Positions 1 through 64,000 of a stretch of 64,000 nt of DNA are shown here, piece by piece. The DNA comes from Solimonas flava DSM 18980 (GTDB taxonomy: Bacteria; Pseudomonadota; Gammaproteobacteria; Nevskiales; Nevskiaceae), in the NCBI RefSeq assembly GCF_000426685.1, contig NZ_AUFV01000002.1, positions 248,001 through 312,000 of the forward strand, in the 5' to 3' direction. Both the position numbers and the translations under genes were made by a program. Below the pieces are notes generated by a model, which saw nothing but the letters and a program-made list of their open reading frames with translations, was not told where the DNA came from and made no database searches. The number at the start of each line of letters is the position of its first letter. Position 1 is the first letter of the stretch.

Positions 1-201
1 CGAACTCGCGCATGACCTGCGCGGCGGCGGCGATCTCGCCGACCGTCTCTTTCTTGACGCGCAGGCCGGTGAGGATCGCCGCGGTCATCACCGGCGAGAC
101 TTCGCCGCGCATGATCTGCCGCATCAGGCCGACCATTTCGTCGTGGAAGATCTCGCGGTGTTCGATCGTGCGCTGCAGCGCCTGCTGCGGGCTCAGCGTG
201 C

Positions 202-205
<4 letters not shown>
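1..205 (-). CDS. trpD: Anthranilate phosphoribosyltransferase, N-terminal part only
   Basis: This is the first 68 codons of a gene that leaves the window. The enzyme transfers phosphoribosyl from PRPP to anthranilate, the second committed step of tryptophan synthesis in the cytoplasm. The visible part starts [17 protein letters not shown] and contains a stretch on mutation-tolerant helices typical of the TrpD N-terminal domain ([18 protein letters not shown], then a [16 protein letters not shown] segment). The ATG overlaps the trpG stop codon as ATGA, so the two are translationally coupled. Catalytic residues lie outside the window. Identity is firm because of the family-typical N terminus and the trpG neighbour. 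Confidence 0.93.
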
Positions 206-786
<581 letters not shown>

Positions 787-1115
787 GGCGTCGTGCCTCT
801 TTGCAGTTTGAAACGGCGGGGCCGGGAACCGGCCGCGGGCCCGGCGCTCAGGCGCGGGGCGGGGGTGCTGCTGCCATTTCAGCGACGCCAGCGATTCATG
901 ATGTCTCGACCGTTCCCGGTGCACGAAAGGCCGCCATTGTAGCCGGCCGCGCCGGCGCCGACACGCGCGCCGTCCGCTTCGCCCCGCCGGTTTTGGAATA
1001 AGGACAGGGCCAGATGTTCTTTCCGTCGCCGGGGGGCGATTCCTTACAGTCCGCGCCATTTTCCGCGCGGCGCGGCGCGCCGCTGCGGGTATCGACAAGA
1101 CATCAGGGGTTGCGC
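787..1115. other. Divergent intergenic region between trpG and the TonB receptor gene
   Basis: About 330 bases separate the two divergent starts. I see the trpG ribosome-binding site (AAAGAGG, minus strand) near 797-803 and an AGGGG ribosome-binding site ahead of the receptor ATG at 1116. I see no Fur-like palindrome, no leader peptide rich in Trp codons and no clear terminator. Confidence 0.6.
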
Positions 1116-3512
1116 ATGGTTCGGGGATCGGTCCGTGGTCGGGGCGTCGTGCTGTTGCTGTCGTGGGGCTGGGCATCGGCCTGGGCGCAGGATGTGGCGC
1201 CGGCCGACGCGCCCGAAACGCTGCCAACGATCGCGCTGCCGGCCGAGGCGCCGCCGCCGCTGCCGCCCGCCGGGGCTGAGCCGGCCGACGCTGCGCTCGG
1301 CGAGGTGATCGTCACCGCGCGCAAGCGCGCCGAGCGCCTGCAGGACGTGCCGGTCTCGGTGCAGGCGTTCTCGGCCGAGCAGCTCGACGCGCGCGGCATC
1401 CAGGACGTCCGCGACCTGAGCCTCGCAGTGCCGGGTCTGACCGTCACCGATCTGGGCGGCTACAACCTGATCTACCTGCGCGGCATCGGCACCGACATCT
1501 TCATTCCGTCGGCCGAGCCGAGCGTCGCCACCTACATCGACGGCGTCTATTTCCCGTCCGGGCACAGCCTGGCGCAGTCGTTCGGCGCGATCGAGCGCGT
1601 CGAAGTGCTCAAGGGACCGCAGGGCACGCTGTTCGGCCGCAATTCGACCGGCGGCGCGGTGTCGATCTGGAGCAAGAATCCCGGGCCGCAGGCCGAGACC
1701 TCGATCCAGGCCAGCTATGCGCCGCGCTTCGACGACAGCCGCACGCGCGTCTACACCAACGTGCCGCTGGCCTCGAATCTCGCCGCCAGCCTGTCGGCTT
1801 ACTACCACCATGCCGACAACATCTACACGCTCGACAACGGCAGCGGCGATCAGCTGCCGGCCGAGATCGGCAAGGGCGCGCGCCTGAAGGTCGGCATCGA
1901 CTTCAGCGACGAAGTGTCGCTGCAGCTCGCCGGCTTCGCCGCGCAGCAGCGCGGCACCAGCACGACGGCGTCGGCGAACGTGCGGCCGTCGGCGCTGCTC
2001 GGTGCGACCCTGCCGGCGGAGACGCGCGACTACGTCGTCACCGCCAACTCGGAGCCGAGTCTGACGACCGATTCGCGCGCCGCCTACGCGATCCTCAACT
2101 GGAACCATCCGGGCGTCGACACCAAGCTGCTCGGCAGCTACTACCGGGTGCGCGCCTACGATTACGTCTACGACTTCGACGACACGCGCCAGCCGATCGC
2201 CACCTACGGCGCCGACGACGAATACCAGCGCTTCGTGACCAGCGAGCTCCAGTTCACGTCCAACGCCGACAGCTGGGGTGCGGACTGGCTGAAATGGGTC
2301 GGCGGCCTGTACTACCTGAACAGCGAGGGCGGCTACGATCCGGGCTATCTGCGCCTGCTCGATTCCGTGCAGCTGCCCGGTCTCGTGTCGCGGCTGCCGC
2401 CGATCATCCGCAATCCGCTCAACACCTTGATCGACCGGCTCGGGCTGCCGCAGTCGCTGACGTTCTACTTCACCGGCCTGCTCGAGACCGAGTCGTACTC
2501 GGCCTACCTGCAGAGCACGGCGAGCGTCACCGACTGGTTCGACATCACGCTCGGCGGCCGCTGGCAGCGCGAGCGGCGGCGCCTCGCGCAGTCCGACGTC
2601 GACATCGGCGCGCACGATGCGCTGCTCCACTATTCGTTCTTGCCCGAAGAAACCAGCGCCACCAATTTCTCGCCGAAGGTTTCGCTCGACTTGCGGCCGC
2701 TGCCGGATCTGCTGGCGTACGCCTCGTTCCAGCAGGGTTTCAAGAGCGGCACGTACAACATCATCAACATCTTCGTGCAGCCCGAGTACGTGAAGCCGGA
2801 GAAGGTCACGGCCTACGAGCTGGGCGTGAAGAGCGAGTGGTTCGACCGTACGCTGCGCGTCAACGCCGCCGTGTTCCAGAACGATATTCGCGATCTGCAG
2901 ACCGGCTTCATGTCGTTCACCTCGGGCGGGGCGATCAACCTCGAGAACGCCGGCAAGGCGCGCATCCGCGGCTTCGAGCTGGAGACCGTCTGGCGGCCCT
3001 TGCCGAAACTCGATCCGGGCCTGCAGATCGGCGGCAACGCCAGCTGGCTCGATGCCAAGTACCTCAGCTACGACAACGCCCGCGGCTTCTGCGTGCGCGG
3101 CGACCCGCACAGCCCGACCAGCTGCAACGTGCTGCCGGACGGCATCGCCTACGGCAACGGCGACTTTTCCGGCAACCAGATCGTGCGCACGCCGAAGTTC
3201 AGCGGCACGCTGAGCCTGAGCCAGGGCTTCGAGGTGCCGGGCGGGCGCTTCGAGATCGCCGGCGACTGGTACTACAACTCGGGCTACTACTATCTGGCGC
3301 AGAACACGCCGGAGACCTTCGAGAATGCCTACGACGTCGTCAACGCGCGCATCAGCTACCTGTATCGCCGCTACGGCCTGCTGGTCACGGTATTCGGCGA
3401 CAACCTCGGCGACGAGCGCTACGACCTCGCGCAGTTCCATACCGACTTCGGCCGCCAGGACTCGCTGGCGCCGCCGCGGACCTGGGGCCTGCGCCTCAAT
3501 CTGGATTTCTGA
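1116..3512 (+). CDS. TonB-dependent outer-membrane receptor
   Basis: About 798 residues. A signal peptide (residues 1-25, ending ASAWAQ) and a proline/alanine-rich spacer lead to a TonB-box-like GEVIVTA near 62-68. A plug domain follows with the typical [12 protein letters not shown] start and the [19 protein letters not shown] motif, then a long beta-barrel that ends in an aromatic residue (LRLNLDF). It is predicted to import a bulky ligand across the outer membrane using TonB energy. The subtype resembles receptors abundant in sphingomonads and caulobacters; the ligand is unknown. The frame extends upstream to 1014, but 1116 is preferred because it gives a clean signal peptide and has AGGGG upstream. 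No tonB/exbBD and no Fur-like box are adjacent. Confidence 0.9.
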
Positions 3513-3560
3513 GCGCGCTGCCCCGACCATACGCGCGCTCGACACCACCGGGAGGGACCG

Positions 3561-3980
3561 ATGTCCCAGGAATCTTTGTTTCACGCCCTGCTCGGCGGCG
3601 CGCTGATCGGCGCCGCCGCCAGCCTGCTGCTGCTCGGCAGCGGGCGCATCGCCGGCATCAGCGGCATGTTCGGCAATCTGCTGACCGGCCGCGCCACGCC
3701 GGTCGCGCTGCTGTTCCTCGCCGGTCTGCTCGCCGCGCCGTGGCTGGCCGGCGCGCTCGGCGCCTGGTCGCGGCCGGATTTTCTCGCCGCGCCGGCCTGG
3801 CCGAAGCTGCTGCTCGCCGGCCTGCTGGTCGGCGTCGGCACGCAGCTCGGTTCCGGCTGCACCAGCGGCCACGGCGTCTGCGGACTCGCCAACCGCTCGC
3901 CGCGCAGCCTGACCGCGACCGCGGTGTTCATGGGCGTCGCGGCGCTGGTCGTCGCCTTCGGTTTCGGAGGCCTGGCATGA
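3561..3980 (+). CDS. YeeE/YedE family membrane protein, first half of a pair
   Basis: This 139-residue protein has four hydrophobic segments and belongs to the YeeE/YedE (DUF395) family, whose members transport sulfur species such as thiosulfate. The conserved cysteine motif GSGCTSGHGVCGL is at about residues 97-109. Many bacteria encode the transporter as two short proteins, as here (PmpA/PmpB type), instead of one long one. Its stop codon overlaps the next start (ATGA), so the two halves are probably made together. No rhodanese, sulfur dioxygenase or BigR gene is adjacent, so the usual sulfide-detoxification context is missing. Confidence 0.85.
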   Translation: MSQESLFHALLGGALIGAAASLLLLGSGRIAGISGMFGNLLTGRATPVALLFLAGLLAAPWLAGALGAWSRPDFLAAPAWPKLLLAGLLVGVGTQLGSGCTSGHGVCGLANRSPRSLTATAVFMGVAALVVAFGFGGLA

Positions 3981-4426
3981 AGCTCGCCGCGCTGCTGTCC
4001 GGTTTGCTGTTCGGCGTCGGCCTGCTGATTTCCGGCATGGCCGACCCGCACAAGGTGCTGGCCTTCCTCGACGTCACCGGCGCCTGGGACCCGTCGCTGG
4101 CCTTCGTGATGGGCGCCGCGCTGCTGACGGCGATGCCGGCCTTCGTCTATGCGCGCCGCCGCGGCCGCACGCTGCTCGGCGACGCGCCGATCGAACTGCC
4201 GGCGCGCGCGCCGATCACGCCGCAACTGGTCGGCGGCGCCGCGCTGTTCGGGCTCGGCTGGGGCCTGTCCGGCCTGTGCCCGGGGCCGGCGCTGATCTCG
4301 GCCAGCGGCGGCAGCCTGGGCGCGATCGTGTTCGTCGCGGCGATGGGCGCCGGCATGTGGCTGGCGTTCCAGTGGTCGCGCCGGCGCTCGGACGCGGCGC
4401 TCGCCGACGCGCCGCTGCGCGGCTGA
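3977..4426 (+). CDS. YeeE/YedE family membrane protein, second half of a pair
   Basis: This 149-residue partner of the preceding gene starts at the overlapping ATGA. Hydrophobic helices are clear at the N terminus (LLSGLLFGVGLLISGMADP), in the middle and at the C terminus. The second-half cysteine motif is GLSGLCPGPAL. The conserved N-terminal GMADPxKVLAFLD stretch is diagnostic of the second half of YeeE-like transporters. It is predicted to form a sulfur-compound channel in the inner membrane with the upstream protein. It ends only a few bases before the convergent porin gene, with no obvious terminator. Confidence 0.85.
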   Translation: MKLAALLSGLLFGVGLLISGMADPHKVLAFLDVTGAWDPSLAFVMGAALLTAMPAFVYARRRGRTLLGDAPIELPARAPITPQLVGGAALFGLGWGLSGLCPGPALISASGGSLGAIVFVAAMGAGMWLAFQWSRRRSDAALADAPLRG

Positions 4427-4433
4427 GCGCGCC

Positions 4434-5843
4434 TCACCAGGCCAGACCGAGCTCCAGCCCGAGATAGTCGCTGTCGTGCGCGCCGGCGGCGCGCAGGCTC
4501 GCGCCGGCCGCGTAGTGCACGTATTCCAGCGCGAGGCTGGCGTGCGCGTTGACGCGCCAGTCGGCGCGCAGCTGGCTGTAGCTGCCGGTCCAGCGATGGC
4601 CGCGGCCGGCGGTGCCGGCGACCGGCAGATCCGGTTGCAGGTAGACCGCGTCGGCGCGCGTCTGCCGCCATTGCAATCCCCAGGCCGCGGCCAGCGTCAG
4701 GCCGGCGGCCGGGCTCAGGCTCAGCGAGGGGCGCAGGTGCAGCAGGTTCACGTAGCCGGTATAGCCGGCGAGCGTGAAGTAGCTGCCGTTCGGGAACAGC
4801 GGATTGAAGGTTTCGAGGCGGCCGTCGCCGGCGCGGCGGTCGCCCGACGCCGCTTCGCCCTGCAGGCCCAGCCGCGGCGTCCACGGCAGCGCGCCGAAAC
4901 GCCAGCCGCCGCGCGCGCCCAGCGCCCAGGCGCGCACGTCGGCGGCGCCGACGCGGCCGCGCTGGCCCATCGCTTCGAGATCCCAGTCGAGACGGTCGGA
5001 GGCCTGCGGCAGCGTGCCGGCAAAGCGCAGGTCGACGATGTCGCGATGCTCGTCGCCGGCGGCGTCGCCGTAGCGCGCATCGTCCTGGCCGTAGCGCGAG
5101 TAGTACGCGGACAGCTCGTTGTCGCCGAGCACCTGGCGCTCGGCACGCAGCGTGTGGAACACGAGATGGCCGTTGGAACGGTCGTCGAAGTCGCGCCCGT
5201 CGCGGTACTGCACCGGCCGGCTGACGAAGCCGATCAGCCGCCAGCGGCCGCGCTCGAAGTTGAGCCAGGCGGCGTCGAAGGACTGGCGCACGTTGGGGCC
5301 GTTGCGCAGCGAGACGAAGCGCTGCAGGTCGAACGCGAAATCCTGGCGGCCGACGCGCGCGTTCAGCACGCCGCCGGCCAGCGGCTGCCGGTAGGCGAGA
5401 AAGGCGAGGCGCAGATCGAGGCGGTTGGCGTCGGCCGGTCCGACCTCGTCCTTGCCGTAGGCGCGCACGTCCTCGAGCTGCGCGAACGCGCGCCAGCGCT
5501 CGACGCGCAGGTCGGCATGCAGCTGCGCGCGCTGCAGCAGGTAGCGGTCGGCGTCGCGCTCGCCGCTGCCGAGCCGCGGCGCGTCGCTGGCCTCGTAGCG
5601 CTCGCGCAGGTTGGCGCCGAACGAGACGAAGCGTCGCGCGTCGCCGCCGGGCAGCGCGACGTACTTGAGGGCGTCGAAGGCTTCGTCGCGCAAGGCCGGA
5701 TCGGCGAGCGGCGACCAGTCCTCCTGCCAGCGATTGCTCAGCGGTACCGGCCGCGGCGCGGGGCCGTCATCGGCGAGCGCCGGTGCCGCCAGCCCGGCGC
5801 AGCCCAGGCCGAGCAGCGCGGCGGCGATGCGCAGCGGCGTCAT
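4434..5843 (-). CDS. Alginate-export (AlgE-like) family outer-membrane porin
   Basis: This 469-residue protein has a signal peptide (residues 1-24, ending PALA). A beta-barrel pattern follows with the family features FGANLRERYE, the ARVGRQDF strand and an FVSLRNGPNVRQSFD loop that recur in the alginate-export domain (Pfam PF13372). The chain ends in an aromatic residue (LELGLAW), as expected for an outer-membrane barrel. Despite the family name, most members outside Pseudomonas are porins of unknown substrate, and no alginate genes are here. It lies 34 bases after the VOC gene and is probably the last gene of the minus-strand run. Confidence 0.82.
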   Translation of the reverse strand: MTPLRIAAALLGLGCAGLAAPALADDGPAPRPVPLSNRWQEDWSPLADPALRDEAFDALKYVALPGGDARRFVSFGANLRERYEASDAPRLGSGERDADRYLLQRAQLHADLRVERWRAFAQLEDVRAYGKDEVGPADANRLDLRLAFLAYRQPLAGGVLNARVGRQDFAFDLQRFVSLRNGPNVRQSFDAAWLNFERGRWRLIGFVSRPVQYRDGRDFDDRSNGHLVFHTLRAERQVLGDNELSAYYSRYGQDDARYGDAAGDEHRDIVDLRFAGTLPQASDRLDWDLEAMGQRGRVGAADVRAWALGARGGWRFGALPWTPRLGLQGEAASGDRRAGDGRLETFNPLFPNGSYFTLAGYTGYVNLLHLRPSLSLSPAAGLTLAAAWGLQWRQTRADAVYLQPDLPVAGTAGRGHRWTGSYSQLRADWRVNAHASLALEYVHYAAGASLRAAGAHDSDYLGLELGLAW

Positions 5844-5877
5844 CGCGCAGCCTCGCCGGCGCTGCGGCGCGACGACT

Positions 5878-6798
5878 TCAGCCGCGCGCCGCGGCGGGCG
5901 CGGCGGCGGGCACGGCGTGGATCTCGGCGATGTAGCCGCCGGGGAAGCGCACGATCGCGCTCTGCCGGGTCGCCGCGCGGTACGGGCCGGCGAGCAGCGC
6001 GGCGCCGCTGGCCTGCGCGCGGCTCAGCGTCGCGGCGAGATCGTCGACGGCGTAGCCGGTCAGCTCATGGCCGTACGGATACGGCAGATGGCCGTCGCTG
6101 ACCAGCACCAGCATCCGGCCGAAATCCGATTCGAGCGCGATGCGGCGGAAGGTCTCGCCCGTGCGGCCGATCTCGCCGGCGTCGGCGCGGGCCTCGTCAC
6201 CGAGCACGCGGCCGCCGGAGAAGCGCAGGAAGGCGCGCACGAAGGCGTCGGCGCGATCGGCCGGCACGTAGACGCGGTTCTCCGGCACCGAGGCGAGCGG
6301 CGCGTAATGCGGCGCCTCGAAGTGCCAGTACAGCTGCATCCGCACGCCGCCCGGCCACTCGATCACGGCGTCGACGCCGATCGGGTCCTTGAACGGTTCG
6401 ACGACGATCGAGGCGCCGGCCGCGCGCGCGGCGCGGATCGCCGCGTCCATGTCGCGCACCAGATAGCCGCTGCGTTCGGAGCCGAACGGCTGCGGGATCG
6501 GCGTCGTGAAGGCGAAGGTCGACAGCGTGCCGGCCGGCGTCCACACGTACTGCAGCTCGGCACTGCTCGGCGTCGGCGTGATCGTCGCAGTGACGCGCTT
6601 CGACGGCTGGCCGCCGAAGGTCGCGGTGAAGCTGTCGACGAAGGCGTCGAAGTCGGCCGGCGCGACGTAGACATGCGTGGTGTCGTACTGCGGGCCGACG
6701 GCGATCGGCGCCGCTTTGGGCGCGGCGAACACGGGTGCGGCGGTGAGGCCGAGCGCGAGCAGGGCGGGGCGGGCGGCGCGGCGCAGGAACGGCGGCAT
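5878..6798 (-). CDS. Secreted protein with two VOC (glyoxalase-like) domains
   Basis: About 306 residues. A signal peptide (1-25, ending PVFAA) is followed by two beta-alpha-beta VOC modules, roughly 35-160 and 170-295. The first has FVTPIPQPFGSERSGYLV-like features (read here as FTTPIPQPFGSERSGYLV) with the recurring pattern of a polar ridge and RAAGASIVVEPFKDPIG. The second ends IVRFPGGYIAEIHAV, whose final Glu is where this fold usually binds metal. Two fused modules can form one complete active site. Export to the periplasm is unusual for glyoxalase-type enzymes, and the substrate cannot be inferred. It lies just downstream of the MFS exporter gene. Confidence 0.78.
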   Translation of the reverse strand: MPPFLRRAARPALLALGLTAAPVFAAPKAAPIAVGPQYDTTHVYVAPADFDAFVDSFTATFGGQPSKRVTATITPTPSSAELQYVWTPAGTLSTFAFTTPIPQPFGSERSGYLVRDMDAAIRAARAAGASIVVEPFKDPIGVDAVIEWPGGVRMQLYWHFEAPHYAPLASVPENRVYVPADRADAFVRAFLRFSGGRVLGDEARADAGEIGRTGETFRRIALESDFGRMLVLVSDGHLPYPYGHELTGYAVDDLAATLSRAQASGAALLAGPYRAATRQSAIVRFPGGYIAEIHAVPAAAPAAARG

Positions 6799-6820
6799 GG
6801 CGGTCTCCGGGATGGCGGGA

Positions 6821-8446
6821 TCAGGAACGGGGCTCGAGTCCGGCCGCGGGCTCCGGCGGGCCGGGCTGGCGCGGATCGAGCGCGATGAAGTGGCGCACGA
6901 CCGGCGGCGCGGTACCGACGTGGAAGCGGGTCGCCTCGCGCTGCAGGTCGGCGTCGGCGTGCGAGACGCGGCGGTGCTGGCGCAGATGCTCGGCCCAGGA
7001 TTCGACGAGAAACCACTCGACGACGCGCTCGGGCTCGGCAGTGTCCTCGTGCACGCCCCACAGGTAGGCGCCGTCGCGGCGGCGGCCGCGCGACAGCGTC
7101 GACAGCACGCGCAGGAAGGCGGCGCGGTCGCCGGCGCGGATGCGGTACTCGATCTGCACCATCACCGGGCCGCGGTCGCGCTCGACCGGCGCGGCGAGCT
7201 GCGGCTCCGGCCAGTGGTGCGCGGCCTGCAGATCGGCGTCGCCGCCCGGCAGGCGCACGCGCTGCAGCAGCAGCGCGACGATGACCAGCCCGGCGGCCGC
7301 CGCGAGCAGCGTCGCCGGCACGCCGATCTGCTGCGCGACCAGGCCCCAGATCAGGCTGCCGGCGGCCATCGCGCCATTGAAGACGGTGAGGTACACGGCG
7401 AGCCCGCGGCCGCGCACCCAGTTCGGCAGCACGCCCTGGGCGACGCCGTTGAGCGTGGTCAGCGCGATGATCCAGCCGACGCCGAGCGCGAGCAGCAGGA
7501 CGATCGCCAGCGGCTTCGGCGGCGCCAGCGCGAGCAGGCCCATCACCGCGGCGGCGATCAGCGACGCGCACAGCACCGCGCCGTCGTTGCCGAGCCGCTC
7601 GCGCAGCGACGGCAGCAGCAGTGCGCCGCCGATCGCGCCGGCGCCGACGGCGCCGAGCAGCACGCCGTAGAAGCCGGCCGAGCCGCCGAGCATCTGGCGC
7701 GCCACCAGCGGCAGCAGCGCCCAGATCGCGCTGGCGAACAGGAAGAACACCGCGGCGCGCAGCAGCACCACATGCAGCTCGGCGCTGGCGCGCACGTAGC
7801 GCAGGCCGGCGCGGAACGCACCGATGAACTGCTCCGGCAGTTCGTCGCCGGCGTCGGCCTGGCGTCGCCACCACAGCAGCGCGGCGATCACGAAGGCGTA
7901 GCTGAGCACGTCGGCGCCGTAGGTGACGGCGGCGCCGAACGCGGCGAGCAGCGCGCCGCCGACCGCCGGGCCGATCGCGCGGGCGATGTTGAAGCCCAGC
8001 GAGTTGAGCGCGACCGCCGCCTTCAGATCGCTGCGCGGCACCAGCTCCGGCACGATCGCCTGCCAGGTCGGCGACATCAGCGCCGCGCCGACGCCGCCGA
8101 CGAAGGTCAGGCCGATCAGCGCGGCGACGCTGAGCTGGCCGCTGGCGGTGAGCGCGAGCAGGGCGGCGCTGACGGCGGCGAGCACCAGCTGCACGAAGAT
8201 CAGGAAGCGGCGGCGGTCGAGGATGTCCGACAGCACGCCGGCCGGGATCGCCAGCAGGAACACCGGCAGCGTCGCCGCGGTCTGGATCAGCGCCACCGCG
8301 GTCGGATTCGCCGACAGCTCGGTGACCATCCACGAGCTGGCGACGTCGCGCATGAACGTGCCGGTGTTGCCGAGCACGGTGGCCGCCCACAGCACGGCGA
8401 ACACCGGCTGGCGCAGCGGCGCGAAACTGCCGCCGGGCGCGCTCAT
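6821..8446 (-). CDS. MFS exporter (MFS_3 / EntS-like) with a C-terminal soluble domain
   Basis: The protein is 541 residues. Residues 1-410 form a major-facilitator transporter with 10 to 12 membrane helices and the loop motif SDILDRRRF between helices 2 and 3. The remaining 130 residues (from about VMVQIEYRIRAGDRAAFL) form a soluble domain resembling a dimeric alpha-beta barrel of the antibiotic-monooxygenase or stress-barrel type. This architecture is recognised as MFS_3 (EntS-like). The start at 8446 overlaps the DoxX stop (ATGA), which fixes it within a longer open frame. It is probably an exporter of a small toxic or signal molecule linked to the upstream amidohydrolase and hydrolase; the substrate is unknown. 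Confidence 0.86.
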   Translation of the reverse strand: MSAPGGSFAPLRQPVFAVLWAATVLGNTGTFMRDVASSWMVTELSANPTAVALIQTAATLPVFLLAIPAGVLSDILDRRRFLIFVQLVLAAVSAALLALTASGQLSVAALIGLTFVGGVGAALMSPTWQAIVPELVPRSDLKAAVALNSLGFNIARAIGPAVGGALLAAFGAAVTYGADVLSYAFVIAALLWWRRQADAGDELPEQFIGAFRAGLRYVRASAELHVVLLRAAVFFLFASAIWALLPLVARQMLGGSAGFYGVLLGAVGAGAIGGALLLPSLRERLGNDGAVLCASLIAAAVMGLLALAPPKPLAIVLLLALGVGWIIALTTLNGVAQGVLPNWVRGRGLAVYLTVFNGAMAAGSLIWGLVAQQIGVPATLLAAAAGLVIVALLLQRVRLPGGDADLQAAHHWPEPQLAAPVERDRGPVMVQIEYRIRAGDRAAFLRVLSTLSRGRRRDGAYLWGVHEDTAEPERVVEWFLVESWAEHLRQHRRVSHADADLQREATRFHVGTAPPVVRHFIALDPRQPGPPEPAAGLEPRS

Positions 8447-8886
8447 CGCCGCGGCTCCGCGCGCGCCAGCTCGTGCCAGGCGACGAGCACGAAGGCGCCG
8501 GCCAGGCCCAGATGCTCGAAGAAGGCATTGGCGAGCGCTGCGCGCGCCGCCGGCGCCGCGTCCCACCAGCGGTTGGCGACGACGCTCGCCGCCAGCGTGA
8601 AGCCGGCGAGCAGCAGCGCGCCGAGCCAGCGGCCGCGGCCGGACAGGATCGCCAGCGCCGCGCCGAGTTCGAGAACGATGACCAGCGCCGCCAGCGGCGC
8701 CGCCGGCGCCAGGCCGAAATGCCGCATCTCGGCGACAGCGCCGCCGAAGTCGAAGGCCTTGACCAGACCGCCCTGAAGGTAGGCGGCGCACAGCGCGAGC
8801 AGCGCCAGTCCGCGCACCGCCGGCGGGGCCAGCGCGCGCGCGGCGAGCGGGCGGAGGATCTGCGCTGCGCGCGGCATCGCGTTCAT
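8443..8886 (-). CDS. DoxX-family small membrane protein
   Basis: This 147-residue membrane protein has four hydrophobic helices. It shows the DoxX-type pattern AYLQGGLVKAFDF...AEMRHFGLAP, then an ALVIVLELGAALAIL helix. DoxX proteins are inner-membrane proteins associated with redox stress and with thiosulfate or sulfide oxidation in other organisms. The gene overlaps the amidohydrolase stop by one base (TGATG) and the next gene's start by four (ATGA). It is therefore tightly coupled in the operon. A second in-frame ATG at 8877 could be used instead. Confidence 0.85.
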   Translation of the reverse strand: MNAMPRAAQILRPLAARALAPPAVRGLALLALCAAYLQGGLVKAFDFGGAVAEMRHFGLAPAAPLAALVIVLELGAALAILSGRGRWLGALLLAGFTLAASVVANRWWDAAPAARAALANAFFEHLGLAGAFVLVAWHELARAEPRR

Positions 8887-10775
8887 CAGATCGCCCAGCA
8901 GTTGCAGCCGAGCACGCCCCAGAAATCCTTGAAGTCGGCCACCGGTACGCGGCTCGCCCAGGCGCGCGCGTGGTCGTGGCCGTGCACGCCGCACTGCTGC
9001 GCGCAGCCGCAGGCGGCCGCCATCGGCGGCGCCGGCGCGCGGCGCTCGGCGGCGCTGGCGGCCCAGGCCGCGTAGCCGCCGTAGGCGCGCACCGGCGACC
9101 AGTCCGGCATCGGCGGCGGCACGTCGCTGTCGTCCTCGCCGGCGAATTCGCCGGCGGCGTAGACGACCTTGCCGCCGACCAGCGTCAGCAGCGCGCTCGT
9201 GTCGGCGATCTCGCTTTCGGCGCAGGCGTAGAAGTCGCGGTCGGGCACGACCAGATCGGCGAGCTGGCCGGCCTCGATGCGGCCCTTCTTGCCGTCCTCG
9301 TTGCTGAACCAGGTGACGTTCTCGGTCCACATGCGCAGCGCGGTCTCGCGGTCGAGGCAGTTCTGGCGCGGATAGATCTGCAGGCCGCCGACGGTGCGCC
9401 CGCTGATCAGCCAGCTCAGCGACACCCAGGGGTTGTACGAGGCGACGCGCGTCGCGTCGGTGCCGGCCGAGACCTTGATGCCGGCGCGCAGCATGCGCGA
9501 AACCGGCGGCGTATTGGCCGCCGCGCCGGGGCCGTAGCGCTCGACGAAGTACTCGCCCTGGTAGGCCATGCGGTGCTGCACGGCGACGCCGCCGCCGAGC
9601 GCGGCGATGCGCTCGATCGACGCATCCGAGATCGTCTCGGCGTGATCGAAGAACCAGTTCAGGCCGGCCAGCGGGATGTCCTGGTTGACGCGCTCGAAGA
9701 CGTCGAGCGCACGGCTGATGGTCTCGTCGTAGGTCGCGTGCAGGCGCCACGGCCAGCGGTTCTGGGCGAGGATGCGCACCACGCTTTCGAGCTCGCCTTC
9801 CATCTCCGGCGCCAGGTCGGGGCGCGGCTGGCGGAAGTCCTCGAAGTCGGCGGCCGAGAACACCAGCATCTCGCCGGCGCCGTTGTGGCGGAAGTAATCG
9901 TCGCCCTGCTGGTAGCGCACCGACTGCGTCCAGCGCAGGAAGTCTTCCTTCTCCTGCTGCGGCTTCTGCGTGAACAGGTTGTAGGCGAGGCGGATCGTCA
10001 GCTGGCCGTCGCGGGCGAGGCGCTCGATGACCGCGTAGTCCTCGGGGTAGTTCTGGAAGCCGCCGCCGGCGTCGATCGCGCCGGTGAGGCCGAGCCGGTT
10101 CAGCTCGCGCATGAAGTGGCGCGTCGAGTTGAGCTGATACTCGAACGGCAGCTTCGGGCCGCGGGCGAGCGTCGCATAGAGAATGCCGGCGTTCGGCCGC
10201 GCGAGCAGCAGGCCGGTCGGGTTGCCGTTGGCATCGCGCGTGATCTCGCCGCCCGGCGGCTGCGGCGTGTCGCGCGTGTAGCCGACCGCGCGCAGCGCGG
10301 CGGCGTTGAGCAGCGCGCGGTCGTACAGGTGCAGGATGAAGACCGGCGTGTCCGGCGCGACGGCGTTGAGCTCTTCGATCGTCGGCAGGCGCTTCTCGGC
10401 GAACTGGTGCTCGGTGAAGCCGCCGACCACGCGCACCCATTGCGGCGCCGGCGTGATCGCGACCTGCGCCTTGAGCATCGCCATCGCGTCGGCGAGCGAG
10501 CGCACGCCGTCCCAGCGCAGCTCCAGGTTGAAGTTCAGACCGCCGCGGATGATGTGCAGATGGTTGTCGATCAGGCCCGGCAGCACGCGGCGGCCGCGCA
10601 GGTCGATCATCCGCGTCATCGCTCCGGCCAGCGGCACGATGTCCTCGTCGCGGCCGACCTGCACGAAGCGGCCGTCCTTGATCGCGACCGCGCTGGCGGT
10701 CGGGTTGCGGCGGTCGAGCGTGACGAACAGGCCGTGGTGCAGGATCAGGTCGGGATGTGCGCGGGCGGGGCTCAT
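8886..10775 (-). CDS. Large metal-dependent amidohydrolase (YtcJ/AepA type)
   Basis: This 629-residue member of the amidohydrolase_3 group has the metal-binding motif NHLHIIRGG (His72, His74) after a beta-sandwich with VLPGLID. Later it has FDHAE and the SAGTDATR motif whose Asp is catalytic in this superfamily. YtcJ/AepA-type enzymes hydrolyse C-N bonds in amides or cyclic imides; the substrate is unknown here. The last 50 residues are unusual, with a Cys/His-rich tail (ACGCAQQCGVHGHDH and a final GCNCWAI) that could bind metal. The start at 10775 overlaps the XapX stop (ATGA); the frame is open further upstream. It is the central enzyme of the AraC-linked operon. Confidence 0.88.
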   Translation of the reverse strand: MSPARAHPDLILHHGLFVTLDRRNPTASAVAIKDGRFVQVGRDEDIVPLAGAMTRMIDLRGRRVLPGLIDNHLHIIRGGLNFNLELRWDGVRSLADAMAMLKAQVAITPAPQWVRVVGGFTEHQFAEKRLPTIEELNAVAPDTPVFILHLYDRALLNAAALRAVGYTRDTPQPPGGEITRDANGNPTGLLLARPNAGILYATLARGPKLPFEYQLNSTRHFMRELNRLGLTGAIDAGGGFQNYPEDYAVIERLARDGQLTIRLAYNLFTQKPQQEKEDFLRWTQSVRYQQGDDYFRHNGAGEMLVFSAADFEDFRQPRPDLAPEMEGELESVVRILAQNRWPWRLHATYDETISRALDVFERVNQDIPLAGLNWFFDHAETISDASIERIAALGGGVAVQHRMAYQGEYFVERYGPGAAANTPPVSRMLRAGIKVSAGTDATRVASYNPWVSLSWLISGRTVGGLQIYPRQNCLDRETALRMWTENVTWFSNEDGKKGRIEAGQLADLVVPDRDFYACAESEIADTSALLTLVGGKVVYAAGEFAGEDDSDVPPPMPDWSPVRAYGGYAAWAASAAERRAPAPPMAAACGCAQQCGVHGHDHARAWASRVPVADFKDFWGVLGCNCWAI

Positions 10776-11080
10776 GTCGGGTTTCCGGTGGGGTCGTCGG
10801 TGGTGCGGCCGTTCGAACCGCTGCAGTTCGAACCGCTGCAGTTCGAACCTTGGGGCAGCTCGCCGAACATGTGCGGCCGCACCTGCTGCGAGAGCCACGA
10901 GACCTGTGCGGGTTCGCGCGAGAACAGCTGGCGCAGATACGGCGGAATCTGCTCGCCGACCAGGATGCCGAGCAGGCCGACGAGGGCGATGATCGGCGGC
11001 GCCGGCGAACGCACGTGCAGCAGGCCGTAGATCGCGCCGATCAGCAGGCCGGCGGCAGCGGAAATCAGGTAAGGCTTCAT
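10772..11080 (-). CDS. XapX (DUF1427) small membrane protein
   Basis: This 102-residue protein has two membrane helices, starting MKPYLISAAAGLLIGAIYG and then PPIIALVGLLGILVGEQ. This is the complete XapX domain (about residues 1-50). The remaining half is an unusual hydrophilic tail that includes 2.6 copies of a five-residue SN-C-S-G repeat encoded by a 15-bp DNA repeat (10811-10849). XapX proteins are of unknown function and commonly sit beside isochorismatase-like hydrolases and amidohydrolases, as here. The start has GGAGAACGCG just upstream, and its stop overlaps the amidohydrolase start. Confidence 0.88.
   Translation of the reverse strand: MKPYLISAAAGLLIGAIYGLLHVRSPAPPIIALVGLLGILVGEQIPPYLRQLFSREPAQVSWLSQQVRPHMFGELPQGSNCSGSNCSGSNGRTTDDPTGNPT
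10811..10849. repeat. 15-bp tandem repeat inside the XapX gene
   Basis: The unit GTTCGAACCGCTGCA occurs twice perfectly (10811-10825, 10826-10840) plus nine bases of a third copy. Each unit adds five residues to the XapX C-terminal tail without breaking the frame. Copy number could vary between strains by slippage. Confidence 0.9.
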
Positions 11081-11135
11081 CGCGTTCTCCGCGGGGCTCG
11101 GGGCGGCGGCGCGCGGCGCGCGCCGCCGGTTCGCA

Positions 11136-11789
11136 TCAGCCTTCGTGCGCGTTGAACATGCTCTTCGCGTAGATGATGCCGAGGCCGTAGGCGCCGCCGA
11201 ACTTCCTGGCGATGCCGGTCGTCAGCTCGTAGGTGTCGGTACGCGCCCAGTCGCGCTGCAGTTCGAGCAGGTACTGCAGCGAGCTCATCGGCTGCACGCC
11301 GGCCTGGATCATCCGCTCCATCGCGCGGTTGTGCGCCTCGGCGGAGACGTCGCCGCAGGCGTCGGCGATCACGTAGACCTCGTAGCCCTGATCGAGCGCC
11401 GACAGCGTCGGGCCGACGATGCAGACCGAGGTCCACAGGCCGGCGAACACCAGGCGCTTCTTGCCGATGCGGTTGACTTCCCGGATGACGGCGGCGTCTT
11501 CCCAGGTGTTCATCGAGGTGCGGTCGAGCAGCGCCTGGCCGGGGAATGGCTCGGTGACTTCGTCGAACATCGGTCCCGAGAAGCTCTTCTCGGCGACCGT
11601 GGTGAGGATCGTCGGGACCTTGAACCCGGCGGCGGCGTGCGCGACCAGCGCGGCGTTGGTGCGCAGCGTGATGGCGTCGATCGAGTGCGTCGCGAACGAC
11701 ATCTGCGACTGGAAGTCGATCATCAGCAGCGCGTGGTCGGTCGGCGACAGCAGCTTCGATCCGGGCGTGGGCGTGGCGTTCAGGGACAT
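11136..11789 (-). CDS. Isochorismatase-fold hydrolase (YcaC-like)
   Basis: This 217-residue cysteine hydrolase has the catalytic triad typical of the family: Asp25 in LMIDFQ, a Lys near 110-111 in RIGKKRL and Cys123 in GLWTSVCIV. YcaC-like members are octameric hydrolases of unknown substrate, whose genes are often induced by stress. It is the first structural gene after the AraC regulator. It begins with GAGAAACG ahead of the ATG, and its start overlaps the last ten bases of the regulator frame. XapX follows after a 55-base gap. The downstream amidohydrolase suggests stepwise C-N bond cleavage of one substrate; this is inference from context. Confidence 0.87.
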   Translation of the reverse strand: MSLNATPTPGSKLLSPTDHALLMIDFQSQMSFATHSIDAITLRTNAALVAHAAAGFKVPTILTTVAEKSFSGPMFDEVTEPFPGQALLDRTSMNTWEDAAVIREVNRIGKKRLVFAGLWTSVCIVGPTLSALDQGYEVYVIADACGDVSAEAHNRAMERMIQAGVQPMSSLQYLLELQRDWARTDTYELTTGIARKFGGAYGLGIIYAKSMFNAHEG

Positions 11790-12379
11790 GGCGTTTCTCG
11801 GGACGGACAGACGGCAGGGTGGGATGCGACGACGCTCCGGCGTGCCGGAGCCGCGGCGGCGCGATGACTTGCACTGAGGCTAGGGGCTTGCACCGCGGCG
11901 CGACTTGTATGCGCGTGCGCGATGGTGAGGCTCGCCGCTTCGCGCGCGCCGGCGCTCAGGTAGGCGCGCGGCGTCAGGCCGGTGGTGCGGCGGAACACGC
12001 GCGTGAAATGGCTCTGGTCGCAGAACGCGAGCGTGGCGGCGATCTCGCAGATGCTCAGTTGTCCGGCGCGCAGCAGTTCGATCGCGCGGGCGACGCGCAG
12101 TGCCTGCATGCAGGCCATCGGCGTCATGCCGGTGCTGGCGTGGAACAGCCGCGCGAAATGCGCGCGGCTGACGCAGGCGGCGGCGGCCAGCGCATTGAGG
12201 CCGAAGCGCTCGCCGAGGTGGGCCTGCATGAAAGCGATCGCGCGTTGCAGCGCGCGCGGGCTGAGGCCCGGCCGCGGCCGCGGCGGTTCCGCGCGTGCAA
12301 ACGCGTACGGGCCCAGGCCGCTGGCGTGCATCGAGCGCGCGGCATACAGCGAGCTGGCTTGTGACAGCAGTTCGTTCAT
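11780..12379 (-). CDS. AraC-family regulator lacking a sensor domain
   Basis: The protein is 199 residues. Two AraC-type helix-turn-helix motifs cover about residues 45-145: the first around FGLNALAAAACVSRAHFARLF, the second around ISEIAATLAF-like sequence (read ICEIAATLAFCDQSHFTRVF) followed by GLTPRAY. The usual N-terminal ligand-binding domain is absent; only about 40 residues precede the DNA-binding part. After GLTPRAYLSAG an atypical alanine-rich tail of about 50 residues runs across the expected promoter of the next gene. It probably activates the hydrolase-to-exporter operon just downstream and may sense its signal through a partner. An ATG with GGGAG upstream supports the start. Confidence 0.84.
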   Translation of the reverse strand: MNELLSQASSLYAARSMHASGLGPYAFARAEPPRPRPGLSPRALQRAIAFMQAHLGERFGLNALAAAACVSRAHFARLFHASTGMTPMACMQALRVARAIELLRAGQLSICEIAATLAFCDQSHFTRVFRRTTGLTPRAYLSAGAREAASLTIAHAHTSRAAVQAPSLSASHRAAAAPARRSVVASHPAVCPSRETPCP

Positions 12380-12500
12380 CTGGGCTCCCCGGGTCGTGTC
12401 GTCCGTCGGGCGCGGAGCGGGATGCTCCTATGCGCCGGGACGAGGGCATGCTGAAATCCCGGGCGCGATCCGCCCACCCCGGAAAGAGCAGGCGCCGGCT

Positions 12501-12630
12501 CCCCCGATCGGGGGATCGCGGCGCCGCAAGGGCGACGGGTGGCGCATGAACGAACAGCGGACTTCCTCTTTCGGGGGATGCGGCGCTGCCGGCGCGGACC
12601 ACACTGCGCGCTCGATCGGCCGGGGGATGC
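12501..12630. promoter_or_regulatory. Palindrome and three CGGGGGAT-type repeats in the AraC/kinase intergenic region
   Basis: A perfect 14-bp palindrome (CCCCCGATCGGGGG) lies at 12501-12514. The core CGGGGGAT followed by a C/G-rich triplet appears near 12509, 12572 and 12621, the last just before the kinase start. These could be binding sites for the adjacent response regulator or the AraC protein. The spacing is irregular (63 and 49 bases), so this is weak. Confidence 0.3.
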
Positions 12631-12631
12631 G

Positions 12632-13852
12632 ATGCAGGCAGGTAACGGGAGGTACGCGCGTTCGGCGTGGCAGCTGGGTTGCGCGGTGCTGCTGCTGGCC
12701 GTCCTGCCGCACGCCGGCGCCGCAGCGGACGACGGGCCGCGGCCGGCGTTCGTCGCCCGTGCGGCGCCGCACCTGCTCGGGCTCGATGCCGACGGCGTGC
12801 GGCATCCTGCGCGCGACGGCCTGGTCCTGCCGCGCAGCGTGCATCGCCTGCGCATCGACTACGCCGCCGACGGCGATCCGCAGACCTTCCGCTACCGGCT
12901 CGAAGGGCTGGAGCGTGACTGGCAGGACGCCGGGTCGCGAACGGAAGCCTTCTACACCGACCTGCCGCCCGGCGCGTATCGCTTTGTCGTCGCCGGCGCC
13001 CGCGACGGCGGCGCGGCACTGCGTTTTTCGGTCGCGCCGGCGTTCACCCAGACCTGGTGGTTCCGCGCGCTGTGCGGGCTGCTCGCGTTCGTGCTGCTGT
13101 GGCTGCTGTATCTGTTGCGCCTGCGGCAGATGACCCTGCGCCTGCGGGTGCGTCTCGAGGAGCGCTACGGCGAGCGCGAGCGTATCGCGCGCGAACTGCA
13201 CGACACGCTGCTGCAGGGCATCCAGGGCCTGCTGCTGCGTTTCCAGGCGGTCGCCGAACGCATCGCCGACGCGGACACGCGCCGCATGCTGGAGACGACG
13301 CTCGATCGCGCCGAGGCGGTGCTCGTCGAGGGCCGCGACCGTGTGCGCGAGCTGCGCGATCTGGCGCGGCCGATCGAACGGCTCGACGAGGCCTTCGTCG
13401 AAGTCGGCCGCGAGTTCAAGGACAAGCCCTGTCCGCAGCTGCGCGTGATGGCGCTGCTCAAGCCGCGGCGGCTCAATCCGCTGGTGCGCGACGAGCTCTA
13501 TCGCATCGGTCGCGAGGCGATCATCAACGCCATCCAGCACGCGCGCGCGCACCACATCGATGTCGAAATCGAATATGGTCGCGAAGAGTTCGCGCTGCGC
13601 GTGCGCGATGACGGCGTCGGCCTGCCGGCCGAGGTGCTCGCCGCCGGCGCGCGCGCCGGCCACTGGGGGCTGCCGGGCATGCGCGAACGGGCGGCGCGCC
13701 TCGGTGCGCGCTTCGAACTGTGGAGCCAGCCGGGCCTCGGCGTCGCGATCGACGTGCGTGTGCCGGCCGACGTGGTGTACTGCGACGGCATTGCCGCTTC
13801 GCGCGTGCGCAAGCTGCTGGGCAAGGCCGTCGCCGAGGATGTGATGCCATGA
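12632..13852 (+). CDS. Membrane sensor histidine kinase with a periplasmic Y_Y_Y domain
   Basis: The protein is 406 residues. A signal or anchor segment (1-30) precedes a periplasmic Y_Y_Y-type beta domain (about 60-135, with RYRLEGLERDW and LPPGAYRF). One membrane helix follows at about 143-163. The cytoplasmic part has a HisKA_3 helix with the phospho-acceptor His190 in RELHDTLLQG and a HATPase with N-box EAIINAIQHAR and G-box DDGVGL. Unlike larger relatives, it lacks the beta-propeller that usually precedes Y_Y_Y. The start at 12632 (MQAG) follows GGGGG; upstream Met codons in frame are less likely. It overlaps the regulator gene by four bases. Confidence 0.9.
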   Translation: MQAGNGRYARSAWQLGCAVLLLAVLPHAGAAADDGPRPAFVARAAPHLLGLDADGVRHPARDGLVLPRSVHRLRIDYAADGDPQTFRYRLEGLERDWQDAGSRTEAFYTDLPPGAYRFVVAGARDGGAALRFSVAPAFTQTWWFRALCGLLAFVLLWLLYLLRLRQMTLRLRVRLEERYGERERIARELHDTLLQGIQGLLLRFQAVAERIADADTRRMLETTLDRAEAVLVEGRDRVRELRDLARPIERLDEAFVEVGREFKDKPCPQLRVMALLKPRRLNPLVRDELYRIGREAIINAIQHARAHHIDVEIEYGREEFALRVRDDGVGLPAEVLAAGARAGHWGLPGMRERAARLGARFELWSQPGLGVAIDVRVPADVVYCDGIAASRVRKLLGKAVAEDVMP

Positions 13853-14481
13853 ACGAGCCACGGGCGGCGATTCGCGTGCTGATCGTCGACGACCATCCGC
13901 TGCTGCGCGAGGGCATCGCCGCGGTACTGGCGGGGCAGGCCGACATGGATCTGGTCGGCGAGGCGGTCGACGGCCAGGATGCCGTCGAGCAGTTCCGCCG
14001 TCACCAGCCGGACGTGACGCTGATGGACCTGCAGATGCCGCGGCTCGGCGGCACCGCGGCGATCACGCAGATCCGCAGCGAGTATCCGTCGGCGCGCATC
14101 GTCGTGCTGACCACCTACAAGGGCGACGCGCAGGCGATGCGCGCGCTGAAGGCCGGCGCGTCCGGCTATCTGTTGAAAAGCATGTTGCGCCGTGAGCTGG
14201 TCGAGACCATTCGCGACGTCCACGCCGGCCGGCGGCGCATGCCGCCGGAAATCGCCGCGGGCATCGCCGAGCACGCCGCCGACGATGCGCTCAGCGCGCG
14301 CGAGGTCGAGGTGCTGCGCTGCGTCGCGCTCGGCAACGCCAACCGCGAGGTCGCCGCGCAGCTCGGCATCGCCGAGGAAACGGTGAAGGCGCACATGAAG
14401 AGCGTGCTCGCCAAGCTGTCGGCCAAGGACCGCACGCATGCGGTGACGATCGCGCTGCGGCGCGGCTTCATCGAAATGTAG
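13849..14481 (+). CDS. NarL/LuxR-type response regulator
   Basis: The protein is 210 residues. The receiver domain (about 8-125) has VDDHPLL, the phospho-acceptor Asp60 in LMDLQMP, the VVLTTYKG switch Thr and YLLKS with the conserved Lys. A LuxR-type helix-turn-helix (about 150-205) begins LSAREVEVLRCVALG and includes ETVKAHMKSVLAKL. It is coupled to the upstream kinase by an ATGA overlap, so the two form a complete two-component system. Targets are unknown; neighbouring genes on either side are candidates. Confidence 0.93.
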   Translation: MNEPRAAIRVLIVDDHPLLREGIAAVLAGQADMDLVGEAVDGQDAVEQFRRHQPDVTLMDLQMPRLGGTAAITQIRSEYPSARIVVLTTYKGDAQAMRALKAGASGYLLKSMLRRELVETIRDVHAGRRRMPPEIAAGIAEHAADDALSAREVEVLRCVALGNANREVAAQLGIAEETVKAHMKSVLAKLSAKDRTHAVTIALRRGFIEM

Positions 14482-14629
14482 CCGGCGCCGGTCCGGACGC
14501 CGTCGGGGATTGTGCCGGCCGCCGGCTCTCGCGAACGGCGCGCTGCGCCGGCGGCGGCGTCGCGCTGCGACCGCGAACCGAGTCGGCGGCGGGCGGCGAT
14601 CGCCGCGCCGGGGCAGGGACGCCCGCCGT
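14482..14629. other. Convergent intergenic region
   Basis: The response regulator and the first tetR gene converge here. The sequence is extremely G+C-rich with several short inverted repeats, but I see no T-tract that would mark an intrinsic terminator in either direction. Confidence 0.4.
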
Positions 14630-15265
14630 TCAGCCGCGGCGCGCGGCGCGCGGCGGCGCCAGCTGGGCGTCGAGCAGCGCGCGGGCGCCGGCGAGCGCGT
14701 TGCAGAGCGGGGCGGTCTCGCAATCGCTGAACGTCAGCCGGGTCGCGGCGCTGCCTTCGAGCAGCAGCATCAGCGCGTCGCCGAGCGCGTCGGCGTCACG
14801 AGCCCCGGCGGCGGCGGCGAGTTCGCGCAGACGGCGGCGCTTCTCCATCTTGTGTTCGTGGATGACGGCGTGGCCGGGATGCGCGTCGTCGCGCAGCTCG
14901 ACCGCGGCATTGCTGATCGCGCAGCCGCAGCGCTCGACGTCGCGCGCCTTGCGGGCGCTGGCGTCGAAGATCGCTTCGATCTGCGCACGCGGATTGCCGG
15001 CGTGCGGCGCGATGACCTCGTCCCACCAGGTCCAGTACTCGCCTTCCTGCGCGCGCAGGCATTGCGCGACGAGCTCGTCCTTCGACGAAAAGCTGCGGTA
15101 GAAGCTCATCTTGTTGGTGCCGGCGCCGGAGGTGATGTCGTCGACGCCGACGGCGCGGATGCCCTGGCGGTAGAACAGCTCGCGCGCCGTCTTGAAGATG
15201 CGGTCGCGCACGCGCGTGCCGCCTTCCGGCGTCTGGCGGTCCGTTGTCCGCTTGTCGTGGCTCAT
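14630..15265 (-). CDS. TetR-family repressor, copy 1 (divergent from the lpxR-like gene)
   Basis: This 211-residue protein has an N-terminal TetR helix-turn-helix (about residues 18-65): RVRDRIFKTARELFYRQGIR, then GAGTNKMSFYRSFSSKDELV. It is a clear paralog of the regulator at 16767-17426, with nearly identical DNA-binding segments and similar ligand-binding domains. A GGAGGT ribosome-binding site precedes the ATG. Both TetR genes are divergent from their neighbours across paired palindromes of the same sequence. It is therefore likely to repress itself and the lpxR-like gene and may cross-bind the second site. A shared CGC or CPL cysteine segment in the ligand domain (ERCGCAISNAAVELR here) is a candidate ligand or redox sensor. 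Confidence 0.9.
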   Translation of the reverse strand: MSHDKRTTDRQTPEGGTRVRDRIFKTARELFYRQGIRAVGVDDITSGAGTNKMSFYRSFSSKDELVAQCLRAQEGEYWTWWDEVIAPHAGNPRAQIEAIFDASARKARDVERCGCAISNAAVELRDDAHPGHAVIHEHKMEKRRRLRELAAAAGARDADALGDALMLLLEGSAATRLTFSDCETAPLCNALAGARALLDAQLAPPRAARRG

Positions 15266-15317
15266 GGCGGCGATACCTCCGGCAAATGCCTGTTCATGCC
15301 AGCCCGTTGACTTCGTT

Positions 15318-15333
15318 GTTACCGATCGGTAAC
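15318..15333. promoter_or_regulatory. TetR operator 1a
   Basis: This is a perfect 16-bp palindrome, GTTACCGATCGGTAAC, between the divergent tetR copy 1 and the lpxR-like gene. It shares the GTTAC...GTAAC arms with the operators upstream of tetR copy 2, which supports one operator family for both repressors. Confidence 0.75.
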
Positions 15334-15346
15334 TTTATATCACAAT

Positions 15347-15362
15347 GTTACTGACCGGTCAC
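15347..15362. promoter_or_regulatory. TetR operator 1b
   Basis: This imperfect palindrome, GTTACTGACCGGTCAC, begins 29 bases after operator 1a. It differs from the operators at 17469 and 17497 by one base. Two sites at nearly three helical turns suggest cooperative binding on one face of the DNA. Confidence 0.7.
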
Positions 15363-15482
15363 CCACTGTAAAGTTCCGCCGATCGGTCCGGGCGTCAAGA
15401 CGCGGAGGCGGCGGCTCGCCCGCGGCCTGGCGTCGCACCGGACCGCGGAACGGGTCTTCCGGAAAGTCGGGAGATCGAAGTC

Positions 15483-16661
15483 ATGGCGTGGCAGACGGGG
15501 CAGACGAAAAAGGAAGAAGCGCGGGCAGTATCGGCGCGCGCCGCGGCGCGGCGCCTGATCCGGATGGCGGGGATCGTCGCGGCGCTGGTGCTCGGCGGCG
15601 GGCCGGCCGCCGCGACGGCGGGCGGGGCGGCCGAGGTTCTGCGCGAGCCGCTGCCGGGCGTGGTCCTCGACGAAAGCGGCCGCGAGCGCGAAGACAGCGG
15701 CTGGACCTTCTACTTCGACAACGACACGCTGACGCCCACGCAGCGCGACGAGGACTACACGGGCGGCGTCGCCGTGACGCTCGCCGGCCGGCGGGCGCAG
15801 GACCTGGCGGTGTCGCTCGACGCGCCGCTCGGCTGGATCGACCGCCTGTTCGTGCCGACCGCCGGCGCGGCGTTCGAACTGCACAGCCTCCAGTTCGGCG
15901 CGCTGGCGTTCACGCCGGGCAGCATCACCTCGGCGCCGATCCGCGCCGGCGACCGCCCTTACGCGAGCCTCGCCTACGTCGCCAACGGGCGCAGCTACGT
16001 CAGCGGCGGCACGACGGTCTACCACACGAGCTTCTCGCTGGGCGTGCTCGGCTCCGGCTTGGTGCCGGCGTTCCAGCGCACGTTCCACCGCGCGATCGGC
16101 GCGCGCCGGCCGCGCGGCTGGAACCACCAGATCGCCGACGGCGGCGAGCCGACGTTCCGCTACACGTTGACGCGGCAGGATCTGCGCCTCGCCGGCCGCT
16201 CGGGGAGCCGCGCGCGCTACGAGATCAAGAGCGCCGTCGCCGGCAGCGTCGGCTATCTGAGCGAGGGCAGCGTGGCGCTGTCGTGGCGCTGGGGCCGCAT
16301 CAATACGCCGTGGTGGGCGGGGCCGCCGGATCGCGTCGAGTACATCGCCGAGCCGGCGCCGGCGACCGGCGGCAGCGTGCTGGATCCGGGTTCACGCGAG
16401 CTGTACCTGTGGGGCGGCGTCAAGGCGCACGCGCGTCTCTACAACGCATTCCTGCAGGGCCAGTTCCGCGACAGCGATCTCGACTACGGCCCCGCCGATC
16501 TGCGGCCGCTGATCGCCGAAGCCTGGATCGGCGTCACCGCGCAACTCGCCGGCGAATACCGCCTGTCGTGGGTGATGCGCTACCAGAGCTCGGAGTTGAA
16601 GACCGAACCCGGCGACCGCTCGCTGCTGTGGGGCGGGCTGGTGCTCTCGCACGATCTCTGA
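15483..16661 (+). CDS. LpxR-like outer-membrane lipid A deacylase (DUF2219)
   Basis: The protein is 392 residues. A long N terminus ends in a hydrophobic signal segment (about 25-45). A beta-barrel domain then starts at WTFYFDNDTLTPTQRDEDYTGG; Asn80 and Asp81 match the conserved Asn-Asp pair of LpxR. A QRTFHRAIG segment followed by RGWNHQ resembles the LpxR strand that carries the catalytic His. LpxR removes the 3'-acyloxyacyl chain of lipid A at the outer membrane and lowers its detection by the host. The ATG has GGGAGA nine bases upstream. It is divergent from tetR copy 1 behind paired operators, so envelope remodelling may respond to the TetR ligand. A shared fold without the activity cannot be excluded. 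Confidence 0.8.
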   Translation: MAWQTGQTKKEEARAVSARAAARRLIRMAGIVAALVLGGGPAAATAGGAAEVLREPLPGVVLDESGREREDSGWTFYFDNDTLTPTQRDEDYTGGVAVTLAGRRAQDLAVSLDAPLGWIDRLFVPTAGAAFELHSLQFGALAFTPGSITSAPIRAGDRPYASLAYVANGRSYVSGGTTVYHTSFSLGVLGSGLVPAFQRTFHRAIGARRPRGWNHQIADGGEPTFRYTLTRQDLRLAGRSGSRARYEIKSAVAGSVGYLSEGSVALSWRWGRINTPWWAGPPDRVEYIAEPAPATGGSVLDPGSRELYLWGGVKAHARLYNAFLQGQFRDSDLDYGPADLRPLIAEAWIGVTAQLAGEYRLSWVMRYQSSELKTEPGDRSLLWGGLVLSHDL

Positions 16662-16696
16662 AGGTGCGGGCGGCATCGCGATCGGCGGGCATGAAA

Positions 16697-16724
16697 AAAG
16701 CCGGCCGCGTGAGCGGCCGGCTTT
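16697..16724. terminator. Bidirectional intrinsic terminator
   Basis: This is a perfect 12-bp stem (AAAGCCGGCCGC, loop GTGA, GCGGCCGGCTTT) flanked by further As and Ts. It lies between the convergent lpxR-like gene and tetR copy 2, so it can serve both. Confidence 0.85.
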
Positions 16725-16766
16725 CGTCGTCTTGACGGGATTGGCGCGGGTCCGGCGCGAAGCGTC

Positions 16767-17426
16767 TCAGGCGGCGCCTTTGGCGGCGCGCTTCTTCGCC
16801 GGCGCCGGCAGGTAGGCATCGAGCAGCGTGCGCGCCGCGACCAGCGAATTGGCCAGCGGCCCGCTGTGCCCGGCGAAGGTCAGGCGGGTGACCGTGCTGC
16901 CTTCGAGCAGCAGCATCAGCGCGTCGCCGAGCGCATCGGATTCGCGTGCGCCGGCTTCGGCGGCGAGCTGGCGCAGGCGGCGGCGGACCTCGGCCTTGTA
17001 GTCGCGGATCACCTCATGGCCCGGGTGTTCCGCCTCGCGCAGCTCGACGGCGGCGTTGCTCAGCGGGCAGCCGCAGGCGTCCTCGCCGCAGGACTTGGCG
17101 ATCGTCGATTCGAAGATCGCTTCGATCTGGCGGCGCGGGTTGCCGGCATAGGGGGCGATCGACGCGTTCCAGCGCTCCCAGTACTCGGCGACCTGCGCCT
17201 TCAGGCACTCGGCGACCAGATCGTCCTTGGACGGGAAGCTGCGGTAGAAGCTCATCTTGTTGGTGCCGGCGCCGCAGGCGATGGCATCGACGCCGACGGC
17301 GCGGATGCCCTGGCGGTAGAACAGCTCGCGCGCGGTCTTGAAGATGCGGTCGCGGACGCGGCCTCCGCCGCCGCATTCCGGCGCCGCTGCAGGCACCGGC
17401 GACGACCGCGATTTGCCTTCACTCAT
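16767..17426 (-). CDS. TetR-family repressor, copy 2 (divergent from the RND operon)
   Basis: This 219-residue paralog of the regulator at 14630-15265 has the same RVRDRIFKTARELFYRQGIR and GAGTNKMSFYRSFPSKDDLV helix-turn-helix region and a similar ligand domain with ACGCPLSNAAVELR. It starts at an ATG with GAGGTAAACG upstream and ends in a short Lys/Ala-rich tail. It is divergent from the RND efflux operon across two copies of GTTACTGACCGGTAAC. It is predicted to repress that operon and itself. The near-identical recognition helices suggest it can also act at the copy-1 operators. Confidence 0.92.
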   Translation of the reverse strand: MSEGKSRSSPVPAAAPECGGGGRVRDRIFKTARELFYRQGIRAVGVDAIACGAGTNKMSFYRSFPSKDDLVAECLKAQVAEYWERWNASIAPYAGNPRRQIEAIFESTIAKSCGEDACGCPLSNAAVELREAEHPGHEVIRDYKAEVRRRLRQLAAEAGARESDALGDALMLLLEGSTVTRLTFAGHSGPLANSLVAARTLLDAYLPAPAKKRAAKGAA

Positions 17427-17468
17427 AAACGTTTACCTCGACCACGACGAAACCTCTTGACAGCGAAT

Positions 17469-17484
17469 GTTACTGACCGGTAAC
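17469..17484. promoter_or_regulatory. TetR operator 2a
   Basis: GTTACTGACCGGTAAC is a near-perfect palindrome between tetR copy 2 and the RND operon, identical to operator 2b. Confidence 0.78.
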
Positions 17485-17496
17485 TTACGCTCCAAC

Positions 17497-17512
17497 GTTA
17501 CTGACCGGTAAC
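17497..17512. promoter_or_regulatory. TetR operator 2b
   Basis: This is a second exact copy of GTTACTGACCGGTAAC starting 28 bases after 2a. The spacing repeats that of the pair at 15318/15347, so the two-site arrangement is conserved at both loci. Confidence 0.78.
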
Positions 17513-17621
17513 GCACGCAGCTTCCCCCGATTCGACACGGACGTCAACCGGACGGACGGGGTGCTGGCATCTCATCCCCCTCGGCGCGCCGTCAGGCGGG
17601 CCGACCGTTCGGAGAAGTTTC

Positions 17622-18833
17622 ATGGCCTCGCAGACCCGTCCGTTCATCAGCAATTCTACGCTGAGCCTGCTGCCGCTGGCGCTGTTCGTGCTGGCCGCCG
17701 CCGGCCTGTCCGGCTGCAGCGCGCAGGACGCCAGCGCCGCCGCCGCGCCGCCGGCGCCGGAAGTCACCGTCCGTGCCGTCGTGCAGCAGCAGATCGTCGA
17801 CTGGGACCGTTACACCGGCCGCTTCGAAGCGGTCGAGCATGTCGAGCTGCGTCCGCGCGTGACCGGCTACATCGATCGCGTCGCCTACACCGAAGGCGCG
17901 CTGGTCAAGAAGGGCGAGCTGCTGTTCCAGATCGATCCGCGGCCGTATCGGGCGCGGCTCGATCAGGCCGAGGCCGAGCTGGCCCGCGCCCGCGCGCAGG
18001 ACGAGCTCGCCGCCAGCGAATCGGCGCGCGCCGAAAGCCTGCTGCAGGCGCACGCGATCTCCAAGGAGGAGTACGACGCCCGCGCCAGCAACCGTGGCCA
18101 GGCGAGCGCCGGTCTGCGCGCGGCGCGCGCCGCAGTCGAGGCGGCGCGCTTGGACCTGGAGTTCACGCGCGTCACCGCGCCGATCGCCGGACGCGTGTCG
18201 CGCGCCGCCGTCACCGCCGGCAACTTCGTCGCGGCCGGCCAGACGGTGCTGACCTCGGTGGTCTCGGTCGATCCGATCTACGTCTATTTCGATGGCGATG
18301 AGCAGAGCTACCTCAAGTACGCCGATCTGGCCAGCCGCGGCGAGCGCCCGAGCGAGCGTGACGCGGCGCTGCCGGTCTACGTCGGCCTCGCCAACGAGGA
18401 CGGCTACCCGCACGCCGGCCGCATCGACTTCATCGACAACGCGCTCGATCCGCAGACCGGCACGATCCGCGCCCGCGCCGTGCTGGCGAACCCGGACGGC
18501 CGCCTCACGCCGGGTCTGTTCGCGCGCCTGCAGCTGGCCGGCAGCGGCCGCTATGCGGCGACGCTGCTCGACGAGCGTGCGATCGGCACCGACCAGAGCA
18601 AGAAGTTCGTCTACGTCGTCGACGAGCACGGCGCCGTGCAGTACCGCGCGGTGACGCTCGGCGACACGCATGACGGCCTGCGCGTGGTGCGCGACGGCCT
18701 GCAGCCGGGCGAACGCGTGATCGTCGCCGGCCAGCAGCGCGTGCGGCCGGGCATGAGCGTCGCGGCCAAGGTCGAGGACGCGCCGCAGCCGACGGCCGAC
18801 GCGCGCGACGCGATGGCCTTCGCCATCAACTGA
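17622..18833 (+). CDS. RND efflux periplasmic adaptor (MexE/AcrA-type lipoprotein)
   Basis: The protein is 403 residues. A lipoprotein signal peptide has its lipobox at GLSGC (Cys32). The order is that of membrane-fusion proteins: lipoyl half-motifs (VELRPRVTGYIDRVAYTEGA), an alpha-helical hairpin (about 105-170), the second lipoyl half (FTRVTAPIAGRVSRAAVTAG) and beta-barrel/membrane-proximal domains (GTIRARAVLANPDGRLTPG). It bridges the inner-membrane pump and the outer-membrane channel. It is the first gene of the TetR-controlled operon, has GGAGAAG upstream, and is followed by the pump after 38 bases. Confidence 0.95.
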   Translation: MASQTRPFISNSTLSLLPLALFVLAAAGLSGCSAQDASAAAAPPAPEVTVRAVVQQQIVDWDRYTGRFEAVEHVELRPRVTGYIDRVAYTEGALVKKGELLFQIDPRPYRARLDQAEAELARARAQDELAASESARAESLLQAHAISKEEYDARASNRGQASAGLRAARAAVEAARLDLEFTRVTAPIAGRVSRAAVTAGNFVAAGQTVLTSVVSVDPIYVYFDGDEQSYLKYADLASRGERPSERDAALPVYVGLANEDGYPHAGRIDFIDNALDPQTGTIRARAVLANPDGRLTPGLFARLQLAGSGRYAATLLDERAIGTDQSKKFVYVVDEHGAVQYRAVTLGDTHDGLRVVRDGLQPGERVIVAGQQRVRPGMSVAAKVEDAPQPTADARDAMAFAIN

Positions 18834-18871
18834 AGGCGCCTGCGGGCACGCACGCGCTTCGAAAGGAAGCC

Positions 18872-21800
18872 ATGAAACTGACCCATTTCTTCATCGAGCG
18901 GCCGATCTTCGCCGGCGTGCTCTCGTTCCTGGTGCTCGTCGCCGGCCTGATCGCGGTGTTCCGCCTGCCGGTTGCCGAATATCCGGAAGTGGTGCCGCCG
19001 ACCGTTGTCGTCACCGCCCAGTACCCGGGCGCGACCGCGCAGACGCTGGCCGACACCATCGCCACGCCGCTGGAGCAGGAGATCGTCGGCGTCGAGGACA
19101 TGATCTACATGAACTCGCAGGCGCAGCAGGACGGCACGCTGCAGCTGACGGTGACGTTCCGTCTCGGCACCGACATCGACCGCGCCCAGGTGCAGGTGCA
19201 GAACCGCGTCGCGCAGGCGCTGCCGCGTCTGCCGGAAGAGGTGCGCGCCGCCGGCGTGACGACGCGCAAGAGCTCGCCGAACCTGACGATGGTCGTGCAT
19301 CTGTACTCGCCGGACGGTCGCTACGACGGCCTCTATCTGCGCAATCTCGCGGTGATCCAGGTGCGCGACCGCCTCGCGCGCCTGCCGGGCGCCGGCGACG
19401 TGCAGATGTTCGGTTCCGGCGATTACGCGATGCGCCTGTGGCTGGACCCGCAGAAGCTGGCCTCGCGCAGCCTGACGGTCGACGACGTGGTGCGCGCCGT
19501 GCGAGAGCAGAACGTGCAGGTCGCTGCCGGCAGCGTCGGCGCGCCGCCGCTCGAACACAATCCGGCGTTCCAGCTGGCGATCGACGCGCGCGGCCGTCTC
19601 AACGACGAGCGCCAGTTCGGCGATATCGTCATCAAGACCGGCACCGACGGCGAGATCACGCAGCTCGCCGACGTCGCCCGCATCGAGCTCGGTGCCGGCC
19701 AGTACGCGCTGCGTTCGCTGCTCGACAACCGCGCCGCGGTCGCGCTGCCGGTGTTCCTGCAGCCGGGCGCCAACGCGCTCGAACTGGCCGACAACGTGCG
19801 CAAGACGATGGCCGAGCTCAAGCAGACGTTTCCGCAGGGCGTCGACTACTCGATCATCTACGACCCGACGGTGTTCGTGCGCGAGTCGATTCGCGCCGTG
19901 ATCGAGACCCTGCTCGAAGCGCTGCTGCTGGTCGTCATCGTCGTCATCCTGTTCCTGCAGACCTGGCGCGCGGCGCTGATCCCGATCGTCGCCGTGCCGG
20001 TGGCGATCATCGGCAGCTTCGCGGCGATGCAGGTCTTCGGCTTCTCGATCAACACGCTGACGCTGTTCGGTCTGGTCCTGGCGGTCGGCATCGTCGTCGA
20101 CGACGCCATCGTCGTCGTCGAGAACATCGAGCGCGGCATCGCCGACGGCCTGGCGCCGCGCGCCGCCGCGCACCGCTCGATGGACGAGGTCGCCGGACCG
20201 ATCATCGCGATCTCGCTGGTGCTGTGCGCGGTGTTCGTGCCGCCGGCCTTCGTCGGCGGCTTCAACGGCCAGTTCTACCGGCAGTTCGCGCTGGTCATCG
20301 CTTTCGCCGCGATCATTTCGGCGTTCAATTCACTGACGCTGTCGCCGGCGCTGGCGGCGCTGCTGCTGCGCGGCCACGACGCCAAGCCGGACCGCCTGCA
20401 GCGCCTGATCGACGGAGCCTTCGGCTGGCTGTTCCGGCCGTTCAACCGCGTCTTCGCGCGCGGCGCGTCCGGCTACCAGCGCGGCGTGCGCAAGGTGCTG
20501 CGCGTCGGCGCGCTCAGCTTCGTCGTCTACGGCGGCCTCGTGCTGCTGACCGGCGTCGGCTTCATGAAGGCGCCGAACGGCTTCATTCCGGCGCAGGACA
20601 AGGGCTATCTGATCAGCATCATCCAGCTGCCGGCCGGCGCGTCGATCGAGCGCACCGAGGCGATCGTCAAGAAGGTCGGCGAGATCGGCCTGCAGCAGGC
20701 CGGCGTCGAGCACGCCGTGCAGTTTCCGGGCCTGTCGGTCAACGGCTTCACGCGCGCGTCGGATTCGGCGATCGTGTTCTTCCCGCTCAAGTCCTTCGAC
20801 GCGCGCCGCGGCCTGCGTGGTCCGCAGATCGCCGCCGAGCTGAACCAGAAGCTGGCGGCGATCGACGACGCGATGATCTTCACGGTGATGCCGCCGCCGA
20901 TCCTCGGCATCGGCACCGCCGGCGGCTTCAAGGCGCAGCTCGAAGATCACACCGACGCCGGCCCGGCGCGCCTGTACCAGATGACGCAGGACTTCGTCGG
21001 CGCGCTGCGCCAGCAGCCGGAGCTGGCCGGCGTGTTCTCGACCTACGACGTCAACGCGCCGCAGCTCTACGCCGACATCGACCGCGTCAAGGCCAAGCGC
21101 CTGGGCATCGACCTCGACGCCGTGTTCCGCACGCTGCAGGTCTATCTGGGCTCGTACTACATCAACGACTTCAATCGTTTCGGGCGCACCTTCCGCGTCG
21201 TCGCGCAGGCCGACGAGGCCTATCGCGCACGGCCGCAGGACGTGCTGCTGCTGAAGACGCGCAACGCCGACGGCGAGATGGTGCCGCTGGCCTCGGTGCT
21301 GCGGCTCGAGGAGCACTTCGGGCCGAACACCGCGGCGCGCTACAACGGCTTCCCGAGCGCCGACATCAACGGCGCGACGGCGCCGGGCTTCAGTTCCGGC
21401 CAGGCGATGGCGGCGGTCGAGCGCGTGGCGAAGGAAACGCTGCCCAACGGCGTGCATATCGAATGGACGGATCTGGCTTTCCAGCAGATCGGCGCGGCGC
21501 AGGCGCTGGCAATCGTGCTGCCGCTGGCAGTGCTGTTCGTGTTCCTCGTGCTCGCCGCGCAGTACGAGAGCCTGATGCTGCCGCTGGCGGTGATCCTGAT
21601 CGTGCCGATGACGCTGCTGTCGGCGCTCGCCGGCATCTTCCTGATGAAGAGCGAGGTCAACATCTTCACGCAGATCGGCCTGTTCGTGCTGGTCGGCCTG
21701 GCGGCCAAGAACGCGATCCTGATCGTCGAGTTCGCCCGCGAGCTGGAAGCGCGCGGCATGGCGACGCTCGACGCCGCGCTCGAAGCCTGCCGCCTGCGCC

Positions 21801-22051
21801 TGCGGCCGATCCTGATGACCTCGTTCGCCTTCATCTTCGGCGTGCTGCCGCTGGTGACGGCGAGCGGCGCCGGCGCCGAGATGCGCCAGGCGATGGGCAT
21901 CGCCGTGTTCTTCGGCATGATCGGCGTGACCTTCTTCGGTCTGTTCTTCACGCCGCTGTTCTATGTCGCGCTGCGCCGGCTCGCCCTGCGCCGCGCGACG
22001 GCTTCCAACCTTCCCGCCACGCCGGCCACCGCGCCCGCGGGCCAGCACTAG
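18872..22051 (+). CDS. RND efflux pump, HAE1 family (MexF/AcrB-like)
   Basis: This 1059-residue inner-membrane proton antiporter has 12 membrane helices. It begins with the typical FIERPIFAGVLSFLVLVAGL. Helix 4 carries the proton-relay Asp pair in GIVVDDAIVVVENIER, and the second half has the GLAAKNAILIVEFA motif. Two large periplasmic loops form the drug-binding porter domain. The closest recognisable type is MexF, whose substrates include chloramphenicol, quinolones and electrophilic compounds. Together with the upstream adaptor and the outer-membrane factor at 24636 it makes a complete tripartite pump. Confidence 0.96.
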   Translation: MKLTHFFIERPIFAGVLSFLVLVAGLIAVFRLPVAEYPEVVPPTVVVTAQYPGATAQTLADTIATPLEQEIVGVEDMIYMNSQAQQDGTLQLTVTFRLGTDIDRAQVQVQNRVAQALPRLPEEVRAAGVTTRKSSPNLTMVVHLYSPDGRYDGLYLRNLAVIQVRDRLARLPGAGDVQMFGSGDYAMRLWLDPQKLASRSLTVDDVVRAVREQNVQVAAGSVGAPPLEHNPAFQLAIDARGRLNDERQFGDIVIKTGTDGEITQLADVARIELGAGQYALRSLLDNRAAVALPVFLQPGANALELADNVRKTMAELKQTFPQGVDYSIIYDPTVFVRESIRAVIETLLEALLLVVIVVILFLQTWRAALIPIVAVPVAIIGSFAAMQVFGFSINTLTLFGLVLAVGIVVDDAIVVVENIERGIADGLAPRAAAHRSMDEVAGPIIAISLVLCAVFVPPAFVGGFNGQFYRQFALVIAFAAIISAFNSLTLSPALAALLLRGHDAKPDRLQRLIDGAFGWLFRPFNRVFARGASGYQRGVRKVLRVGALSFVVYGGLVLLTGVGFMKAPNGFIPAQDKGYLISIIQLPAGASIERTEAIVKKVGEIGLQQAGVEHAVQFPGLSVNGFTRASDSAIVFFPLKSFDARRGLRGPQIAAELNQKLAAIDDAMIFTVMPPPILGIGTAGGFKAQLEDHTDAGPARLYQMTQDFVGALRQQPELAGVFSTYDVNAPQLYADIDRVKAKRLGIDLDAVFRTLQVYLGSYYINDFNRFGRTFRVVAQADEAYRARPQDVLLLKTRNADGEMVPLASVLRLEEHFGPNTAARYNGFPSADINGATAPGFSSGQAMAAVERVAKETLPNGVHIEWTDLAFQQIGAAQALAIVLPLAVLFVFLVLAAQYESLMLPLAVILIVPMTLLSALAGIFLMKSEVNIFTQIGLFVLVGLAAKNAILIVEFARELEARGMATLDAALEACRLRLRPILMTSFAFIFGVLPLVTASGAGAEMRQAMGIAVFFGMIGVTFFGLFFTPLFYVALRRLALRRATASNLPATPATAPAGQH

Positions 22052-22067
22052 AGACAGGAGCAACACC

Positions 22068-22796
22068 ATGGCAAAGATCGCACTCGTCACCGGCGGCAAC
22101 CGCGGCATCGGTCTGGAGACCGCGCGCCAGCTCGCCGATCAGGATGTGCTAGTGATCGTCGCCGCGCGCGACTACGGCAAGGCCGTCGAGGCGGCGCGCG
22201 CGCTGCGCAAAGGCGCGCACCAGGCCGAGGCCGTGCAGCTCGACGTCACCGACGCGGCGAGCATCGCCGCCGCCGCCGAGGAGGTCGCGCGTCGTCACGG
22301 CCGCCTCGACATCCTCATCAACAACGCCGGCATCATCAGCAGCAGTCCGGACGGCCGGCCGTCGTCGCAGCCGGTCGCCGAATGGCGGCGCATCTTCGAG
22401 ACCAATCTGTTCGGCCTGGTCGAGACCACGCAGGCGTTCCTGCCGCTGCTGAAGAAGTCGGAGGCAGGCCGCATCGTGCACCTGTCGAGCATTCTCGGCT
22501 CGAACACGCTGCACGAGACGCCGGGCTCGCCGATCTACGAGTTCAAGGCGGTGCCGGCCTACAGCGCGTCGAAGAGCGCGGTCAACAGCTACACCGTGCA
22601 TCTGGCCTACGAGCTGCGCGACACGCCGATCAAGGTCAACGCCGCCCATCCGGGTTACGTGAAGACCGAGATGAACGCCGGCGCCGGCGAGCTCGACGTG
22701 CCGGACGGCGCGCGCACCAGCGTCGCGCTGGCGCTGCTCGGCCCGGACGGGCCGAGCGGCAAGCTCATCCACCTCGGTCAGGTCTTGCCCTGGTAG
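22068..22796 (+). CDS. Short-chain dehydrogenase/reductase
   Basis: This is a 242-residue complete classical SDR. It has the NAD(P)-binding TGGNRGIG (residues 8-15), the structural NNAG (85-88), a catalytic Ser near 141 in VHLSS, and Tyr165/Lys169 in AYSASKSA. NADPH preference is suggested by the AARD segment after the second strand. The family reduces carbonyls, so a role in reducing reactive ketones or aldehydes fits the operon (old yellow enzyme, GST, efflux). The ATG at 22068 with AGGAG upstream lies 16 bases after the pump gene; the open frame extends into it artefactually. Confidence 0.93.
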   Translation: MAKIALVTGGNRGIGLETARQLADQDVLVIVAARDYGKAVEAARALRKGAHQAEAVQLDVTDAASIAAAAEEVARRHGRLDILINNAGIISSSPDGRPSSQPVAEWRRIFETNLFGLVETTQAFLPLLKKSEAGRIVHLSSILGSNTLHETPGSPIYEFKAVPAYSASKSAVNSYTVHLAYELRDTPIKVNAAHPGYVKTEMNAGAGELDVPDGARTSVALALLGPDGPSGKLIHLGQVLPW

Positions 22797-22850
22797 CCGT
22801 CGCTGCCGGGCGGTACGCAAGGCGGCCTCGCGGCCGCAAAGGAGTCCACG

Positions 22851-23135
22851 ATGGCATTTCCCCAGGAACGGGTCGCATTGATCACCGAGGTGCAGCGCGC
22901 CGAGCGCTACGCGCAGGCACGCGCCCTCGCGCAGCAGGGCCTGCACGTCGTCGTCGCGGCGACGGAGTGGGCGAGGGCGGTCGATGCCGCGCTGCGTCTG
23001 CAGCTCGAAGGCCTGTCGGCCGAGGCGCTGCATCTGGAACGCCGCGATGCCGCCACGCTGGCGGCCGCCAAGCAGCAGATCATCCGTCGCCGCGGCCAGC
23101 TCGACATCGTCGTCGACGAGCCGGCGCTCGCCTGA
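22851..23135 (+). CDS. Truncated, degenerate SDR relative lacking cofactor and catalytic motifs
   Basis: This 94-residue protein aligns end to end with the N-terminal half of the SDR just upstream. VALVTGGNRGIG becomes VALITEVQRAER, and RLDILINNAG becomes QLDIVVDEPA. The strand-helix pattern is kept, but the glycine-rich nucleotide motif and the NNAG motif are gone, and the Ser-Tyr-Lys half is absent. It has a good ribosome-binding site (AAAGGAG), no internal stop and normal codon use, so it does not look like random decay. It could be a partner or decoy subunit of the SDR, or a decaying duplicate. I know of no defined function. Confidence 0.75.
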   Translation: MAFPQERVALITEVQRAERYAQARALAQQGLHVVVAATEWARAVDAALRLQLEGLSAEALHLERRDAATLAAAKQQIIRRRGQLDIVVDEPALA

Positions 23136-23170
23136 GCGCCGTCCCTCCATCGTCCAAGGAGATATCTGTC

Positions 23171-23512
23171 ATGAATGAACGCATTTCCCATGTCACCGAC
23201 GCCAGCTTCGAGCAGGACGTCCGCCAGGCGAGCGGCCGGCAGCCGGTACTCGTCGATTTCTGGGCGGAGTGGTGCGGCCCCTGCCGCATGGTCGCGCCGG
23301 TGCTCGACCAGCTCGCCGTCGAGAACGGCGAACGCCTGAAGATCGTCAAGCTCAATGTCGACGAAAACCCGCAGGTGGCCGCCGCACTCGGCATTCGCGG
23401 CATACCGACGCTGATGCTGTTCAAGGACGGCGAGCTGGCGGCGACCCAGGTCGGCGCGGTGCCGAAGGCACAGCTCGCGGCCTTCGTCGCGCCGCATCTC
23501 GCCGCCGTCTGA
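23171..23512 (+). CDS. trxA: Thioredoxin
   Basis: This 113-residue thioredoxin has the active site WCGPC at residues 34-38 and the conserved cis-proline in GIPTLMLF. It is cytoplasmic, with no signal peptide. Thioredoxins reduce protein disulfides and support peroxidase and reductase enzymes. Its place between the SDRs and the old yellow enzyme, inside an efflux operon, suggests a dedicated copy for thiol repair under electrophile stress. The chromosome probably has another housekeeping trxA, so the symbol marks the family only. GGAGA lies shortly before the ATG. Confidence 0.92.
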   Translation: MNERISHVTDASFEQDVRQASGRQPVLVDFWAEWCGPCRMVAPVLDQLAVENGERLKIVKLNVDENPQVAAALGIRGIPTLMLFKDGELAATQVGAVPKAQLAAFVAPHLAAV

Positions 23513-23550
23513 AGACGCCGCCGTCCAACAAGAAAAACAGGAGCATCCTC

Positions 23551-24639
23551 ATGAGCGCTTCACTCTTTTCCCCGCTGCAGCTCGGCGACCTCCACCTGCC
23601 GAACCGCATCATCATGGCGCCGATGACGCGCACGCGCGCCGAACCGGGTCACGTGCCCGGCGCGCTGATGGCCACGCATTACGCGCAGCGCGCCAGCGCC
23701 GGCCTGCTGATCGCCGAGGCGACCTCGGTGGCGCCGCGGACCAGCGCTTTCGGCGCCGATCCGGGCGTCTACGATGAGGCCCAGGTCGCCGGCTGGCGGC
23801 AGGTGGTCGACGCCGTGCACGCCGCCGGCGGCCGCATCGCGCTGCAGGTCTTCCATCCGGGCCGCGCCGCGCTGCCGGGCCTCAACGATGGCGCGCAGCC
23901 GGTGTCGTCGACCGACCGCGCGATCCGCCTGCCGCAGGGCGACGACCGCGTCGTCGCCGCGCCGCGGCGCCTGACGCTCGCCGAGATCGGCGAGGTCGTC
24001 GCGCAATTCCGCCGCGGCATCGAGAACGCGCACCGCGCCGGCTTCGACGCCGTCGAGATCCACGGTGCGCACGGCTACCTGCTCGACCAGTTCCTGCGCG
24101 ACAGCGTCAACGACCGCAGCGACGCGTACGGCGGGTCGCTCGAAAACCGCGCGCGCCTGCTGCTCGCGGTGCTCGACGAGGCGATCGCCGTGTTCGGCTC
24201 CGGTCGCGTCGGCCTGCGTATCTCGCCGCTGGTCGCTTACAACGACATCAGCGACTCGGATCCGCGCGCGCTGGTGCAGTACGTGGCGCAGGAGATCGAG
24301 CGCCGCGCCGTCGCTTTTCTCGACCTGCGCCACGAGCAGCACGATGCGCCGGAGGAAGAGGCGCTCGCCGACATCGCGCGTCTGCACTACCGCGGCGTGC
24401 TGCTGCGCAACGGCGGCTACGACCGCGACAGCGGCGCCGCCGATCTCGCCAGCGGCCGTGCCGACGGCATCGTCTACGGCAAGCCGTTCCTCGCCAACCC
24501 CGACCTCGTCGAGCGCTTCCGCAAGCAGGCGCCGCTCGCGCAGCCGGATTTCTCGCTGCTCTACACGCCGGGCCCGCGCGGCTACATCGACTACCCCGCG
24601 CTGGAGCCGGCCGTGATCGACGAACCCGCACTCGCATGA
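23551..24639 (+). CDS. Old yellow enzyme family alkene reductase (NemA-like)
   Basis: This 362-residue FMN-dependent TIM barrel has the OYE signatures NRIIMAPMTRTRA at the N terminus, the substrate-binding His pair in EIHGAHGYLLDQFLRD, NDRSDAYGGSLENR and the C-terminal GRADGIVYGKPFLANPDLV. It reduces activated C=C bonds (enones, quinones, nitroesters) with NAD(P)H. In other bacteria the nemA regulon responds to electrophiles, which matches the GST, thioredoxin and SDR in this operon. AGGAG precedes the ATG, and the stop overlaps the next gene's start (ATGA). Confidence 0.92.
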   Translation: MSASLFSPLQLGDLHLPNRIIMAPMTRTRAEPGHVPGALMATHYAQRASAGLLIAEATSVAPRTSAFGADPGVYDEAQVAGWRQVVDAVHAAGGRIALQVFHPGRAALPGLNDGAQPVSSTDRAIRLPQGDDRVVAAPRRLTLAEIGEVVAQFRRGIENAHRAGFDAVEIHGAHGYLLDQFLRDSVNDRSDAYGGSLENRARLLLAVLDEAIAVFGSGRVGLRISPLVAYNDISDSDPRALVQYVAQEIERRAVAFLDLRHEQHDAPEEEALADIARLHYRGVLLRNGGYDRDSGAADLASGRADGIVYGKPFLANPDLVERFRKQAPLAQPDFSLLYTPGPRGYIDYPALEPAVIDEPALA

Positions 24640-26105
24640 ACACCTCACGTTTTTCACGGCGCCGCGCGGCGCTCAAGCCCCTGCTGATCGCGCTCGGCGC
24701 GGCGGCGCTGACGGCCTGCGCGGTCGGCCCGGATTACCGGGCGCCGCCGCTGCCGGCCGCGCAGGCGGTCGCCGACATCGGCCTCGACCCCGCGTTCTAC
24801 AGCGCCGAAGCGCCGCCGGCGCAGTTCTGGGCCAGCTTCGGCGACGCCGGCCTGGAGGCGCTCGAAGCGCGCGCGCTGACCGCCAATCACGATCTGCGCA
24901 TCGCGCTCGCCAATCTCAACCAGGCGCGCGCGCTGCGCCGCGAGGCCTTCCTCGACTATCTGCCGACGGTGACGGCCGGCGCCGGCTACACGGTCGCGCA
25001 GCAGAGCGCCGACCAGGCGCCGGGCTACAGCCGCGACGACCGCCACAGCGAGCTTTACGACGCCGGCTTCGACGCGTCCTGGGAGCTCGATCTGTTCGGC
25101 CGCGTGCGGCGTCTCAACGAGGCCAGCCGCGCCAACGAGGAGGCGCTGGCCGCCGACCTGCGCGCCGCGCAGCTGTCGGTCGCCGCCGAGGTCGCGCGCA
25201 CTTATTTCGAGCTGCGCGGCGCGCAGGCGCGGCTGGCGGTCGCCGAACGCAACGCCGACAACCAGCTCGGCACGCTGAACTACACCGAGGCGCGTCTGGC
25301 CTACGGCCGCGGCACCGAGTTCGACCGCGAACGCGCGCGCGCGCAGCTGGCGGCGACGCGCGCGCGCGTGCCGGATCTGCGCACCGCGGTCGCCAACGCC
25401 GAGCACCGTCTCGCGATGCTCGCCGGGCTGGTGCCGAGCGCGCTGCGCGACGAGCTGGACGCGCCGCAGGCGCTGCCGCCGTTGCCGCGTCTGGTGCGGA
25501 TCGGCGAGCCGGAAGCGCTGCTGCGCCGGCGTCCGGACGTCGCCAGCGCCGAGCGTCAGCTCGCCGCCGCGACCGCCGGCATCGGCGTCGCGGTCGCCGA
25601 CTACTTCCCGCGCGTGAGTTTCACTGGCGAGGCGGGTTTCTCGGTCGCGCATCTCGGCTCGGTCGGCGACGGCGGCAGCGATCGCTACGCGTTCGGACCG
25701 AGCATCAGCTGGGCGGCCTTCGATCTGGGCCGCGTGCAGGCGCGCGTCGCGCAGCGTCGCGCCGGCGCCGACGCCGCGCTCGCGCGCTACGAGCAGAGCG
25801 TGCTGCGCGCGCTGGAGGAGACGGCCAACACGCTGGTCGGCTACGGCCAGAACCGCCGCAAGCTCGATCTGCTCGACGAGGGGGCGCAGGCCAGCGCGCG
25901 CGCGGTGCAGCTGGCGCGGGTACGCTTCGAAGCCGGCGCGGCGGATTTCATCGACGTGCTCGACGCCGAGCGCAGCCTGCTCGACGCCGAGGATCAGCGG
26001 GCGCAGGCGCGCACGCAGACCGCGACCTCGCTGGTCGCGCTCTACAAGTCGCTCGGCGGCGGCTGGCAGGGCGCGGCGCCGCAGACGCTGTCGCGCAAGG
26101 ACTGA
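24636..26105 (+). CDS. Outer-membrane efflux channel lipoprotein (NodT/OprM type)
   Basis: The protein is 489 residues. The signal peptide ends in a lipobox at ALTAC (Cys28), followed by the family-typical AVGPDYRAPP. Two outer-membrane-efflux repeats cover about 60-250 and 280-470, with LLRRRPDVASAERQLAAA and a long helical stretch. It completes the tripartite pump started at 17622. It is separated from the pump gene by four redox-enzyme genes, an unusual order, since the channel gene usually follows the pump directly. The start overlaps the old yellow enzyme stop by four bases. Confidence 0.95.
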   Translation: MNTSRFSRRRAALKPLLIALGAAALTACAVGPDYRAPPLPAAQAVADIGLDPAFYSAEAPPAQFWASFGDAGLEALEARALTANHDLRIALANLNQARALRREAFLDYLPTVTAGAGYTVAQQSADQAPGYSRDDRHSELYDAGFDASWELDLFGRVRRLNEASRANEEALAADLRAAQLSVAAEVARTYFELRGAQARLAVAERNADNQLGTLNYTEARLAYGRGTEFDRERARAQLAATRARVPDLRTAVANAEHRLAMLAGLVPSALRDELDAPQALPPLPRLVRIGEPEALLRRRPDVASAERQLAAATAGIGVAVADYFPRVSFTGEAGFSVAHLGSVGDGGSDRYAFGPSISWAAFDLGRVQARVAQRRAGADAALARYEQSVLRALEETANTLVGYGQNRRKLDLLDEGAQASARAVQLARVRFEAGAADFIDVLDAERSLLDAEDQRAQARTQTATSLVALYKSLGGGWQGAAPQTLSRKD

Positions 26106-26125
26106 ACGGGGCACGGAGCACGACG

Positions 26126-26833
26126 ATGATCGACCTCTATTACTGGACCACGCCGAACGGCCACAAGATCACGATCTTCCTGGAGGAAGCCGGCCTGGAC
26201 TACCGCATCGTGCCGGTGCACATCGGCCGCGGCGAACAGTTCCGGCCGGACTTCCTGCGCATCGCGCCGAACAACCGCATTCCGGCGATCGTCGATCACG
26301 CGCCGGCCGACGGCGGCGCAGCGCTGACGCTGTTCGAGTCCGGCGCGATCCTGCAGTACCTCGCCGAGAAGAGCGGCCGTTTCCTGCCGGCCGATCGGCG
26401 CGGTCGCTACGAGACGATGCAATGGCTGTTCTGGCAGATGGCCGGCCTCGGCCCGATGCTCGGCCAGAACCACCATTTCCGGAACTACGCGCCCGAGAAG
26501 ATCCCGTACGCGATCGAGCGCTACGTGAAGGAAACCAACCGCCTGTACGGCGTGCTCGACCGGCGGCTCGCCGACCGCGAGTTCATCGCCGGCCCGTACA
26601 CGATCGCCGACATGGCGGCGTATCCGTGGATCGTCCCGCACGAGGCGCAGGGCCAGACGCTGGCCGAGTTCCCGAACCTGCGGCGCTGGTTCGAGGCGAT
26701 CGCCGCGCGCCCGGCGGTGCAGCGCGCCTATGCCCGCGCGCGCGAGATCAACACCGCGGCGACGGTCGACGAGGAGGCGCGGCGCGTGCTGTTCGGCCAG
26801 GATGCCGGCTCGGTGCGCCAGGCGGCGGGCTGA
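26126..26833 (+). CDS. Glutathione S-transferase (YfcG/Nu-class-like)
   Basis: The protein is 235 residues. The N-terminal thioredoxin-fold domain (1-80) begins IDLYYWTTPNGHKITIFLEEAGL and contains NNRIPAI with the cis-proline and ESGAILQYLAEKSG for glutathione binding. The C-terminal helical domain contains the family-typical QWLFWQMAGLGPMLGQNHHF. The TPNGHK segment and the QNHHF motif match YfcG-like GSTs, which act as disulfide-bond oxidoreductases as well as conjugating enzymes. It is the last gene of the TetR-controlled operon, 20 bases after the channel gene. Confidence 0.92.
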   Translation: MIDLYYWTTPNGHKITIFLEEAGLDYRIVPVHIGRGEQFRPDFLRIAPNNRIPAIVDHAPADGGAALTLFESGAILQYLAEKSGRFLPADRRGRYETMQWLFWQMAGLGPMLGQNHHFRNYAPEKIPYAIERYVKETNRLYGVLDRRLADREFIAGPYTIADMAAYPWIVPHEAQGQTLAEFPNLRRWFEAIAARPAVQRAYARAREINTAATVDEEARRVLFGQDAGSVRQAAG

Positions 26834-26938
26834 ACGCCACGGCCCGCGCCGGCGCGATACGTCGCGCCCCCTTGCGCGAGTGGGCATGCACTTTCTAGGC
26901 TCGGGTCTTTCTGCAGATTCCCGACCCCGGAGACCGGC

Positions 26939-28363
26939 ATGCGCGCCCTTCGCAGTGCTTCCTTTGTTCTCGCCGCGCTGGCCGCCGCCGCGCAGCCCGT
27001 CGCCGAAGCCGCCGGCGATGCCGGCGAAGCGGCGTTCCGCTCGCTGTACCGCGAGCTGGTCGAAACCAACACCGCGCTGTCGGCCGGCAGCTGCACGGCC
27101 GCCGCCGGGAAGATGGCGGCGCGGCTCAGGAACGCCGGCTATGGCGATGCCCAGTTGCAGATCCTCGCGCCGCCGGACCGGCCGCAGGACGGCGCGCTGA
27201 TCGCCACGCTGCCGGGCCGCGACGCCTCGCTCAAGCCGATCCTGCTGCTCGCGCACATCGACGTCGTCGAGGCCAAGCGCGAGGACTGGCGGCGCGATCC
27301 GTTCACGCTCGTCGAGGAAGACGGCTTTTTCTACGCACGCGGCGCCAGCGACGACAAGGCGATGGCGGCGGTCTTCACCGACAGCCTGATCCGCTACCGC
27401 CAGGAAGGCTTCAAGCCGCGCCGCGGTCTCAAGCTGGCGCTGACCTGCGGCGAGGAAACGCCGCAGACCTTCAACAGCGTCTACTGGTTGCTCAAGACCC
27501 GGCCCGAGGTGCTCGACGCTGCGTTCGCGATCAACGAAGGCGCCGGCGGTGAACTCGACGGCGACGGCAGGCCGCGCGCGCTGCAGATCCAGGCCGGCGA
27601 GAAGGTCTATCAGGACTTCAAGCTGGAGGTCACGAATCCCGGCGGCCACAGCTCGCGGCCGGTGCCGGACAACGCGATCTATCGTCTCGCCGCGGCGCTG
27701 GGCAGGATCGGCGCGTACTCGTTCCCGACCCGGTTCAACGACGCCACGCTCGGCTACTTCACGCAGCAGGCCAGGCTTTCGCCGCCGGACGTCGCCGCCG
27801 ACATGCGCGCGATCCTCGCCGATCCGCAGGACCAGGCCGCCGCCGCGCGCCTGTGGGCGAAGAACCCCGGCTGGAACAGCATGCTGCGCACGACCTGCGT
27901 CGCCACCCAGGTCGAGGCCGGCCACGCGCCGAATGCGCTGCCGCAGCGCGCCACCGCCAACGTCAACTGTCGCATCCTGCCCGGCGTTGCCCCCGAGACC
28001 GTGCGCCAGACGCTGGTCGGGCTGATCGGCGACGAACAGGTCGTCGTCAGCGCCGAAGCGGAACCCTCGACCGGCGTCGGCGCGCCGCCGCCGCTGACGG
28101 CCGCCATCCTCGGCCCGGTGCAGAAGCTCGCGCAGAAGATGTGGCCGGGCGTGACCGTGGTGCCGACGATGTCGACCGGCGCCACCGACAGCCGCTTCCT
28201 GATCGGCGCCGGTATTCCCAGCTACGGCCTGTCCGGCATGTTCCACGACGCCGAGGGCAGCCACGCGCACGGTCTCGACGAGCGCATACGCGTGCAATCG
28301 CTGCTGGACGGCCGCGCGTTCCTCTACGAGATCGTCAAGGTCTACGCCAGCCAGAAGGACTAA
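26939..28363 (+). CDS. Secreted M20-family metallopeptidase
   Basis: This 474-residue protein has a signal peptide (about 1-24) and the M20 dinuclear-zinc pattern: HIDVVE, GASDDKA, the GEETP catalytic Glu and the dimerisation-domain start NPGGHSSRPV, then GMFHDAEGSHAHG near the C terminus. Members cleave dipeptides or N-acyl amino acids; this type resembles carboxypeptidase-S/dipeptidase relatives secreted by gammaproteobacteria. It is probably a single transcription unit. Upstream, TTGCGC and TAGGCT elements spaced like a promoter lie at about 26873 and 26896, but this is only suggestive. Confidence 0.88.
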   Translation: MRALRSASFVLAALAAAAQPVAEAAGDAGEAAFRSLYRELVETNTALSAGSCTAAAGKMAARLRNAGYGDAQLQILAPPDRPQDGALIATLPGRDASLKPILLLAHIDVVEAKREDWRRDPFTLVEEDGFFYARGASDDKAMAAVFTDSLIRYRQEGFKPRRGLKLALTCGEETPQTFNSVYWLLKTRPEVLDAAFAINEGAGGELDGDGRPRALQIQAGEKVYQDFKLEVTNPGGHSSRPVPDNAIYRLAAALGRIGAYSFPTRFNDATLGYFTQQARLSPPDVAADMRAILADPQDQAAAARLWAKNPGWNSMLRTTCVATQVEAGHAPNALPQRATANVNCRILPGVAPETVRQTLVGLIGDEQVVVSAEAEPSTGVGAPPPLTAAILGPVQKLAQKMWPGVTVVPTMSTGATDSRFLIGAGIPSYGLSGMFHDAEGSHAHGLDERIRVQSLLDGRAFLYEIVKVYASQKD

Positions 28364-28369
28364 TCCACT

Positions 28370-28499
28370 GAACCTGGTGAATGGCACCGGGTTCGGCGTG
28401 TTGGATCGGCATACTTCGATTCGCCGCGGCGATCCGGGCGATGCGCTTCGGTGTGAAGATCTGCGTTATCGCCGCCGGTGCTCGCGGCATCGCCCGGAT
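28370..28499. repeat. Hairpin and 13-bp inverted repeat at the island border
   Basis: Just after the peptidase stop, GAACCTGGTG and GCACCGGGTTC can pair around a 4-base loop (about 28370-28394). Further on, ATCCGGGCGATGC (28432-28444) and its exact complement GCATCGCCCGGAT (28487-28499) frame 42 bases. There is no T-tract. The pair may be the remnant of a mobile-element end, because base composition changes here. Confidence 0.5.
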
Positions 28500-28613
28500 T
28501 GAGAGCCCACGTGCAGCGATTCCTTGCACGGCAGAGTGGTGATCCGTTGTAGAGCCGCTGTTATCAGTCGGGCCGAGCCGATCCGGAGCAGATGCGAGCG
28601 GCCCTTCGGAGCA

Positions 28614-31175
28614 TCAAGGCGCGGCCTTGAAGACATTGGTCCGGACACGGTACGGAGTCTGAGTGTTGGGCGCCGTCCAGGCGGCCAGCAAGTCGCCGTC
28701 GGGCAGGCCGATGACGCGGAGACTGCTGTTGCCGACGCCATTATTGTTCGGCATTGCAGAGATGATCTCCGGCGTGGTCCAGGCATTGCCGGGTGTACGC
28801 TGGCCGGCCCTGATGAAGCCGCTGCCGTCCTGGTAAACCACAGTAGAGATGCCGTGAGGATCGATGGCGCCGAACGTCAGAGGCCGGATGTTGCTGCCAG
28901 TGTCCTGCACCAGCTGCATGGTTGCCCATCCGCTGGATGCGCTGTAAGGCAGCGCGACCACGCGCCAATCGACACTCGATGCACTGCTGAGGAAACTGGC
29001 GGCGCTGACCAGCGCATCGCCGTTGGTGGCGAACGCCACTTTCGGTCCACTGGTGATTTCGGTGCTGTCGCTGCTCATCCAGTGTGGCGCTTCCCAGGCG
29101 CCGTCATAGCGGCTCACCTGCACCCGCCGCCTGTTTGCGTCGTCATACGTTTCCCAAGCGGCGATCGCGTTGCCGGCGGCATCCACGGCAATATCACTAA
29201 TGCTCGCGCCGATGTCCGTGCCGGTTGGCATGGAAGCGATGGAGACGGAGTTGCCGCTGGCACTGCCCGCAGTGAAATGGCTTGCCAAGACATCACCGGG
29301 GCCGGCATCCGAACGACGCGTCCACAGGAGCACGGCATGACCGCCGGCACCGACGGCCACCTGCATTCCCGCAGGCTGATAGGTCAGGCCGTTTTCAACG
29401 GTCTGCGCGTAGAAGACGTGCAGATCACCCCAAGCACCGGCGTCGAACGTGGCGGCAACGATGTTGAAATTTCCACAATTGCACGGGGAATCGTGCTGCG
29501 ACCACAGCACCGTGACGCCGCCCGCAGGATTCACCGCAACGCCACCCAGCACAGACGCCTGACCATTGCCCGGCCCGCCCTGAGCGGGGTCGGGGAGCGG
29601 TTGCCTTGCCGGCGTTCCCCATCCGCTGCCGGCGGTGTAGCGGATGGCCCAGGCCCGCTTCGGATTGTTGTAGGTGTCTACATCTGCAAACACCCACGCC
29701 GCCGTGATATTGCCCTGATTGTCCATGCCGGCATCGATATCGTAGGCATTGGCAACGACGCTTTCTGCTGCACTCCAGCCGGTCGTCGGGTCATAGCGGC
29801 GCAGGAACAAGCCATGGCCATTGCCGGTGTCGCCGGTCCAAAGCAGAGCGGCCTGTCCGTTGGCATTGCGGACCAGACGGAGCGAAGACATGTCTCCCAT
29901 GCCCTGTTCCTGTACGCCCTGCCAACCGGAGACCGGCTGACTCACGGTCAAGGTCGCGGCACTGCTGTACACCGTGCCTTCGCTGTTGCTGGCGATGGCG
30001 CGGAACTGTTTGCCGTTGTCGCCTGCGGCCGCGGCCGGTGTGTCGTAGCTGGCCGAAGTGGCGCCGTTGATGTTGGTCCAGCTGGACCCGTTGTCCGCCG
30101 ACAACTGCCACTGGAAAGTCGGCGTGGGTATACCGCTCGCGGCCGCGCTGAAATGCGCGCTGTCGCCTGCCGCCACGCTTGCGTCCTGCGGCTGCGTGGT
30201 AAAGACCGGTGCAGCGTTGGCTGCGGTCACGGTCAGCGTGACGGCATTGCTGGTGGCACTCCCTTCGCTATTCGTGGCGATGAGATGGAACTGCGCACCG
30301 TTGTCGCCTGCAACCGTGACCGGAGTGGTGTAGTGGCTGCTGGTCGCGCCGACGATGTCCGTCCAGCTCGCACCGCTATTGTCGGAGCGTTGCCACTGCA
30401 GAGTGGGTGTCGGTGTGCCGGCGACGCTGGCGCTGAAGGTGGCGCTGCTGCCTGCGGTGACACTCTGACTGGCGGGTTGTGCGGTGAAGGACGGCGCCAC
30501 ATTTGTCGATGGCGCAGCCTCGACGGTCAGCACCGCGGCATTGCTGGTCATGCTGCCAGCCGTGTTGCTGATCTGGACGCGGAATTGCGTACCACTGGCC
30601 GAGACTGAGGTCGCCGGCGTGGTGTAACTGGCGGCGGTGGCCCCGCTGATATCACTCCAGGCGGTGCCATTCGCCGATAGCTGCCACTGGTACTGCAGCG
30701 ATGTGCCCGTCGCCGTGACGCTGAATGTGGCCGTAGCGGGTTCGGTCACCGTCTGGTTGGCGGGCTGCACGGTGATGGCCGGCGCCTGCACTGCGGTAGT
30801 AACCGTGAGCTGAGCCGGCGAACTCGCCACCGTTGCGCCTGCCGCCGTCACCAGCACGCGAAACCAGCGGCCGGAGTCGCCGAGCGTCGTCGTCGCCAGC
30901 GTGTAGCTGGTGGCCGTGGCGCCGGAAATGTCCGACCAGCTCGTCCCGCCATCGGCACTGGTTTGCCATTGATAGCCTGGCGCGTCGCCCGTTGCCGTGA
31001 CGTTGAAGCTGGCGGCACTGCCCGCGACCACGGACAAGTCCGCTGGTTGCGCGGTGATCACGGGCGTGGGCGGCGGGGCGTTGTGGTCACTGCCGCAGGC
31101 CGCCAGCAAGAACGTCACGCCAAGCAGCGCCACCATCCGGCGCCATCCATTTTTAGATGGGTTGAATCCGCTCAT
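28614..31175 (-). CDS. Surface lipoprotein with four Ig-like repeats and a C-terminal beta-rich domain
   Basis: The protein is about 853 residues. The lipobox LLAAC places the lipid-modified Cys at residue 27. Residues of roughly 35-400 form four Ig-like repeats of about 90 residues, each with ...QPA...V..G..A.F.V.A.G...YQWQ.S..G..W.DI.GAT..SY (closest matches in repeats 1-2 and 3-4). The remaining 450 residues show repeated A(V/L)WT or AAWE strands (ALLWTGDTG, AAWVFADVD, VLLWSQ-type, IAAWETYDD, LAAWTAPN), suggesting a beta-propeller. No enzyme motif is visible. It probably binds carbohydrate or other cells at the surface. Codon use is richer in A/T than its neighbours, suggesting acquisition. 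The start at 31175 is chosen for the signal peptide. Confidence 0.8.
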   Translation of the reverse strand: MSGFNPSKNGWRRMVALLGVTFLLAACGSDHNAPPPTPVITAQPADLSVVAGSAASFNVTATGDAPGYQWQTSADGGTSWSDISGATATSYTLATTTLGDSGRWFRVLVTAAGATVASSPAQLTVTTAVQAPAITVQPANQTVTEPATATFSVTATGTSLQYQWQLSANGTAWSDISGATAASYTTPATSVSASGTQFRVQISNTAGSMTSNAAVLTVEAAPSTNVAPSFTAQPASQSVTAGSSATFSASVAGTPTPTLQWQRSDNSGASWTDIVGATSSHYTTPVTVAGDNGAQFHLIATNSEGSATSNAVTLTVTAANAAPVFTTQPQDASVAAGDSAHFSAAASGIPTPTFQWQLSADNGSSWTNINGATSASYDTPAAAAGDNGKQFRAIASNSEGTVYSSAATLTVSQPVSGWQGVQEQGMGDMSSLRLVRNANGQAALLWTGDTGNGHGLFLRRYDPTTGWSAAESVVANAYDIDAGMDNQGNITAAWVFADVDTYNNPKRAWAIRYTAGSGWGTPARQPLPDPAQGGPGNGQASVLGGVAVNPAGGVTVLWSQHDSPCNCGNFNIVAATFDAGAWGDLHVFYAQTVENGLTYQPAGMQVAVGAGGHAVLLWTRRSDAGPGDVLASHFTAGSASGNSVSIASMPTGTDIGASISDIAVDAAGNAIAAWETYDDANRRRVQVSRYDGAWEAPHWMSSDSTEITSGPKVAFATNGDALVSAASFLSSASSVDWRVVALPYSASSGWATMQLVQDTGSNIRPLTFGAIDPHGISTVVYQDGSGFIRAGQRTPGNAWTTPEIISAMPNNNGVGNSSLRVIGLPDGDLLAAWTAPNTQTPYRVRTNVFKAAP

Positions 31176-31433
31176 TTCTTTTGCCCGTGTCTTGCATGGC
31201 CACCACGCTCGCAGCCAGTTGCACCCACAGCATTCAAAAAAAACGGCGCCAGCAGCAGTGCCGAAAGTCATGCCCTCATCCGGAAACGCGTAAGAAATTG
31301 TCGCGACAGCGCAATTTGCAGATTCATCGCCGAAGGTCAGCGCCCGGGAAATGACTTTCGCCACTGGGCGAACACGGGTGACAACTCCTAACATCCATGG
31401 CATGAATGCTGGTGAGGCCTTTCTTCTCCCGAC
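31176..31433. promoter_or_regulatory. Divergent intergenic region of the A+T-richer island
   Basis: The Ig-repeat lipoprotein gene and the response-regulator gene diverge across about 258 bases that include a run of eight A residues near 31235. Shared regulation of the two is plausible. I cannot assign specific promoters. Confidence 0.4.
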
Positions 31434-32162
31434 ATGAGCACGGCAAGGACTGATACCGATACGACGGGACCCGTCGGGAGCCGTTCAGTGACGCCATCGA
31501 CTGGCGGCATTCTGCTCGTCGACGATCACGAACTTGTACGTCTGGGGTTTCGTGCGCTGGTGGAGTCGCGGGCTATGGTGCCGGGACAGTCACCGATGGT
31601 TCTTTTCGAGGCCCACACGCTCGCCGAAGCGCTGACGCTGTATCGCGAGCATCACGCCAGGATCGCGGTGGTCGTGCTGGATCTGAACCTGCCTGATAGC
31701 GATGGGCTTGGCGGCCTGGTGGCTTTCCGCCGGCACTTTCCCACTGCTGCCGTGGTGGTTCTGTCTGGCACAGACCATCCCGCCACGGTGCAGAGCGCCC
31801 TGGCGCTGGGCGCCGTGGCGTTCTTTTCAAAATCCGGTGATCTCGGAAACATGGTGGGCTTTGTGCACGTCTGCCTGCTGCACGGACCGGAAGCCGCTCG
31901 CCAGCGACTGCCCGGTCCTGCAACGGCCTTCGCCGGGATCGGCTCCGCAACCGATGCGGGAGAATTTGCGCCGATCGCCGGGCAGACGCTGTCCACACGC
32001 CAGCTGCAGATTCTGCAATGGCTGTTGCAGGGCAAATCCAACCGCGAGATCAGTCAACTCGCCCTGCTGTCCGAGGGCACCGTGAAGAACCATGTCTCGA
32101 CCTTGCTGTTGTCTTTCGGGGTGCGCTCACGCGCGCAACTCATCAGCAAGCTGCACACATGA
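31434..32162 (+). CDS. NarL-type response regulator, coupled to a hybrid kinase
   Basis: The protein is 242 residues. The receiver domain has LLVDDHELVR, the phospho-acceptor Asp83 in VLDLNLPD, VVVLSG with the switch Ser, and a Lys in FFSKSGD. A LuxR-type DNA-binding domain (about 175-235) starts LSTRQLQILQWLLQGKSNREI and includes EGTVKNHVSTLL. The 25-residue N-terminal tail is rich in Thr/Ser. It overlaps the hybrid kinase start (ATGA), so the pair is a two-component system. The nearest candidate target is the divergent Ig-repeat lipoprotein. Confidence 0.9.
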   Translation: MSTARTDTDTTGPVGSRSVTPSTGGILLVDDHELVRLGFRALVESRAMVPGQSPMVLFEAHTLAEALTLYREHHARIAVVVLDLNLPDSDGLGGLVAFRRHFPTAAVVVLSGTDHPATVQSALALGAVAFFSKSGDLGNMVGFVHVCLLHGPEAARQRLPGPATAFAGIGSATDAGEFAPIAGQTLSTRQLQILQWLLQGKSNREISQLALLSEGTVKNHVSTLLLSFGVRSRAQLISKLHT

Positions 32163-33979
32163 GCCAGCCTTCGCGCATCGATACGCGCAAGACCGGCGGC
32201 ACGTTCGATGTCCTTGATCTCGATGCACTGATCCTGCGAGAGCAGGCGGACTCGCTGTTTTCCACCATTCGCCCGGCCACTTATAGCGACGGCGTGGTCA
32301 CGGTGGTTTTCGGCCTGCTCATGTACTGGCAGACGCACCAGCTGGTGATTTTCCCGTGGATGGCGCTGCATCTTTGCACGCTGCTGCGCATGCCGCTGAT
32401 GACGGCGTACTTCGCGGATGCCGAAGCTGACAAGAACATACAGCACTGGATCGACACCTATTGCCGAGAGCTGCGCCTCAACACCGCCGGGTGGGGCTTG
32501 GCGCCCATTCTCTTTCTACCGGATAGCGTGCCGCTTACCTCGATCGTAACGCTGGTCATCATGGGGTTTTGCATGGGTGGCGGAATCGCCGTCGCACCGC
32601 TGCGGCGCGCCACGTACAGCCTCGTTCTGCCGATGATGCTGGGGCTGATTCTGGGCCTGCTGCTGCGGCCCAGCCTGCTGAACCTGTCTCTGGCGAGTTT
32701 CTGCGTAGCTTTTCTGATTGCCGTGCTTCGTTTTACCAAGGCCCAGCACGAGCTGCTCACCAACGCGCTGCGCGCACGCTTCGAAAAAGCGGCGCTGGCG
32801 GAACGATTGGAAGAACAGGTGCGCGCGACCGAACTGGCGAGCCAGGAAAAAACCCGTTTCCTCGCCGCTGCCAGCCACGATCTGCGCCAGCCACTGCACG
32901 CCATTGCCCTGCTCGGCGCGGCGCTGGAAAAAGAACTCACCGATCGCCCTGAACAACGCAACGCGACACGGTTGATGCGTGCGGTCAACACACTGCGCCA
33001 TTCCCTCGACACCATGCTGGATGTATCACGGCTGGATGCTGGTGTGGTCGTCGCGGAACGGCAGCCGGTGGCACTGCATGGCCTCTTCCAGTCGCTCAAC
33101 CAAAGCTTTGTCAGCACGGCCAGCGAGAAAGACATTCAGCTTCGTCTGCGCTCCAGTCCGCTGTGGGTGAATAGTGATCCGCAACTGCTGCACCGCATGC
33201 TGTCCAATCTCATCGACAACGCCATCAAATACACCCAGCACGGCGGCGTGCTGGTGGTGGCGCGCCTGCGTCGGCCTCGTAGAGAGAAGGGCGTGCACGA
33301 AGCGGAAGTGTGGATAGAGATTTACGACTCCGGCATTGGCATTGCGCCGGAACAACAGGCGCGCGTATTCGAAGAGTTCTATCAGGTCGGCAATCCCGGT
33401 CGTGACCGTTCGCTTGGCCTTGGCATCGGCCTGTCCATCGTCAAGCGGCTTTCGATATTGCTCGCACACCCGGTCGAATTGCGCTCTGTTGTCGGGCGCG
33501 GGTCGCGCTTCCGTCTGCGGCTGCCGATGGCACGTCCGAGAATCGCCGCACTGTTTGGCGATGATCAGCCCCTGCCACTGTTGCGGCTGCAACCGCCGGC
33601 ACGCTTGCCCAAGCGCGTTCTGGTCTTGGATGACGAAGCCGATGTCCGCGAAGCCATGAGCCAGCTGTTGCACGCATATGGCATCGAAGCAGACGCCGTG
33701 GCCACTGAAGCCGAAGCCGCGATGGCCCTGCAAGCTTCGACGAAAGAACTGAATCCGTTCGCCTTGCTGATCTGCGATTTCCGTCTCGCCAACGGCGTCG
33801 ATGGTTTGAAAGTCGGTCAAACCCTGTCGCAGCGCTTTCGCAACATGCCGTTGCTGCTGATCACGGGTGAAACCGCGCCGGAACGTCTGCAGCGCGTGCG
33901 CGAGGCTGGCGTGCCGGTGCTGTTTAAACCCGTTAACGCCGAACGTCTCTTTCAGGCGATGACGGCAGCCCTGAGGTGA
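32159..33979 (+). CDS. Membrane hybrid sensor histidine kinase with a C-terminal receiver
   Basis: The protein is 606 residues. The N-terminal region has about five to six membrane helices (roughly 40-190) and no large periplasmic domain, so it probably senses within or at the membrane. A short coiled coil (about 200-230) precedes the HisKA domain with His240 in AAASHDLRQPLHA, a motif common in hybrid kinases with this DLRQPL spelling. The HATPase (about 345-455) has NLIDNAIKYT and GLGIGLSIVKRL. The receiver (about 490-605) has VLVLDDEADV and the phospho-acceptor Asp in LLICDFRLANG. Phosphate can pass to its own receiver and to the coupled upstream regulator. Base composition is that of the acquired block. 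Confidence 0.92.
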   Translation: MSQPSRIDTRKTGGTFDVLDLDALILREQADSLFSTIRPATYSDGVVTVVFGLLMYWQTHQLVIFPWMALHLCTLLRMPLMTAYFADAEADKNIQHWIDTYCRELRLNTAGWGLAPILFLPDSVPLTSIVTLVIMGFCMGGGIAVAPLRRATYSLVLPMMLGLILGLLLRPSLLNLSLASFCVAFLIAVLRFTKAQHELLTNALRARFEKAALAERLEEQVRATELASQEKTRFLAAASHDLRQPLHAIALLGAALEKELTDRPEQRNATRLMRAVNTLRHSLDTMLDVSRLDAGVVVAERQPVALHGLFQSLNQSFVSTASEKDIQLRLRSSPLWVNSDPQLLHRMLSNLIDNAIKYTQHGGVLVVARLRRPRREKGVHEAEVWIEIYDSGIGIAPEQQARVFEEFYQVGNPGRDRSLGLGIGLSIVKRLSILLAHPVELRSVVGRGSRFRLRLPMARPRIAALFGDDQPLPLLRLQPPARLPKRVLVLDDEADVREAMSQLLHAYGIEADAVATEAEAAMALQASTKELNPFALLICDFRLANGVDGLKVGQTLSQRFRNMPLLLITGETAPERLQRVREAGVPVLFKPVNAERLFQAMTAALR

Positions 33980-34059
33980 ACCATCCTGTCAACAGACCCG
34001 GACTCCTGATTCTGATTCCCATGGCTGTCAATGCGCCCCGACGGCGTTCCGTTTGTCAC

Positions 34060-34708
34060 TCAGCCCCCGCCAGCACCGGAAACAGCACCGGCATGCCGGG
34101 CGCGATTGCGCCTGTACTCGAAGCCATGACTCCGCGCGCGGCCCGGCGACAGCGGTAGCATCCGGTCCTTGCGATCCAGCGCCTGAATCGCGGTCTTCGC
34201 GTTGACGCAGAATGCTGCAGCGTGAGCCGTGGATTCAGGTCCAGGCCGATCACATCCGCTGCCTTGGCCGCGAAGTCGGAATCTTTGGACCCCATATGGG
34301 TATCCAGCCGATGCGGACGAATATCGTGCTTGCGCCGGATCCTCTGCGCGTCATGCGCGGCACTTTCAACCGCTTCGCCAGCTTGCGGTTGCTCCAATGC
34401 GTCGAGCCGTCGGCGGGCTTGCGCTTGAGCGTGTAGTCCGGAACACGTGCTTCCAGCCGAGCCAGATCGCGGCGTGCCACGCGCCCGGGATGGCGCCCGT
34501 GAAGGCTGGCCAGTCGGTCAGACGCAAACCGGCTGCCCCACGTGCCGATAACGCGCGAATCACAACCCAACACCCGTTTGATCGCTTCGAGCGAAAGCCC
34601 TTCGTCCAGCAGCAATACCAGGCGTGCGCGGCGAACCTCTCCGGCCGCACGCCGCCGGCTGCGCTGCATCGCCATCAGTTCCGAGCGCTCGCCGTCACTC
34701 AGATTCAT
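34060..34708 (-). pseudogene. IS630-family transposase, inactivated fragment
   Basis: Read on the minus strand, the family sequence runs through three frames. The N-terminal helix-turn-helix (MNLSDGERSEL ... IKRVLGCDSRVIGTWGSRF) is in the first. RIRRKHDIRPHRLDTHMG ... AADVIGLDLNP is in the second, after a break near 34390. AAAFCVNAKTAIQALDR ... LPLSPGRARSHGFEYRR is in the third, after a break near 34225. The first catalytic Asp (usually FCVDEK) is Asn, and the C-terminal half is missing. Two frameshifts, the mutated active site and the truncation make it dead. It lies at the right-hand edge of the A+T-richer block and may mark the boundary of the insertion. Confidence 0.85.
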
Positions 34709-34806
34709 CTTTCCCATCCACCTCTGATCAGGTGCCATATCATCGGTTCAGTGGATCAGGAAGGCGCCGCGGCGCCGGCAGCCGTTAAGATCGCCTCCCG
34801 ACGACC

Positions 34807-34832
34807 GGGCCGGCAGCAGCGCCGGCCCTTTT
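34807..34832 (+). terminator. Strong intrinsic terminator just upstream of the MaoC gene
   Basis: The stem GGGCCGGC / GCCGGCCC around the loop AGCAGC is followed by TTTT. It ends 24 bases before the MaoC start, with the ribosome-binding site right after it. It may stop transcription entering from the island or act as an attenuator for the MaoC gene. Confidence 0.75.
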
Positions 34833-34855
34833 CACATCAGGAGCGAAGACACGCG

Positions 34856-35329
34856 ATGAGCACGCCCGGACACGACGCGGCCCTGCTGGGGCAGGGTTTC
34901 TACTGGCAGGATATCCAGGCGGGGCAGCGCTTCCGCACGATCCGCCGCACCGTCACCGAGACCGACCTCGTCAACTTCATCTCGGTCACCGGCATGCTCG
35001 AAGCGATCTTCATCGACGCCGAATTCGAAGGCGGCGCGATCGGCGGGCGCCCGGTGCCGGCGGCGCTGACGCAGTGCCTGATCGAGGGCCTGCTGTTCCA
35101 GACCATGATCCAGGGCACCGGCCTGGCGCTGCTCGAAATGTCGTTGAAGGCGATCGCGCCGGTCCGCGTCGGCGACACGATCTGGGCCGTCGTCACCGTC
35201 ACCGAGGTCAAGCCGACGTCGAAGCACAACCGCGCCGTCGTCAGCAGCGAGATCGAGGTCTACAACACGCGCAACGAGCGCGTGCTGACGTACACGGCGA
35301 AGCGGATGCTGGCGGGCCGCAGCGACTGA
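34856..35329 (+). CDS. MaoC-like hot-dog fold protein
   Basis: This 157-residue single hot-dog domain has the MaoC-like pattern YWQDIQAGQRFRTIRRTVTE, then DLVNFISVTG...FIDAEFEG (where the enoyl-hydratase Asp/His pair would be) and VRVGDTIWAVVTVTEVKPT. Relatives hydrate enoyl-CoA or bind acyl groups. The canonical hydratase His is not obvious, so the activity is uncertain. AGGAGCG precedes the ATG at 34856, while the open frame runs much further upstream. The gene is monocistronic, with a terminator hairpin immediately ahead of it. Confidence 0.82.
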   Translation: MSTPGHDAALLGQGFYWQDIQAGQRFRTIRRTVTETDLVNFISVTGMLEAIFIDAEFEGGAIGGRPVPAALTQCLIEGLLFQTMIQGTGLALLEMSLKAIAPVRVGDTIWAVVTVTEVKPTSKHNRAVVSSEIEVYNTRNERVLTYTAKRMLAGRSD

Positions 35330-35390
35330 AGCCGGGGCCGGGCGCGCTGCGCCGGACCGTCGGCCGGCGCGACGCGGCGCGCCCGCGTTT

Positions 35391-35816
35391 CTACTTCCTC
35401 GGGCCGAGCACCTGGTACTGGTCGACGAACAGAAGCTGGTCCGGCAGCCAGCGGTCCTTCGGCTTGTAGAAGTACATCTCCCAGATCACCGGGTGATATT
35501 CGTGCTTGGTCAGGTACAGCCGTCGCTGCAGCGACGGCGTGATGTCTTCGGTCGAGATCTTCTCGTACGCGAACGGCTTGCCGTAGATCTGCATGACGGT
35601 GCCGAGCTGGCCCTTCAGCAGTTGCATCTGCTGGGCCTTTTGCAGAACCAGCGGATTGGCTGAGAAGAACTCGTCGACAGCCTGGCCGCTGTCGCCCTTG
35701 ATCATCTTGCCGAACAGCGCGTCCGCCATTTCGTCCGGCGACGGCGCACTCGCCGCGTGGACGACGGGTGCGCAGAACGCCGTCAGCAGCATCAGACCCG
35801 CAAGCAGTCGTCGCAT
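35391..35816 (-). CDS. Small secreted protein of unknown function
   Basis: This 141-residue protein has a signal peptide (about 1-22, ending HAASA). The mature part contains EMADALFGKMIKGDSGQAVDEFF and a basic, aromatic C terminus (WEMYFYKPKDRWLPDQLLFVDQ). I do not recognise a family with certainty; the helix-then-beta layout resembles small periplasmic proteins with a scaffolding or inhibitor role. It lies about 100 bases downstream of the methyltransferase gene on the same strand, so it could be transcribed with it. No cysteines for disulfides remain in the mature chain. Confidence 0.7.
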   Translation of the reverse strand: MRRLLAGLMLLTAFCAPVVHAASAPSPDEMADALFGKMIKGDSGQAVDEFFSANPLVLQKAQQMQLLKGQLGTVMQIYGKPFAYEKISTEDITPSLQRRLYLTKHEYHPVIWEMYFYKPKDRWLPDQLLFVDQYQVLGPRK

Positions 35817-35918
35817 GGTTTCCCCCTCGTGTGGTCGAGGGCAGCTTCGCAGTTCACGGTGCCGGCGTCGAGGCGGCCGGACGCTCGATTCGTGCGCTGC
35901 GTCCCGGCGTGCGCGCGC

Positions 35919-36761
35919 CTAGCGAGTTTTTTCGCCGACGACGCCGTCGCCCTCGATCCGTGTCCGGAAGCCGGCCTTCTGCAGGCGCGCCGAGACTTCC
36001 TGCGGGACGTCGCGGCGGCTGGTGAGCTTGTTCGGCGTGCCGGTGTAGTGGAACAGACGGCCACGCGGCTTGAGCACGCGGGCGAGCTGGTCGTAGAAGG
36101 CCTGCGAGTACAGCTCGCCGGCGATGCCGAAGCGCGGCGGGTCGTGCAGCACGGCGTCGACGCTCGCGCTCGGCAGCGCGGGCAGGGCCTGCGTGACGTC
36201 GGCGTGCGTCAGCGAGTAGCGCGCGGCATCGGCGAGTTCCGGCTGCGTTTCCGGCGACCAGGGATTGAGGCCGCGCACCCAGATGACGTCGGCGTTCTTC
36301 TCGAACGACCGGATCTCGGCGGCGCCGGCCTGCAGCGCGCAGACGGCGAAGTAGCCGAGGCCGCCGCAGGTGTCGAGGATGCGCTTGCCGCGCGGTTGCA
36401 CGTAGCCGACCTTGGTCTGTGCATCGGCGAGCGGCGAGACCCTGGCGGTCGGCAGCATCTTGATGCCGTCGATCTCGAAGGTCGGCGGCCCCCAGTCGGT
36501 CGGCACCAGCTTGATCAGCGCGCTGCCGTAGCGCTGCACGGGTTCGAAGGCCGCGCCGCTCCAGTGGTAGACGGTGCGCTCGCGGCAGCGTTCGGGATAC
36601 GGATAGTCGGCGCCGGCCCAGCGCCAGTGTCCGGCGCCGATCTCGACCCGGCTCTGCGTGCGGCCGAGGTCGAGCGAGACCTCGGCTTCGGCGTGACCCG
36701 CCTCGCGCGCTGCCAGCAGTGCCTCGTAGACGGCGAGCGTCAGCAGCGGCCCGGCCGGCAT
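35919..36761 (-). CDS. Class I SAM-dependent methyltransferase-like protein
   Basis: This 280-residue protein has an N-terminal domain (about 1-110) followed by a Rossmann methyltransferase fold with motif I in ILDTCGGLGYFAVCALQAGA. An acidic residue follows at the end of strand 2 (RSFEKNADV), and DAVLHDPPRFG is at motif IV. The latter resembles the catalytic D/N-P-P-Y-like motif of nucleic-acid or small-molecule methyltransferases. The related spermidine-synthase fold cannot be excluded. The start at 36761 overlaps the fxsA stop (TGATG), so it is cotranscribed with fxsA. Confidence 0.75.
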   Translation of the reverse strand: MPAGPLLTLAVYEALLAAREAGHAEAEVSLDLGRTQSRVEIGAGHWRWAGADYPYPERCRERTVYHWSGAAFEPVQRYGSALIKLVPTDWGPPTFEIDGIKMLPTARVSPLADAQTKVGYVQPRGKRILDTCGGLGYFAVCALQAGAAEIRSFEKNADVIWVRGLNPWSPETQPELADAARYSLTHADVTQALPALPSASVDAVLHDPPRFGIAGELYSQAFYDQLARVLKPRGRLFHYTGTPNKLTSRRDVPQEVSARLQKAGFRTRIEGDGVVGEKTR

Positions 36762-37183
36762 CAGGATTTCGGCAGCTGCGACGGCGGCACTTCCGCGTAT
36801 TCGCCGTCGAGCGTGACCGGGCCGCGGCGCATCATCGGCCGCGCGACGCGCGCAGCGAAACGCAGGCCGCCGCGGCGCAGGCGCAGCAACAGCAGCACGA
36901 GCGCGAACAGATCGGTGAGCAGGCCGGGAATGATGAACAGCACGCCGGCGCCGATGACGAGGCCGCCGCGCAGCAGCGCCTCGCCGGGCATCTCGCCGCT
37001 GAGGCTGGCCTGCTGCAGTTCGCGCAGGGTCTGCAGGCCCTGGCGGCGGATCATGAAGACGCCGAGCGCGGCGGCGGCGACCAGCCACAGCAGTACGCCG
37101 CCGACGCCGATCAGCTGGGCGAGCCGGGCGGCCAGCAGCAGTTCGGCGCCGGACCAGAGCAGGAAAAGAACGATCAGAGGCAT
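36761..37183 (-). CDS. fxsA: FxsA-family inner-membrane protein
   Basis: This 140-residue FxsA family protein has two N-terminal membrane helices and a later hydrophobic hairpin (GGLVIGAGVLFIIPGLLTDLFALVLLL). The family motif GxExxLLxxL...G...RRQG is visible as FMIRRQGLQTLRELQQA. E. coli FxsA relieves F-plasmid exclusion of phage T7, but its housekeeping role is unknown. It lies 52 bases after trpE and overlaps the methyltransferase, so it may be transcribed from the trpE promoter. Confidence 0.9.
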   Translation of the reverse strand: MPLIVLFLLWSGAELLLAARLAQLIGVGGVLLWLVAAAALGVFMIRRQGLQTLRELQQASLSGEMPGEALLRGGLVIGAGVLFIIPGLLTDLFALVLLLLRLRRGGLRFAARVARPMMRRGPVTLDGEYAEVPPSQLPKS

Positions 37184-37234
37184 GGGTGTAAGACCGCCGG
37201 CGCGCGCGAAACGTTCCGCGCCGGCGGCCTGGTC

Positions 37235-38689
37235 TCAGTCCGCGGCGCCGGAGACGGCGCCGGCGGCGCGCAGCATCGCCGCGGCCTTGTTCATGGTCTC
37301 GTCCCATTCCGACTGCGGATCGGAGTCGGCGACGATACCGGCGCCGGCCTGCACGTGGACGCGGCCGTCCTTGATGACGGCGGTGCGGATCGCGATCGCG
37401 GTGTCCATGTTGCCGTCCCAGCCGAGATAGCCGACGGCGCCGCCGTAGATGCCGCGCTTGACCGGTTCGAGTTCGTCGATGATTTCCATCGCGCGGACCT
37501 TCGGCGCGCCGGACAGCGTGCCGGCCGGGAAGATCGCGGCCAGCGCGTCGAGCGCGTCGAGGCCTTCCTTCAGCTGGCCGGTGACGTTGCTGACGATGTG
37601 CATGACGTGACTGTAGCGCTCGATCACCATCTTCTCGGTGAGCTGCACCGAGCCGATGCCGGAGACGCGACCGACGTCGTTGCGGCCGAGGTCGATCAGC
37701 ATCAGATGCTCGGCGATCTCTTTCGGATCGGCGAGCAGGTCGGCGGCCAGCGCCGCGTCTTCGTCGGCATTCTTGCCGCGCTTGCGCGTGCCGGCGATCG
37801 GCCGCACCGTGACCAGGCCGTTCTCGACGCGCGCCAGCACTTCCGGCGAGGCGCCGACGACGTGGTGGTCGCCGAGGTCCATGCAGTAGAGGTACGGCGA
37901 CGGGTTCAGGCGGCGGATCGCGCGGTACAGCTGCAGCGGATCGGCCGCGAACGGCGCCGACAGGCGCTGCGAGGGCACGACCTGCATGCAGTCGCCGGCG
38001 GCGATGTACGCCTGGATCCGGCGCACCGCCGCCTTGAACGGCTCTTCGCCGAAGCTCGACGTGAACGGCAGCTCGCGGCCGGCGGCGATCGGCAGCGCCG
38101 GCTTGTGCGCGAGCGGGCGCGCGAGCAGGGCCTCGATCTCGTCGAGGCGCTGGCGCGCGCGCTCGACGTCGGCGGCATCGTCCGGATCGGCGTGCGTGAT
38201 GATCGTCAGCGTCGCGCGCAGGCTGTCGAACACCACCAGTTCTTCGGCACGCATCAGCAGGATGTCGGGCGCGCCGATCGGGTCCGGCTTCACGGTGCCG
38301 GCCAGCTTCGGCTCGAAGTAGCGCACGCAGTCATAGCCGAAGTAGCCGACCAGGCCGCCGGAGAAGCGCGGCAGCGCCGGGTCCGGGCGCACGCGGTGGC
38401 GCGCGGCGTAGGCGCGGATCCACGGCAGCGGATCGTCGACCTGCGCGGTCTCGACGACCTGTCCGTCGCGGCTCACGCTGAGTTCGTGGCCGACCACGCG
38501 CAGCACCTCGCGCGACGGCAGGCCGATGAACGAGTAGCGGCCCCACTGCTCGCCGCCGACCATCGATTCGAGCAGGAACGAATAGCCCCGGGCGTGCGGC
38601 TTGTGGGCGAGCTTGAGATAGGCGCCGACCGGCGTATCGAGGTCGCCGGGCAGCTCGCGCGACAGCGCGATGCGGTTGTAGTGCGTCAT
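37235..38689 (-). CDS. trpE: Anthranilate synthase component I
   Basis: This 484-residue chorismate-utilising enzyme makes anthranilate with TrpG. The N-terminal regulatory part has the LLES motif ([11 protein letters not shown], residues 37-47) where tryptophan binds for feedback inhibition. The C-terminal catalytic domain has [34 protein letters not shown] and RAGAGIV-type [12 protein letters not shown]. It is followed by fxsA. It lies about 36 kb from trpG and trpD in the same orientation. No Trp-codon-rich leader peptide is visible in the 190 bases upstream. Confidence 0.96.
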
Positions 38690-38878
38690 GGTCTTCAGTC
38701 GGGAATCGGAAATGGAATGGGGGACGGGCGGCGCAGGGCCGCGGCGCGAATCAGCGCCATCGCCACCATCCGCGCGGAGACGCGGTCCATTGCGGAGACT
38801 GAAGCATGCGTCGGTTCTCGTGAACGAATGAAATCTCGGCGCCGAACTATACGCGAGTTCGGCGCCGCGCCGCAGCCC

Positions 38879-39568
38879 TCAGGCCCTGGCGATCTCGGCC
38901 TTCATCGCCGCGATCGTCGCCGCGTAGTCCTTGGCGCCGAAGATGGCGCTGCCGGCGACGAAGGTGTCGGCGCCGGCGGCGGCGATCGCGCGGATGTTGT
39001 CGGCCTTCACGCCGCCGTCGATCTCGAGGCGGATCTCGCGGCCCGGGTTCCGGGCGACGTAGGCGTCGATCAGCGCCCGCGCCTCGGCGAGCTTGTCGAG
39101 CGCCGCCGGAATGAAGCTCTGGCCGCCGAAGCCTGGGTTGACCGACATCAGCAGCACCATGTCGACCTTGTCCATCACGTGCTTGAGCGCGTCGAGCGGC
39201 GTCGCCGGATTGAACACCAGCCCGGCCTTGCAGCCGACGGCCTTGATCGCCTGCAGGCTGCGGTCGATGTGGCGGCTCGCTTCCGGATGGAAGGTGATGT
39301 AGCTGGCGCCGGCCTTGGCGAACATCGCCGCCAGCTCGTCGACCGGCTCGACCATCAGGTGCACGTCGATCGGCGCGCTGACGCCGTACTTGCGCAGCGC
39401 CTCGCAGATCGCCGGGCCGAAGGTCAGGTTCGGCACGTAGTGGTTGTCCATCACGTCGAAGTGGACGATGTCGGCGCCGGCGGCCAGCACGTTCGTCACT
39501 TCTTCGCCGAGGCGGGCGAGGTCGGCGGACAGGATGCTGGGGGCGATCAGCGGGGCGAGCTTGGCCAT
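38879..39568 (-). CDS. rpe: Ribulose-phosphate 3-epimerase
   Basis: This 229-residue TIM barrel interconverts ribulose-5-phosphate and xylulose-5-phosphate in the pentose phosphate pathway. It has the family motifs [33 protein letters not shown] (metal ligands), [24 protein letters not shown] and [10 protein letters not shown] with a phosphate-binding GSAIFG. The start at 39568 (MAKLAP) gives the conserved N terminus, although the ribosome-binding site is weak. In pseudomonads rpe, gph and trpE are consecutive; here gph (phosphoglycolate phosphatase) is absent between rpe and trpE. Confidence 0.95.
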
Positions 39569-39615
39569 GCGGGAAACCGTGCGCGTCGGGTAGGGCGGGA
39601 GGGGTGCCATTATCA

Positions 39616-39705
39616 CCGATCGTGTAGGCCGATCGTGTGGGCCGATCGTGTGGGCCGATCGTATAGGCCGACCGCGTGGGCAATCGTGCGGGCCGATCGC
39701 GGGCC
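39616..39705. repeat. 13-bp tandem repeat between rpe and purC
   Basis: Seven diverging copies of CCGATCGTGTGGG (positions 39616, 39629, 39642, 39655, 39668, about 39681, 39693) follow each other. Each contains the palindrome CGATCG or a near match. It lies in the rpe/purC divergent promoter region. It may bind a regulator as an array, or it may be a slippage-prone minisatellite. Confidence 0.85.
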
Positions 39706-39863
39706 GGCGCCGGCTTGCCGGCGCGGCGGACGGTGGGCCGGCGGGGTCGTCCGCCGCGGACGCCGCCGGGTCGGGTCGGGCCGGGGCGATCGGCCGGCTT
39801 TACCCCCCAGCGCGGCTTCTCCACAATGCGCGCCTGTTTGTCCGCCAGACTCCCGTCACGCCC

Positions 39864-40748
39864 ATGCAAGCCCTTTACGAATCGTCGATCACCAGCGTTC
39901 CGCGCCTGCACAAGGGCAAGGTCCGCGACATCTACGCGCTCGGCGATGCGCACATGCTGATCGTCACCTCCGACCGCCTGTCGGCGTTCGACGTGATCCT
40001 GCCGCAGCCGATCCCCGGCAAGGGCGCGGTGCTGACGGCGGTGACGAACTTCTGGATGGCGCGCTTCACGCACATCCTGCCGAACCATCTCGCGCCGGAC
40101 GTCGACCTGGCGCAGTACCTGACGCCGGACGAGATCCGGCAGATCGAAGGCCGCTTCGTGGTCGTCAAGAAGCTCAAGGCGCTGCCGATCGAGGCGGTCG
40201 TGCGCGGCTACCTGATCGGCAGCGGCTGGAAGGACTACCAGAAGACCGGCGCGGTCTGCGGCATCGCGCTGCCGGCCGGCCTGCAGCTGGCCGACCGCCT
40301 GCCCGAGCCGATCTTCACGCCGGCCGACAAGGCGCCGGTCGGCCAGCACGACGAGAACATCAGCTACGCCGAAGTCGAGCAGCGCATCGGCGAGGATCTC
40401 GCCGCGCAGGTGCGCGACGCCACGCTGGCGATCTACCGCGAAGCCTCGGCCTACGCGGCCGAGCGCGGCATCATCATCGCCGACACCAAGTTCGAGTTCG
40501 GCCTCGACGCCGAAGGCCGCCTGCATCTGATCGACGAGGTGCTGACGCCGGATTCCTCGCGCTTCTGGCCGGCCGCGACCTATCGGCCGGGCATCAGCCC
40601 GCCGAGCTTCGACAAGCAGTTCGTCCGCGACTACCTCGAGACGCTGGACTGGAACAAGCAGGCGCCGGGGCCGCAGCTGCCGGCCGAGATCATCGACAGG
40701 ACCGCCGCCAAGTATCGCGAAGCGCAGCGCCTGCTGACGGGGACGTAA
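39864..40748 (+). CDS. purC: Phosphoribosylaminoimidazole-succinocarboxamide synthase (SAICAR synthetase)
   Basis: This 294-residue enzyme joins CAIR with aspartate using ATP in purine synthesis. The motifs are [64 protein letters not shown] and [13 protein letters not shown]. The length and sequence match the longer yeast-type PurC common in some gammaproteobacteria. The ATG at 39864 gives the family-typical N terminus, although the open frame begins at 39648. It is divergent from rpe across the tandem repeat. Confidence 0.96.
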
Positions 40749-40932
40749 GGCGTCGCTGGCCGTCGTCGGGGCCAGCAGGCGTGCAGTGACGAAGCCGTCC
40801 GGCCGCGCCGCCGGATCGGACCCTCGCGGTGGATGGCTGGGTCGGCGGCATGGCTTTCTCGCGCCGGCGGAAGAACGGGACTGAGGTCTTCACCCGTTTC
40901 TGCGCCGCGGGTCGCGCCTTACCATAGGCGGC
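40749..40932. other. Intergenic region between purC and the MarC-family gene
   Basis: About 184 bases. I see no terminator with a T-tract and no protein-coding frame of its own. A promoter for the following gene may lie here but cannot be read with confidence. Confidence 0.4.
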
Positions 40933-41532
40933 ATGACCTTCCTCTCCGCCGCCGTGCTGCTGTTCCTCGTCATGGACCCGCTCGGCAACGTGCCGCTGTT
41001 CCTGTCGGCGCTGAAGAACGTACCGCCCGAGCGCCAGCGCCCGGTGATCCTGCGCGAGATGCTGTTCGCGCTGGCGATCCTGCTGATCTTCCTGCTCGGC
41101 GGCGGCCACATGCTGCGCCTGCTCGGCCTCTCGCAGCCGGCGCTGACCGTGGCCGGCGGCGTGATCCTGATGCTGATCGCGCTGCGCATGATCTTTCCGT
41201 CGCGCGAACATTCGCTGGAGGAAGACACGGCGATGGCCGAACCCTTCCTCGTGCCGCTGGCGATTCCCTATGTGGCCGGTCCGTCGGCGCTGGCGACGGT
41301 GCTGCTGATGATGAGCCGCGAGCCGGAGCGCTGGCTGACCTGGATCGGCGCCGTGCTGCTGGCCTGGTGCGCGTGCCTGCCGATCATGCTCGCCAGCACC
41401 GGCCTGCGGAACGTGCTCGGCACGCGCGGCCTGACCGCGGTCGAACGCCTGATGGGCCTGCTGCTGGTGACGATCGCCGTCGAGATGATGATGGGCGGCG
41501 TCGTCGAGTTCTGGACCGCGCACCGGCCCTGA
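40933..41532 (+). CDS. MarC/YhgN family inner-membrane protein
   Basis: This 199-residue protein has six membrane helices in the MarC pattern. It begins FLVMDPLGNVPLFLSAL, has a second-half VPLAIPYVAGPSALATVLLM motif and ends with RLMGLLLVTIAVEMMMGGV. MarC was once linked to multiple antibiotic resistance, but the role of the family is unresolved. It is a single gene, convergent with the next one. Confidence 0.9.
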   Translation: MTFLSAAVLLFLVMDPLGNVPLFLSALKNVPPERQRPVILREMLFALAILLIFLLGGGHMLRLLGLSQPALTVAGGVILMLIALRMIFPSREHSLEEDTAMAEPFLVPLAIPYVAGPSALATVLLMMSREPERWLTWIGAVLLAWCACLPIMLASTGLRNVLGTRGLTAVERLMGLLLVTIAVEMMMGGVVEFWTAHRP

Positions 41533-41551
41533 GGCCGGCGCGCGGCAGCCG

Positions 41552-42028
41552 TCAGAGCCGTTCCGGCAGCGACTTGCGGATGTCCTGCAGCGGCCGCCGT
41601 ACCAGATCGGTCGCACGCTCTTCCACCACCAGCGCCTGTGTCGGCGCGTCGAGTTCGGCGCGCAGATGGCCGAGGAACGCGGGATCGGCGAGCAGGTAGA
41701 GGCGCTGCACCGCGCCTTTCTGACGCGCCTCGCACAGCTCGTGGCCGAGCTGCCGCGCGAAGGCAGTGGCGACATGCTCCTCGTAGGACTGGCGCGGTTC
41801 GAACGCATGCGCGCCGCCGTGGCTGCCTTGCATCACCTGACCGGCGCGGTCGGCCTGCGCCTCGTGCGGCTGCAGGCGCGCCTCGGCGTTGATGCGATCG
41901 CCGATCTCGCGCAGCTCGCCGTCGTGGTGATGCGCTTCGAGGATGCGGGCGCGCGCCGCGTCGGCGACGACGACCCAGACGGTGAAAGGCTTCTGCGGCA
42001 CCGGGCCGGTGTTGCGCGGATAGGTCAT
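41552..42028 (-). CDS. Host attachment family protein
   Basis: This 158-residue protein belongs to the host-attachment family (Pfam PF10116). It shows the TWVVVADAARARILEA start (here VWVVVADAARARILEA), a central HEAQADRAG region and a LYLLADPAFLGHLRAEL segment. The name comes from a plant-associated bacterial locus; the fold resembles the eRF1-like baeRF group, and the biochemical role is unknown. Members are often found with CBS-domain and stress genes, as here. It ends the minus-strand group that includes the CBS, nitroreductase and DUF6763-like genes, with a 30-base gap from the CBS gene. Confidence 0.85.
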   Translation of the reverse strand: MTYPRNTGPVPQKPFTVWVVVADAARARILEAHHHDGELREIGDRINAEARLQPHEAQADRAGQVMQGSHGGAHAFEPRQSYEEHVATAFARQLGHELCEARQKGAVQRLYLLADPAFLGHLRAELDAPTQALVVEERATDLVRRPLQDIRKSLPERL

Positions 42029-42058
42029 GACGGATTCTCGGGGGGAGTGGAATGAGGC

Positions 42059-42514
42059 TCAGACGCGGCGGACCGCTTCGGTCTGCTGCTCGCGACGGAT
42101 GAGCTGGGGAATCTGGCCGAGCGCGGCGATGAGGTGCTCGAGCACGTCATCGACGGCGAGGATGCCGGACAGCTGGCCGGCGCCGTCGATCACCGGCATG
42201 CGACGGATGCCGCTGTCGCGCATGCGCTCCAGCGTCTCGAAAAGATCGTCGGTCTCCTCGGCGGTGAGCAGGCCTTCGTCCATGATGTCGCCGAGCGTCA
42301 CGCGATCGGCGGGCAGGCCCGCGGCGAGCACGTCCATCACCAGATCGCGGTCGGTGACGATGCCGAGCGGGCGCACTTCGCCGGATTCGCCATCGGGTTC
42401 GGCGATCACGACGGAGCCGACGTGGTAGTCGCGCATATGCCGCGCGGCGGCGGCGACGGACGTCGAACGGTCGGCGACCGCGACGCTCTTGCTGCAGGCT
42501 TCGCCAACGTACAT
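42059..42514 (-). CDS. Protein with two CBS domains
   Basis: This 151-residue stand-alone pair of CBS domains (about 1-65 and 75-140) contains VTDRDLVMDVLAAGLP and SGIRRMPVIDGAGQLSGILAVDD. CBS pairs bind adenine nucleotides or other ligands and act as energy sensors. The start at 42514 has a strong AGGAGG ahead, so the shorter form is preferred to the longer frame. An FNR-type box (42616-42629) lies about 108 bases upstream of the start. Its partner could be the adjacent host-attachment-like protein. Confidence 0.9.
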   Translation of the reverse strand: MYVGEACSKSVAVADRSTSVAAAARHMRDYHVGSVVIAEPDGESGEVRPLGIVTDRDLVMDVLAAGLPADRVTLGDIMDEGLLTAEETDDLFETLERMRDSGIRRMPVIDGAGQLSGILAVDDVLEHLIAALGQIPQLIRREQQTEAVRRV

Positions 42515-42615
42515 GGCATCTCCTCCTGGGTTCTGCGGACCGGGGCGGCGCCCGCCATCATCCGCGGTGTTCGATCGACATGGATGCATCGTCCGCGCGT
42601 CCGCCGGCGCGAGCC

Positions 42616-42629
42616 ATGACATGCGTCAA
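42616..42629. promoter_or_regulatory. FNR/FixK-like box upstream of the CBS gene
   Basis: ATGAC-ATGC-GTCAA on the plus strand (TTGAC-GCAT-GTCAT on the minus) is a two-mismatch version of the FNR/FixK consensus TTGAT/C-N4-A/GTCAA. It is centred 108.5 bases before the CBS start, so it could control that gene and the host-attachment-like gene. Confidence 0.45.
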
Positions 42630-42639
42630 TGAGTCCGAT

Positions 42640-43218
42640 TCACGGCGGATGGCCGACGGTCTGCGCGAGCAGTACGCGCTGTTCGGCGCGCAGGCCCATC
42701 GCCGCGGCGAGCCGGCGCCGGTCGACGAGGCCGCGCACGACGGTCGCCAGGCCGATCGCGGCGCAGCACAGGTAGACGTTCTGCGCGATGAAGCCGGCGT
42801 CGGCGGCGGTGTAGAAACGCCGCTCCTGCTCGTCGCCGGCGTCGACCCGCGACAGGTCGGCGACATAGACGAGGTTCAGCGGCGCGCGGCCGACGAAGTC
42901 CTGCTCGCCGGTCAGCGCGCGCAGGTCGGCTTCGATGAGGCGCCGCAGCGCATGCGTGGCCGGCTCGTAGCGATACAGGCCGCCGCGCAGCGCGGCGTAG
43001 ACGTCGATCTCCTGCCAGTGCCGCGCCGATGGCGCCGTGCGGCCGGCCGCGTCGGCACGGTTGATGCCGCTGGCCGCCCACAGCAGATCGGACAGCTCCT
43101 GATCGGAGAGCGGTTGCGGGCCGAAGCTGCGCGTGCTGCGGCGCAGACGCAGCGCGTCGCGCAGCGTGCAGTCGTTGAGACGCGGCGGCGGCAGCGGCGT
43201 GTCGGTGGATGCGGGCAT
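42640..43218 (-). CDS. Nitroreductase-family protein (SagB-type)
   Basis: This 192-residue member of the nitroreductase superfamily has RLRRSTRSFGPQPLSDQELSDLLWAASGINR at the N terminus. FYTAADAGFIAQNVYL and a C-terminal GLRAEQRVLLAQTVGHP close the FMN-binding fold. SagB-like enzymes reduce nitro compounds or oxidise peptides; the substrate here is unknown. The start at 43218 is favoured over 43233 because GGAGAA lies nine bases ahead. It lies 29 bases after the DUF6763-like gene and is probably cotranscribed. An association with low-oxygen regulation fits the FNR-type boxes further upstream. Confidence 0.82.
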   Translation of the reverse strand: MPASTDTPLPPPRLNDCTLRDALRLRRSTRSFGPQPLSDQELSDLLWAASGINRADAAGRTAPSARHWQEIDVYAALRGGLYRYEPATHALRRLIEADLRALTGEQDFVGRAPLNLVYVADLSRVDAGDEQERRFYTAADAGFIAQNVYLCCAAIGLATVVRGLVDRRRLAAAMGLRAEQRVLLAQTVGHPP

Positions 43219-43247
43219 CGAAGCATTCTCCATGGCCGAAGCGGCGA

Positions 43248-43646
43248 TCACTTCTCGGGCGGGCGCGGCTTCTTGCGCTGACGCGGCGCCGGCATCTTCG
43301 CCGGCGGCACCGCGCGCGCCTCGGATTCCAGCGTCAGGCGCGCCGCCGCGCTGCGCCGGCCTTCGAGCGGTTCGTGCCAGTCTTCGGGGCGCATGCCGGA
43401 CTCGACATCGTCCGGAAAATCGCTGCGGTCGACCTCGTCGTAGGCGCCAGTCCAGTCCTGCGGCGCCGCGCTCGGTTCGATTTCGAGCGCATGCCAGTGC
43501 GCGAGCGGCCACTCGTCGATGGTGCCGTCGAAGTATTCGATCTCGACCAGGCCTTGCGATGCATCGAAGGCCACGACCTGAAATGCCTGCGGGCGATCGG
43601 CGCGCCGGTACCACTCGCCGACCTGCGGAGTGCCTTCGAATCCCAT
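43248..43646 (-). CDS. DUF6763-like small protein
   Basis: This 132-residue acidic protein has a recognisable domain of about 70 residues: VGEWYRRADRPQAFQVVAFDASQGLVEIEYFDGTIDEWPLAHW-like sequence in a beta-rich SH3-like arrangement, quoted here only in part. The C-terminal 40 residues are Lys/Arg/Pro-rich and disordered. The function is unknown. Its start lies 60.5 bases from the centre of an FNR-type box, the usual distance for an activator at -41.5 with a 19-base leader. It heads the operon DUF6763-like then nitroreductase. Confidence 0.7.
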   Translation of the reverse strand: MGFEGTPQVGEWYRRADRPQAFQVVAFDASQGLVEIEYFDGTIDEWPLAHWHALEIEPSAAPQDWTGAYDEVDRSDFPDDVESGMRPEDWHEPLEGRRSAAARLTLESEARAVPPAKMPAPRQRKKPRPPEK

Positions 43647-43699
43647 GTCCTGCCCCTGCGAGGTGTGAGGCAGCCTGCGTCCGCCGCCGTTGCCGCGCA

Positions 43700-43713
43700 T
43701 TGACCCAGGTCAG
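43700..43713 (-). promoter_or_regulatory. FNR/FixK-like box for the DUF6763-like operon
   Basis: TTGAC-CCAG-GTCAG matches the consensus TTGAT/C-N4-A/GTCAA at nine of ten positions. It is centred at 43706.5, exactly 60.5 bases from the DUF6763-like start (43646). Confidence 0.55.
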
Positions 43714-43726
43714 GCCGCCATGGCGA

Positions 43727-43740
43727 TTGATGCGCGTCAA
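43727..43740 (+). promoter_or_regulatory. FNR/FixK-like box for the flavin reductase operon
   Basis: TTGAT-GCGC-GTCAA matches the FNR/FixK consensus at all ten specified positions. It is centred at 43733.5, exactly 60.5 bases from the ATG of the small frame at 43794, mirroring the divergent box on the other side. Confidence 0.6.
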
Positions 43741-43793
43741 TGTGCGCGAGGCGCTACGGCGTAGCGTCGCAGTACGCAATCGGGAGGACGGAA

Positions 43794-43877
43794 ATGGGCG
43801 AGGCAAGGGCTGGGGCCGGCAGCGATCTCATGACGGCAGGCGACGCGGTCCGCGGCGCGGCCGCGTTCGCGGGCTGA
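43794..43877 (+). CDS. Possible 27-residue leader peptide upstream of the flavin reductase gene
   Basis: The frame starts MGEARAGAGSDLMTAGDAV and stops six bases before the flavin reductase start. It has a near-perfect ribosome-binding site (GGGAGG, 7 bases ahead), much better than the next gene's own. The peptide is Ala/Gly-rich without an obvious function, so it may simply couple translation into the next gene. It could also be a chance frame. Confidence 0.4.
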   Translation: MGEARAGAGSDLMTAGDAVRGAAAFAG

Positions 43878-43882
43878 GCGCC

Positions 43883-44422
43883 ATGGCCAAGCGTGCCGTG
43901 CCGATGTCGCGCGCCTACCGACTGCTCGAACCGGGGCCGGTGCTGCTGGTCACGACGGTCGCCCGCGACGGCCGCCCGAACGTGATGCCGCTGTCCTGGC
44001 ACACGGTGATGGAATTCGAGCCGCTGCTGGTCGGCTTCGTGATGAGCGCGGGCGATTACAGCTACGGTCTGCTCGACGCCAGCCGCGAGTGCGTGCTGAA
44101 CATTCCGACCGTCGAGCTCGCGCGGCAGGTCGTCGGCTGCGGCAACTGCTCGGGGCGCACGGTCGACAAGTTCGCGCGCTTCGGCCTGACGCCGCGCCCG
44201 GCCGCGACGGTCGGTGCGCCGCTGATCGACGAGTGCTACGCCAGCCTTGAATGCCGCGTGCGCGACCGGCGCCTGATGTCGCGCTACAACTTCTTCGTGC
44301 TCGAAGCGCTCAAGGTCTGGGCCGATCCGGCGGTCAAGGACCCGCGCACGCTGCACCATCGCGGCTACGGTCGTTTCATGGTCGCCGGCGAGACCATCAA
44401 GCTGGCCTCGAAGATGCCCTGA
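43883..44422 (+). CDS. Flavin reductase-like (FMN-binding split barrel) protein
   Basis: This 179-residue protein has the flavin-reductase-like fold with VLLVTTVARDGRPNVMPLSWHT (the residues that bind FMN in this family) and SYGLLDASRECVLNIPT. Such proteins supply reduced flavin to partner oxygenases or bind flavin for other purposes. The ribosome-binding site is weak, so translation may rely on coupling to the 27-codon frame upstream. Followed by chaB after 56 bases. An FNR-type box upstream suggests induction at low oxygen. Confidence 0.82.
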   Translation: MAKRAVPMSRAYRLLEPGPVLLVTTVARDGRPNVMPLSWHTVMEFEPLLVGFVMSAGDYSYGLLDASRECVLNIPTVELARQVVGCGNCSGRTVDKFARFGLTPRPAATVGAPLIDECYASLECRVRDRRLMSRYNFFVLEALKVWADPAVKDPRTLHHRGYGRFMVAGETIKLASKMP

Positions 44423-44478
44423 GCGGGCGCGCTGAGAAGGCGCCCCGAGAAGATGTCCTGAACCGTCCGGAGCCGCCG

Positions 44479-44685
44479 ATGCCCTACGCCTGCAACGAGG
44501 ACCTGCCGCCAGGCGTGCGCGAGCATCTGCCGCCGCACGCGCAGGACATCTTCCGCAAGGCCTTCAACAACGCCTGGCACGAGTACGCCGAGGACGGGCG
44601 CCGCGAGGAAATCGCCTTCCGCGTCGCCTGGGCCGCGGTCAAGAAGCAGTACGAGAAAATCGACGGGCAGTGGGCCGCGCGCTGA
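44479..44685 (+). CDS. ChaB-family small protein
   Basis: This 68-residue ChaB family protein starts PYACNEDLPPGVREHLPPHAQDIF and ends with the conserved AFRVAWAAVKKQYEK segment. ChaB is best known as a regulator of the cation exchanger ChaA in E. coli, but most bacterial copies, including this one, stand without chaA and their role is unknown. Probably cotranscribed with the flavin reductase-like gene. Confidence 0.88.
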   Translation: MPYACNEDLPPGVREHLPPHAQDIFRKAFNNAWHEYAEDGRREEIAFRVAWAAVKKQYEKIDGQWAAR

Positions 44686-44757
44686 GCGCGCACCCGGTCG
44701 CGCGGCGCGGCGCGGGCGGCGCGACAATGGCAGCTCGCTCTCTCATCCTCCGTCGCC

Positions 44758-45258
44758 ATGAAGCTGCGCGCCGCCACCGAGGCCGATCTGCCGGCCATCT
44801 TCGAGATCTACGACGAACAGGTGCTGCACGGCACCGCGACCTTCGACACCGTGCCGAAGACCGAAGCCGAGCGCTTCGAATGGCTCCACCTCAATCCCGG
44901 CGGCCGCTACCCGATCGTCGTCGCCGAGGATGGGGCCGGTGTCGCCGGCTGGGGGCGGCTGTATCCGTGGTCGCCACGGCCGGCCTATGAGCGCAGCGCC
45001 GAGAACGCCGTCTATGTGCGCGCCACGGCGCGCCGGCGCGGGATCGGCCGCGGCCTGCTCGCCGAACTGCTGCGGCTCGCGCCGGAGGTTGGCGTGCTGA
45101 CGCTGGTCGCCCGCATCGTCGACGGCAACCCGGCCAGTCTCGCGCTGCACGAGGCGCTCGGCTACGAACGCATCGGCCTGATGCGGCGCTGCGGCGTCAA
45201 GCACGGCCAGGTGCTCGACGTCTGGCTGTTGCAGTGCGTGCTCGACGCGCCAGCCTGA
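44758..45258 (+). CDS. GNAT N-acetyltransferase (phosphinothricin-type)
   Basis: This 166-residue GNAT has KLRAATEADLPAIFEIYDEQV at the N terminus, RPAYERSAENAVYVRATARRRGIGRGLL (acetyl-CoA binding loop with RRGIG; quoted in part) and LHEALGYERIGLMRRCGVKHG. This spelling is typical of the Pat/YncA group that acetylates L-phosphinothricin, methionine sulfoximine and similar amino acids. The natural substrate is unknown. The gene is convergent with the exporter that follows. Confidence 0.88.
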   Translation: MKLRAATEADLPAIFEIYDEQVLHGTATFDTVPKTEAERFEWLHLNPGGRYPIVVAEDGAGVAGWGRLYPWSPRPAYERSAENAVYVRATARRRGIGRGLLAELLRLAPEVGVLTLVARIVDGNPASLALHEALGYERIGLMRRCGVKHGQVLDVWLLQCVLDAPA

Positions 45259-45271
45259 GCCGCGCTCCGGA

Positions 45272-46540
45272 TCAGACGGCCGCGCTGTCCGTCGTCGCGG
45301 CCGGGCCGTCGCCGTCGTGGCGTCCGGCCTGGCGCGCGACCGCCCAGCCGAGCAGCGCCGCGGCGAGCAGCACCAGCGAGGCGATCAGGAAGGGTGCGCC
45401 CGGCGTCGGCAAGGCCGGCGCCGCGCCGACCGACTGCGCGTAGATCCAGCCGAAGAACAGCGGCGAGACGACGCCGGCGATGCTGGCGACGCTCATGTTG
45501 GTGCCCTGCAGCTGGCCCTGCTCGGATTCGGAGACGCGCTGCGTCATCAGCGATTGCAGCGTCGGCATCGCCAGACCCCACAGCGCGTTCGGCAGCATCG
45601 CCAGCGTGAACCACATGCCGGTCGGCGCCAGGCCCATGACCGCGATGCCGAGCGCGCCGCCGAACAGGCCGACGACCATCGTCGCGCGATCGCCGAGCCG
45701 CTTGACGACGCGGCCGACCAGCACGCCCTGCGTCAGCATGTCGAGCACGCCGACCAGCGCCAGCAGCACGCCGACTTCCCAGGCGCTCCAGCCGTAGCGG
45801 TAACCGGCGTACAGCACGAACACCGCCGAGAACACGTGGTGGGCGAAGTAGAGCAGGAAGTTGACGATCGCCAGGCCCGACAACTCCGGGTGCGAACGCA
45901 GCAGGCGCAGCGAGCCGAACGGATTGGCGCGCCGCCACGCGAAGGCCATGCGTCGCTCCTGCGGCAGCGACTCCGGCAGGATGAACAGGCCGTACAGAAA
46001 GGCCAGGCCCGACAGCACGGCCGCCGCCCAGAACGGCGCGCGCGGCGAGATTTCGCCGAGCACGCCGCCGAGCAGCGGGCCGAGCACGAAGCCGCCGCTG
46101 AAGGCCGCGCCGATCAGGCCGTAGGCGCGGGCGCGACCTTCCTGCGGCGTGATGTCGGCCATGTAGGCGTAGACCGTGGTGAAGCTGGCCGAGGTCACGC
46201 CGGCGATCATGCGGCCGAGCGCCAGCCACCACAGGTTCGGCGCCAGCGCCATCAGCAGATAGTCGCAGGCGAGCCCGGCCGTCGACAGCAGGATCACCGG
46301 CCGCCGCCCGTAGCGGTCGGACAGCGAGCCGATCACCGGCGAGGCGACGAACTGCATCAGCGCCCACAGCGCGACGAACAGACCGTTGATCTCGCCGGCG
46401 CGCGCGTTCGAGCCGGTGAACTGCTCGATCAGCTGCGGCAGCACCGGAATGACGATGCCCATCGCGACGATGTCGAGCACCGCCGTGACGAAGATGAACG
46501 CGATCGCGGCGCGACGGCCGTGGAAGGGGACGGATGACAC
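45272..46540 (-). CDS. MFS drug exporter, Tet(A)-like
   Basis: This is a 12-helix major-facilitator antiporter of about 422 residues. The N-terminal half has AVLDIVAMGIVIPVLPQL and the loop motif GSLSDRYGRRPVIL, followed by GVTSASFTTVYAYMADITP and the antiporter helix-5 motif AFSGGFVLGPLLGG, a spelling typical of the tetracycline-exporter subgroup. No adjacent TetR regulator is present. The GTG at 46540 is chosen because AAAGG lies upstream; a TTG at 46561 is the alternative. Divergent from the next gene. Confidence 0.9.
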   Translation of the reverse strand: MSSVPFHGRRAAIAFIFVTAVLDIVAMGIVIPVLPQLIEQFTGSNARAGEINGLFVALWALMQFVASPVIGSLSDRYGRRPVILLSTAGLACDYLLMALAPNLWWLALGRMIAGVTSASFTTVYAYMADITPQEGRARAYGLIGAAFSGGFVLGPLLGGVLGEISPRAPFWAAAVLSGLAFLYGLFILPESLPQERRMAFAWRRANPFGSLRLLRSHPELSGLAIVNFLLYFAHHVFSAVFVLYAGYRYGWSAWEVGVLLALVGVLDMLTQGVLVGRVVKRLGDRATMVVGLFGGALGIAVMGLAPTGMWFTLAMLPNALWGLAMPTLQSLMTQRVSESEQGQLQGTNMSVASIAGVVSPLFFGWIYAQSVGAAPALPTPGAPFLIASLVLLAAALLGWAVARQAGRHDGDGPAATTDSAAV

Positions 46541-46704
46541 GGGAAGCCTTTGCGGGTGCAACTCGACGGGGCGACATGATGCCTGAAGCGAGATGCCGCG
46601 CCGGTGACGGACCCGGCGTCCGCCGCCGACCGTCCGCAGATAGGGACTGCCCGCGCCGGCGCTGCGGCTCGAACATGCGGCGATCCCGTTGCCGAGTTCC
46701 CGCC

Positions 46705-47844
46705 ATGCTCCTGAACCGCCGTACCTTCGCGCTCGCGCTGTCCGTCCTGTCCCTGTCCGCCGCGCTGCCGGCGCATGCCGGTCTGTTCGGCGGCGGCGAT
46801 CCGGACAAGGTCGAGGCCGAGCCGTTCGATTTCGACGCCGCGATGAATAACCCCGGCAGCATCGCCGGCGACTACTTCGCCACGCACATGACGCAGAACC
46901 TCGCCGGGCTCAAGCGCGTCATCATCCCGGCATTCCAGGTCCGCTTCTGCCTGTCGGACGACGTCGCGCGTACCTCATCGTATTCCGGCCAGAACTACAC
47001 GATGACGAGCACCAAAAGCGCCGGCGTCAGCGTCGATCTGCCCGACGAGGTGCGCCAGCAGCTCACCGACGATCTCTACCAGCGCGTCGTGCAGCGCCTG
47101 CAGGCGCTGGGCGTCGAGGTGGTGCCGGTGCCGCGCGATGCGCCGATCCCGGAACTGCAGGCCGGCATCAAGGCGATGCCGCCGAGCGGTCATGTCGAGG
47201 ATCTGACCAACGTCGAGCAGCGCACGTCGAAGAGCGACAAGAAGGACAGCGATTCCTGGTTCTATCCTTGGGCGATCCACTATCCGAGCGACGTCACCGC
47301 CGTGGCCTTCAGCGGCATGTCCGAGGCGATGCCGCCGTTCATGAGCTGGCTGCGCGAGGCCGAGCTGCCGCAGATGCCGAGGAGCACGCTGAAGATCGGC
47401 AAGGCCATGGGCACCGGCATCCTCACGCTGGCGATGGAAGTCCGACTCGAGAAGATGGCCTTCGAGCGCGGCCGCTTCATGGGCAAGGGCGCGACGATCA
47501 AGGCCGAGCCGGTGCTGCGCACGCGTCTGGTCGGGCTGAAGCTGGTACCGGACGACGGCGGCTTCAAGGCGGTCGCGGTCGGCATGGGCGGCGGCCGCCT
47601 GTTCGCCGGCATGAACTACGACGGCTTCGGCGTGCAGCCGCTGGCGACGGTGTTCGGCCGTCCCAAGCACGGCGACTTCCCGTGGATCGAGATGGACGGC
47701 CATTACGGCCCGGTCGTCGGCACCGGCACCGACGGACGCTGGGTGCTCAAGCCGGAGCCGCAGGTGCTGGCCGAGGACTTCCGCAAGATCACCGACGCGC
47801 AGCTGTCGATGATCTTTCACCTGATCGGGCAGGCCCGGCAGTGA
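46705..47844 (+). CDS. Secreted protein of unknown function
   Basis: This 379-residue protein has a signal peptide (about 1-26, ending PAHA). The mature chain contains VIIPAFQVRFCLSDD, a coiled-coil-compatible VDLPDEVRQQLTDDLYQRVVQRLQ stretch (quoted in part) and a glycine-rich GMGGGRLFAGMNYDGFG. I do not recognise a family; the two-part helical then beta layout and the acidic N-terminal segment resemble periplasmic assembly or curli-type factors, without firm support. It follows a divergent promoter region with the exporter. A strong hairpin (47851-47876) follows the gene. Confidence 0.72.
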   Translation: MLLNRRTFALALSVLSLSAALPAHAGLFGGGDPDKVEAEPFDFDAAMNNPGSIAGDYFATHMTQNLAGLKRVIIPAFQVRFCLSDDVARTSSYSGQNYTMTSTKSAGVSVDLPDEVRQQLTDDLYQRVVQRLQALGVEVVPVPRDAPIPELQAGIKAMPPSGHVEDLTNVEQRTSKSDKKDSDSWFYPWAIHYPSDVTAVAFSGMSEAMPPFMSWLREAELPQMPRSTLKIGKAMGTGILTLAMEVRLEKMAFERGRFMGKGATIKAEPVLRTRLVGLKLVPDDGGFKAVAVGMGGGRLFAGMNYDGFGVQPLATVFGRPKHGDFPWIEMDGHYGPVVGTGTDGRWVLKPEPQVLAEDFRKITDAQLSMIFHLIGQARQ

Positions 47845-47850
47845 GCGGAC

Positions 47851-47876
47851 GCGGGGCGGGCGAGTGCCCGCCCCGC
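47851..47876. terminator. GC-rich hairpin after the secreted-protein gene
   Basis: This is a perfect 11-bp stem (GCGGGGCGGGC, loop GAGT, GCCCGCCCCGC) with no T-tract. It begins seven bases after the stop codon. It may slow RNA decay or assist termination; it is not a standard intrinsic terminator. Confidence 0.5.
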
Positions 47877-47941
47877 GCGAGCGTGACGCCGACGGTCGCC
47901 GCCTTGTAGGCTGCCGGCTTCGGACCGGGGAGAGACGCGGC

Positions 47942-48655
47942 GTGCAGGGCAAAACGGCGGGCAAGGCAGTCTTTTCGATCGTCATCGCGCTGCTGGCGGT
48001 GGCGCACGTCAGCCGCGCCATCACCATCGACGCCGCCGGCATGGCGCTGATCGGCCTGGCGATGGTGCCCTGGGCCTCGTCCTGGCTCGAAAGCATTCGC
48101 GTCGGCGACTTCGAAGCCAAGTTCCGCGCCCTGCAGCAGACCGTCGACGCGACCAAGAAGGAACTCGACGAGATCAAGGCCACCTACCAGGTGATGCAGG
48201 ACGATTACCTGGATGACTGCAAGGCCTTCGATCCGGACGCCCCGGCCGCCGAACTGAACCGCCTCGCGACGCGCCTCAAGGCCAAGGCCAAGGGGCTCGC
48301 GTCGATCGACTTCCTGTTCGCCGATCTGGCGCAGACCGGCGACCAGGGCCTCGCCTTCGGCGCCGCCTGCGCGCTGCAGGTGCGGCCGCAGTTCCAGGCG
48401 ATCGACGGCGTCGTCCGCCTGCTCGACGCGCTCGCGCAGACACCGGACCTGCGCGGCTTTCGCCTGAAGACGATCTACCGGCTGCTGATGGCGGTCGACG
48501 AGATCGTCAAGCTCGACGCGCGCAACGGCCGCACGCTGTTCGACGACGCGCAGCGCAGCGCCATCGCCGCCGCGCTGCAGAAGCTGGCGCGGCACGCACG
48601 CTGCGTCGGCGACGATACCGAGGACTACGCGCAGCGCATCAGCGGCAAGCTGTAG
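47942..48655 (+). CDS. Membrane-anchored protein of unknown function
   Basis: The protein is about 237 residues and starts at a GTG preceded by GGGGAGAG. Two membrane helices come first (AVFSIVIALLAVAHVSR, then GMALIGLAMVPWASSWL). A charged coiled coil follows (LQQTVDATKKELDEIKATYQ; quoted in part), then a helical cytoplasmic domain of about 130 residues. I do not recognise the domain. A possible promoter (GTGACG, then GTAGGCT 17 bases on) lies upstream at about 47883-47912. The open frame extends upstream to 47864, without a good ribosome-binding site. Confidence 0.7.
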   Translation: MQGKTAGKAVFSIVIALLAVAHVSRAITIDAAGMALIGLAMVPWASSWLESIRVGDFEAKFRALQQTVDATKKELDEIKATYQVMQDDYLDDCKAFDPDAPAAELNRLATRLKAKAKGLASIDFLFADLAQTGDQGLAFGAACALQVRPQFQAIDGVVRLLDALAQTPDLRGFRLKTIYRLLMAVDEIVKLDARNGRTLFDDAQRSAIAAALQKLARHARCVGDDTEDYAQRISGKL

Positions 48656-48718
48656 CCGCTTGCGGTCGGGCGCCGCTACCGCCGTTGGCGGCAGCGGCGT
48701 GCCGGCCCGACGGGGTCT

Positions 48719-51001
48719 TCAGTCTTCGTCCTCGTCGGCACCGACCGCGACGTTCGTGAAGCTCGGCAGGCTGCCGCCCTCGCGGCGCCGGATCGCCCAG
48801 CACTTGTGCGCCGGCGGCGGGCGCTTGAAGTCCTCGTCGAGCGTCTGCGCGGTGATGTCGCGCGCTTCGAACTGGCCTTCGAGCAGCGCATCGAGCTTGA
48901 AGCCGTGGCGGTTGGTCGAGAAGTACAGCGTGCCGCCGGGTGCCAGCAGCGCCATCGTGTAGCGGATCAGCGGGCCGTGGTCGCGCTGGATGTCGAGCGT
49001 GCCTTCCATCTTCTTCGAGTTCGAGAAGGTCGGCGGATCGAGGAAGATCAGATCGAACTGCGGCGGCGTCGGCAGTTCGGCGCGCGTTTCGAGCCAGGCG
49101 AGGCAGTCGGCGCGCACCAGCGCGTGCTTCGGCAGCTTGGTGCCGGGCAGCGGCGGACGCTCGTACTGCTGCGAGTGGAAGTCGTTGAGCAGCAGGTTGC
49201 GCTGCGCCCAGTCGAGGTACGTGTTCGACATGTCCAGCGACAGCGTGCTCGCCGCGCCGCCGCGCGCCGCGTGCACGCTGGCCGAGGCCGTGTAGCAGAA
49301 CAGGTTCAGGAAGCGCTTGCCGGCGGCTTCCTTCTGGATGCGCAGGCGGATCGGCCGGTGGTCGAGGAACACGCCGGTGTCGAGGTAGTCGTCGAAGTTC
49401 ACGTACAGCTTGCAGCCGTACTCGTCGATCACGTGCAGACGCTCGGCCTCGCTCTGGCGCTGGTACTGGCTCGTGCCCTTCTGCGACTGGCGCAGCTTGT
49501 AGTGCAGGCGTGCCGGCGGAATCTCCAGCACCGACTGCACGCCGGCCAGCGCGCCGCGCAGGCGCTTCTCGGCGCGCGCCGGATCGACGGTCTTCGGCGC
49601 CGCGTATTCCTGCACGTGCGCGTGGCGCTCGCCGTCGACGGTTTCATAGAGGTCGACGGCGACCGCGTACTCGGGCAGGTCGGCGTCGTAGACGCGCCAG
49701 CAGCTCACGCCGCTGCGCTTGGCCCATTTGCCGAGATGGCGGATGTTCTTGCGCAGGCGGTTGGCGAAGTCCTCGGCCGGTTCGGCGGCGGCCGGCGGCG
49801 TCGCGCCCTCGGCGGTCGCGGCCGCGCCGCCGGGAATGTCGAAGCGCAGCAGCTTGCAGGGGATCGCGCCGTTGTAGAGCGAGGAAATCTTGGTCGCGCG
49901 CAGGCCCAGGCGCTGCGCGAGATCGTCGCGCGCGGTGAAGAAGCCGAAGCGCCAGCCGCCGAAGTGCTGCTGCAGCGTCACGCCGAGCAGCGAATAGAGC
50001 TTGACCAGCTCGGCCTCGTGGGCGAGGCGCTCGCCGTACGGCGGATTGGTGACGACCAGGCCCGGCACCGGGCCCGGCGCGCGCAGATCGATCGCGTCGC
50101 CGATCTCGAGCTGCAGCTTGCCGGCAAGTCCGGCGCGCTCGGCGTTCGCTTTCGCCGCCGCGATCGCGCGCGGTTCGAGGTCGCGGCCATAGAAGCGCGC
50201 CTGCAGCGCGGCGAGGCCGGCGGCGCGGCGGCGCCCGGCTTCGGTCAGCAGGCGCTGCCACAGCGCCGGCTTGTGGTCGAGCCAGGCTTCGAAACCCCAG
50301 CGCTCGCGCAGCAGACCGGGCGCGATGTCGGCGGCCATCCAGGCGCCTTCGATCAGCAAGGTGCCGGAGCCGCACATCGGATCGACGAGCGGCGCGTCGG
50401 CCTGCGTCATCAGCTCCGGCCAGCCGCTGCGCACGAGGATCGCGCAGGCGAGGTTCTCCTTCAGCGGCGCCTCGACGCCGCGCGCGCGATAGCCGCGGCG
50501 GTGCAGGCTTTCGCCGGCGAGGTCGAGGCTCAGCGTGCCCTGTTCGCGGTCGAGGTGCAGGTGCAGGCGGATGTCGGGATCGTCGGTGTCGACGCTCGGC
50601 CGCTCGAAGCCGGCGGCGCGGAAGCCGTCGACGATCGCGTCCTTGAGCTTGAGGCCGGCGAAATGCGTATTGGCGATGCCCGGCGTGCGGCCGGCGACCT
50701 CGATCGCGAAGCGGCTGTGCGAGGCGAACAGGTCCGGCCAGACGATTTCGCCGGCGGCGTCGTAGATCGCCTGCGCGTCGCCGAGCGCGAAGGTCTTCAG
50801 CGGCAGCAGCACGCGGCTGGCGAGCCGCGACCACAGGCAGGCGCGGTAGGCGGTTTCGAGCGTCGCGCTGCAGGCGACGCCGCCGCGCTTCTCGCCGGCG
50901 CCGATCGCGCCGAGCGCCGTCAGCTCGGCGACCAGCAGCGGCTCGACGCCGCGCGAGCAGGTGACGAAGAGGGGAAAGGTATCCGCGGGGGTTTCTTGCA
51001 T
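48719..51001 (-). CDS. rlmKL: Bifunctional 23S rRNA methyltransferase RlmKL
   Basis: This 760-residue fused enzyme makes m2G2445 (N-terminal RlmL part) and m7G2069 (C-terminal RlmK part) in 23S rRNA. A THUMP domain (about 45-155) precedes the first methyltransferase domain with PMCGSGTLLIEGAWMA and the catalytic NPPYGERL. The second domain has FLNLFCYTASASVHAARGGA and DLIFLDPPTFSNSKKM. The fusion is characteristic of gammaproteobacteria. The length matches the family. Transcribed alone. Confidence 0.96.
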   Translation of the reverse strand: MQETPADTFPLFVTCSRGVEPLLVAELTALGAIGAGEKRGGVACSATLETAYRACLWSRLASRVLLPLKTFALGDAQAIYDAAGEIVWPDLFASHSRFAIEVAGRTPGIANTHFAGLKLKDAIVDGFRAAGFERPSVDTDDPDIRLHLHLDREQGTLSLDLAGESLHRRGYRARGVEAPLKENLACAILVRSGWPELMTQADAPLVDPMCGSGTLLIEGAWMAADIAPGLLRERWGFEAWLDHKPALWQRLLTEAGRRRAAGLAALQARFYGRDLEPRAIAAAKANAERAGLAGKLQLEIGDAIDLRAPGPVPGLVVTNPPYGERLAHEAELVKLYSLLGVTLQQHFGGWRFGFFTARDDLAQRLGLRATKISSLYNGAIPCKLLRFDIPGGAAATAEGATPPAAAEPAEDFANRLRKNIRHLGKWAKRSGVSCWRVYDADLPEYAVAVDLYETVDGERHAHVQEYAAPKTVDPARAEKRLRGALAGVQSVLEIPPARLHYKLRQSQKGTSQYQRQSEAERLHVIDEYGCKLYVNFDDYLDTGVFLDHRPIRLRIQKEAAGKRFLNLFCYTASASVHAARGGAASTLSLDMSNTYLDWAQRNLLLNDFHSQQYERPPLPGTKLPKHALVRADCLAWLETRAELPTPPQFDLIFLDPPTFSNSKKMEGTLDIQRDHGPLIRYTMALLAPGGTLYFSTNRHGFKLDALLEGQFEARDITAQTLDEDFKRPPPAHKCWAIRRREGGSLPSFTNVAVGADEDED

Positions 51002-51080
51002 GCGCCATTATCCCAGACCGCCGCGTGGCGCGGCGGCCTGCGCATCGGGCGCGGCGCGATCAGGGGGCGATCAGGGGCGA

Positions 51081-52049
51081 TCAGGGCGCGTTCTGGGCGT
51101 CGATGAAGTCGACGACGGTGTCGAGCAGCGAGGTGCCGCCGTTCGCCTCCGGCAGGCCGAGGCTGTGGTCGAGCTGCAGCGGACGCCGCACTTCGAGGCG
51201 GCCGCCGCAGTGCGTCCAGATCTCGGTCTGGTCGACGGTCACGGCGCCGGCCAGCGTCGGGTTCTCGCCGCAGACGGCGGCGACGCGGGCCTGGAACTGC
51301 GCCCACTCGCCGATCAGCACCGGGTCGAGGAAGGCCGGCGTGTCGGCCAGCACCGGGGTGATCGTCCAGGTCGCGTCGCTCCAGTGGCCCTTGGCCTGCA
51401 GCACGTCGTCCTGCGCGCCGACGATGCCGAGGTAGGGCCGCTGCAGCGACGGCGCGCACGGCGTCGCCGCGGCCAGGAAGTGCTCGGAGGCCGGGCCGGC
51501 GAGCGCGACGTAGACCGACGCCGCGCGCGGTGCCTCGCACCACAGGCGGTTGACCATCATGCCGCCGTTGGAGTGGCCGACGAAGTGCACGGCGGCGATG
51601 CCGCTGCGCGAGGCCAGCGTGCCGGCGAGTGCGGCGAGAAAGGCGCGATCGTCGGCGCCCGAATCCATCACGTAGTTCGACCAGGTCGTCGCCTTCGGCG
51701 CGTCGGCGCGATGCTGGCCCTGCGGGAACACGGCGAGCAGGCGATGCGCGGCGAGCCAGTTCCAGTTCACGGTGGCGCTGCTCGGCGTGCCGGACTGCGT
51801 GAGCAGGCCGAGCTTGTACGCGAACGAGGCCTTGTCGCCCATGCCGCCGTGCAGGAAGACCACGGCGCGCGTCGCGTTGCCCGGATCGTAGACGTCGTAG
51901 GCCTGCGGATAGCCGGCGAGCGTGGCGTCCAGCGTCAGTGCCTGGGCGGCTGCCGGCGGCTCGCCGCCATCGCCGCTGCCGCCGCCTCCGCAGGCCTGCA
52001 GCGACGCGAGGAAGAGGACGAGGGCGAGGCGGCGGAGCAGAGGGCGCAC
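51081..52049 (-). CDS. Lipoprotein alpha/beta hydrolase (polyhydroxybutyrate-depolymerase-like esterase)
   Basis: The protein is about 322 residues and starts at a GTG, with a lipobox at SLQAC (Cys20) and a following glycine run. The alpha/beta-hydrolase core has VVFLHGGMGDKASF and the nucleophile elbow GHSNGG, spelled as in the LpqC/PHB-depolymerase group. Candidate catalytic Asp and His lie near the C terminus (GAQDD and QLDHSLGLPEANGG). It probably hydrolyses an ester at the outer membrane. Short GGGCGATCA repeats (about 51053-51085) lie just downstream of the stop. Confidence 0.82.
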   Translation of the reverse strand: MRPLLRRLALVLFLASLQACGGGGSGDGGEPPAAAQALTLDATLAGYPQAYDVYDPGNATRAVVFLHGGMGDKASFAYKLGLLTQSGTPSSATVNWNWLAAHRLLAVFPQGQHRADAPKATTWSNYVMDSGADDRAFLAALAGTLASRSGIAAVHFVGHSNGGMMVNRLWCEAPRAASVYVALAGPASEHFLAAATPCAPSLQRPYLGIVGAQDDVLQAKGHWSDATWTITPVLADTPAFLDPVLIGEWAQFQARVAAVCGENPTLAGAVTVDQTEIWTHCGGRLEVRRPLQLDHSLGLPEANGGTSLLDTVVDFIDAQNAP

Positions 52050-52129
52050 GGCGGTGGACGGTCGATGGAACAGGCGCGTCTTGTACTACGTCGCGCCGTC
52101 CGGCGTCCGTAACGCCGCGTAACGCCCGC

Positions 52130-52648
52130 TCACGGCGGCGCGGCCAGCGCGCGCTCGTACAGCGCCAGCATGTCGGCGGAGAAACAGGCGAACAGCACCG
52201 CGCGCAGCGTGCGCGTGCGCTGCAGCTGCGCGCGCACCTCGCGCACCGCGATCGCGGTCGCCGCTGCCCAGGGATAGCCGTAGACGCCGCAGGAGATCGC
52301 CGGGAAGGCCAGCGTGCGCAGCTGCAGCGTCTCGGCGAGCGCCAGGCTGTTGCGATAGCAACGGGCGAGCGATTCGGGCTCGCCGGCGCCGCCGCCCTGC
52401 CAGACCGGGCCGACGGTGTGAATCACCCGCCGCGCCGGCAGGCGGTAGCCGGCGGTGACCCGCGCCTCGCCGGTCGGGCAGCCGCCGAGCGTGCGGCATG
52501 CGGCGCGCAGTTGCGGACCGGCGGCGCGGTGGATCGCGCCGTCGACGCCGCCGCCGCCGAGCAGGCTTTCATTGGCGGCGTTGACGATGGCGTCGACGGC
52601 CAGCGTGGTGATGTCGACGCGACGGGCTTCGAGCAACGGCGGATTCAT
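52130..52648 (-). CDS. Macrodomain O-acetyl-ADP-ribose deacetylase
   Basis: This 172-residue macrodomain has [27 protein letters not shown] (quoted in part), which carries the conserved Asn and Gly-rich loop that grip ADP-ribose. HTVGPVW and [12 protein letters not shown] close the pocket. The YmdB-type spelling suggests hydrolysis of O-acetyl-ADP-ribose or removal of ADP-ribose from acidic residues. It is the last gene of the flgM-flgN minus-strand unit, with a gap of 50 bases from flgN. Confidence 0.9.
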
Positions 52649-52698
52649 GCCGGCATTGCACGTCGCCGGCGTCGCGGACGCAAGGCTGCCGCCGCGCC

Positions 52699-53151
52699 TC
52701 AGGCGCTGCCGAAGTCGCGTGCCGGCAGGCCGAGCGCGGCATAGCCGCTGCGGCCGTAGAGTTCGGGCGATTCCGGCGGCCGGAACGCGCGCAGCGTCTG
52801 CTTGAGCTGCGCTTCGCGCGTGCCGAGCAGTACGGCGTTGTCGTCGTTGGCGCGCTGGCATTGCGCGGCCAGGCCCAGCAGTTCGCGCCACAGCGCGGCC
52901 GGCGCGTGCTCGCGCAGCGAGGCCAGCAGCCGCTCGATGCTCGCCGCGCCGCGCAGCTGCTGCAGCGCCTGGCCGAGCGTCTGCATCAGGCCGGCGGCCT
53001 CGGCCTTGGTGCGGGTGATCGTTTCCAGGCGCTCGACGTCGCTGGCGATCAGCGCCGTGCGTTCCTCCTGCAGCAGACCGAGCAGGCGCTGCGCACAGTC
53101 GCGCTGTGCCTCCAGGTTGCCGCGCAGCTGCTGTGCGAGGCTTTCGCTCAT
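52699..53151 (-). CDS. flgN: Flagellar export chaperone FlgN
   Basis: This 150-residue helical protein is recognised by its position after flgM and by its coiled-coil pattern ([20 protein letters not shown]; then [20 protein letters not shown]). FlgN binds the hook-junction proteins FlgK and FlgL and brings them to the export gate in the cytoplasm. The start overlaps the flgM stop (ATGA). Confidence 0.88.
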
Positions 53152-53450
53152 CCGTAGATCTCCCGTTCGCTCTGCAGCATCTTGGCGGCGATCGCCTGCG
53201 GGTCGATGCGGTAGCTGCCGTCGCGCAGCGCGCGGCTGACGGTTTCGACCTTGGCCGTGTCGATGCCGCTGGCCTGGTGCGCGAGCGCGCTGGCGTCCTG
53301 CAGCAGCAGGGCCCGGTCGGTGAGCTGCACCGAGTCCGTGGCGCCGGGCGCCGCGGTCGGCGTCGTCGCGCCGCTGCGGGCGCCGGCGGCGGCCGGGCGC
53401 GCGAGCGCCGCATAAGCGTCCATCGGACTGCCACTGATCTTGCTGGTCAT
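53148..53450 (-). CDS. flgM: Anti-sigma-28 factor FlgM
   Basis: This 100-residue protein has an Ala/Gly-rich, unstructured N-terminal half. The C-terminal sigma-28-binding half has [26 protein letters not shown], which matches the family consensus (quoted in part). It holds FliA inactive until the hook is complete, then is exported. A sigma-28 promoter (53488-53514) lies 38 bases upstream. It overlaps flgN. Confidence 0.93.
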
Positions 53451-53487
53451 CGCCGCGCCCTGCCTCGAAAATCCGGTTCTGGTCCGG

Positions 53488-53514
53488 GTAGCGGCGGGCC
53501 GTGGTGAAACTTTA
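53488..53514 (-). promoter_or_regulatory. Sigma-28 (FliA) promoter of flgM
   Basis: On the minus strand, TAAA is followed by 15 bases and GCCGCTAC. The consensus is TAAA-N15-GCCGATAA; the match is perfect at -35 and six of eight at -10. The start site would be about 30 bases before flgM. Confidence 0.8.
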
Positions 53515-53532
53515 GGTGCCGCTCGACGGGCG

Positions 53533-54216
53533 TCACAGCTCGACGATCCCGGGGGCGGTGACGGTGCCCTCGACGACGCGCCGCGAGCGCGAATTCTCGA
53601 CGCGGATGCGGTGGCCGCGAGCGCCGTCGGCGAGCGCCTTGCCTTCGGCGCGCACCTCGATGCCGGCGCTGCGTCCGATCAGCGTGACTGGATCGCCGCG
53701 GCGGATGCAGCGCGCCGGCGCCAGATCGTCCGGGCCCGGCGCCTGGCCGGCGGCGAGCGGGCGGCGGAACTCGGCCGGCGCGTCGGCGTCGAGCGCGGCG
53801 AGATGGCCGAACGGCAGCTGCGCGACATCGCGCGTCTCGGTGCGGAACAGGCCGGCCTCGACCGGCTCGCCGCGGCGCACGGCGCGCGTCAGCACCAGCA
53901 CCGGGCGCAGGTCGCGGACCCGCACCGGCACGTACAGCGTCCACGCGCTCGGCGTCGCGCAGCGCAGCGTGACGCTGAGCGCGGCGCCGCGCGCGTCGCC
54001 GGCCTCGGCCTGCGGCGTGCGCGCGCAGGCCGGCAGGCGCAGGCGCGGGTCGAGCGCGTCGGCCTGCACCTCGGCGCTGGCGGGCAGGCCGCGCCGCGCG
54101 GCGGCTTCGGCGAGCTGGCGGATGCGTTCGAGCGGTTCGGTCGCATCCTGCGCGGCGGCCGGCGCGGCGGCGACCAGCAGCAGGACGGCGGCGAGGAGGA
54201 AGCGCGGACGGTTCAT
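53533..54216 (-). CDS. flgA: Flagellar P-ring chaperone FlgA
   Basis: This 227-residue periplasmic protein has a signal peptide (1-23, ending PAAAQ). The C-terminal SAF-like domain has LTRAVRRGEPVEAGLF and GDPVTLIGRSAGIEVRAEGKAL, the typical FlgA core; it assists assembly of the FlgI ring. The start at 54216 gives a clean signal peptide and there is no later Met. The sigma-54 element at 54229-54243 puts the predicted start of transcription at about 54217, essentially at the ATG, so the mRNA may be leaderless. Confidence 0.92.
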   Translation of the reverse strand: MNRPRFLLAAVLLLVAAAPAAAQDATEPLERIRQLAEAAARRGLPASAEVQADALDPRLRLPACARTPQAEAGDARGAALSVTLRCATPSAWTLYVPVRVRDLRPVLVLTRAVRRGEPVEAGLFRTETRDVAQLPFGHLAALDADAPAEFRRPLAAGQAPGPDDLAPARCIRRGDPVTLIGRSAGIEVRAEGKALADGARGHRIRVENSRSRRVVEGTVTAPGIVEL

Positions 54217-54228
54217 GGCCGGGGCGAG

Positions 54229-54243
54229 GCAAGTGCCGTGCCC
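54229..54243 (-). promoter_or_regulatory. Sigma-54 promoter of flgA
   Basis: On the minus strand, GGGCACG-GCAC-TTGC matches the -24/-12 consensus TGGCACG-N4-TTGC except for the first base. The predicted transcript start is at about 54217, one base before the flgA ATG. Confidence 0.75.
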
Positions 54244-54263
54244 GCGCCGCGCCCGTGCCGCGC

Positions 54264-54290
54264 TCAAGTCGGAAGCGCCGGCGCCGATAC
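54264..54290 (+). promoter_or_regulatory. Sigma-28 (FliA) promoter of cheV
   Basis: TCAA, 15 bases and GCCGATAC match TAAA-N15-GCCGATAA in three of four and seven of eight positions. It lies 29 bases before the cheV start, back to back with the flgA sigma-54 promoter. Confidence 0.8.
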
Positions 54291-54318
54291 CCGGGACAGC
54301 GCTTCCCGGCTCGACGTC

Positions 54319-55248
54319 ATGGCTACCGGACTTCTCGAAAGCATCGCCCGCAGTACCCAGCTCGCCGGCCACAACCGGCTGGCCCTGTTGCTGTTCCGGC
54401 TCGGCCCGCGCCAGATTTTTGGCATCAATGTCTTCAAGGTGCAGGAAGTCGTGCGCACGCCGCCGCTGACGCGCATGCCGGGCGCGCATCCGCACATCCT
54501 CGGCGTCGCCGACCTGCGCGGCCGCATCGTGCCGGTCATCGACCTGCGCGCGGCGATCGGCGCCGAGGGCGAGTCGGCCGCCGCCGGCCATCTGATCGTC
54601 GCCGAGTTCAACCGCTCGGTGCAGGCGTTTCACGTCGCCCAGGTCGAGCGCATCGCCCACCTCGACGTCGCCGAGCTGCGCACGCCGCCGGAAGGCGCCG
54701 GCGACGGATATCTGACGGCGGTCACGCACTACCAGAACCAGCTGGTCGAGATCATCGACGTCGAAAAGGTGCTCGCCGAGATTCTCGGCGGCCCGCGCGC
54801 GCTGACGGCGTCGATCGGCGACAGCGCCCGCCAGCTCGACGCCGGCGGCCTCAAGGTGATGGTGGTCGACGATTCGCGCGTCGCGCGGGCGCAGGTCGAA
54901 CGCGTGCTGCGCGAGCTGGGCCTGGCCTCGATCGAGGCCGCCGACGGCGCCGAGGCGCTGGCCCGGCTGCGCGAGATGGCGGCCGCGGCGCCGCTCGCCG
55001 AACAGCTGCTGATGGTGATCTCGGACATCGAGATGCCGACGCTCGACGGCTACCGCCTGACGACGGAAATCCGGCGCGACGCCGCGCTGCGCGATCTGTA
55101 CGTGCTGCTGCATACCTCGCTGTCGGGCGTTTTCAACAATGCCATGGTCGACAAGGTCGGCGCCGACCGCTTCATCGCCAAGTTCAGCGCCGACGAACTG
55201 GCCGGTGCGGTGCTCGCGCGCCTGCACGAGGTCCTGGCCTCGGCCTGA
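54319..55248 (+). CDS. cheV: Chemotaxis coupling protein CheV
   Basis: The protein is 309 residues. The N-terminal CheW domain (about 15-165) has FGINVFKVQEVVRTPPLTRMPGAHPHILGVADLRGRIVPVIDL (partly quoted elsewhere); the C-terminal receiver (about 180-305) has VMVVDDSRVARAQ, the acceptor Asp in VISDIEMPTLDGY and AKFSADE with the conserved Lys. CheV joins receptors to CheA and adjusts the response by phosphorylation. In Pseudomonas cheV and cheR precede flgB; here cheR is missing and flgB follows after 87 bases. Confidence 0.94.
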   Translation: MATGLLESIARSTQLAGHNRLALLLFRLGPRQIFGINVFKVQEVVRTPPLTRMPGAHPHILGVADLRGRIVPVIDLRAAIGAEGESAAAGHLIVAEFNRSVQAFHVAQVERIAHLDVAELRTPPEGAGDGYLTAVTHYQNQLVEIIDVEKVLAEILGGPRALTASIGDSARQLDAGGLKVMVVDDSRVARAQVERVLRELGLASIEAADGAEALARLREMAAAAPLAEQLLMVISDIEMPTLDGYRLTTEIRRDAALRDLYVLLHTSLSGVFNNAMVDKVGADRFIAKFSADELAGAVLARLHEVLASA

Positions 55249-55286
55249 GCGGCGTTTGCGCCGCGCGCGACGGCCGGCGCGGCGTC

Positions 55287-55301
55287 TGGCACATGGCTTG
55301 C
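55287..55301 (+). promoter_or_regulatory. Sigma-54 promoter of the flgB operon
   Basis: TGGCACA-TGGC-TTGC matches the consensus TGGCACG-N4-TTGC at ten of eleven positions. The predicted start is near 55313, which rules out the ATG at 55309 and supports the flgB start at 55336. Confidence 0.85.
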
Positions 55302-55335
55302 CTCGGGGGTGCAGACCCACGAGGAGCCGTCGCCG

Positions 55336-55713
55336 ATGGCCATCGACTACGCATCGTTCGGAATCCAGGAGCAGGCGCTGCAGGTGCAGCGGCGCCGGCT
55401 CGAGCTGATCGCCGCCAACATCGCCAATGCCGACACGCCGGGCTTCCAGGCGCGCGATCTGGATTTCCGCAGCGTGCTCGCCGGCGCGCAGAAAGCCGCG
55501 GCCGGCGGTGCCGACGGTGGCGCGGTGACGCAGACGCTGACCCAGGCGCAGCCGCAGTACCGCGTGCCGCTGCAGCCGGCGGTCGACGGCAATACCGTCG
55601 ACGTGCAGGTCGAGCAGGGCCAGTACGCCGACGCGGCGCTGCGCTATCAGGCCAGCCTCAATTTCCTCGACGGCAAGATCAAGAGCCTGATCACCGCGAT
55701 CACCGGCCAGTAG
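55336..55713 (+). CDS. flgB: Flagellar proximal rod protein FlgB
   Basis: This 125-residue rod protein has the N-terminal rod motif (RRRLELIAANIANADTPGFQARDLDF; quoted in part) and the C-terminal YQASLNFLDGKIKSLITAITG helix. With FlgC and FlgF it forms the rod across the periplasm. The start at 55336 (MAIDYASFG) has GAGGAG ahead and lies 23 bases after the predicted sigma-54 start. The next gene follows after 22 bases. Confidence 0.93.
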   Translation: MAIDYASFGIQEQALQVQRRRLELIAANIANADTPGFQARDLDFRSVLAGAQKAAAGGADGGAVTQTLTQAQPQYRVPLQPAVDGNTVDVQVEQGQYADAALRYQASLNFLDGKIKSLITAITGQ

Positions 55714-55735
55714 CCGGCGGCGCAGGAGACCGACC

Positions 55736-56143
55736 ATGTCCTCGTTCCGCATCTTCGATATCGCCGGCAGCGCGATGAGCGCGCAGTCGGCGCGGCTCAA
55801 CACGGTGGCCAGCAACCTCGCCAACGCCGATGCCGTGTCCGGCAATCCGGACGAGGTCTACAAGGCGCGCCTGCCGGTCTTCAAGACGCTGAGCGAGCCG
55901 GGCAGCCAGGACAGCGCCGGCGTGCAGGTGCTCGGCATCGTCGAAAGCCAGGCGGCGCCGGAAAAGCGCTACGAGCCGGGCCATCCGCTCGCCGACGCCG
56001 ACGGCTACGTCTACGCGCCGAACGTCAACGTCGTCGAGGAGATGGTCAACATGATCTCGGCCTCGCGTTCCTATCAATCCAGCGTCGACGTGATGAACAC
56101 CGCCAAGGAACTGGCGCTGCGCACGCTCACGCTCGGCAAGTAA
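55736..56143 (+). CDS. flgC: Flagellar proximal rod protein FlgC
   Basis: This 135-residue rod protein has the N-terminal SAMSAQSARLNTVASNLANADA pattern (quoted in part) and the C-terminal [25 protein letters not shown] helix. It stacks on FlgB in the rod. An AGGAGA ribosome-binding site precedes the ATG. Confidence 0.95.
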   Translation: MSSFRIFDIAGSAMSAQSARLNTVASNLANADAVSGNPDEVYKARLPVFKTLSEPGSQDSAGVQVLGIVESQAAPEKRYEPGHPLADADGYVYAPNVNVVEEMVNMISASRSYQSSVDVMNTAKELALRTLTLGK

Positions 56144-56151
56144 GCCCCGCC

Positions 56152-56823
56152 ATGACCGCCACCAGCAACGTTGCCGACAATCCCTACAGCGCGCTCGGCC
56201 TCGGCCTGCAGAGCAGCAGCCAGAGCGGCAGCAACGCGCTCGGCCAGGACGCCTTCCTCAAGCTGCTGACCACGCAGCTGCAGAACCAGAATCCGCTCAA
56301 GCCGGTCGACAACACCGAGTTCCTCGGCCAGCTCGCGCAGATCAGCACGGTGTCCGGCGTCGAGAAGCTCAACGATTCGTTCGCCGAGCTGTCCAGCTCG
56401 CTGAGCAGCTACCAGACGCTGCAGGCCGCGCAGCTGGTCGGCCACGACGTGCTGGTGCCGAGCAGCGCCGGCTATCTGCCGGCCGGCGGCACGCTCGACG
56501 GCGCGGTCGCGGTCGGCAGCAGCGGCCAGGTGCTGGTCGACGTGCTCGACGCCAGCGGCAGCGTGATCCGCACCCTCGACCTCGGCACGCAGAGCCAGGG
56601 CGTCGCCAATTTCTCGTGGGACGGCAAGAACAATGCCGGCGAGACGCTCGACGCCGGCACCTACAAGCTGCAGGCGCGCCTCGTGCAGGGCACGAGCGAA
56701 AGCGCGCTGACCACCTACGCCACCGGCGCCGTGCAGAGCGTGCAGCTCGGCGCCAGCGGCCTGACGCTCGACCTGCAGGGGCTCGGCGCGTTCTCGCTCT
56801 CCGACGTCCTGCAGATTCTCTAA
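56152..56823 (+). CDS. flgD: Flagellar hook-assembly cap protein FlgD
   Basis: This 223-residue protein has the N-terminal FlgD motif LGQDAFLKLLTTQLQNQNPLKP and NTEFLGQLAQISTVSGVEKLN (quoted in part), then FlgD Ig and tudor-like beta domains (about 80-200) with FSWDGKNNAGETLDAGTYKLQA. It caps the growing hook until FlgE is complete. It begins 8 bases after flgC. Confidence 0.94.
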   Translation: MTATSNVADNPYSALGLGLQSSSQSGSNALGQDAFLKLLTTQLQNQNPLKPVDNTEFLGQLAQISTVSGVEKLNDSFAELSSSLSSYQTLQAAQLVGHDVLVPSSAGYLPAGGTLDGAVAVGSSGQVLVDVLDASGSVIRTLDLGTQSQGVANFSWDGKNNAGETLDAGTYKLQARLVQGTSESALTTYATGAVQSVQLGASGLTLDLQGLGAFSLSDVLQIL

Positions 56824-56841
56824 ACGAGAGGAACACCGAAA

Positions 56842-58056
56842 ATGCCTTTCCAGATCGCGCTGTCCGGCCTCAACGCCGCTTCGTCCGACCTCAACGTCAC
56901 CGCCAACAACATCGCCAACGTCAACACCACGGGCTTCAAGTCCTCGCGCGCGGAGTTCGCGGACCTGTTCCCGATCTCGGCCTACGGCCTGTCGTCGACG
57001 GCGACCGGCGTCGGCGTGCGCACCTCGCGCGTCGCCCAGCAGATGACGCAGGGGCCGATCAACACGACCAGCAACACGCTCGACCTGGCGATCTCCGGCG
57101 AAGGCTTCTTCACGCTGTCCGACAACGGCTCGATGGTCTACACGCGCGCCGGCGCCTTCGGCACCGACAAGAACGGTTATGTCGTCAACGCCGCCGGCCA
57201 GCGCCTGCAGGTGTTCCCGCCGACCTCGAACGGCAGCTTCGACACGGCGCGGCTCGCCGATCTGCAGCTGTCGACCTCGACCAATCCGCCGCTGGCGACG
57301 AGCGGCATCGACGCCAACGTCAACCTGCCGTCGAGCGCCAGCGCGCCGACCACGACGCCGTTCGACGCGACCGATCCGGCCAGCTACAACTACACGCGCT
57401 CGACGCAGGTCTACGACTCGCTCGGCACCGCGCACCAGGCGGCGCTGTACTTCGTGAAGGGCGCGACCGCCAACAGCTGGGACGTGCACGTGCAGATCGA
57501 CGGCGCCGACGCCGGCTCCAGCACGCTGACGTACTCGGATTCCGGCACCCTGCTGACGCCGGCCAACGGCCAGATCGCACTGCCGACGTACACGCCGACG
57601 AGCGGCGCGGCGGCGATGAACCTGAGCCTCGATCTCGGCAAGTCGACGCAGTACGGCGAGGACTTCGCCGTCAACAGCCTGACGCAGGACGGCTACACGA
57701 CCGGCTCGCTGACGACGATCGAAATCACCGCCGAGGGCATCGTCCAGGCGCGCTACACCAACGGTCAGGCGACGCCGCTCGGTCAGGTCGCGCTGGCGCG
57801 CTTCCCGAACCCGCAGGGCCTGCAGCAGCTCGGCGACACCGGCTGGGGCGAGACCTTCGCCGCCGGCCAGCCGATCCGCGGCGGCGGCGATTCGCCGAAC
57901 TTCGGCGCGATCCAGTCCGGCGCGCTCGAAGGCTCGAACGTCGATCTGTCGGCGCAGCTCGTCAACATGATCACCGCGCAGCGCAACTACCAGGCGAACG
58001 CGCAGATGATCTCGACGGCCGACCAGATCACGCAGACCATCATCAACATCCGCTGA
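56842..58056 (+). CDS. flgE: Flagellar hook protein FlgE
   Basis: This 404-residue hook protein has the N-terminal motif [30 protein letters not shown] (quoted in part) and the C-terminal QLVNMITAQRNYQANAQMISTADQITQTIINI helix (quoted in part). The variable middle domain (about 130-300) is of moderate length and rich in Thr/Ser/Ala. The gene follows flgD with GAGAGG ahead of the ATG. Confidence 0.95.
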   Translation: MPFQIALSGLNAASSDLNVTANNIANVNTTGFKSSRAEFADLFPISAYGLSSTATGVGVRTSRVAQQMTQGPINTTSNTLDLAISGEGFFTLSDNGSMVYTRAGAFGTDKNGYVVNAAGQRLQVFPPTSNGSFDTARLADLQLSTSTNPPLATSGIDANVNLPSSASAPTTTPFDATDPASYNYTRSTQVYDSLGTAHQAALYFVKGATANSWDVHVQIDGADAGSSTLTYSDSGTLLTPANGQIALPTYTPTSGAAAMNLSLDLGKSTQYGEDFAVNSLTQDGYTTGSLTTIEITAEGIVQARYTNGQATPLGQVALARFPNPQGLQQLGDTGWGETFAAGQPIRGGGDSPNFGAIQSGALEGSNVDLSAQLVNMITAQRNYQANAQMISTADQITQTIINIR

Positions 58057-58211
58057 AGACAGACGCGCTGACGATGACGACGTCGCCCGCCACCGCGAAA
58101 TCCTCACCGAGCGCCGTCCGCCGCGGTTCCGCGGCGGCGCGCGCCGGCGCTGCATCCGGCTCGCGGCGCCATGGCGGCGCCGCGGTCGCGGACCGCTGAC
58201 GGAGAACTCCC
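58057..58211. other. Intergenic region between flgE and flgF
   Basis: About 155 bases, very G+C-rich, with a possible 41-codon frame (58074-58199) without a good ribosome-binding site. I see no promoter or terminator. Confidence 0.4.
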
Positions 58212-58955
58212 ATGGACCGCGCGCTCTACGTGGCGATGACCGGCGCCAGCGAAACGCTGCGCCAGCAGGCGATCAACAACCACAATCTCGCCAACGCCTC
58301 GACCACCGGCTTTCGCGCCGAGCTGTTGGCCAGCGCCGCGGCGGCGGTGCAGGGGCCGGGCCTGCCGACGCGCGTCAACGCCGCGGCCGGCACCGCCGGC
58401 TGGGATTCGCGCAGCGGCGGCATCCAGCAGACCGGCCGCGAACTCGACGTCGCGCTCGCCGAGGACGCCTGGCTGGCGGTGCAGGGCCGCGACGGCCGCG
58501 AGGCCTATACCAAGGCCGGCGACCTGCAGCTCGACGCCAGCGGCCAGCTGCGCACCGCGTCCGGGCTCGCCGTGCTCGGCGACGGCGGTCCGATCGCGCT
58601 GCCGCAGGCGCAGGGCCTGACGATCGGCGGCGACGGCACGATCAGCATCCAGCCGCTCGGCAGCGGCAGCGAGACGCTCGCCGCCGTCGGCCGCCTGCGC
58701 GTCGTGCGCGCCACGCCGGAGCAGCTGCAGCGCGGCGACGACGGCCTGATGCGCAGCCGCGACGGCACGCCGCTGGCGCCGGCCAGCGGCAACGTCGTCA
58801 GCAGCGGCGCGCTCGAAAGCAGCAACGTCAATCTGCCGGAGACGATGGTCAACATGATCAGCCTCGCGCGGCAGTTCGAGCTGCAGACCAAGCTGATGAA
58901 GACCGCCGAGGACAACGCCGCCGCGTCGTCGACGCTGGCGCGGATGACCGGCTGA
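58212..58955 (+). CDS. flgF: Flagellar rod protein FlgF
   Basis: This 247-residue proximal rod protein starts MDRALYVAMTGASETLRQQA and has the ANHNLANASTTGFRAELLA-like rod motif (NNHNLANASTTGFRAE). It ends LPETMVNMISLARQFELQTKLM. A GGAGAAC ribosome-binding site precedes the ATG. The next gene is separated by an unusually long gap of 314 bases. Confidence 0.94.
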   Translation: MDRALYVAMTGASETLRQQAINNHNLANASTTGFRAELLASAAAAVQGPGLPTRVNAAAGTAGWDSRSGGIQQTGRELDVALAEDAWLAVQGRDGREAYTKAGDLQLDASGQLRTASGLAVLGDGGPIALPQAQGLTIGGDGTISIQPLGSGSETLAAVGRLRVVRATPEQLQRGDDGLMRSRDGTPLAPASGNVVSSGALESSNVNLPETMVNMISLARQFELQTKLMKTAEDNAAASSTLARMTG

Positions 58956-59040
58956 ACCGGCAAACCGTCGGCGCCCCGGGCGGCGGACCGTCCCGGCCGG
59001 GCGCCTCGCGCCTGCCGCCGGCGGCAAGCGCCGCCGGCAC

Positions 59041-59078
59041 GGCGTTCCGGCGCTCCGGCGCTCCGGCGTTCCGGCGCC
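59041..59078. repeat. 8-bp tandem repeat in the flgF-flgG gap
   Basis: GGCGTTCC or GGCGCTCC occurs four times in a row, plus six bases. No coding frame or known element is associated. Confidence 0.8.
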
Positions 59079-59213
59079 ACGGTGGCGGACCCGCGCGGCG
59101 GACCCGCGCCGCCAACCCGATCCCGTCCGTTGCGCCGCGGATCACCGCGCCGCTCTCCGCTATCCACTTTGCGCTTTTTGCGCGCCGCGCCGGCTTTCCG
59201 GCACGCGCGGCGC

Positions 59214-59228
59214 TGGTCCGGAACTTGT
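59214..59228 (+). promoter_or_regulatory. Weak sigma-54-like site upstream of flgG
   Basis: TGGTCCG-GAAC-TTGT resembles TGGCACG-N4-TTGC but lacks the -12 GC. If used, transcription would start at about 59240, 30 bases before flgG. Confidence 0.3.
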
Positions 59229-59269
59229 AGAGCCGGTGACAGCAGACGAAATCCCGTCGGAGCTCAGCC

Positions 59270-60055
59270 ATGAATCAGGCCCTGTGGGTCGCCAAGACCG
59301 GACTCGATGCGCAGCAGACGCGCATGAGCGTCGTGTCCAACAATCTCGCCAACGTCAACACGACCGGCTTCAAGAAGGGCCGCGCCGCGTTCGAGGATCT
59401 GCTGTACCAGACGGTACGCCAGCCGGGCGCCCAGACCTCGCAGCAGACGCAGGCGCCGACCGGCGAGATGCTCGGCACCGGCGTGCGCGTGGTCGCCACC
59501 GAGAAGAGCTTCACGCAGGGCAATCTGTCGCAGACCGGCAACGCCCTCGACGTCGCCATCGACGGCCGCGGCTTTCTTCAGGTGCAGATGCCGGACGGCA
59601 CGCTGGCCTATACGCGCGACGGCAGTCTCAAGCTCGACAGCCAGGGCCAGCTCGTCACGTCCAGCGGCTATCCGATCCAGCCGGGCATCCAGATTCCGAC
59701 CGGCGCGCAGAGCATTTCGATCAGCGCCGACGGCATCGTCTCGGTGCAGATCAGCGGCGACGCGCAGCCGCAGCAGGTCGGCCAGCTGCTGACCGCCGAC
59801 TTCATCAATCCGGCCGGCCTGCAGCCGAAGGGCGAGAACCTCTACACCGAAACCGCCGCCAGCGGTTCGCCGCAGACCGGCGCGCCGTCGCAGAGCGGCT
59901 TCGGCTCGCTGGTGCAGGGTTCGCTGGAAGCCTCGAACGTCAACGTCGTCGAGGAGATGGTCAACATGATCGAGACGCAGCGCGCTTACGAGATGAACTC
60001 GAAGGCGATCGCGACCACCGATCAGATGCTGCAGTTCGTCACCCAGAACCTGTGA
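59270..60055 (+). CDS. flgG: Flagellar distal rod protein FlgG
   Basis: This 261-residue distal rod protein begins [20 protein letters not shown] with the [15 protein letters not shown] motif, has the [20 protein letters not shown] segment and ends [20 protein letters not shown] (each quoted in part of the whole). It joins the rod to the hook through the outer rings. Its stop overlaps the flgH GTG start (GTGA). Confidence 0.96.
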
Positions 60056-60726
60056 ACGCCGTGACGCGCCGCTCCGCAGCGCTGCTGCTGCCGCTCCTGC
60101 TCGCGGCCTGCGCCGGCGCACCGTCGCGCGAGCCGCTCGAGGTGCCGCCCGAGGCCGCCGTCGCGCCGCAGCCGGCGAGCGACGGGGCGATCTATGCCGC
60201 CGGCGCCGGCATCAGCCTGTTCGAGGATCAGAAGGCGCGCCGCGTCGGCGATCTGCTGACGGTACAGCTGGTCGAGAAGACCAGCGCCGAGAAGAAGGCC
60301 AACACCAGCACCAGCAAGAAAACCAGCGACAGCATCGCCAACCCGACGCTGTTCGGCCGGCCGCTGACGGTCAACGGCACCGGCGTGCTCGGCTTCGATC
60401 TGGGCTCGGATCAGTCGTTCGCCGGCGGCGGCGCATCGACGCAGTCGAACACGCTGTCGGGCTCGGTCACGGTGGTCGTCACGCGCGTGCTGCCGAACGG
60501 CAATCTGGTCGTGCGCGGCGAGAAGCAGCTGTCGCTGAACCAGGGCACCGAGCGCGTGATGCTCGAAGGCATCGTGCGGCCGGTCGACATCGGCGCCGGC
60601 AACACGGTCAGCTCGGATCGCGTCGCCAACGCGCGCATCCGCTACGCCGGCAGCGGCGCGGTCGCCGACGCCAACGCGATGGGCTGGCTGGCACGCTTCT
60701 TCAATTCGGTGCTGTTCCCGTTCTAG
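60052..60726 (+). CDS. flgH: Flagellar L-ring lipoprotein FlgH
   Basis: This 224-residue outer-membrane ring protein has a lipobox at LLAAC (Cys20). It has the L-ring motifs [25 protein letters not shown] (quoted in part) and [20 protein letters not shown], and ends [14 protein letters not shown]. The start is a GTG overlapping the flgG stop; another GTG at 60061 is possible. Confidence 0.94.
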
Positions 60727-60745
60727 AGATCGCCCGGAGACCGCC

Positions 60746-61885
60746 ATGCGCTTCCTGCTCGCCCGCCGCCATCAACGCCAGCTGTGCGTGGCCCGTCTGC
60801 TGCTCGGCACGCTGCTGCTGGTGCCGGACCCGGCGCGCGCCGAGCGCGTCAAGGATCTGGCGGCGGTCGAGGGTGTGCGCAGCAATCCGCTGATCGGCTA
60901 CGGCCTGGTCGTCGGCCTCGACGGCACCGGCGACCAGACCACGCAGGCGCCGTTCACGACGCAAAGCCTGAAGTCGATGCTCGCGCAGCTCGGCATCACC
61001 GTGCCGAGCAACGTCAATCCGCAGCTCAAGAACGTCGCCGCCGTCGCCGTCAGCGCCGAGCTGCCGGCGTTCGCCAAGCCGGGCCAGCAGATCGACGTCA
61101 CCGTGTCCTCGCTCGGCAACGCCGGCTCGCTGCGCGGCGGCGCGCTGCTGATGACGCCGCTGAAGGGCGCCGACGGCCAGGTCTACGCGATCGCGCAGGG
61201 CAATGTCGTCGTCGGCGGCCTCGGCGTCTCCGGCAAGGACGGCTCGCGCGTCACCATCAACGTGCCGAGCGCCGGCCGCATCCCGAACGGGGCGCAGGTC
61301 GAGCGCGTCGTCGCCAGCAGTTTCGCCGCCGCGCCGGAGTTGCGCTTCAACCTCCATGCTCCGGATTTCACCACCGCCGCACACATGGCCAAGAGCATCA
61401 ACGCCGTGCTCGGCGGCGAATTCGCCAGGGCTCAGGACGCGGTGACGATCAGCGTCGCCGCGCCGGCCGATCCCAGCCAGCGCGTCGCCTTCCTGTCGGT
61501 GCTCGAGAACATCGAGGTGGCGCCGGGCGAGGCGGCGGCGCGCGTGGTCATCAATTCGCGCACCGGCACGGTCGTGATCGGCAGCGGCGTGCGCGTGATG
61601 CCGGCGGCGGTCGCGCACGGTTCGCTGGCGGTGACGATCTCGGAGAAGCCGCAGGTCAGTCAGCCGGGTGCGTTCAGCGAGGGCCAGACCGTGGTCGTGC
61701 CGCGTTCGCAGATCGAGGTGACGCAGGACGGCGCCGGCCGCATGTTCGTGTTCGACGCCGGCGTCAGCCTCGACGATCTGGTCAAGGCGGTGAACCAGGT
61801 CGGCGCCGCGCCGGGCGATCTGGTCGCGATCCTGGAGGCGCTGAAGGAAGCGGGCGCGCTGCGGGCGGAGCTGGTGGTGATCTGA
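60746..61885 (+). CDS. flgI: Flagellar P-ring protein FlgI
   Basis: The protein is 379 residues. The signal peptide (about 1-32, ending ARA) is followed by the P-ring motifs [32 protein letters not shown] and [20 protein letters not shown]. The C-terminal half has [28 protein letters not shown] (each quoted in part). It forms the ring in the peptidoglycan layer, helped by FlgA. It ends well before flgJ because an inverted-repeat element lies in between. Confidence 0.96.
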
Positions 61886-62015
61886 TGGGCGCGCGCAGGA
61901 CAGTGCGGGCGGCGGACATTCGGCACGGTGCGGAGCTTCGGCGGGTCGGCATGTGTGTGGCTGGCGCCGCACACGCCGTCGCTCGATCCGTCGGCGTTTT
62001 CGCCTTGACGGCGAC

Positions 62016-62469
62016 CTACTTTTCTTTGCGTGCCCAAAGAAAAGTAGGCAAAAGAAATGCACCCCTGGCTCACGCGCCCCGCTACGCGGGGTTCCCTGCG
62101 ATGCTCGCCGGCCCGGCCGGCGCTGAAACTCGCGGTGCTGCGCACCGCTCAAACAGTCAGCGCCGGACAGCCCCGGACCGGCTGCGCTTCTCGGCGCTAC
62201 GCAAAGGGGACCCAAAGGCGAACAGCAAAGCGTGCTCGCCGCGAAGCTCTGTCGTTGCTTTTGCCGTACGGGTCCCCTTGGGAGGCGGCGAGAAGCGCAG
62301 GCGCGAAGGGAAACAAGCGGCCGAGTGTCTGAGCATCGCGCAGCGATGCGAGTTTCGGCCGCGCCCTTCGTGCCGAGCATCGCAGCGGACCGGCGCGCAG
62401 CGCCGGCGCCGACCCAGGGGTGTGCTTTCTCTTGGTTACTTCTCTTTGCACAAGCAAAGAGAAGTGACT
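62016..62469. mobile_element. Inverted-repeat element between flgI and flgJ
   Basis: Two diverged, inverted copies of one sequence meet near 62242. The left end has a perfect 13-bp hairpin (62016-62028 with 62035-62047, loop CGTGCC); the right end has a perfect 12-bp hairpin (62438-62449 with 62454-62465, loop ACAA). Collinear blocks shared between the left half and the complement of the right include GAAA-GCAC-CCCTGG-type (62056-62066), CTGCGATGCTCG, GAAACTCGC, CTGCGCTTCTCG and AAGGGGACCC. No transposase frame is present, so it would be mobilised in trans if at all (MITE-like). Similar hairpin-ended repeats are, as I recall, common in Xanthomonadales; this was not searched. Confidence 0.75.
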
Positions 62470-62567
62470 CGCGCCTCAGCGCGAAATCAAAAGCCCGATC
62501 AGGCCGTACACCTGGCGCGGCGTCCACATGTGCGGCGGCTGCGGGCGAACGCGCGCGGAGTCGCCGC

Positions 62568-63515
62568 ATGAGCGCCCGCCCCACCGACAGCATCACCGAT
62601 TTCGGCCAGTTCAACGCCCTGCGCCGCGGCGCGCGCGCCAACGACGAGGCGGCGGTGCGCAAGGCCGCGCAGCAGTTCGAGGCGCTGCTGACGCAGCAGA
62701 TGCTCAAGAGTGCGCGTGCGGCTTTGCCCGGCGATCCGCTGACCGGCGGCGGACAGACCGATTTCTATCAGGACCTGTTCGACCAGCAGATGGCCGTGCA
62801 CCTGTCGTCCGGCAAGGGTTTGGGCCTGGCCGATCTGCTGGTGCGCCAGCTGCGCGGCCACGACGCGGCGGCGGGCGACGATGCGCAGTCGAGCGGCTCG
62901 CTGCCGTCGGCATCGACATCGACATCGACATCGAGATCGACGTCGACGTCGACGCCGGCGACGAGCGCGGCGCCGGCCGCGACCGCCGCGCCGCCGGCGA
63001 GCGGCGCCGCTTCCGGCAGCGACGCGCGCAGCGCCTTCGTGCAGGCGATCCGCCCGCACGCCGAGCGCGCGGCGCGCGAGCTGGGCGTGCCGGCACGCGT
63101 GCTGATCGCCCAGGCCGCGCTCGAGACCGGCTGGGGGCGGCACGCGATGCGCGGCGCCGACGGGCAGCCGACGTTCAACTTTTTCGGCATCAAGGCCGAT
63201 AAGCGCTGGGAGGGAGGCGAAGTGCGCACGACGACGACCGAATACGTGGACGGCCAGGCGCAGCGCCAGCGCGCCGACTTCCGCACCTACGCCTCGGCCG
63301 GCGAGGCCTTCGACAACTACGTCGATTTCCTCAAGTCGAACCCGCGCTACACGCAGGCGCTGCGTCATGGCGGCAGCGCCGCCAATTTCGTGCACGGCCT
63401 GCAGCAGGCCGGCTATGCGACCGATCCGGCCTACGCCAGCAAGATCCTGCGCATCGCCAACGGGCCGGCGATGCAGCTCGCGCTCGGCGATGCCGGCGAC
63501 ACGCTGAGCGCCTGA
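62568..63515 (+). CDS. flgJ: Flagellar rod-cap muramidase FlgJ
   Basis: The protein is 315 residues. The N-terminal rod-binding part (about 1-100) has AAQQFEALLTQQMLKSAR and GGGQTDFYQDLFDQQMAVHLS (quoted in part). A linker follows that contains a Ser/Thr repeat from a hexanucleotide microsatellite, then a glucosaminidase domain (about 160-310) with LIAQAALETGWGRH, the catalytic Glu in ALETGWG and FNFFGIKADKRWEGG. It opens peptidoglycan for the rod. The start at 62568 is favoured by the conserved N terminus; the frame is open further upstream through the repeat. Confidence 0.93.
   Translation: MSARPTDSITDFGQFNALRRGARANDEAAVRKAAQQFEALLTQQMLKSARAALPGDPLTGGGQTDFYQDLFDQQMAVHLSSGKGLGLADLLVRQLRGHDAAAGDDAQSSGSLPSASTSTSTSRSTSTSTPATSAAPAATAAPPASGAASGSDARSAFVQAIRPHAERAARELGVPARVLIAQAALETGWGRHAMRGADGQPTFNFFGIKADKRWEGGEVRTTTTEYVDGQAQRQRADFRTYASAGEAFDNYVDFLKSNPRYTQALRHGGSAANFVHGLQQAGYATDPAYASKILRIANGPAMQLALGDAGDTLSA
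62911..62955. repeat. Hexanucleotide microsatellite in flgJ
   Basis: CGACAT (and GACGTC variants) repeats about seven times, coding an alternating Ser-Thr linker between the rod-binding and muramidase domains. Changes by one unit keep the frame. Confidence 0.85.
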
Positions 63516-63525
63516 GGAGCCGCCG

Positions 63526-64000
63526 ATGAGCGATCTGCTTTCGACCGGCGTGTCGGCGCTGCTGGCCTACCAGACGGCGCTGAACACGACCAGCCACAAC
63601 ATCGCCAATGCCAATACCGAAGGCTATTCGCGCCAGCGCGTCGATCTGGTCTCGCGACTCGGCTCGGGCGCCGGCAGCGGTTATGTCGGCTCCGGCGTCA
63701 GCGTGCAGTCGGTGCAGCGCATCACCGACGCGCTGGTCAGCGCGCGGCTGCAGACCAGCAACTCGGCCTATGCGCGCATCGACGCCTACAACAGCTACGC
63801 CGCGCAGATCGACACGCTGCTGTCGGACAGCGGCACCAGTCTGACGACGCCGCTGAAGTCCTTCTTCAGCGCCGCCAGCCAGCTGGCGTCGACGCCGGCG
63901 TCCAGTGCCGCGCGGCAGACCGTGCTCGGCGCGGCGCAAAGCGTCGTCGACCGCTTCTCGACACTGCAGTCGCAGCTCGACACGCTGGACGCGCAGGTCG
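63526..64000 (+). CDS. flgK: Hook-filament junction protein FlgK, N-terminal part
   Basis: The first 158 codons of a gene that leaves the window are visible. The family-typical N terminus reads SDLLSTGVSALLAYQTALNT and SHNIANANTEGYSRQRVDL. It has GSGYVGSGVSVQSVQRITDAL as in other FlgK proteins (quoted in part). It joins hook and filament, with FlgN as chaperone (encoded at 52699-53151). GAGGAG precedes the ATG; it follows flgJ after 10 bases. Confidence 0.94.
   Translation, partial: MSDLLSTGVSALLAYQTALNTTSHNIANANTEGYSRQRVDLVSRLGSGAGSGYVGSGVSVQSVQRITDALVSARLQTSNSAYARIDAYNSYAAQIDTLLSDSGTSLTTPLKSFFSAASQLASTPASSAARQTVLGAAQSVVDRFSTLQSQLDTLDAQV

Follow-up and report, generated by a model that had tools for sequence, protein, structure and literature searches.

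A putative TetR-controlled chemical-defence locus of Solimonas flava that appears to have recruited an lpxR-like gene

Introduction

The NemR-NemA-GloA system of Escherichia coli is built around a TetR repressor controlling a reductase of the old yellow enzyme (OYE) type; NemR is described as sensing electrophiles and HOCl, with Cys21 and Cys116 forming the electrophile disulfide (PMC7464077). The MexEF-OprN pump of Pseudomonas aeruginosa, which goes with the oxidoreductase MexS, is induced by electrophiles and disulfide stress (PMC10333786, PMC10848761). In Stenotrophomonas maltophilia, the RND pump operon smeU1VWU2X includes two SDR genes, and its regulator is transcribed divergently (PMC12189255). 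AltR of Pantoea ananatis, for which Cys100 is required (PMC13178969), and DitR of S. maltophilia, the box of which is located between -35 and -10 (PMC9342713), are TetR repressors of thiol-stress genes and possess sensor cysteines. Salmonella lpxR, encoding a lipid A 3'-O-deacylase, is controlled by HilD and SlyA (PMC5122947).

The locus described here lies in a 64-kb stretch of the Solimonas flava genome (hereafter, the window) and shares features with each of these systems. Like NemR-NemA-GloA, it pairs TetR regulation with an OYE, and its repressors have a Gly-Cys at the position of NemR Cys106; unlike it, the locus encodes a pump, whereas none is present in the stretch of NemR-nemA-gloA seen, and NemR (4yze) is distant from the locus repressors by sequence (E 0.0004). 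The adaptor and permease are of the MexEF-OprN type (478 bits with the MexE model), but MexT is a LysR activator and no lpxR accompanies MexEF-OprN. The smeU1VWU2X operon differs in its LysR regulators, SmeRv and AzoR, and its five genes include no OYE, thioredoxin, GST or lpxR. The AltR operator, CAATCTAC-N6-GTAGATTG, and the DitR operator, CATACnnnnnGTATG, are unlike the operator of the locus; the targets differ as well, DitR controlling an MFS pump. Finally, Salmonella LpxR shares the Pfam LpxR family and the aligned catalytic His with the protein encoded here but differs in its described control by HilD and SlyA and in Glu128, which is not kept.

The locus is best read as a variant of the TetR/electrophile-efflux regulons in which lpxR was recruited in one lineage. 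Our main reading, with a probability of roughly 60 %, is that of a TetR-controlled chemical-defence regulon that has recruited an lpxR-like gene, with two repressors reading one operator and a thiol-reactive or electrophilic inducer. Searches of the open-licence PMC literature detected neither the operator string or its variants nor an operon combining TetR, OYE, RND, thioredoxin and SDR. In the same literature, no lpxR/TetR regulon was found among the matches listed, as judged from titles and abstract starts (the term "tetr" probably also matched "tetra-" words), and the listings for TetR/OYE/efflux pump with divergent transcription, for Solimonas efflux with TetR, and for at least four of TetR, RND, SDR, alkene reductase and efflux included no matching system.

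Genes of the locus

Table 1. Coordinates of genes, operators and proposed promoter elements, numbered from the first position of the window
Feature	Position	Strand	Basis
TetR-A gene, 211 aa	14630..15265	-	Pfam TetR_N 5.3e-14; helix TNKMSFYR from residue 50; CGC at 113-115
Proposed lpxR -35 box TTGACT	15307..15312	+	TTGAC 6 bases before operator 1; putative function
lpxR operator 1, GTTACCGATCGGTAAC	15318..15333	.	Palindrome scan
Proposed lpxR -10 TAACTT	15330..15335	+	Overlaps right arm of operator 1, spacer 17; placed by position
lpxR operator 2, GTTACTGACCGGTCAC	15347..15362	.	Palindrome scan
lpxR-like gene, 392 aa	15483..16661	+	Pfam LpxR 3.4e-36; His202 aligns with catalytic His122 of Salmonella LpxR (3fid alignments)
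TetR-B gene, 219 aa	16767..17426	-	Pfam TetR_N 2.8e-14; helix TNKMSFYR from residue 55; CGC at 118-120
Proposed pump-operon -35 box TTGACA	17457..17462	+	TTGAC 7 bases before operator 1; putative function
Pump-operon operator 1, GTTACTGACCGGTAAC	17469..17484	.	Palindrome scan
Proposed pump-operon -10 TAACTT	17481..17486	+	Overlaps operator 1, spacer 18; placed by position
Pump-operon operator 2, GTTACTGACCGGTAAC	17497..17512	.	Palindrome scan
RND periplasmic adaptor, MexE/OqxA-like	17622..18833	+	TIGR01730 276.3 bits, cut-off 94.9; Pfam HlyD-type
RND permease, OqxB/MexF-like	18872..22051	+	NF000282 (NCBIfam RND_permease_1) 1392 bits, cut-off 1250
SDR-family oxidoreductase, 242 aa	22068..22796	+	Pfam adh_short 2e-51
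Conserved half-SDR, 94 aa	22851..23135	+	No intact TGxxxGxG; adh_short 21.9 bits, cut-off 26.6 not reached
Thioredoxin with CGPC	23171..23512	+	TIGR01068 123.2 bits, cut-off 96.8
Old yellow enzyme, NemA-like	23551..24639	+	Pfam Oxidored_FMN 2.7e-70
Outer-membrane efflux channel, NodT/OprM type	24636..26105	+	TIGR01845 341.8 bits, cut-off 210; Pfam OEP
GST-fold protein, nearest YfcG	26126..26833	+	Pfam GST_N, GST_C; NF010579 282.6 bits, cut-off 332 not reached

The eight-gene run that had been read from the sequence alone (RND adaptor, pump, SDR, truncated SDR, thioredoxin, OYE, channel and GST) was confirmed in its position and by Pfam families, with two amendments: the "truncated SDR" is an ORF of 94 aa below the Pfam cut-off, with orthologues in six genomes, and the "GST" matches best the YfcG model. 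The role in conjugation that had been proposed for the latter is weak because this GST-fold protein is closest to a "GSH-dependent disulfide bond oxidoreductase", itself scoring below the cut-off. Adaptor, permease and channel all exceed subfamily cut-offs and constitute a tripartite pump of the HAE-type RND class; at the level of narrower models, the adaptor is below the MexE cut-off (478.1 vs 714 bits) and the permease below that of OqxB (1355 vs 2200 bits). Similarly, the OYE passes the general family model (237.8 vs 27) and is below the NCBIfam cut-off for NemA (321.6 vs 403). As to gene order, 11 genomes of the genus were compared, and in 5 of them lpxR is a direct neighbour of the pump operon; among these five, G008 has no tetR-A and G003 no full-length SDR.

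A paired operator in front of two targets

Each of the two divergent regions contains two palindromes with GTTAC...GTAAC arms, 29 bp apart at lpxR and 28 bp apart at the pump operon, exactly as the sequence-only reading had described; the pattern is exact at both pump-operon sites and one base off at each lpxR site. When up to three mismatches were allowed, the pattern matched 7 times (at 4 places, each strand being counted on its own) against 0.11 expected, a number reached in none of 100 shuffles, and a scan of the window for the GTTAC/GTAAC arms returned only these 4 sites, compared to a mean of 0.07 and a maximum of 1 in 30 Markov simulations. Across the order, the exact operator occurs at 34 sites in 22 of 85 genomes, with none for the reversed control, and 30 of the 34 sites adjoin a tetR of the TetR-A/TetR-B family. 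The operator is real; chance is ruled out by the shuffles, the simulations and the order-wide control.

Two wider distributions were considered. A larger regulon in the genome of the window finds no support, as three single weaker sites were found beyond the 4 places of the locus (up to two mismatches; reversed control, 4). An operator widespread in the class was rejected: among 369 genomes, 5 contained a total of 6 sites, compared to 3 for the control, and for the four class-wide sites outside the genome of the window, only G384 has a pair beside a TetR of the same family. A genome of another genus (G061) has the pump, SDR, OYE, channel and GST set under the same operator.

Of 29 pair promoters hand-picked from the loci that then showed a pair, 27 have a TTGAC ahead of the first palindrome, 25 of them at 6-7 bases (the binomial statistic for this count treats kin as independent); the motif is likewise present in both pair promoters found later. 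All six lpxR promoters have it at 6-7 bases. The proposed -10 boxes of lpxR and the pump operon, each with three of six consensus bases, were not called by the promoter scan. The spacing within the pair is 29, 29, 29, 26, 29 and 30 at lpxR and 28, 28, 27, 27, 27, 27 and 27 at the pump in the same genera, a slight difference that might allow separate control.

The repressors and their proposed inducer

Both TetR-A and TetR-B pass the Pfam TetR_N cut-off (52.2 and 53.1 bits vs 24), and the suggestion of two paralogues with nearly the same recognition helix is borne out by the alignment, in which TNKMSFYR is identical. Among the related TetRs, an operator pair is present for 20 of 21 with a TNK[MV]SFYR helix and for none of 9 with (A/T)TKM(S/T)LYR (Fisher 7e-7, with relatives counted as independent and the yes/no codes set by hand); 8 of these 9 have GATAC-, GAGAC- or TATAC-armed sites as judged by eye. 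Under this coding, G030 and G019 (a single 2-mismatch site) and G037 (a single 1-mismatch site) count as "no" and G021 (2-mismatch sites) as "yes"; the sole TNKMSFYR protein coded "no", from G057, is devoid of its N-terminus and upstream region. Such pairings of helix and operator, in which TNKMSFYR goes with GTTAC arms and (A/T)TKMSLYR with changed arms, provide a modest set of natural examples of TetR DNA specificity. In the midpoint-rooted tree of 29 TetRs (G057 excluded), TetR-A and TetR-B cluster at 99/99 with the G025 TetR outside, TetRA_G001 and TetR_G025 having long branches; the two repressors would then stem from a duplication within the genus or at its base.

A Gly-Cys at the position of NemR Cys106 is found in 29 of 30 TetRs, and in TetR-A and TetR-B it is the second Cys of CGC that aligns with it; the residues aligned with NemR Cys21 and Cys116 are not Cys. 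The aligned cysteine fits a thiol-reactive inducer, and together with the OYE, SDR, thioredoxin and MexE/OqxB-like pump it makes an electrophile signal plausible. A quite possible though less favoured alternative is that the TetR pocket binds a hydrophobic inducer that is not reactive, such as a solvent, hydrocarbon, steroid or antimicrobial, with the reductases as downstream metabolism and thiol chemistry playing no part in sensing. Hydrophobic ligands are often bound by TetR repressors of RND pumps; moreover, the Gly-Cys need not be a sensor because three of the five TetR structures compared have it at the equivalent place, and it is missing from TetR-A of G001. Against this stand the near-invariance of the Cys and the presence in the operon of an OYE, a thioredoxin and a YfcG-like protein.

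The lpxR-like gene

The assignment of the first target as LpxR-like is supported by PF09982 (125.3 bits vs a cut-off of 26), with most of the length covered. This match, and the invariance of His202 and Asp81 in all 21 LpxR-like sequences, argue against the protein being an outer-membrane esterase of some other kind, or a barrel without enzymatic activity, instead of a lipid A 3'-O-deacylase, a possibility that we consider appreciable but the lesser one, given that the match to 3fid is weak (0.0077 with close relatives, 1.2e-10 with the 21-sequence profile) and that Arg208 occupies the place of Salmonella Glu128. The role of Glu128 is itself disputed (PMC6260217). The 3fid alignments start after residue 48, and the calcium ligands of Salmonella LpxR are Asn9, Asp10 and Thr34.

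The operator pair accompanies 6 of 8 close lpxR orthologues (not those of G006 and G036) and none of 16 more distant lpxR loci outside the order, some of which are cut by contig ends. In G008, the pair is still present at lpxR in the absence of tetR-A, and in G025 a lone lpxR has the pair while the only close tetR is on another contig. Thus, the link of lpxR to the regulon does not come from adjacency alone.

A putative chemical-defence regulon

These two cases, together with the common geometry of the lpxR and pump promoters, strengthen the proposal of one regulon, and the same helix, the same operator and the trans case lend indirect support to cross-regulation by TetR-A and TetR-B. Two self-contained modules, TetR-A for lpxR only and TetR-B for the pump only, each with its own ligand and with the similar operators left over from the tetR duplication, are unlikely: each tetR does adjoin one target, the C-terminal domains have diverged (68% identity over the matched region) and the pair spacings are slightly unlike, but the shared helix, the near-identical operators and the lpxR pairs kept without tetR-A speak against this separation.

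Under the single regulon that we favour, one repressor dimer would bind each of the two palindromes in each divergent promoter. The first palindrome fills the gap that separates the proposed -35 and -10 boxes of the target, such that binding would exclude RNA polymerase; the second is located 28-29 bp further towards the target gene, over the putative start region. A thiol-reactive or electrophilic compound acting on the C-terminal domain near the conserved Gly-Cys would release both promoters. The pump would then export the compound, the OYE and SDR would reduce it, the thioredoxin and YfcG-like protein would restore thiols, and the LpxR-like protein would trim lipid A, presumably to the benefit of the cell.

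These considerations suggest that, in bacteria of the Solimonas type, the response to chemical stress includes a reshaping of the outer membrane. Efflux and the composition of this membrane are usually investigated separately, and the regulon would fire both. Because its operator can be read and lpxR is seemingly controlled in trans in one natural genome, it is directly testable whether lipid A deacylation helps cells to survive reactive chemicals. More tentatively, and with less conviction than for the main reading, one operator code could fire the RND pump, reductases, thiol repair and lipid A deacylase together, a coupling older than the tetR duplication, with the half-SDR beside the thioredoxin as an unrecognised part of the machinery.

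Plasmid-borne homologues were also detected. Those of the OYE (1211 records, each below 60% identity) are uninformative; those of TetR-B comprise 231 records, each likewise below 60% identity, 154 of them from Rhizobium, and the one plasmid homologue of TetR-B that was examined has an SDR gene nearby.

The locus and its operators

Two tetR genes, an lpxR-like gene, their operators and a run of pump and reductase genes, all recognized in the sequence-only reading, were confirmed, with the four palindromes exactly where that reading had put them. No further palindrome of this kind occurs in the 64-kb window, which belongs to a Solimonas-type genome, and only these four are among the matches listed for the 4.46 Mb genome at 0–1 mismatch. 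Gaps within the eight-gene run are −4 to 54 bases. The protein families also stand as first assigned, except that the second SDR is a half protein of 94 residues and the "GST" most resembles the GSH-dependent disulfide oxidoreductase YfcG, with a score below the cut-off of that model. The resemblance leaves the proposed role in conjugation weak. Our searches of an open-licence literature library found no paper describing this gene set. Beside tetR-A lie two ORFs that, by eye, resemble genes for a sensor kinase and a response regulator.

Features of the locus and of related loci (L, loci fetched from the compared genomes, G)
Feature	Position	Strand	Remarks
Kinase- and regulator-like ORFs	12539-14481		
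tetR-A	14630-15265	minus	
Operator pair, lpxR	15318/15347		
Promoter-like match	15372-15345	minus	overlaps operator 2
lpxR-like gene	15483-16661	plus	faced by tetR-A
tetR-B	16767-17426	minus	faces eight-gene run
Operator pair, pump	17469/17497		
Eight-gene run	17622-26833	plus	adaptor, RND permease, SDR, half-SDR, thioredoxin, OYE, outer-membrane channel, GST-fold protein
Half-SDR	22851-23135		before thioredoxin; also L053, L054, L055, L056, L059
Operator pair and tetR (G010)	L059 7540-7990		
tetR-A of G001	L056 14378-15025		
Single exact sites (G019, G030)	L133 5702-5717; L134 6052-6067		
Altered-arm palindromes	L072 7800-7845; L063 8245-8295; L070 9309-9324; L039 1404-1419		

A search of 85 genomes of the order recovered 34 exact operator sites in 22 genomes (0 with the reversed control). 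Thirty of these adjoin a tetR of the TetR-A/TetR-B family, and the genes that this tetR faces are adaptor-RND, SDR-OYE or half-SDR-thioredoxin-OYE. The remaining four comprise an lpxR site in G025, a genome of another genus, and one site each in G019, G030 and G045. Across the wider class, the pattern is about as frequent as expected by chance: 5 of 369 genomes contain 6 sites, of which two sites are the window's own, and the control gives 3. The single exact site in G019 and G030, GTTACTGACCGGTAAC, lies about 38 bases before another, distant RND permease gene, and no TetR of the family was matched in these two loci. The same pair and TetR stand opposite half-SDR, thioredoxin and OYE genes in G010, where no pump genes were matched within the 19 kb fetched. 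In G057 (L046), a TetR of the family without the usual N-terminus directly adjoins the RND gene, with no adaptor matched between them, which reflects either an assembly fault or a rearrangement.

The lpxR link and its history

Close lpxR orthologs (E below 1e-100) were detected in 8 of the 58 family genomes, and the nearest LpxR-like protein found is that of S. variicoloris DSM 15731 (92% identity). Six of the orthologs have the operator pair when each site is allowed up to 2 mismatches; the other two (G006 and G036) lack it. The gene adjoins the tetR-B/pump operon in 5 of the 11 genus genomes (G000, G007, G003, G008 and G001). In G008, lpxR keeps the pair though tetR-A is unmatched; a trpG-like gene, identified by eye, occupies the other side of the intergenic region. 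The G025 lpxR likewise has its own pair, and the 12 kb retrieved from its contig (22 kb) gave no tetR match. Among the best 4 of the 6 TetR matches in this genome, the one TetR-B homolog with E below 1e-20 is encoded on another contig, with its own operator pair and pump operon. This natural case of predicted control in trans supports the earlier proposal of a single regulon.

In the midpoint-rooted TetR tree, in which TetR_G025 and TetRA_G001 form long branches, TetR-A (4 rows) received support of 98/94, TetR-B together with G010 (7 rows) 91/91, and both groups combined 99/99; TetR_G025 falls outside them. Most simply, a single repressor would have governed lpxR and the pump in trans first, with duplication later; horizontal transfer is a possible alternative to this history. 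No operator was found at 16 distant lpxR loci (31–43% identity) in 15 genomes elsewhere in the class, nor at six more distant loci (L016–L021).

Promoter geometry

After orientation toward their target genes, 27 of 29 operator pairs show TTGAC just before the first palindrome, at 6–7 bases in 25 and at 2 bases in two; the remaining two lack it. Of two pairs identified afterwards, one has it at 2 bases and the other at 6. The element is common to all six lpxR promoters. In the window, the putative −10 is TAACTT, partly formed by the operator right arm, at a spacer of 17 (lpxR) or 18 (pump). Because TAACTT agrees with the consensus at only 3/6 positions and was not called in the promoter scan, the idea that the operator shapes a weak promoter is offered as our reading and not as a result. 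The only promoter-like match of the scan, on the minus strand, could serve tetR-A, although 0.4 such matches are expected by chance.

Repressor specificity

Among 30 aligned TetRs, 21 carry the helix TNK[MV]SFYR, 20 of them with the operator pair, and nine carry (A/T)TKM(S/T)LYR, none with the pair, counts that are not independent of kinship. By eye, eight of the nine have sites with GATAC, GAGAC or TATAC arms (e.g., GATACCGCTCGGTATC), and none was seen in the ninth, G013. A lone GTTAC-type site with 1 mismatch makes G037 an intermediate case. Judged from these sequences, the altered arms of the (A/T)TKMSLYR clade possibly represent a natural shift of operator specificity. The tetR genes of this sister clade face similar pump or SDR-OYE genes.

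The half-SDR

Half-SDRs of 94–107 residues are present in six genomes, each ending shortly after the same LD.V stretch. None retains an intact TGxxxGxG motif, TG remaining in G008 and G001. The dN/dS values for the 15 pairs (0.05–0.56), mostly above those of thioredoxin (0.05–0.36) and below 1, indicate purifying selection. The gene is also kept in G003 and G010, where full-length SDR is unmatched, and does not look like simple debris.

The LpxR-like protein and the inducer

The LpxR-like protein scores 125.3 bits against Pfam LpxR (cut-off 26), and a 21-sequence profile matched a single PDB entry, Salmonella LpxR (3fid, 1.2e-10). His202 aligns with LpxR His122 and is invariant in all 21 sequences; Arg208 occupies the place of LpxR Glu128. 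The alignments with 3fid begin after residue 48, beyond the calcium ligands Asn9, Asp10 and Thr34. Lipid A deacylase activity is plausible. Salmonella lpxR is described as controlled by HilD and SlyA (PMC5122947), and the proposed TetR/efflux link therefore differs from it.

The C-terminal domain contains a Gly-Cys (Cys115 in TetR-A, Cys120 in TetR-B) that is kept in 29 of the 30 TetRs; the long-branched TetR-A of G001 has lost it. This cysteine aligns with NemR Cys106, which is tied to HOCl sensing, whereas the NemR electrophile cysteines 21 and 116 have no counterpart here (PMC7464077). The thiosulfinate response of AltR, a TetR repressor, is reported to require Cys100 (PMC13178969), and MexEF-OprN to respond to electrophiles and disulfide stress (PMC10333786). 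However, 3 of the 5 TetR structures listed also have a Gly-Cys at the equivalent place. Because OYE, thioredoxin and the YfcG-like protein share one predicted promoter with a MexE/OqxB-like pump, our best guess for the inducer, held at about even odds, is a thiol-reactive compound.
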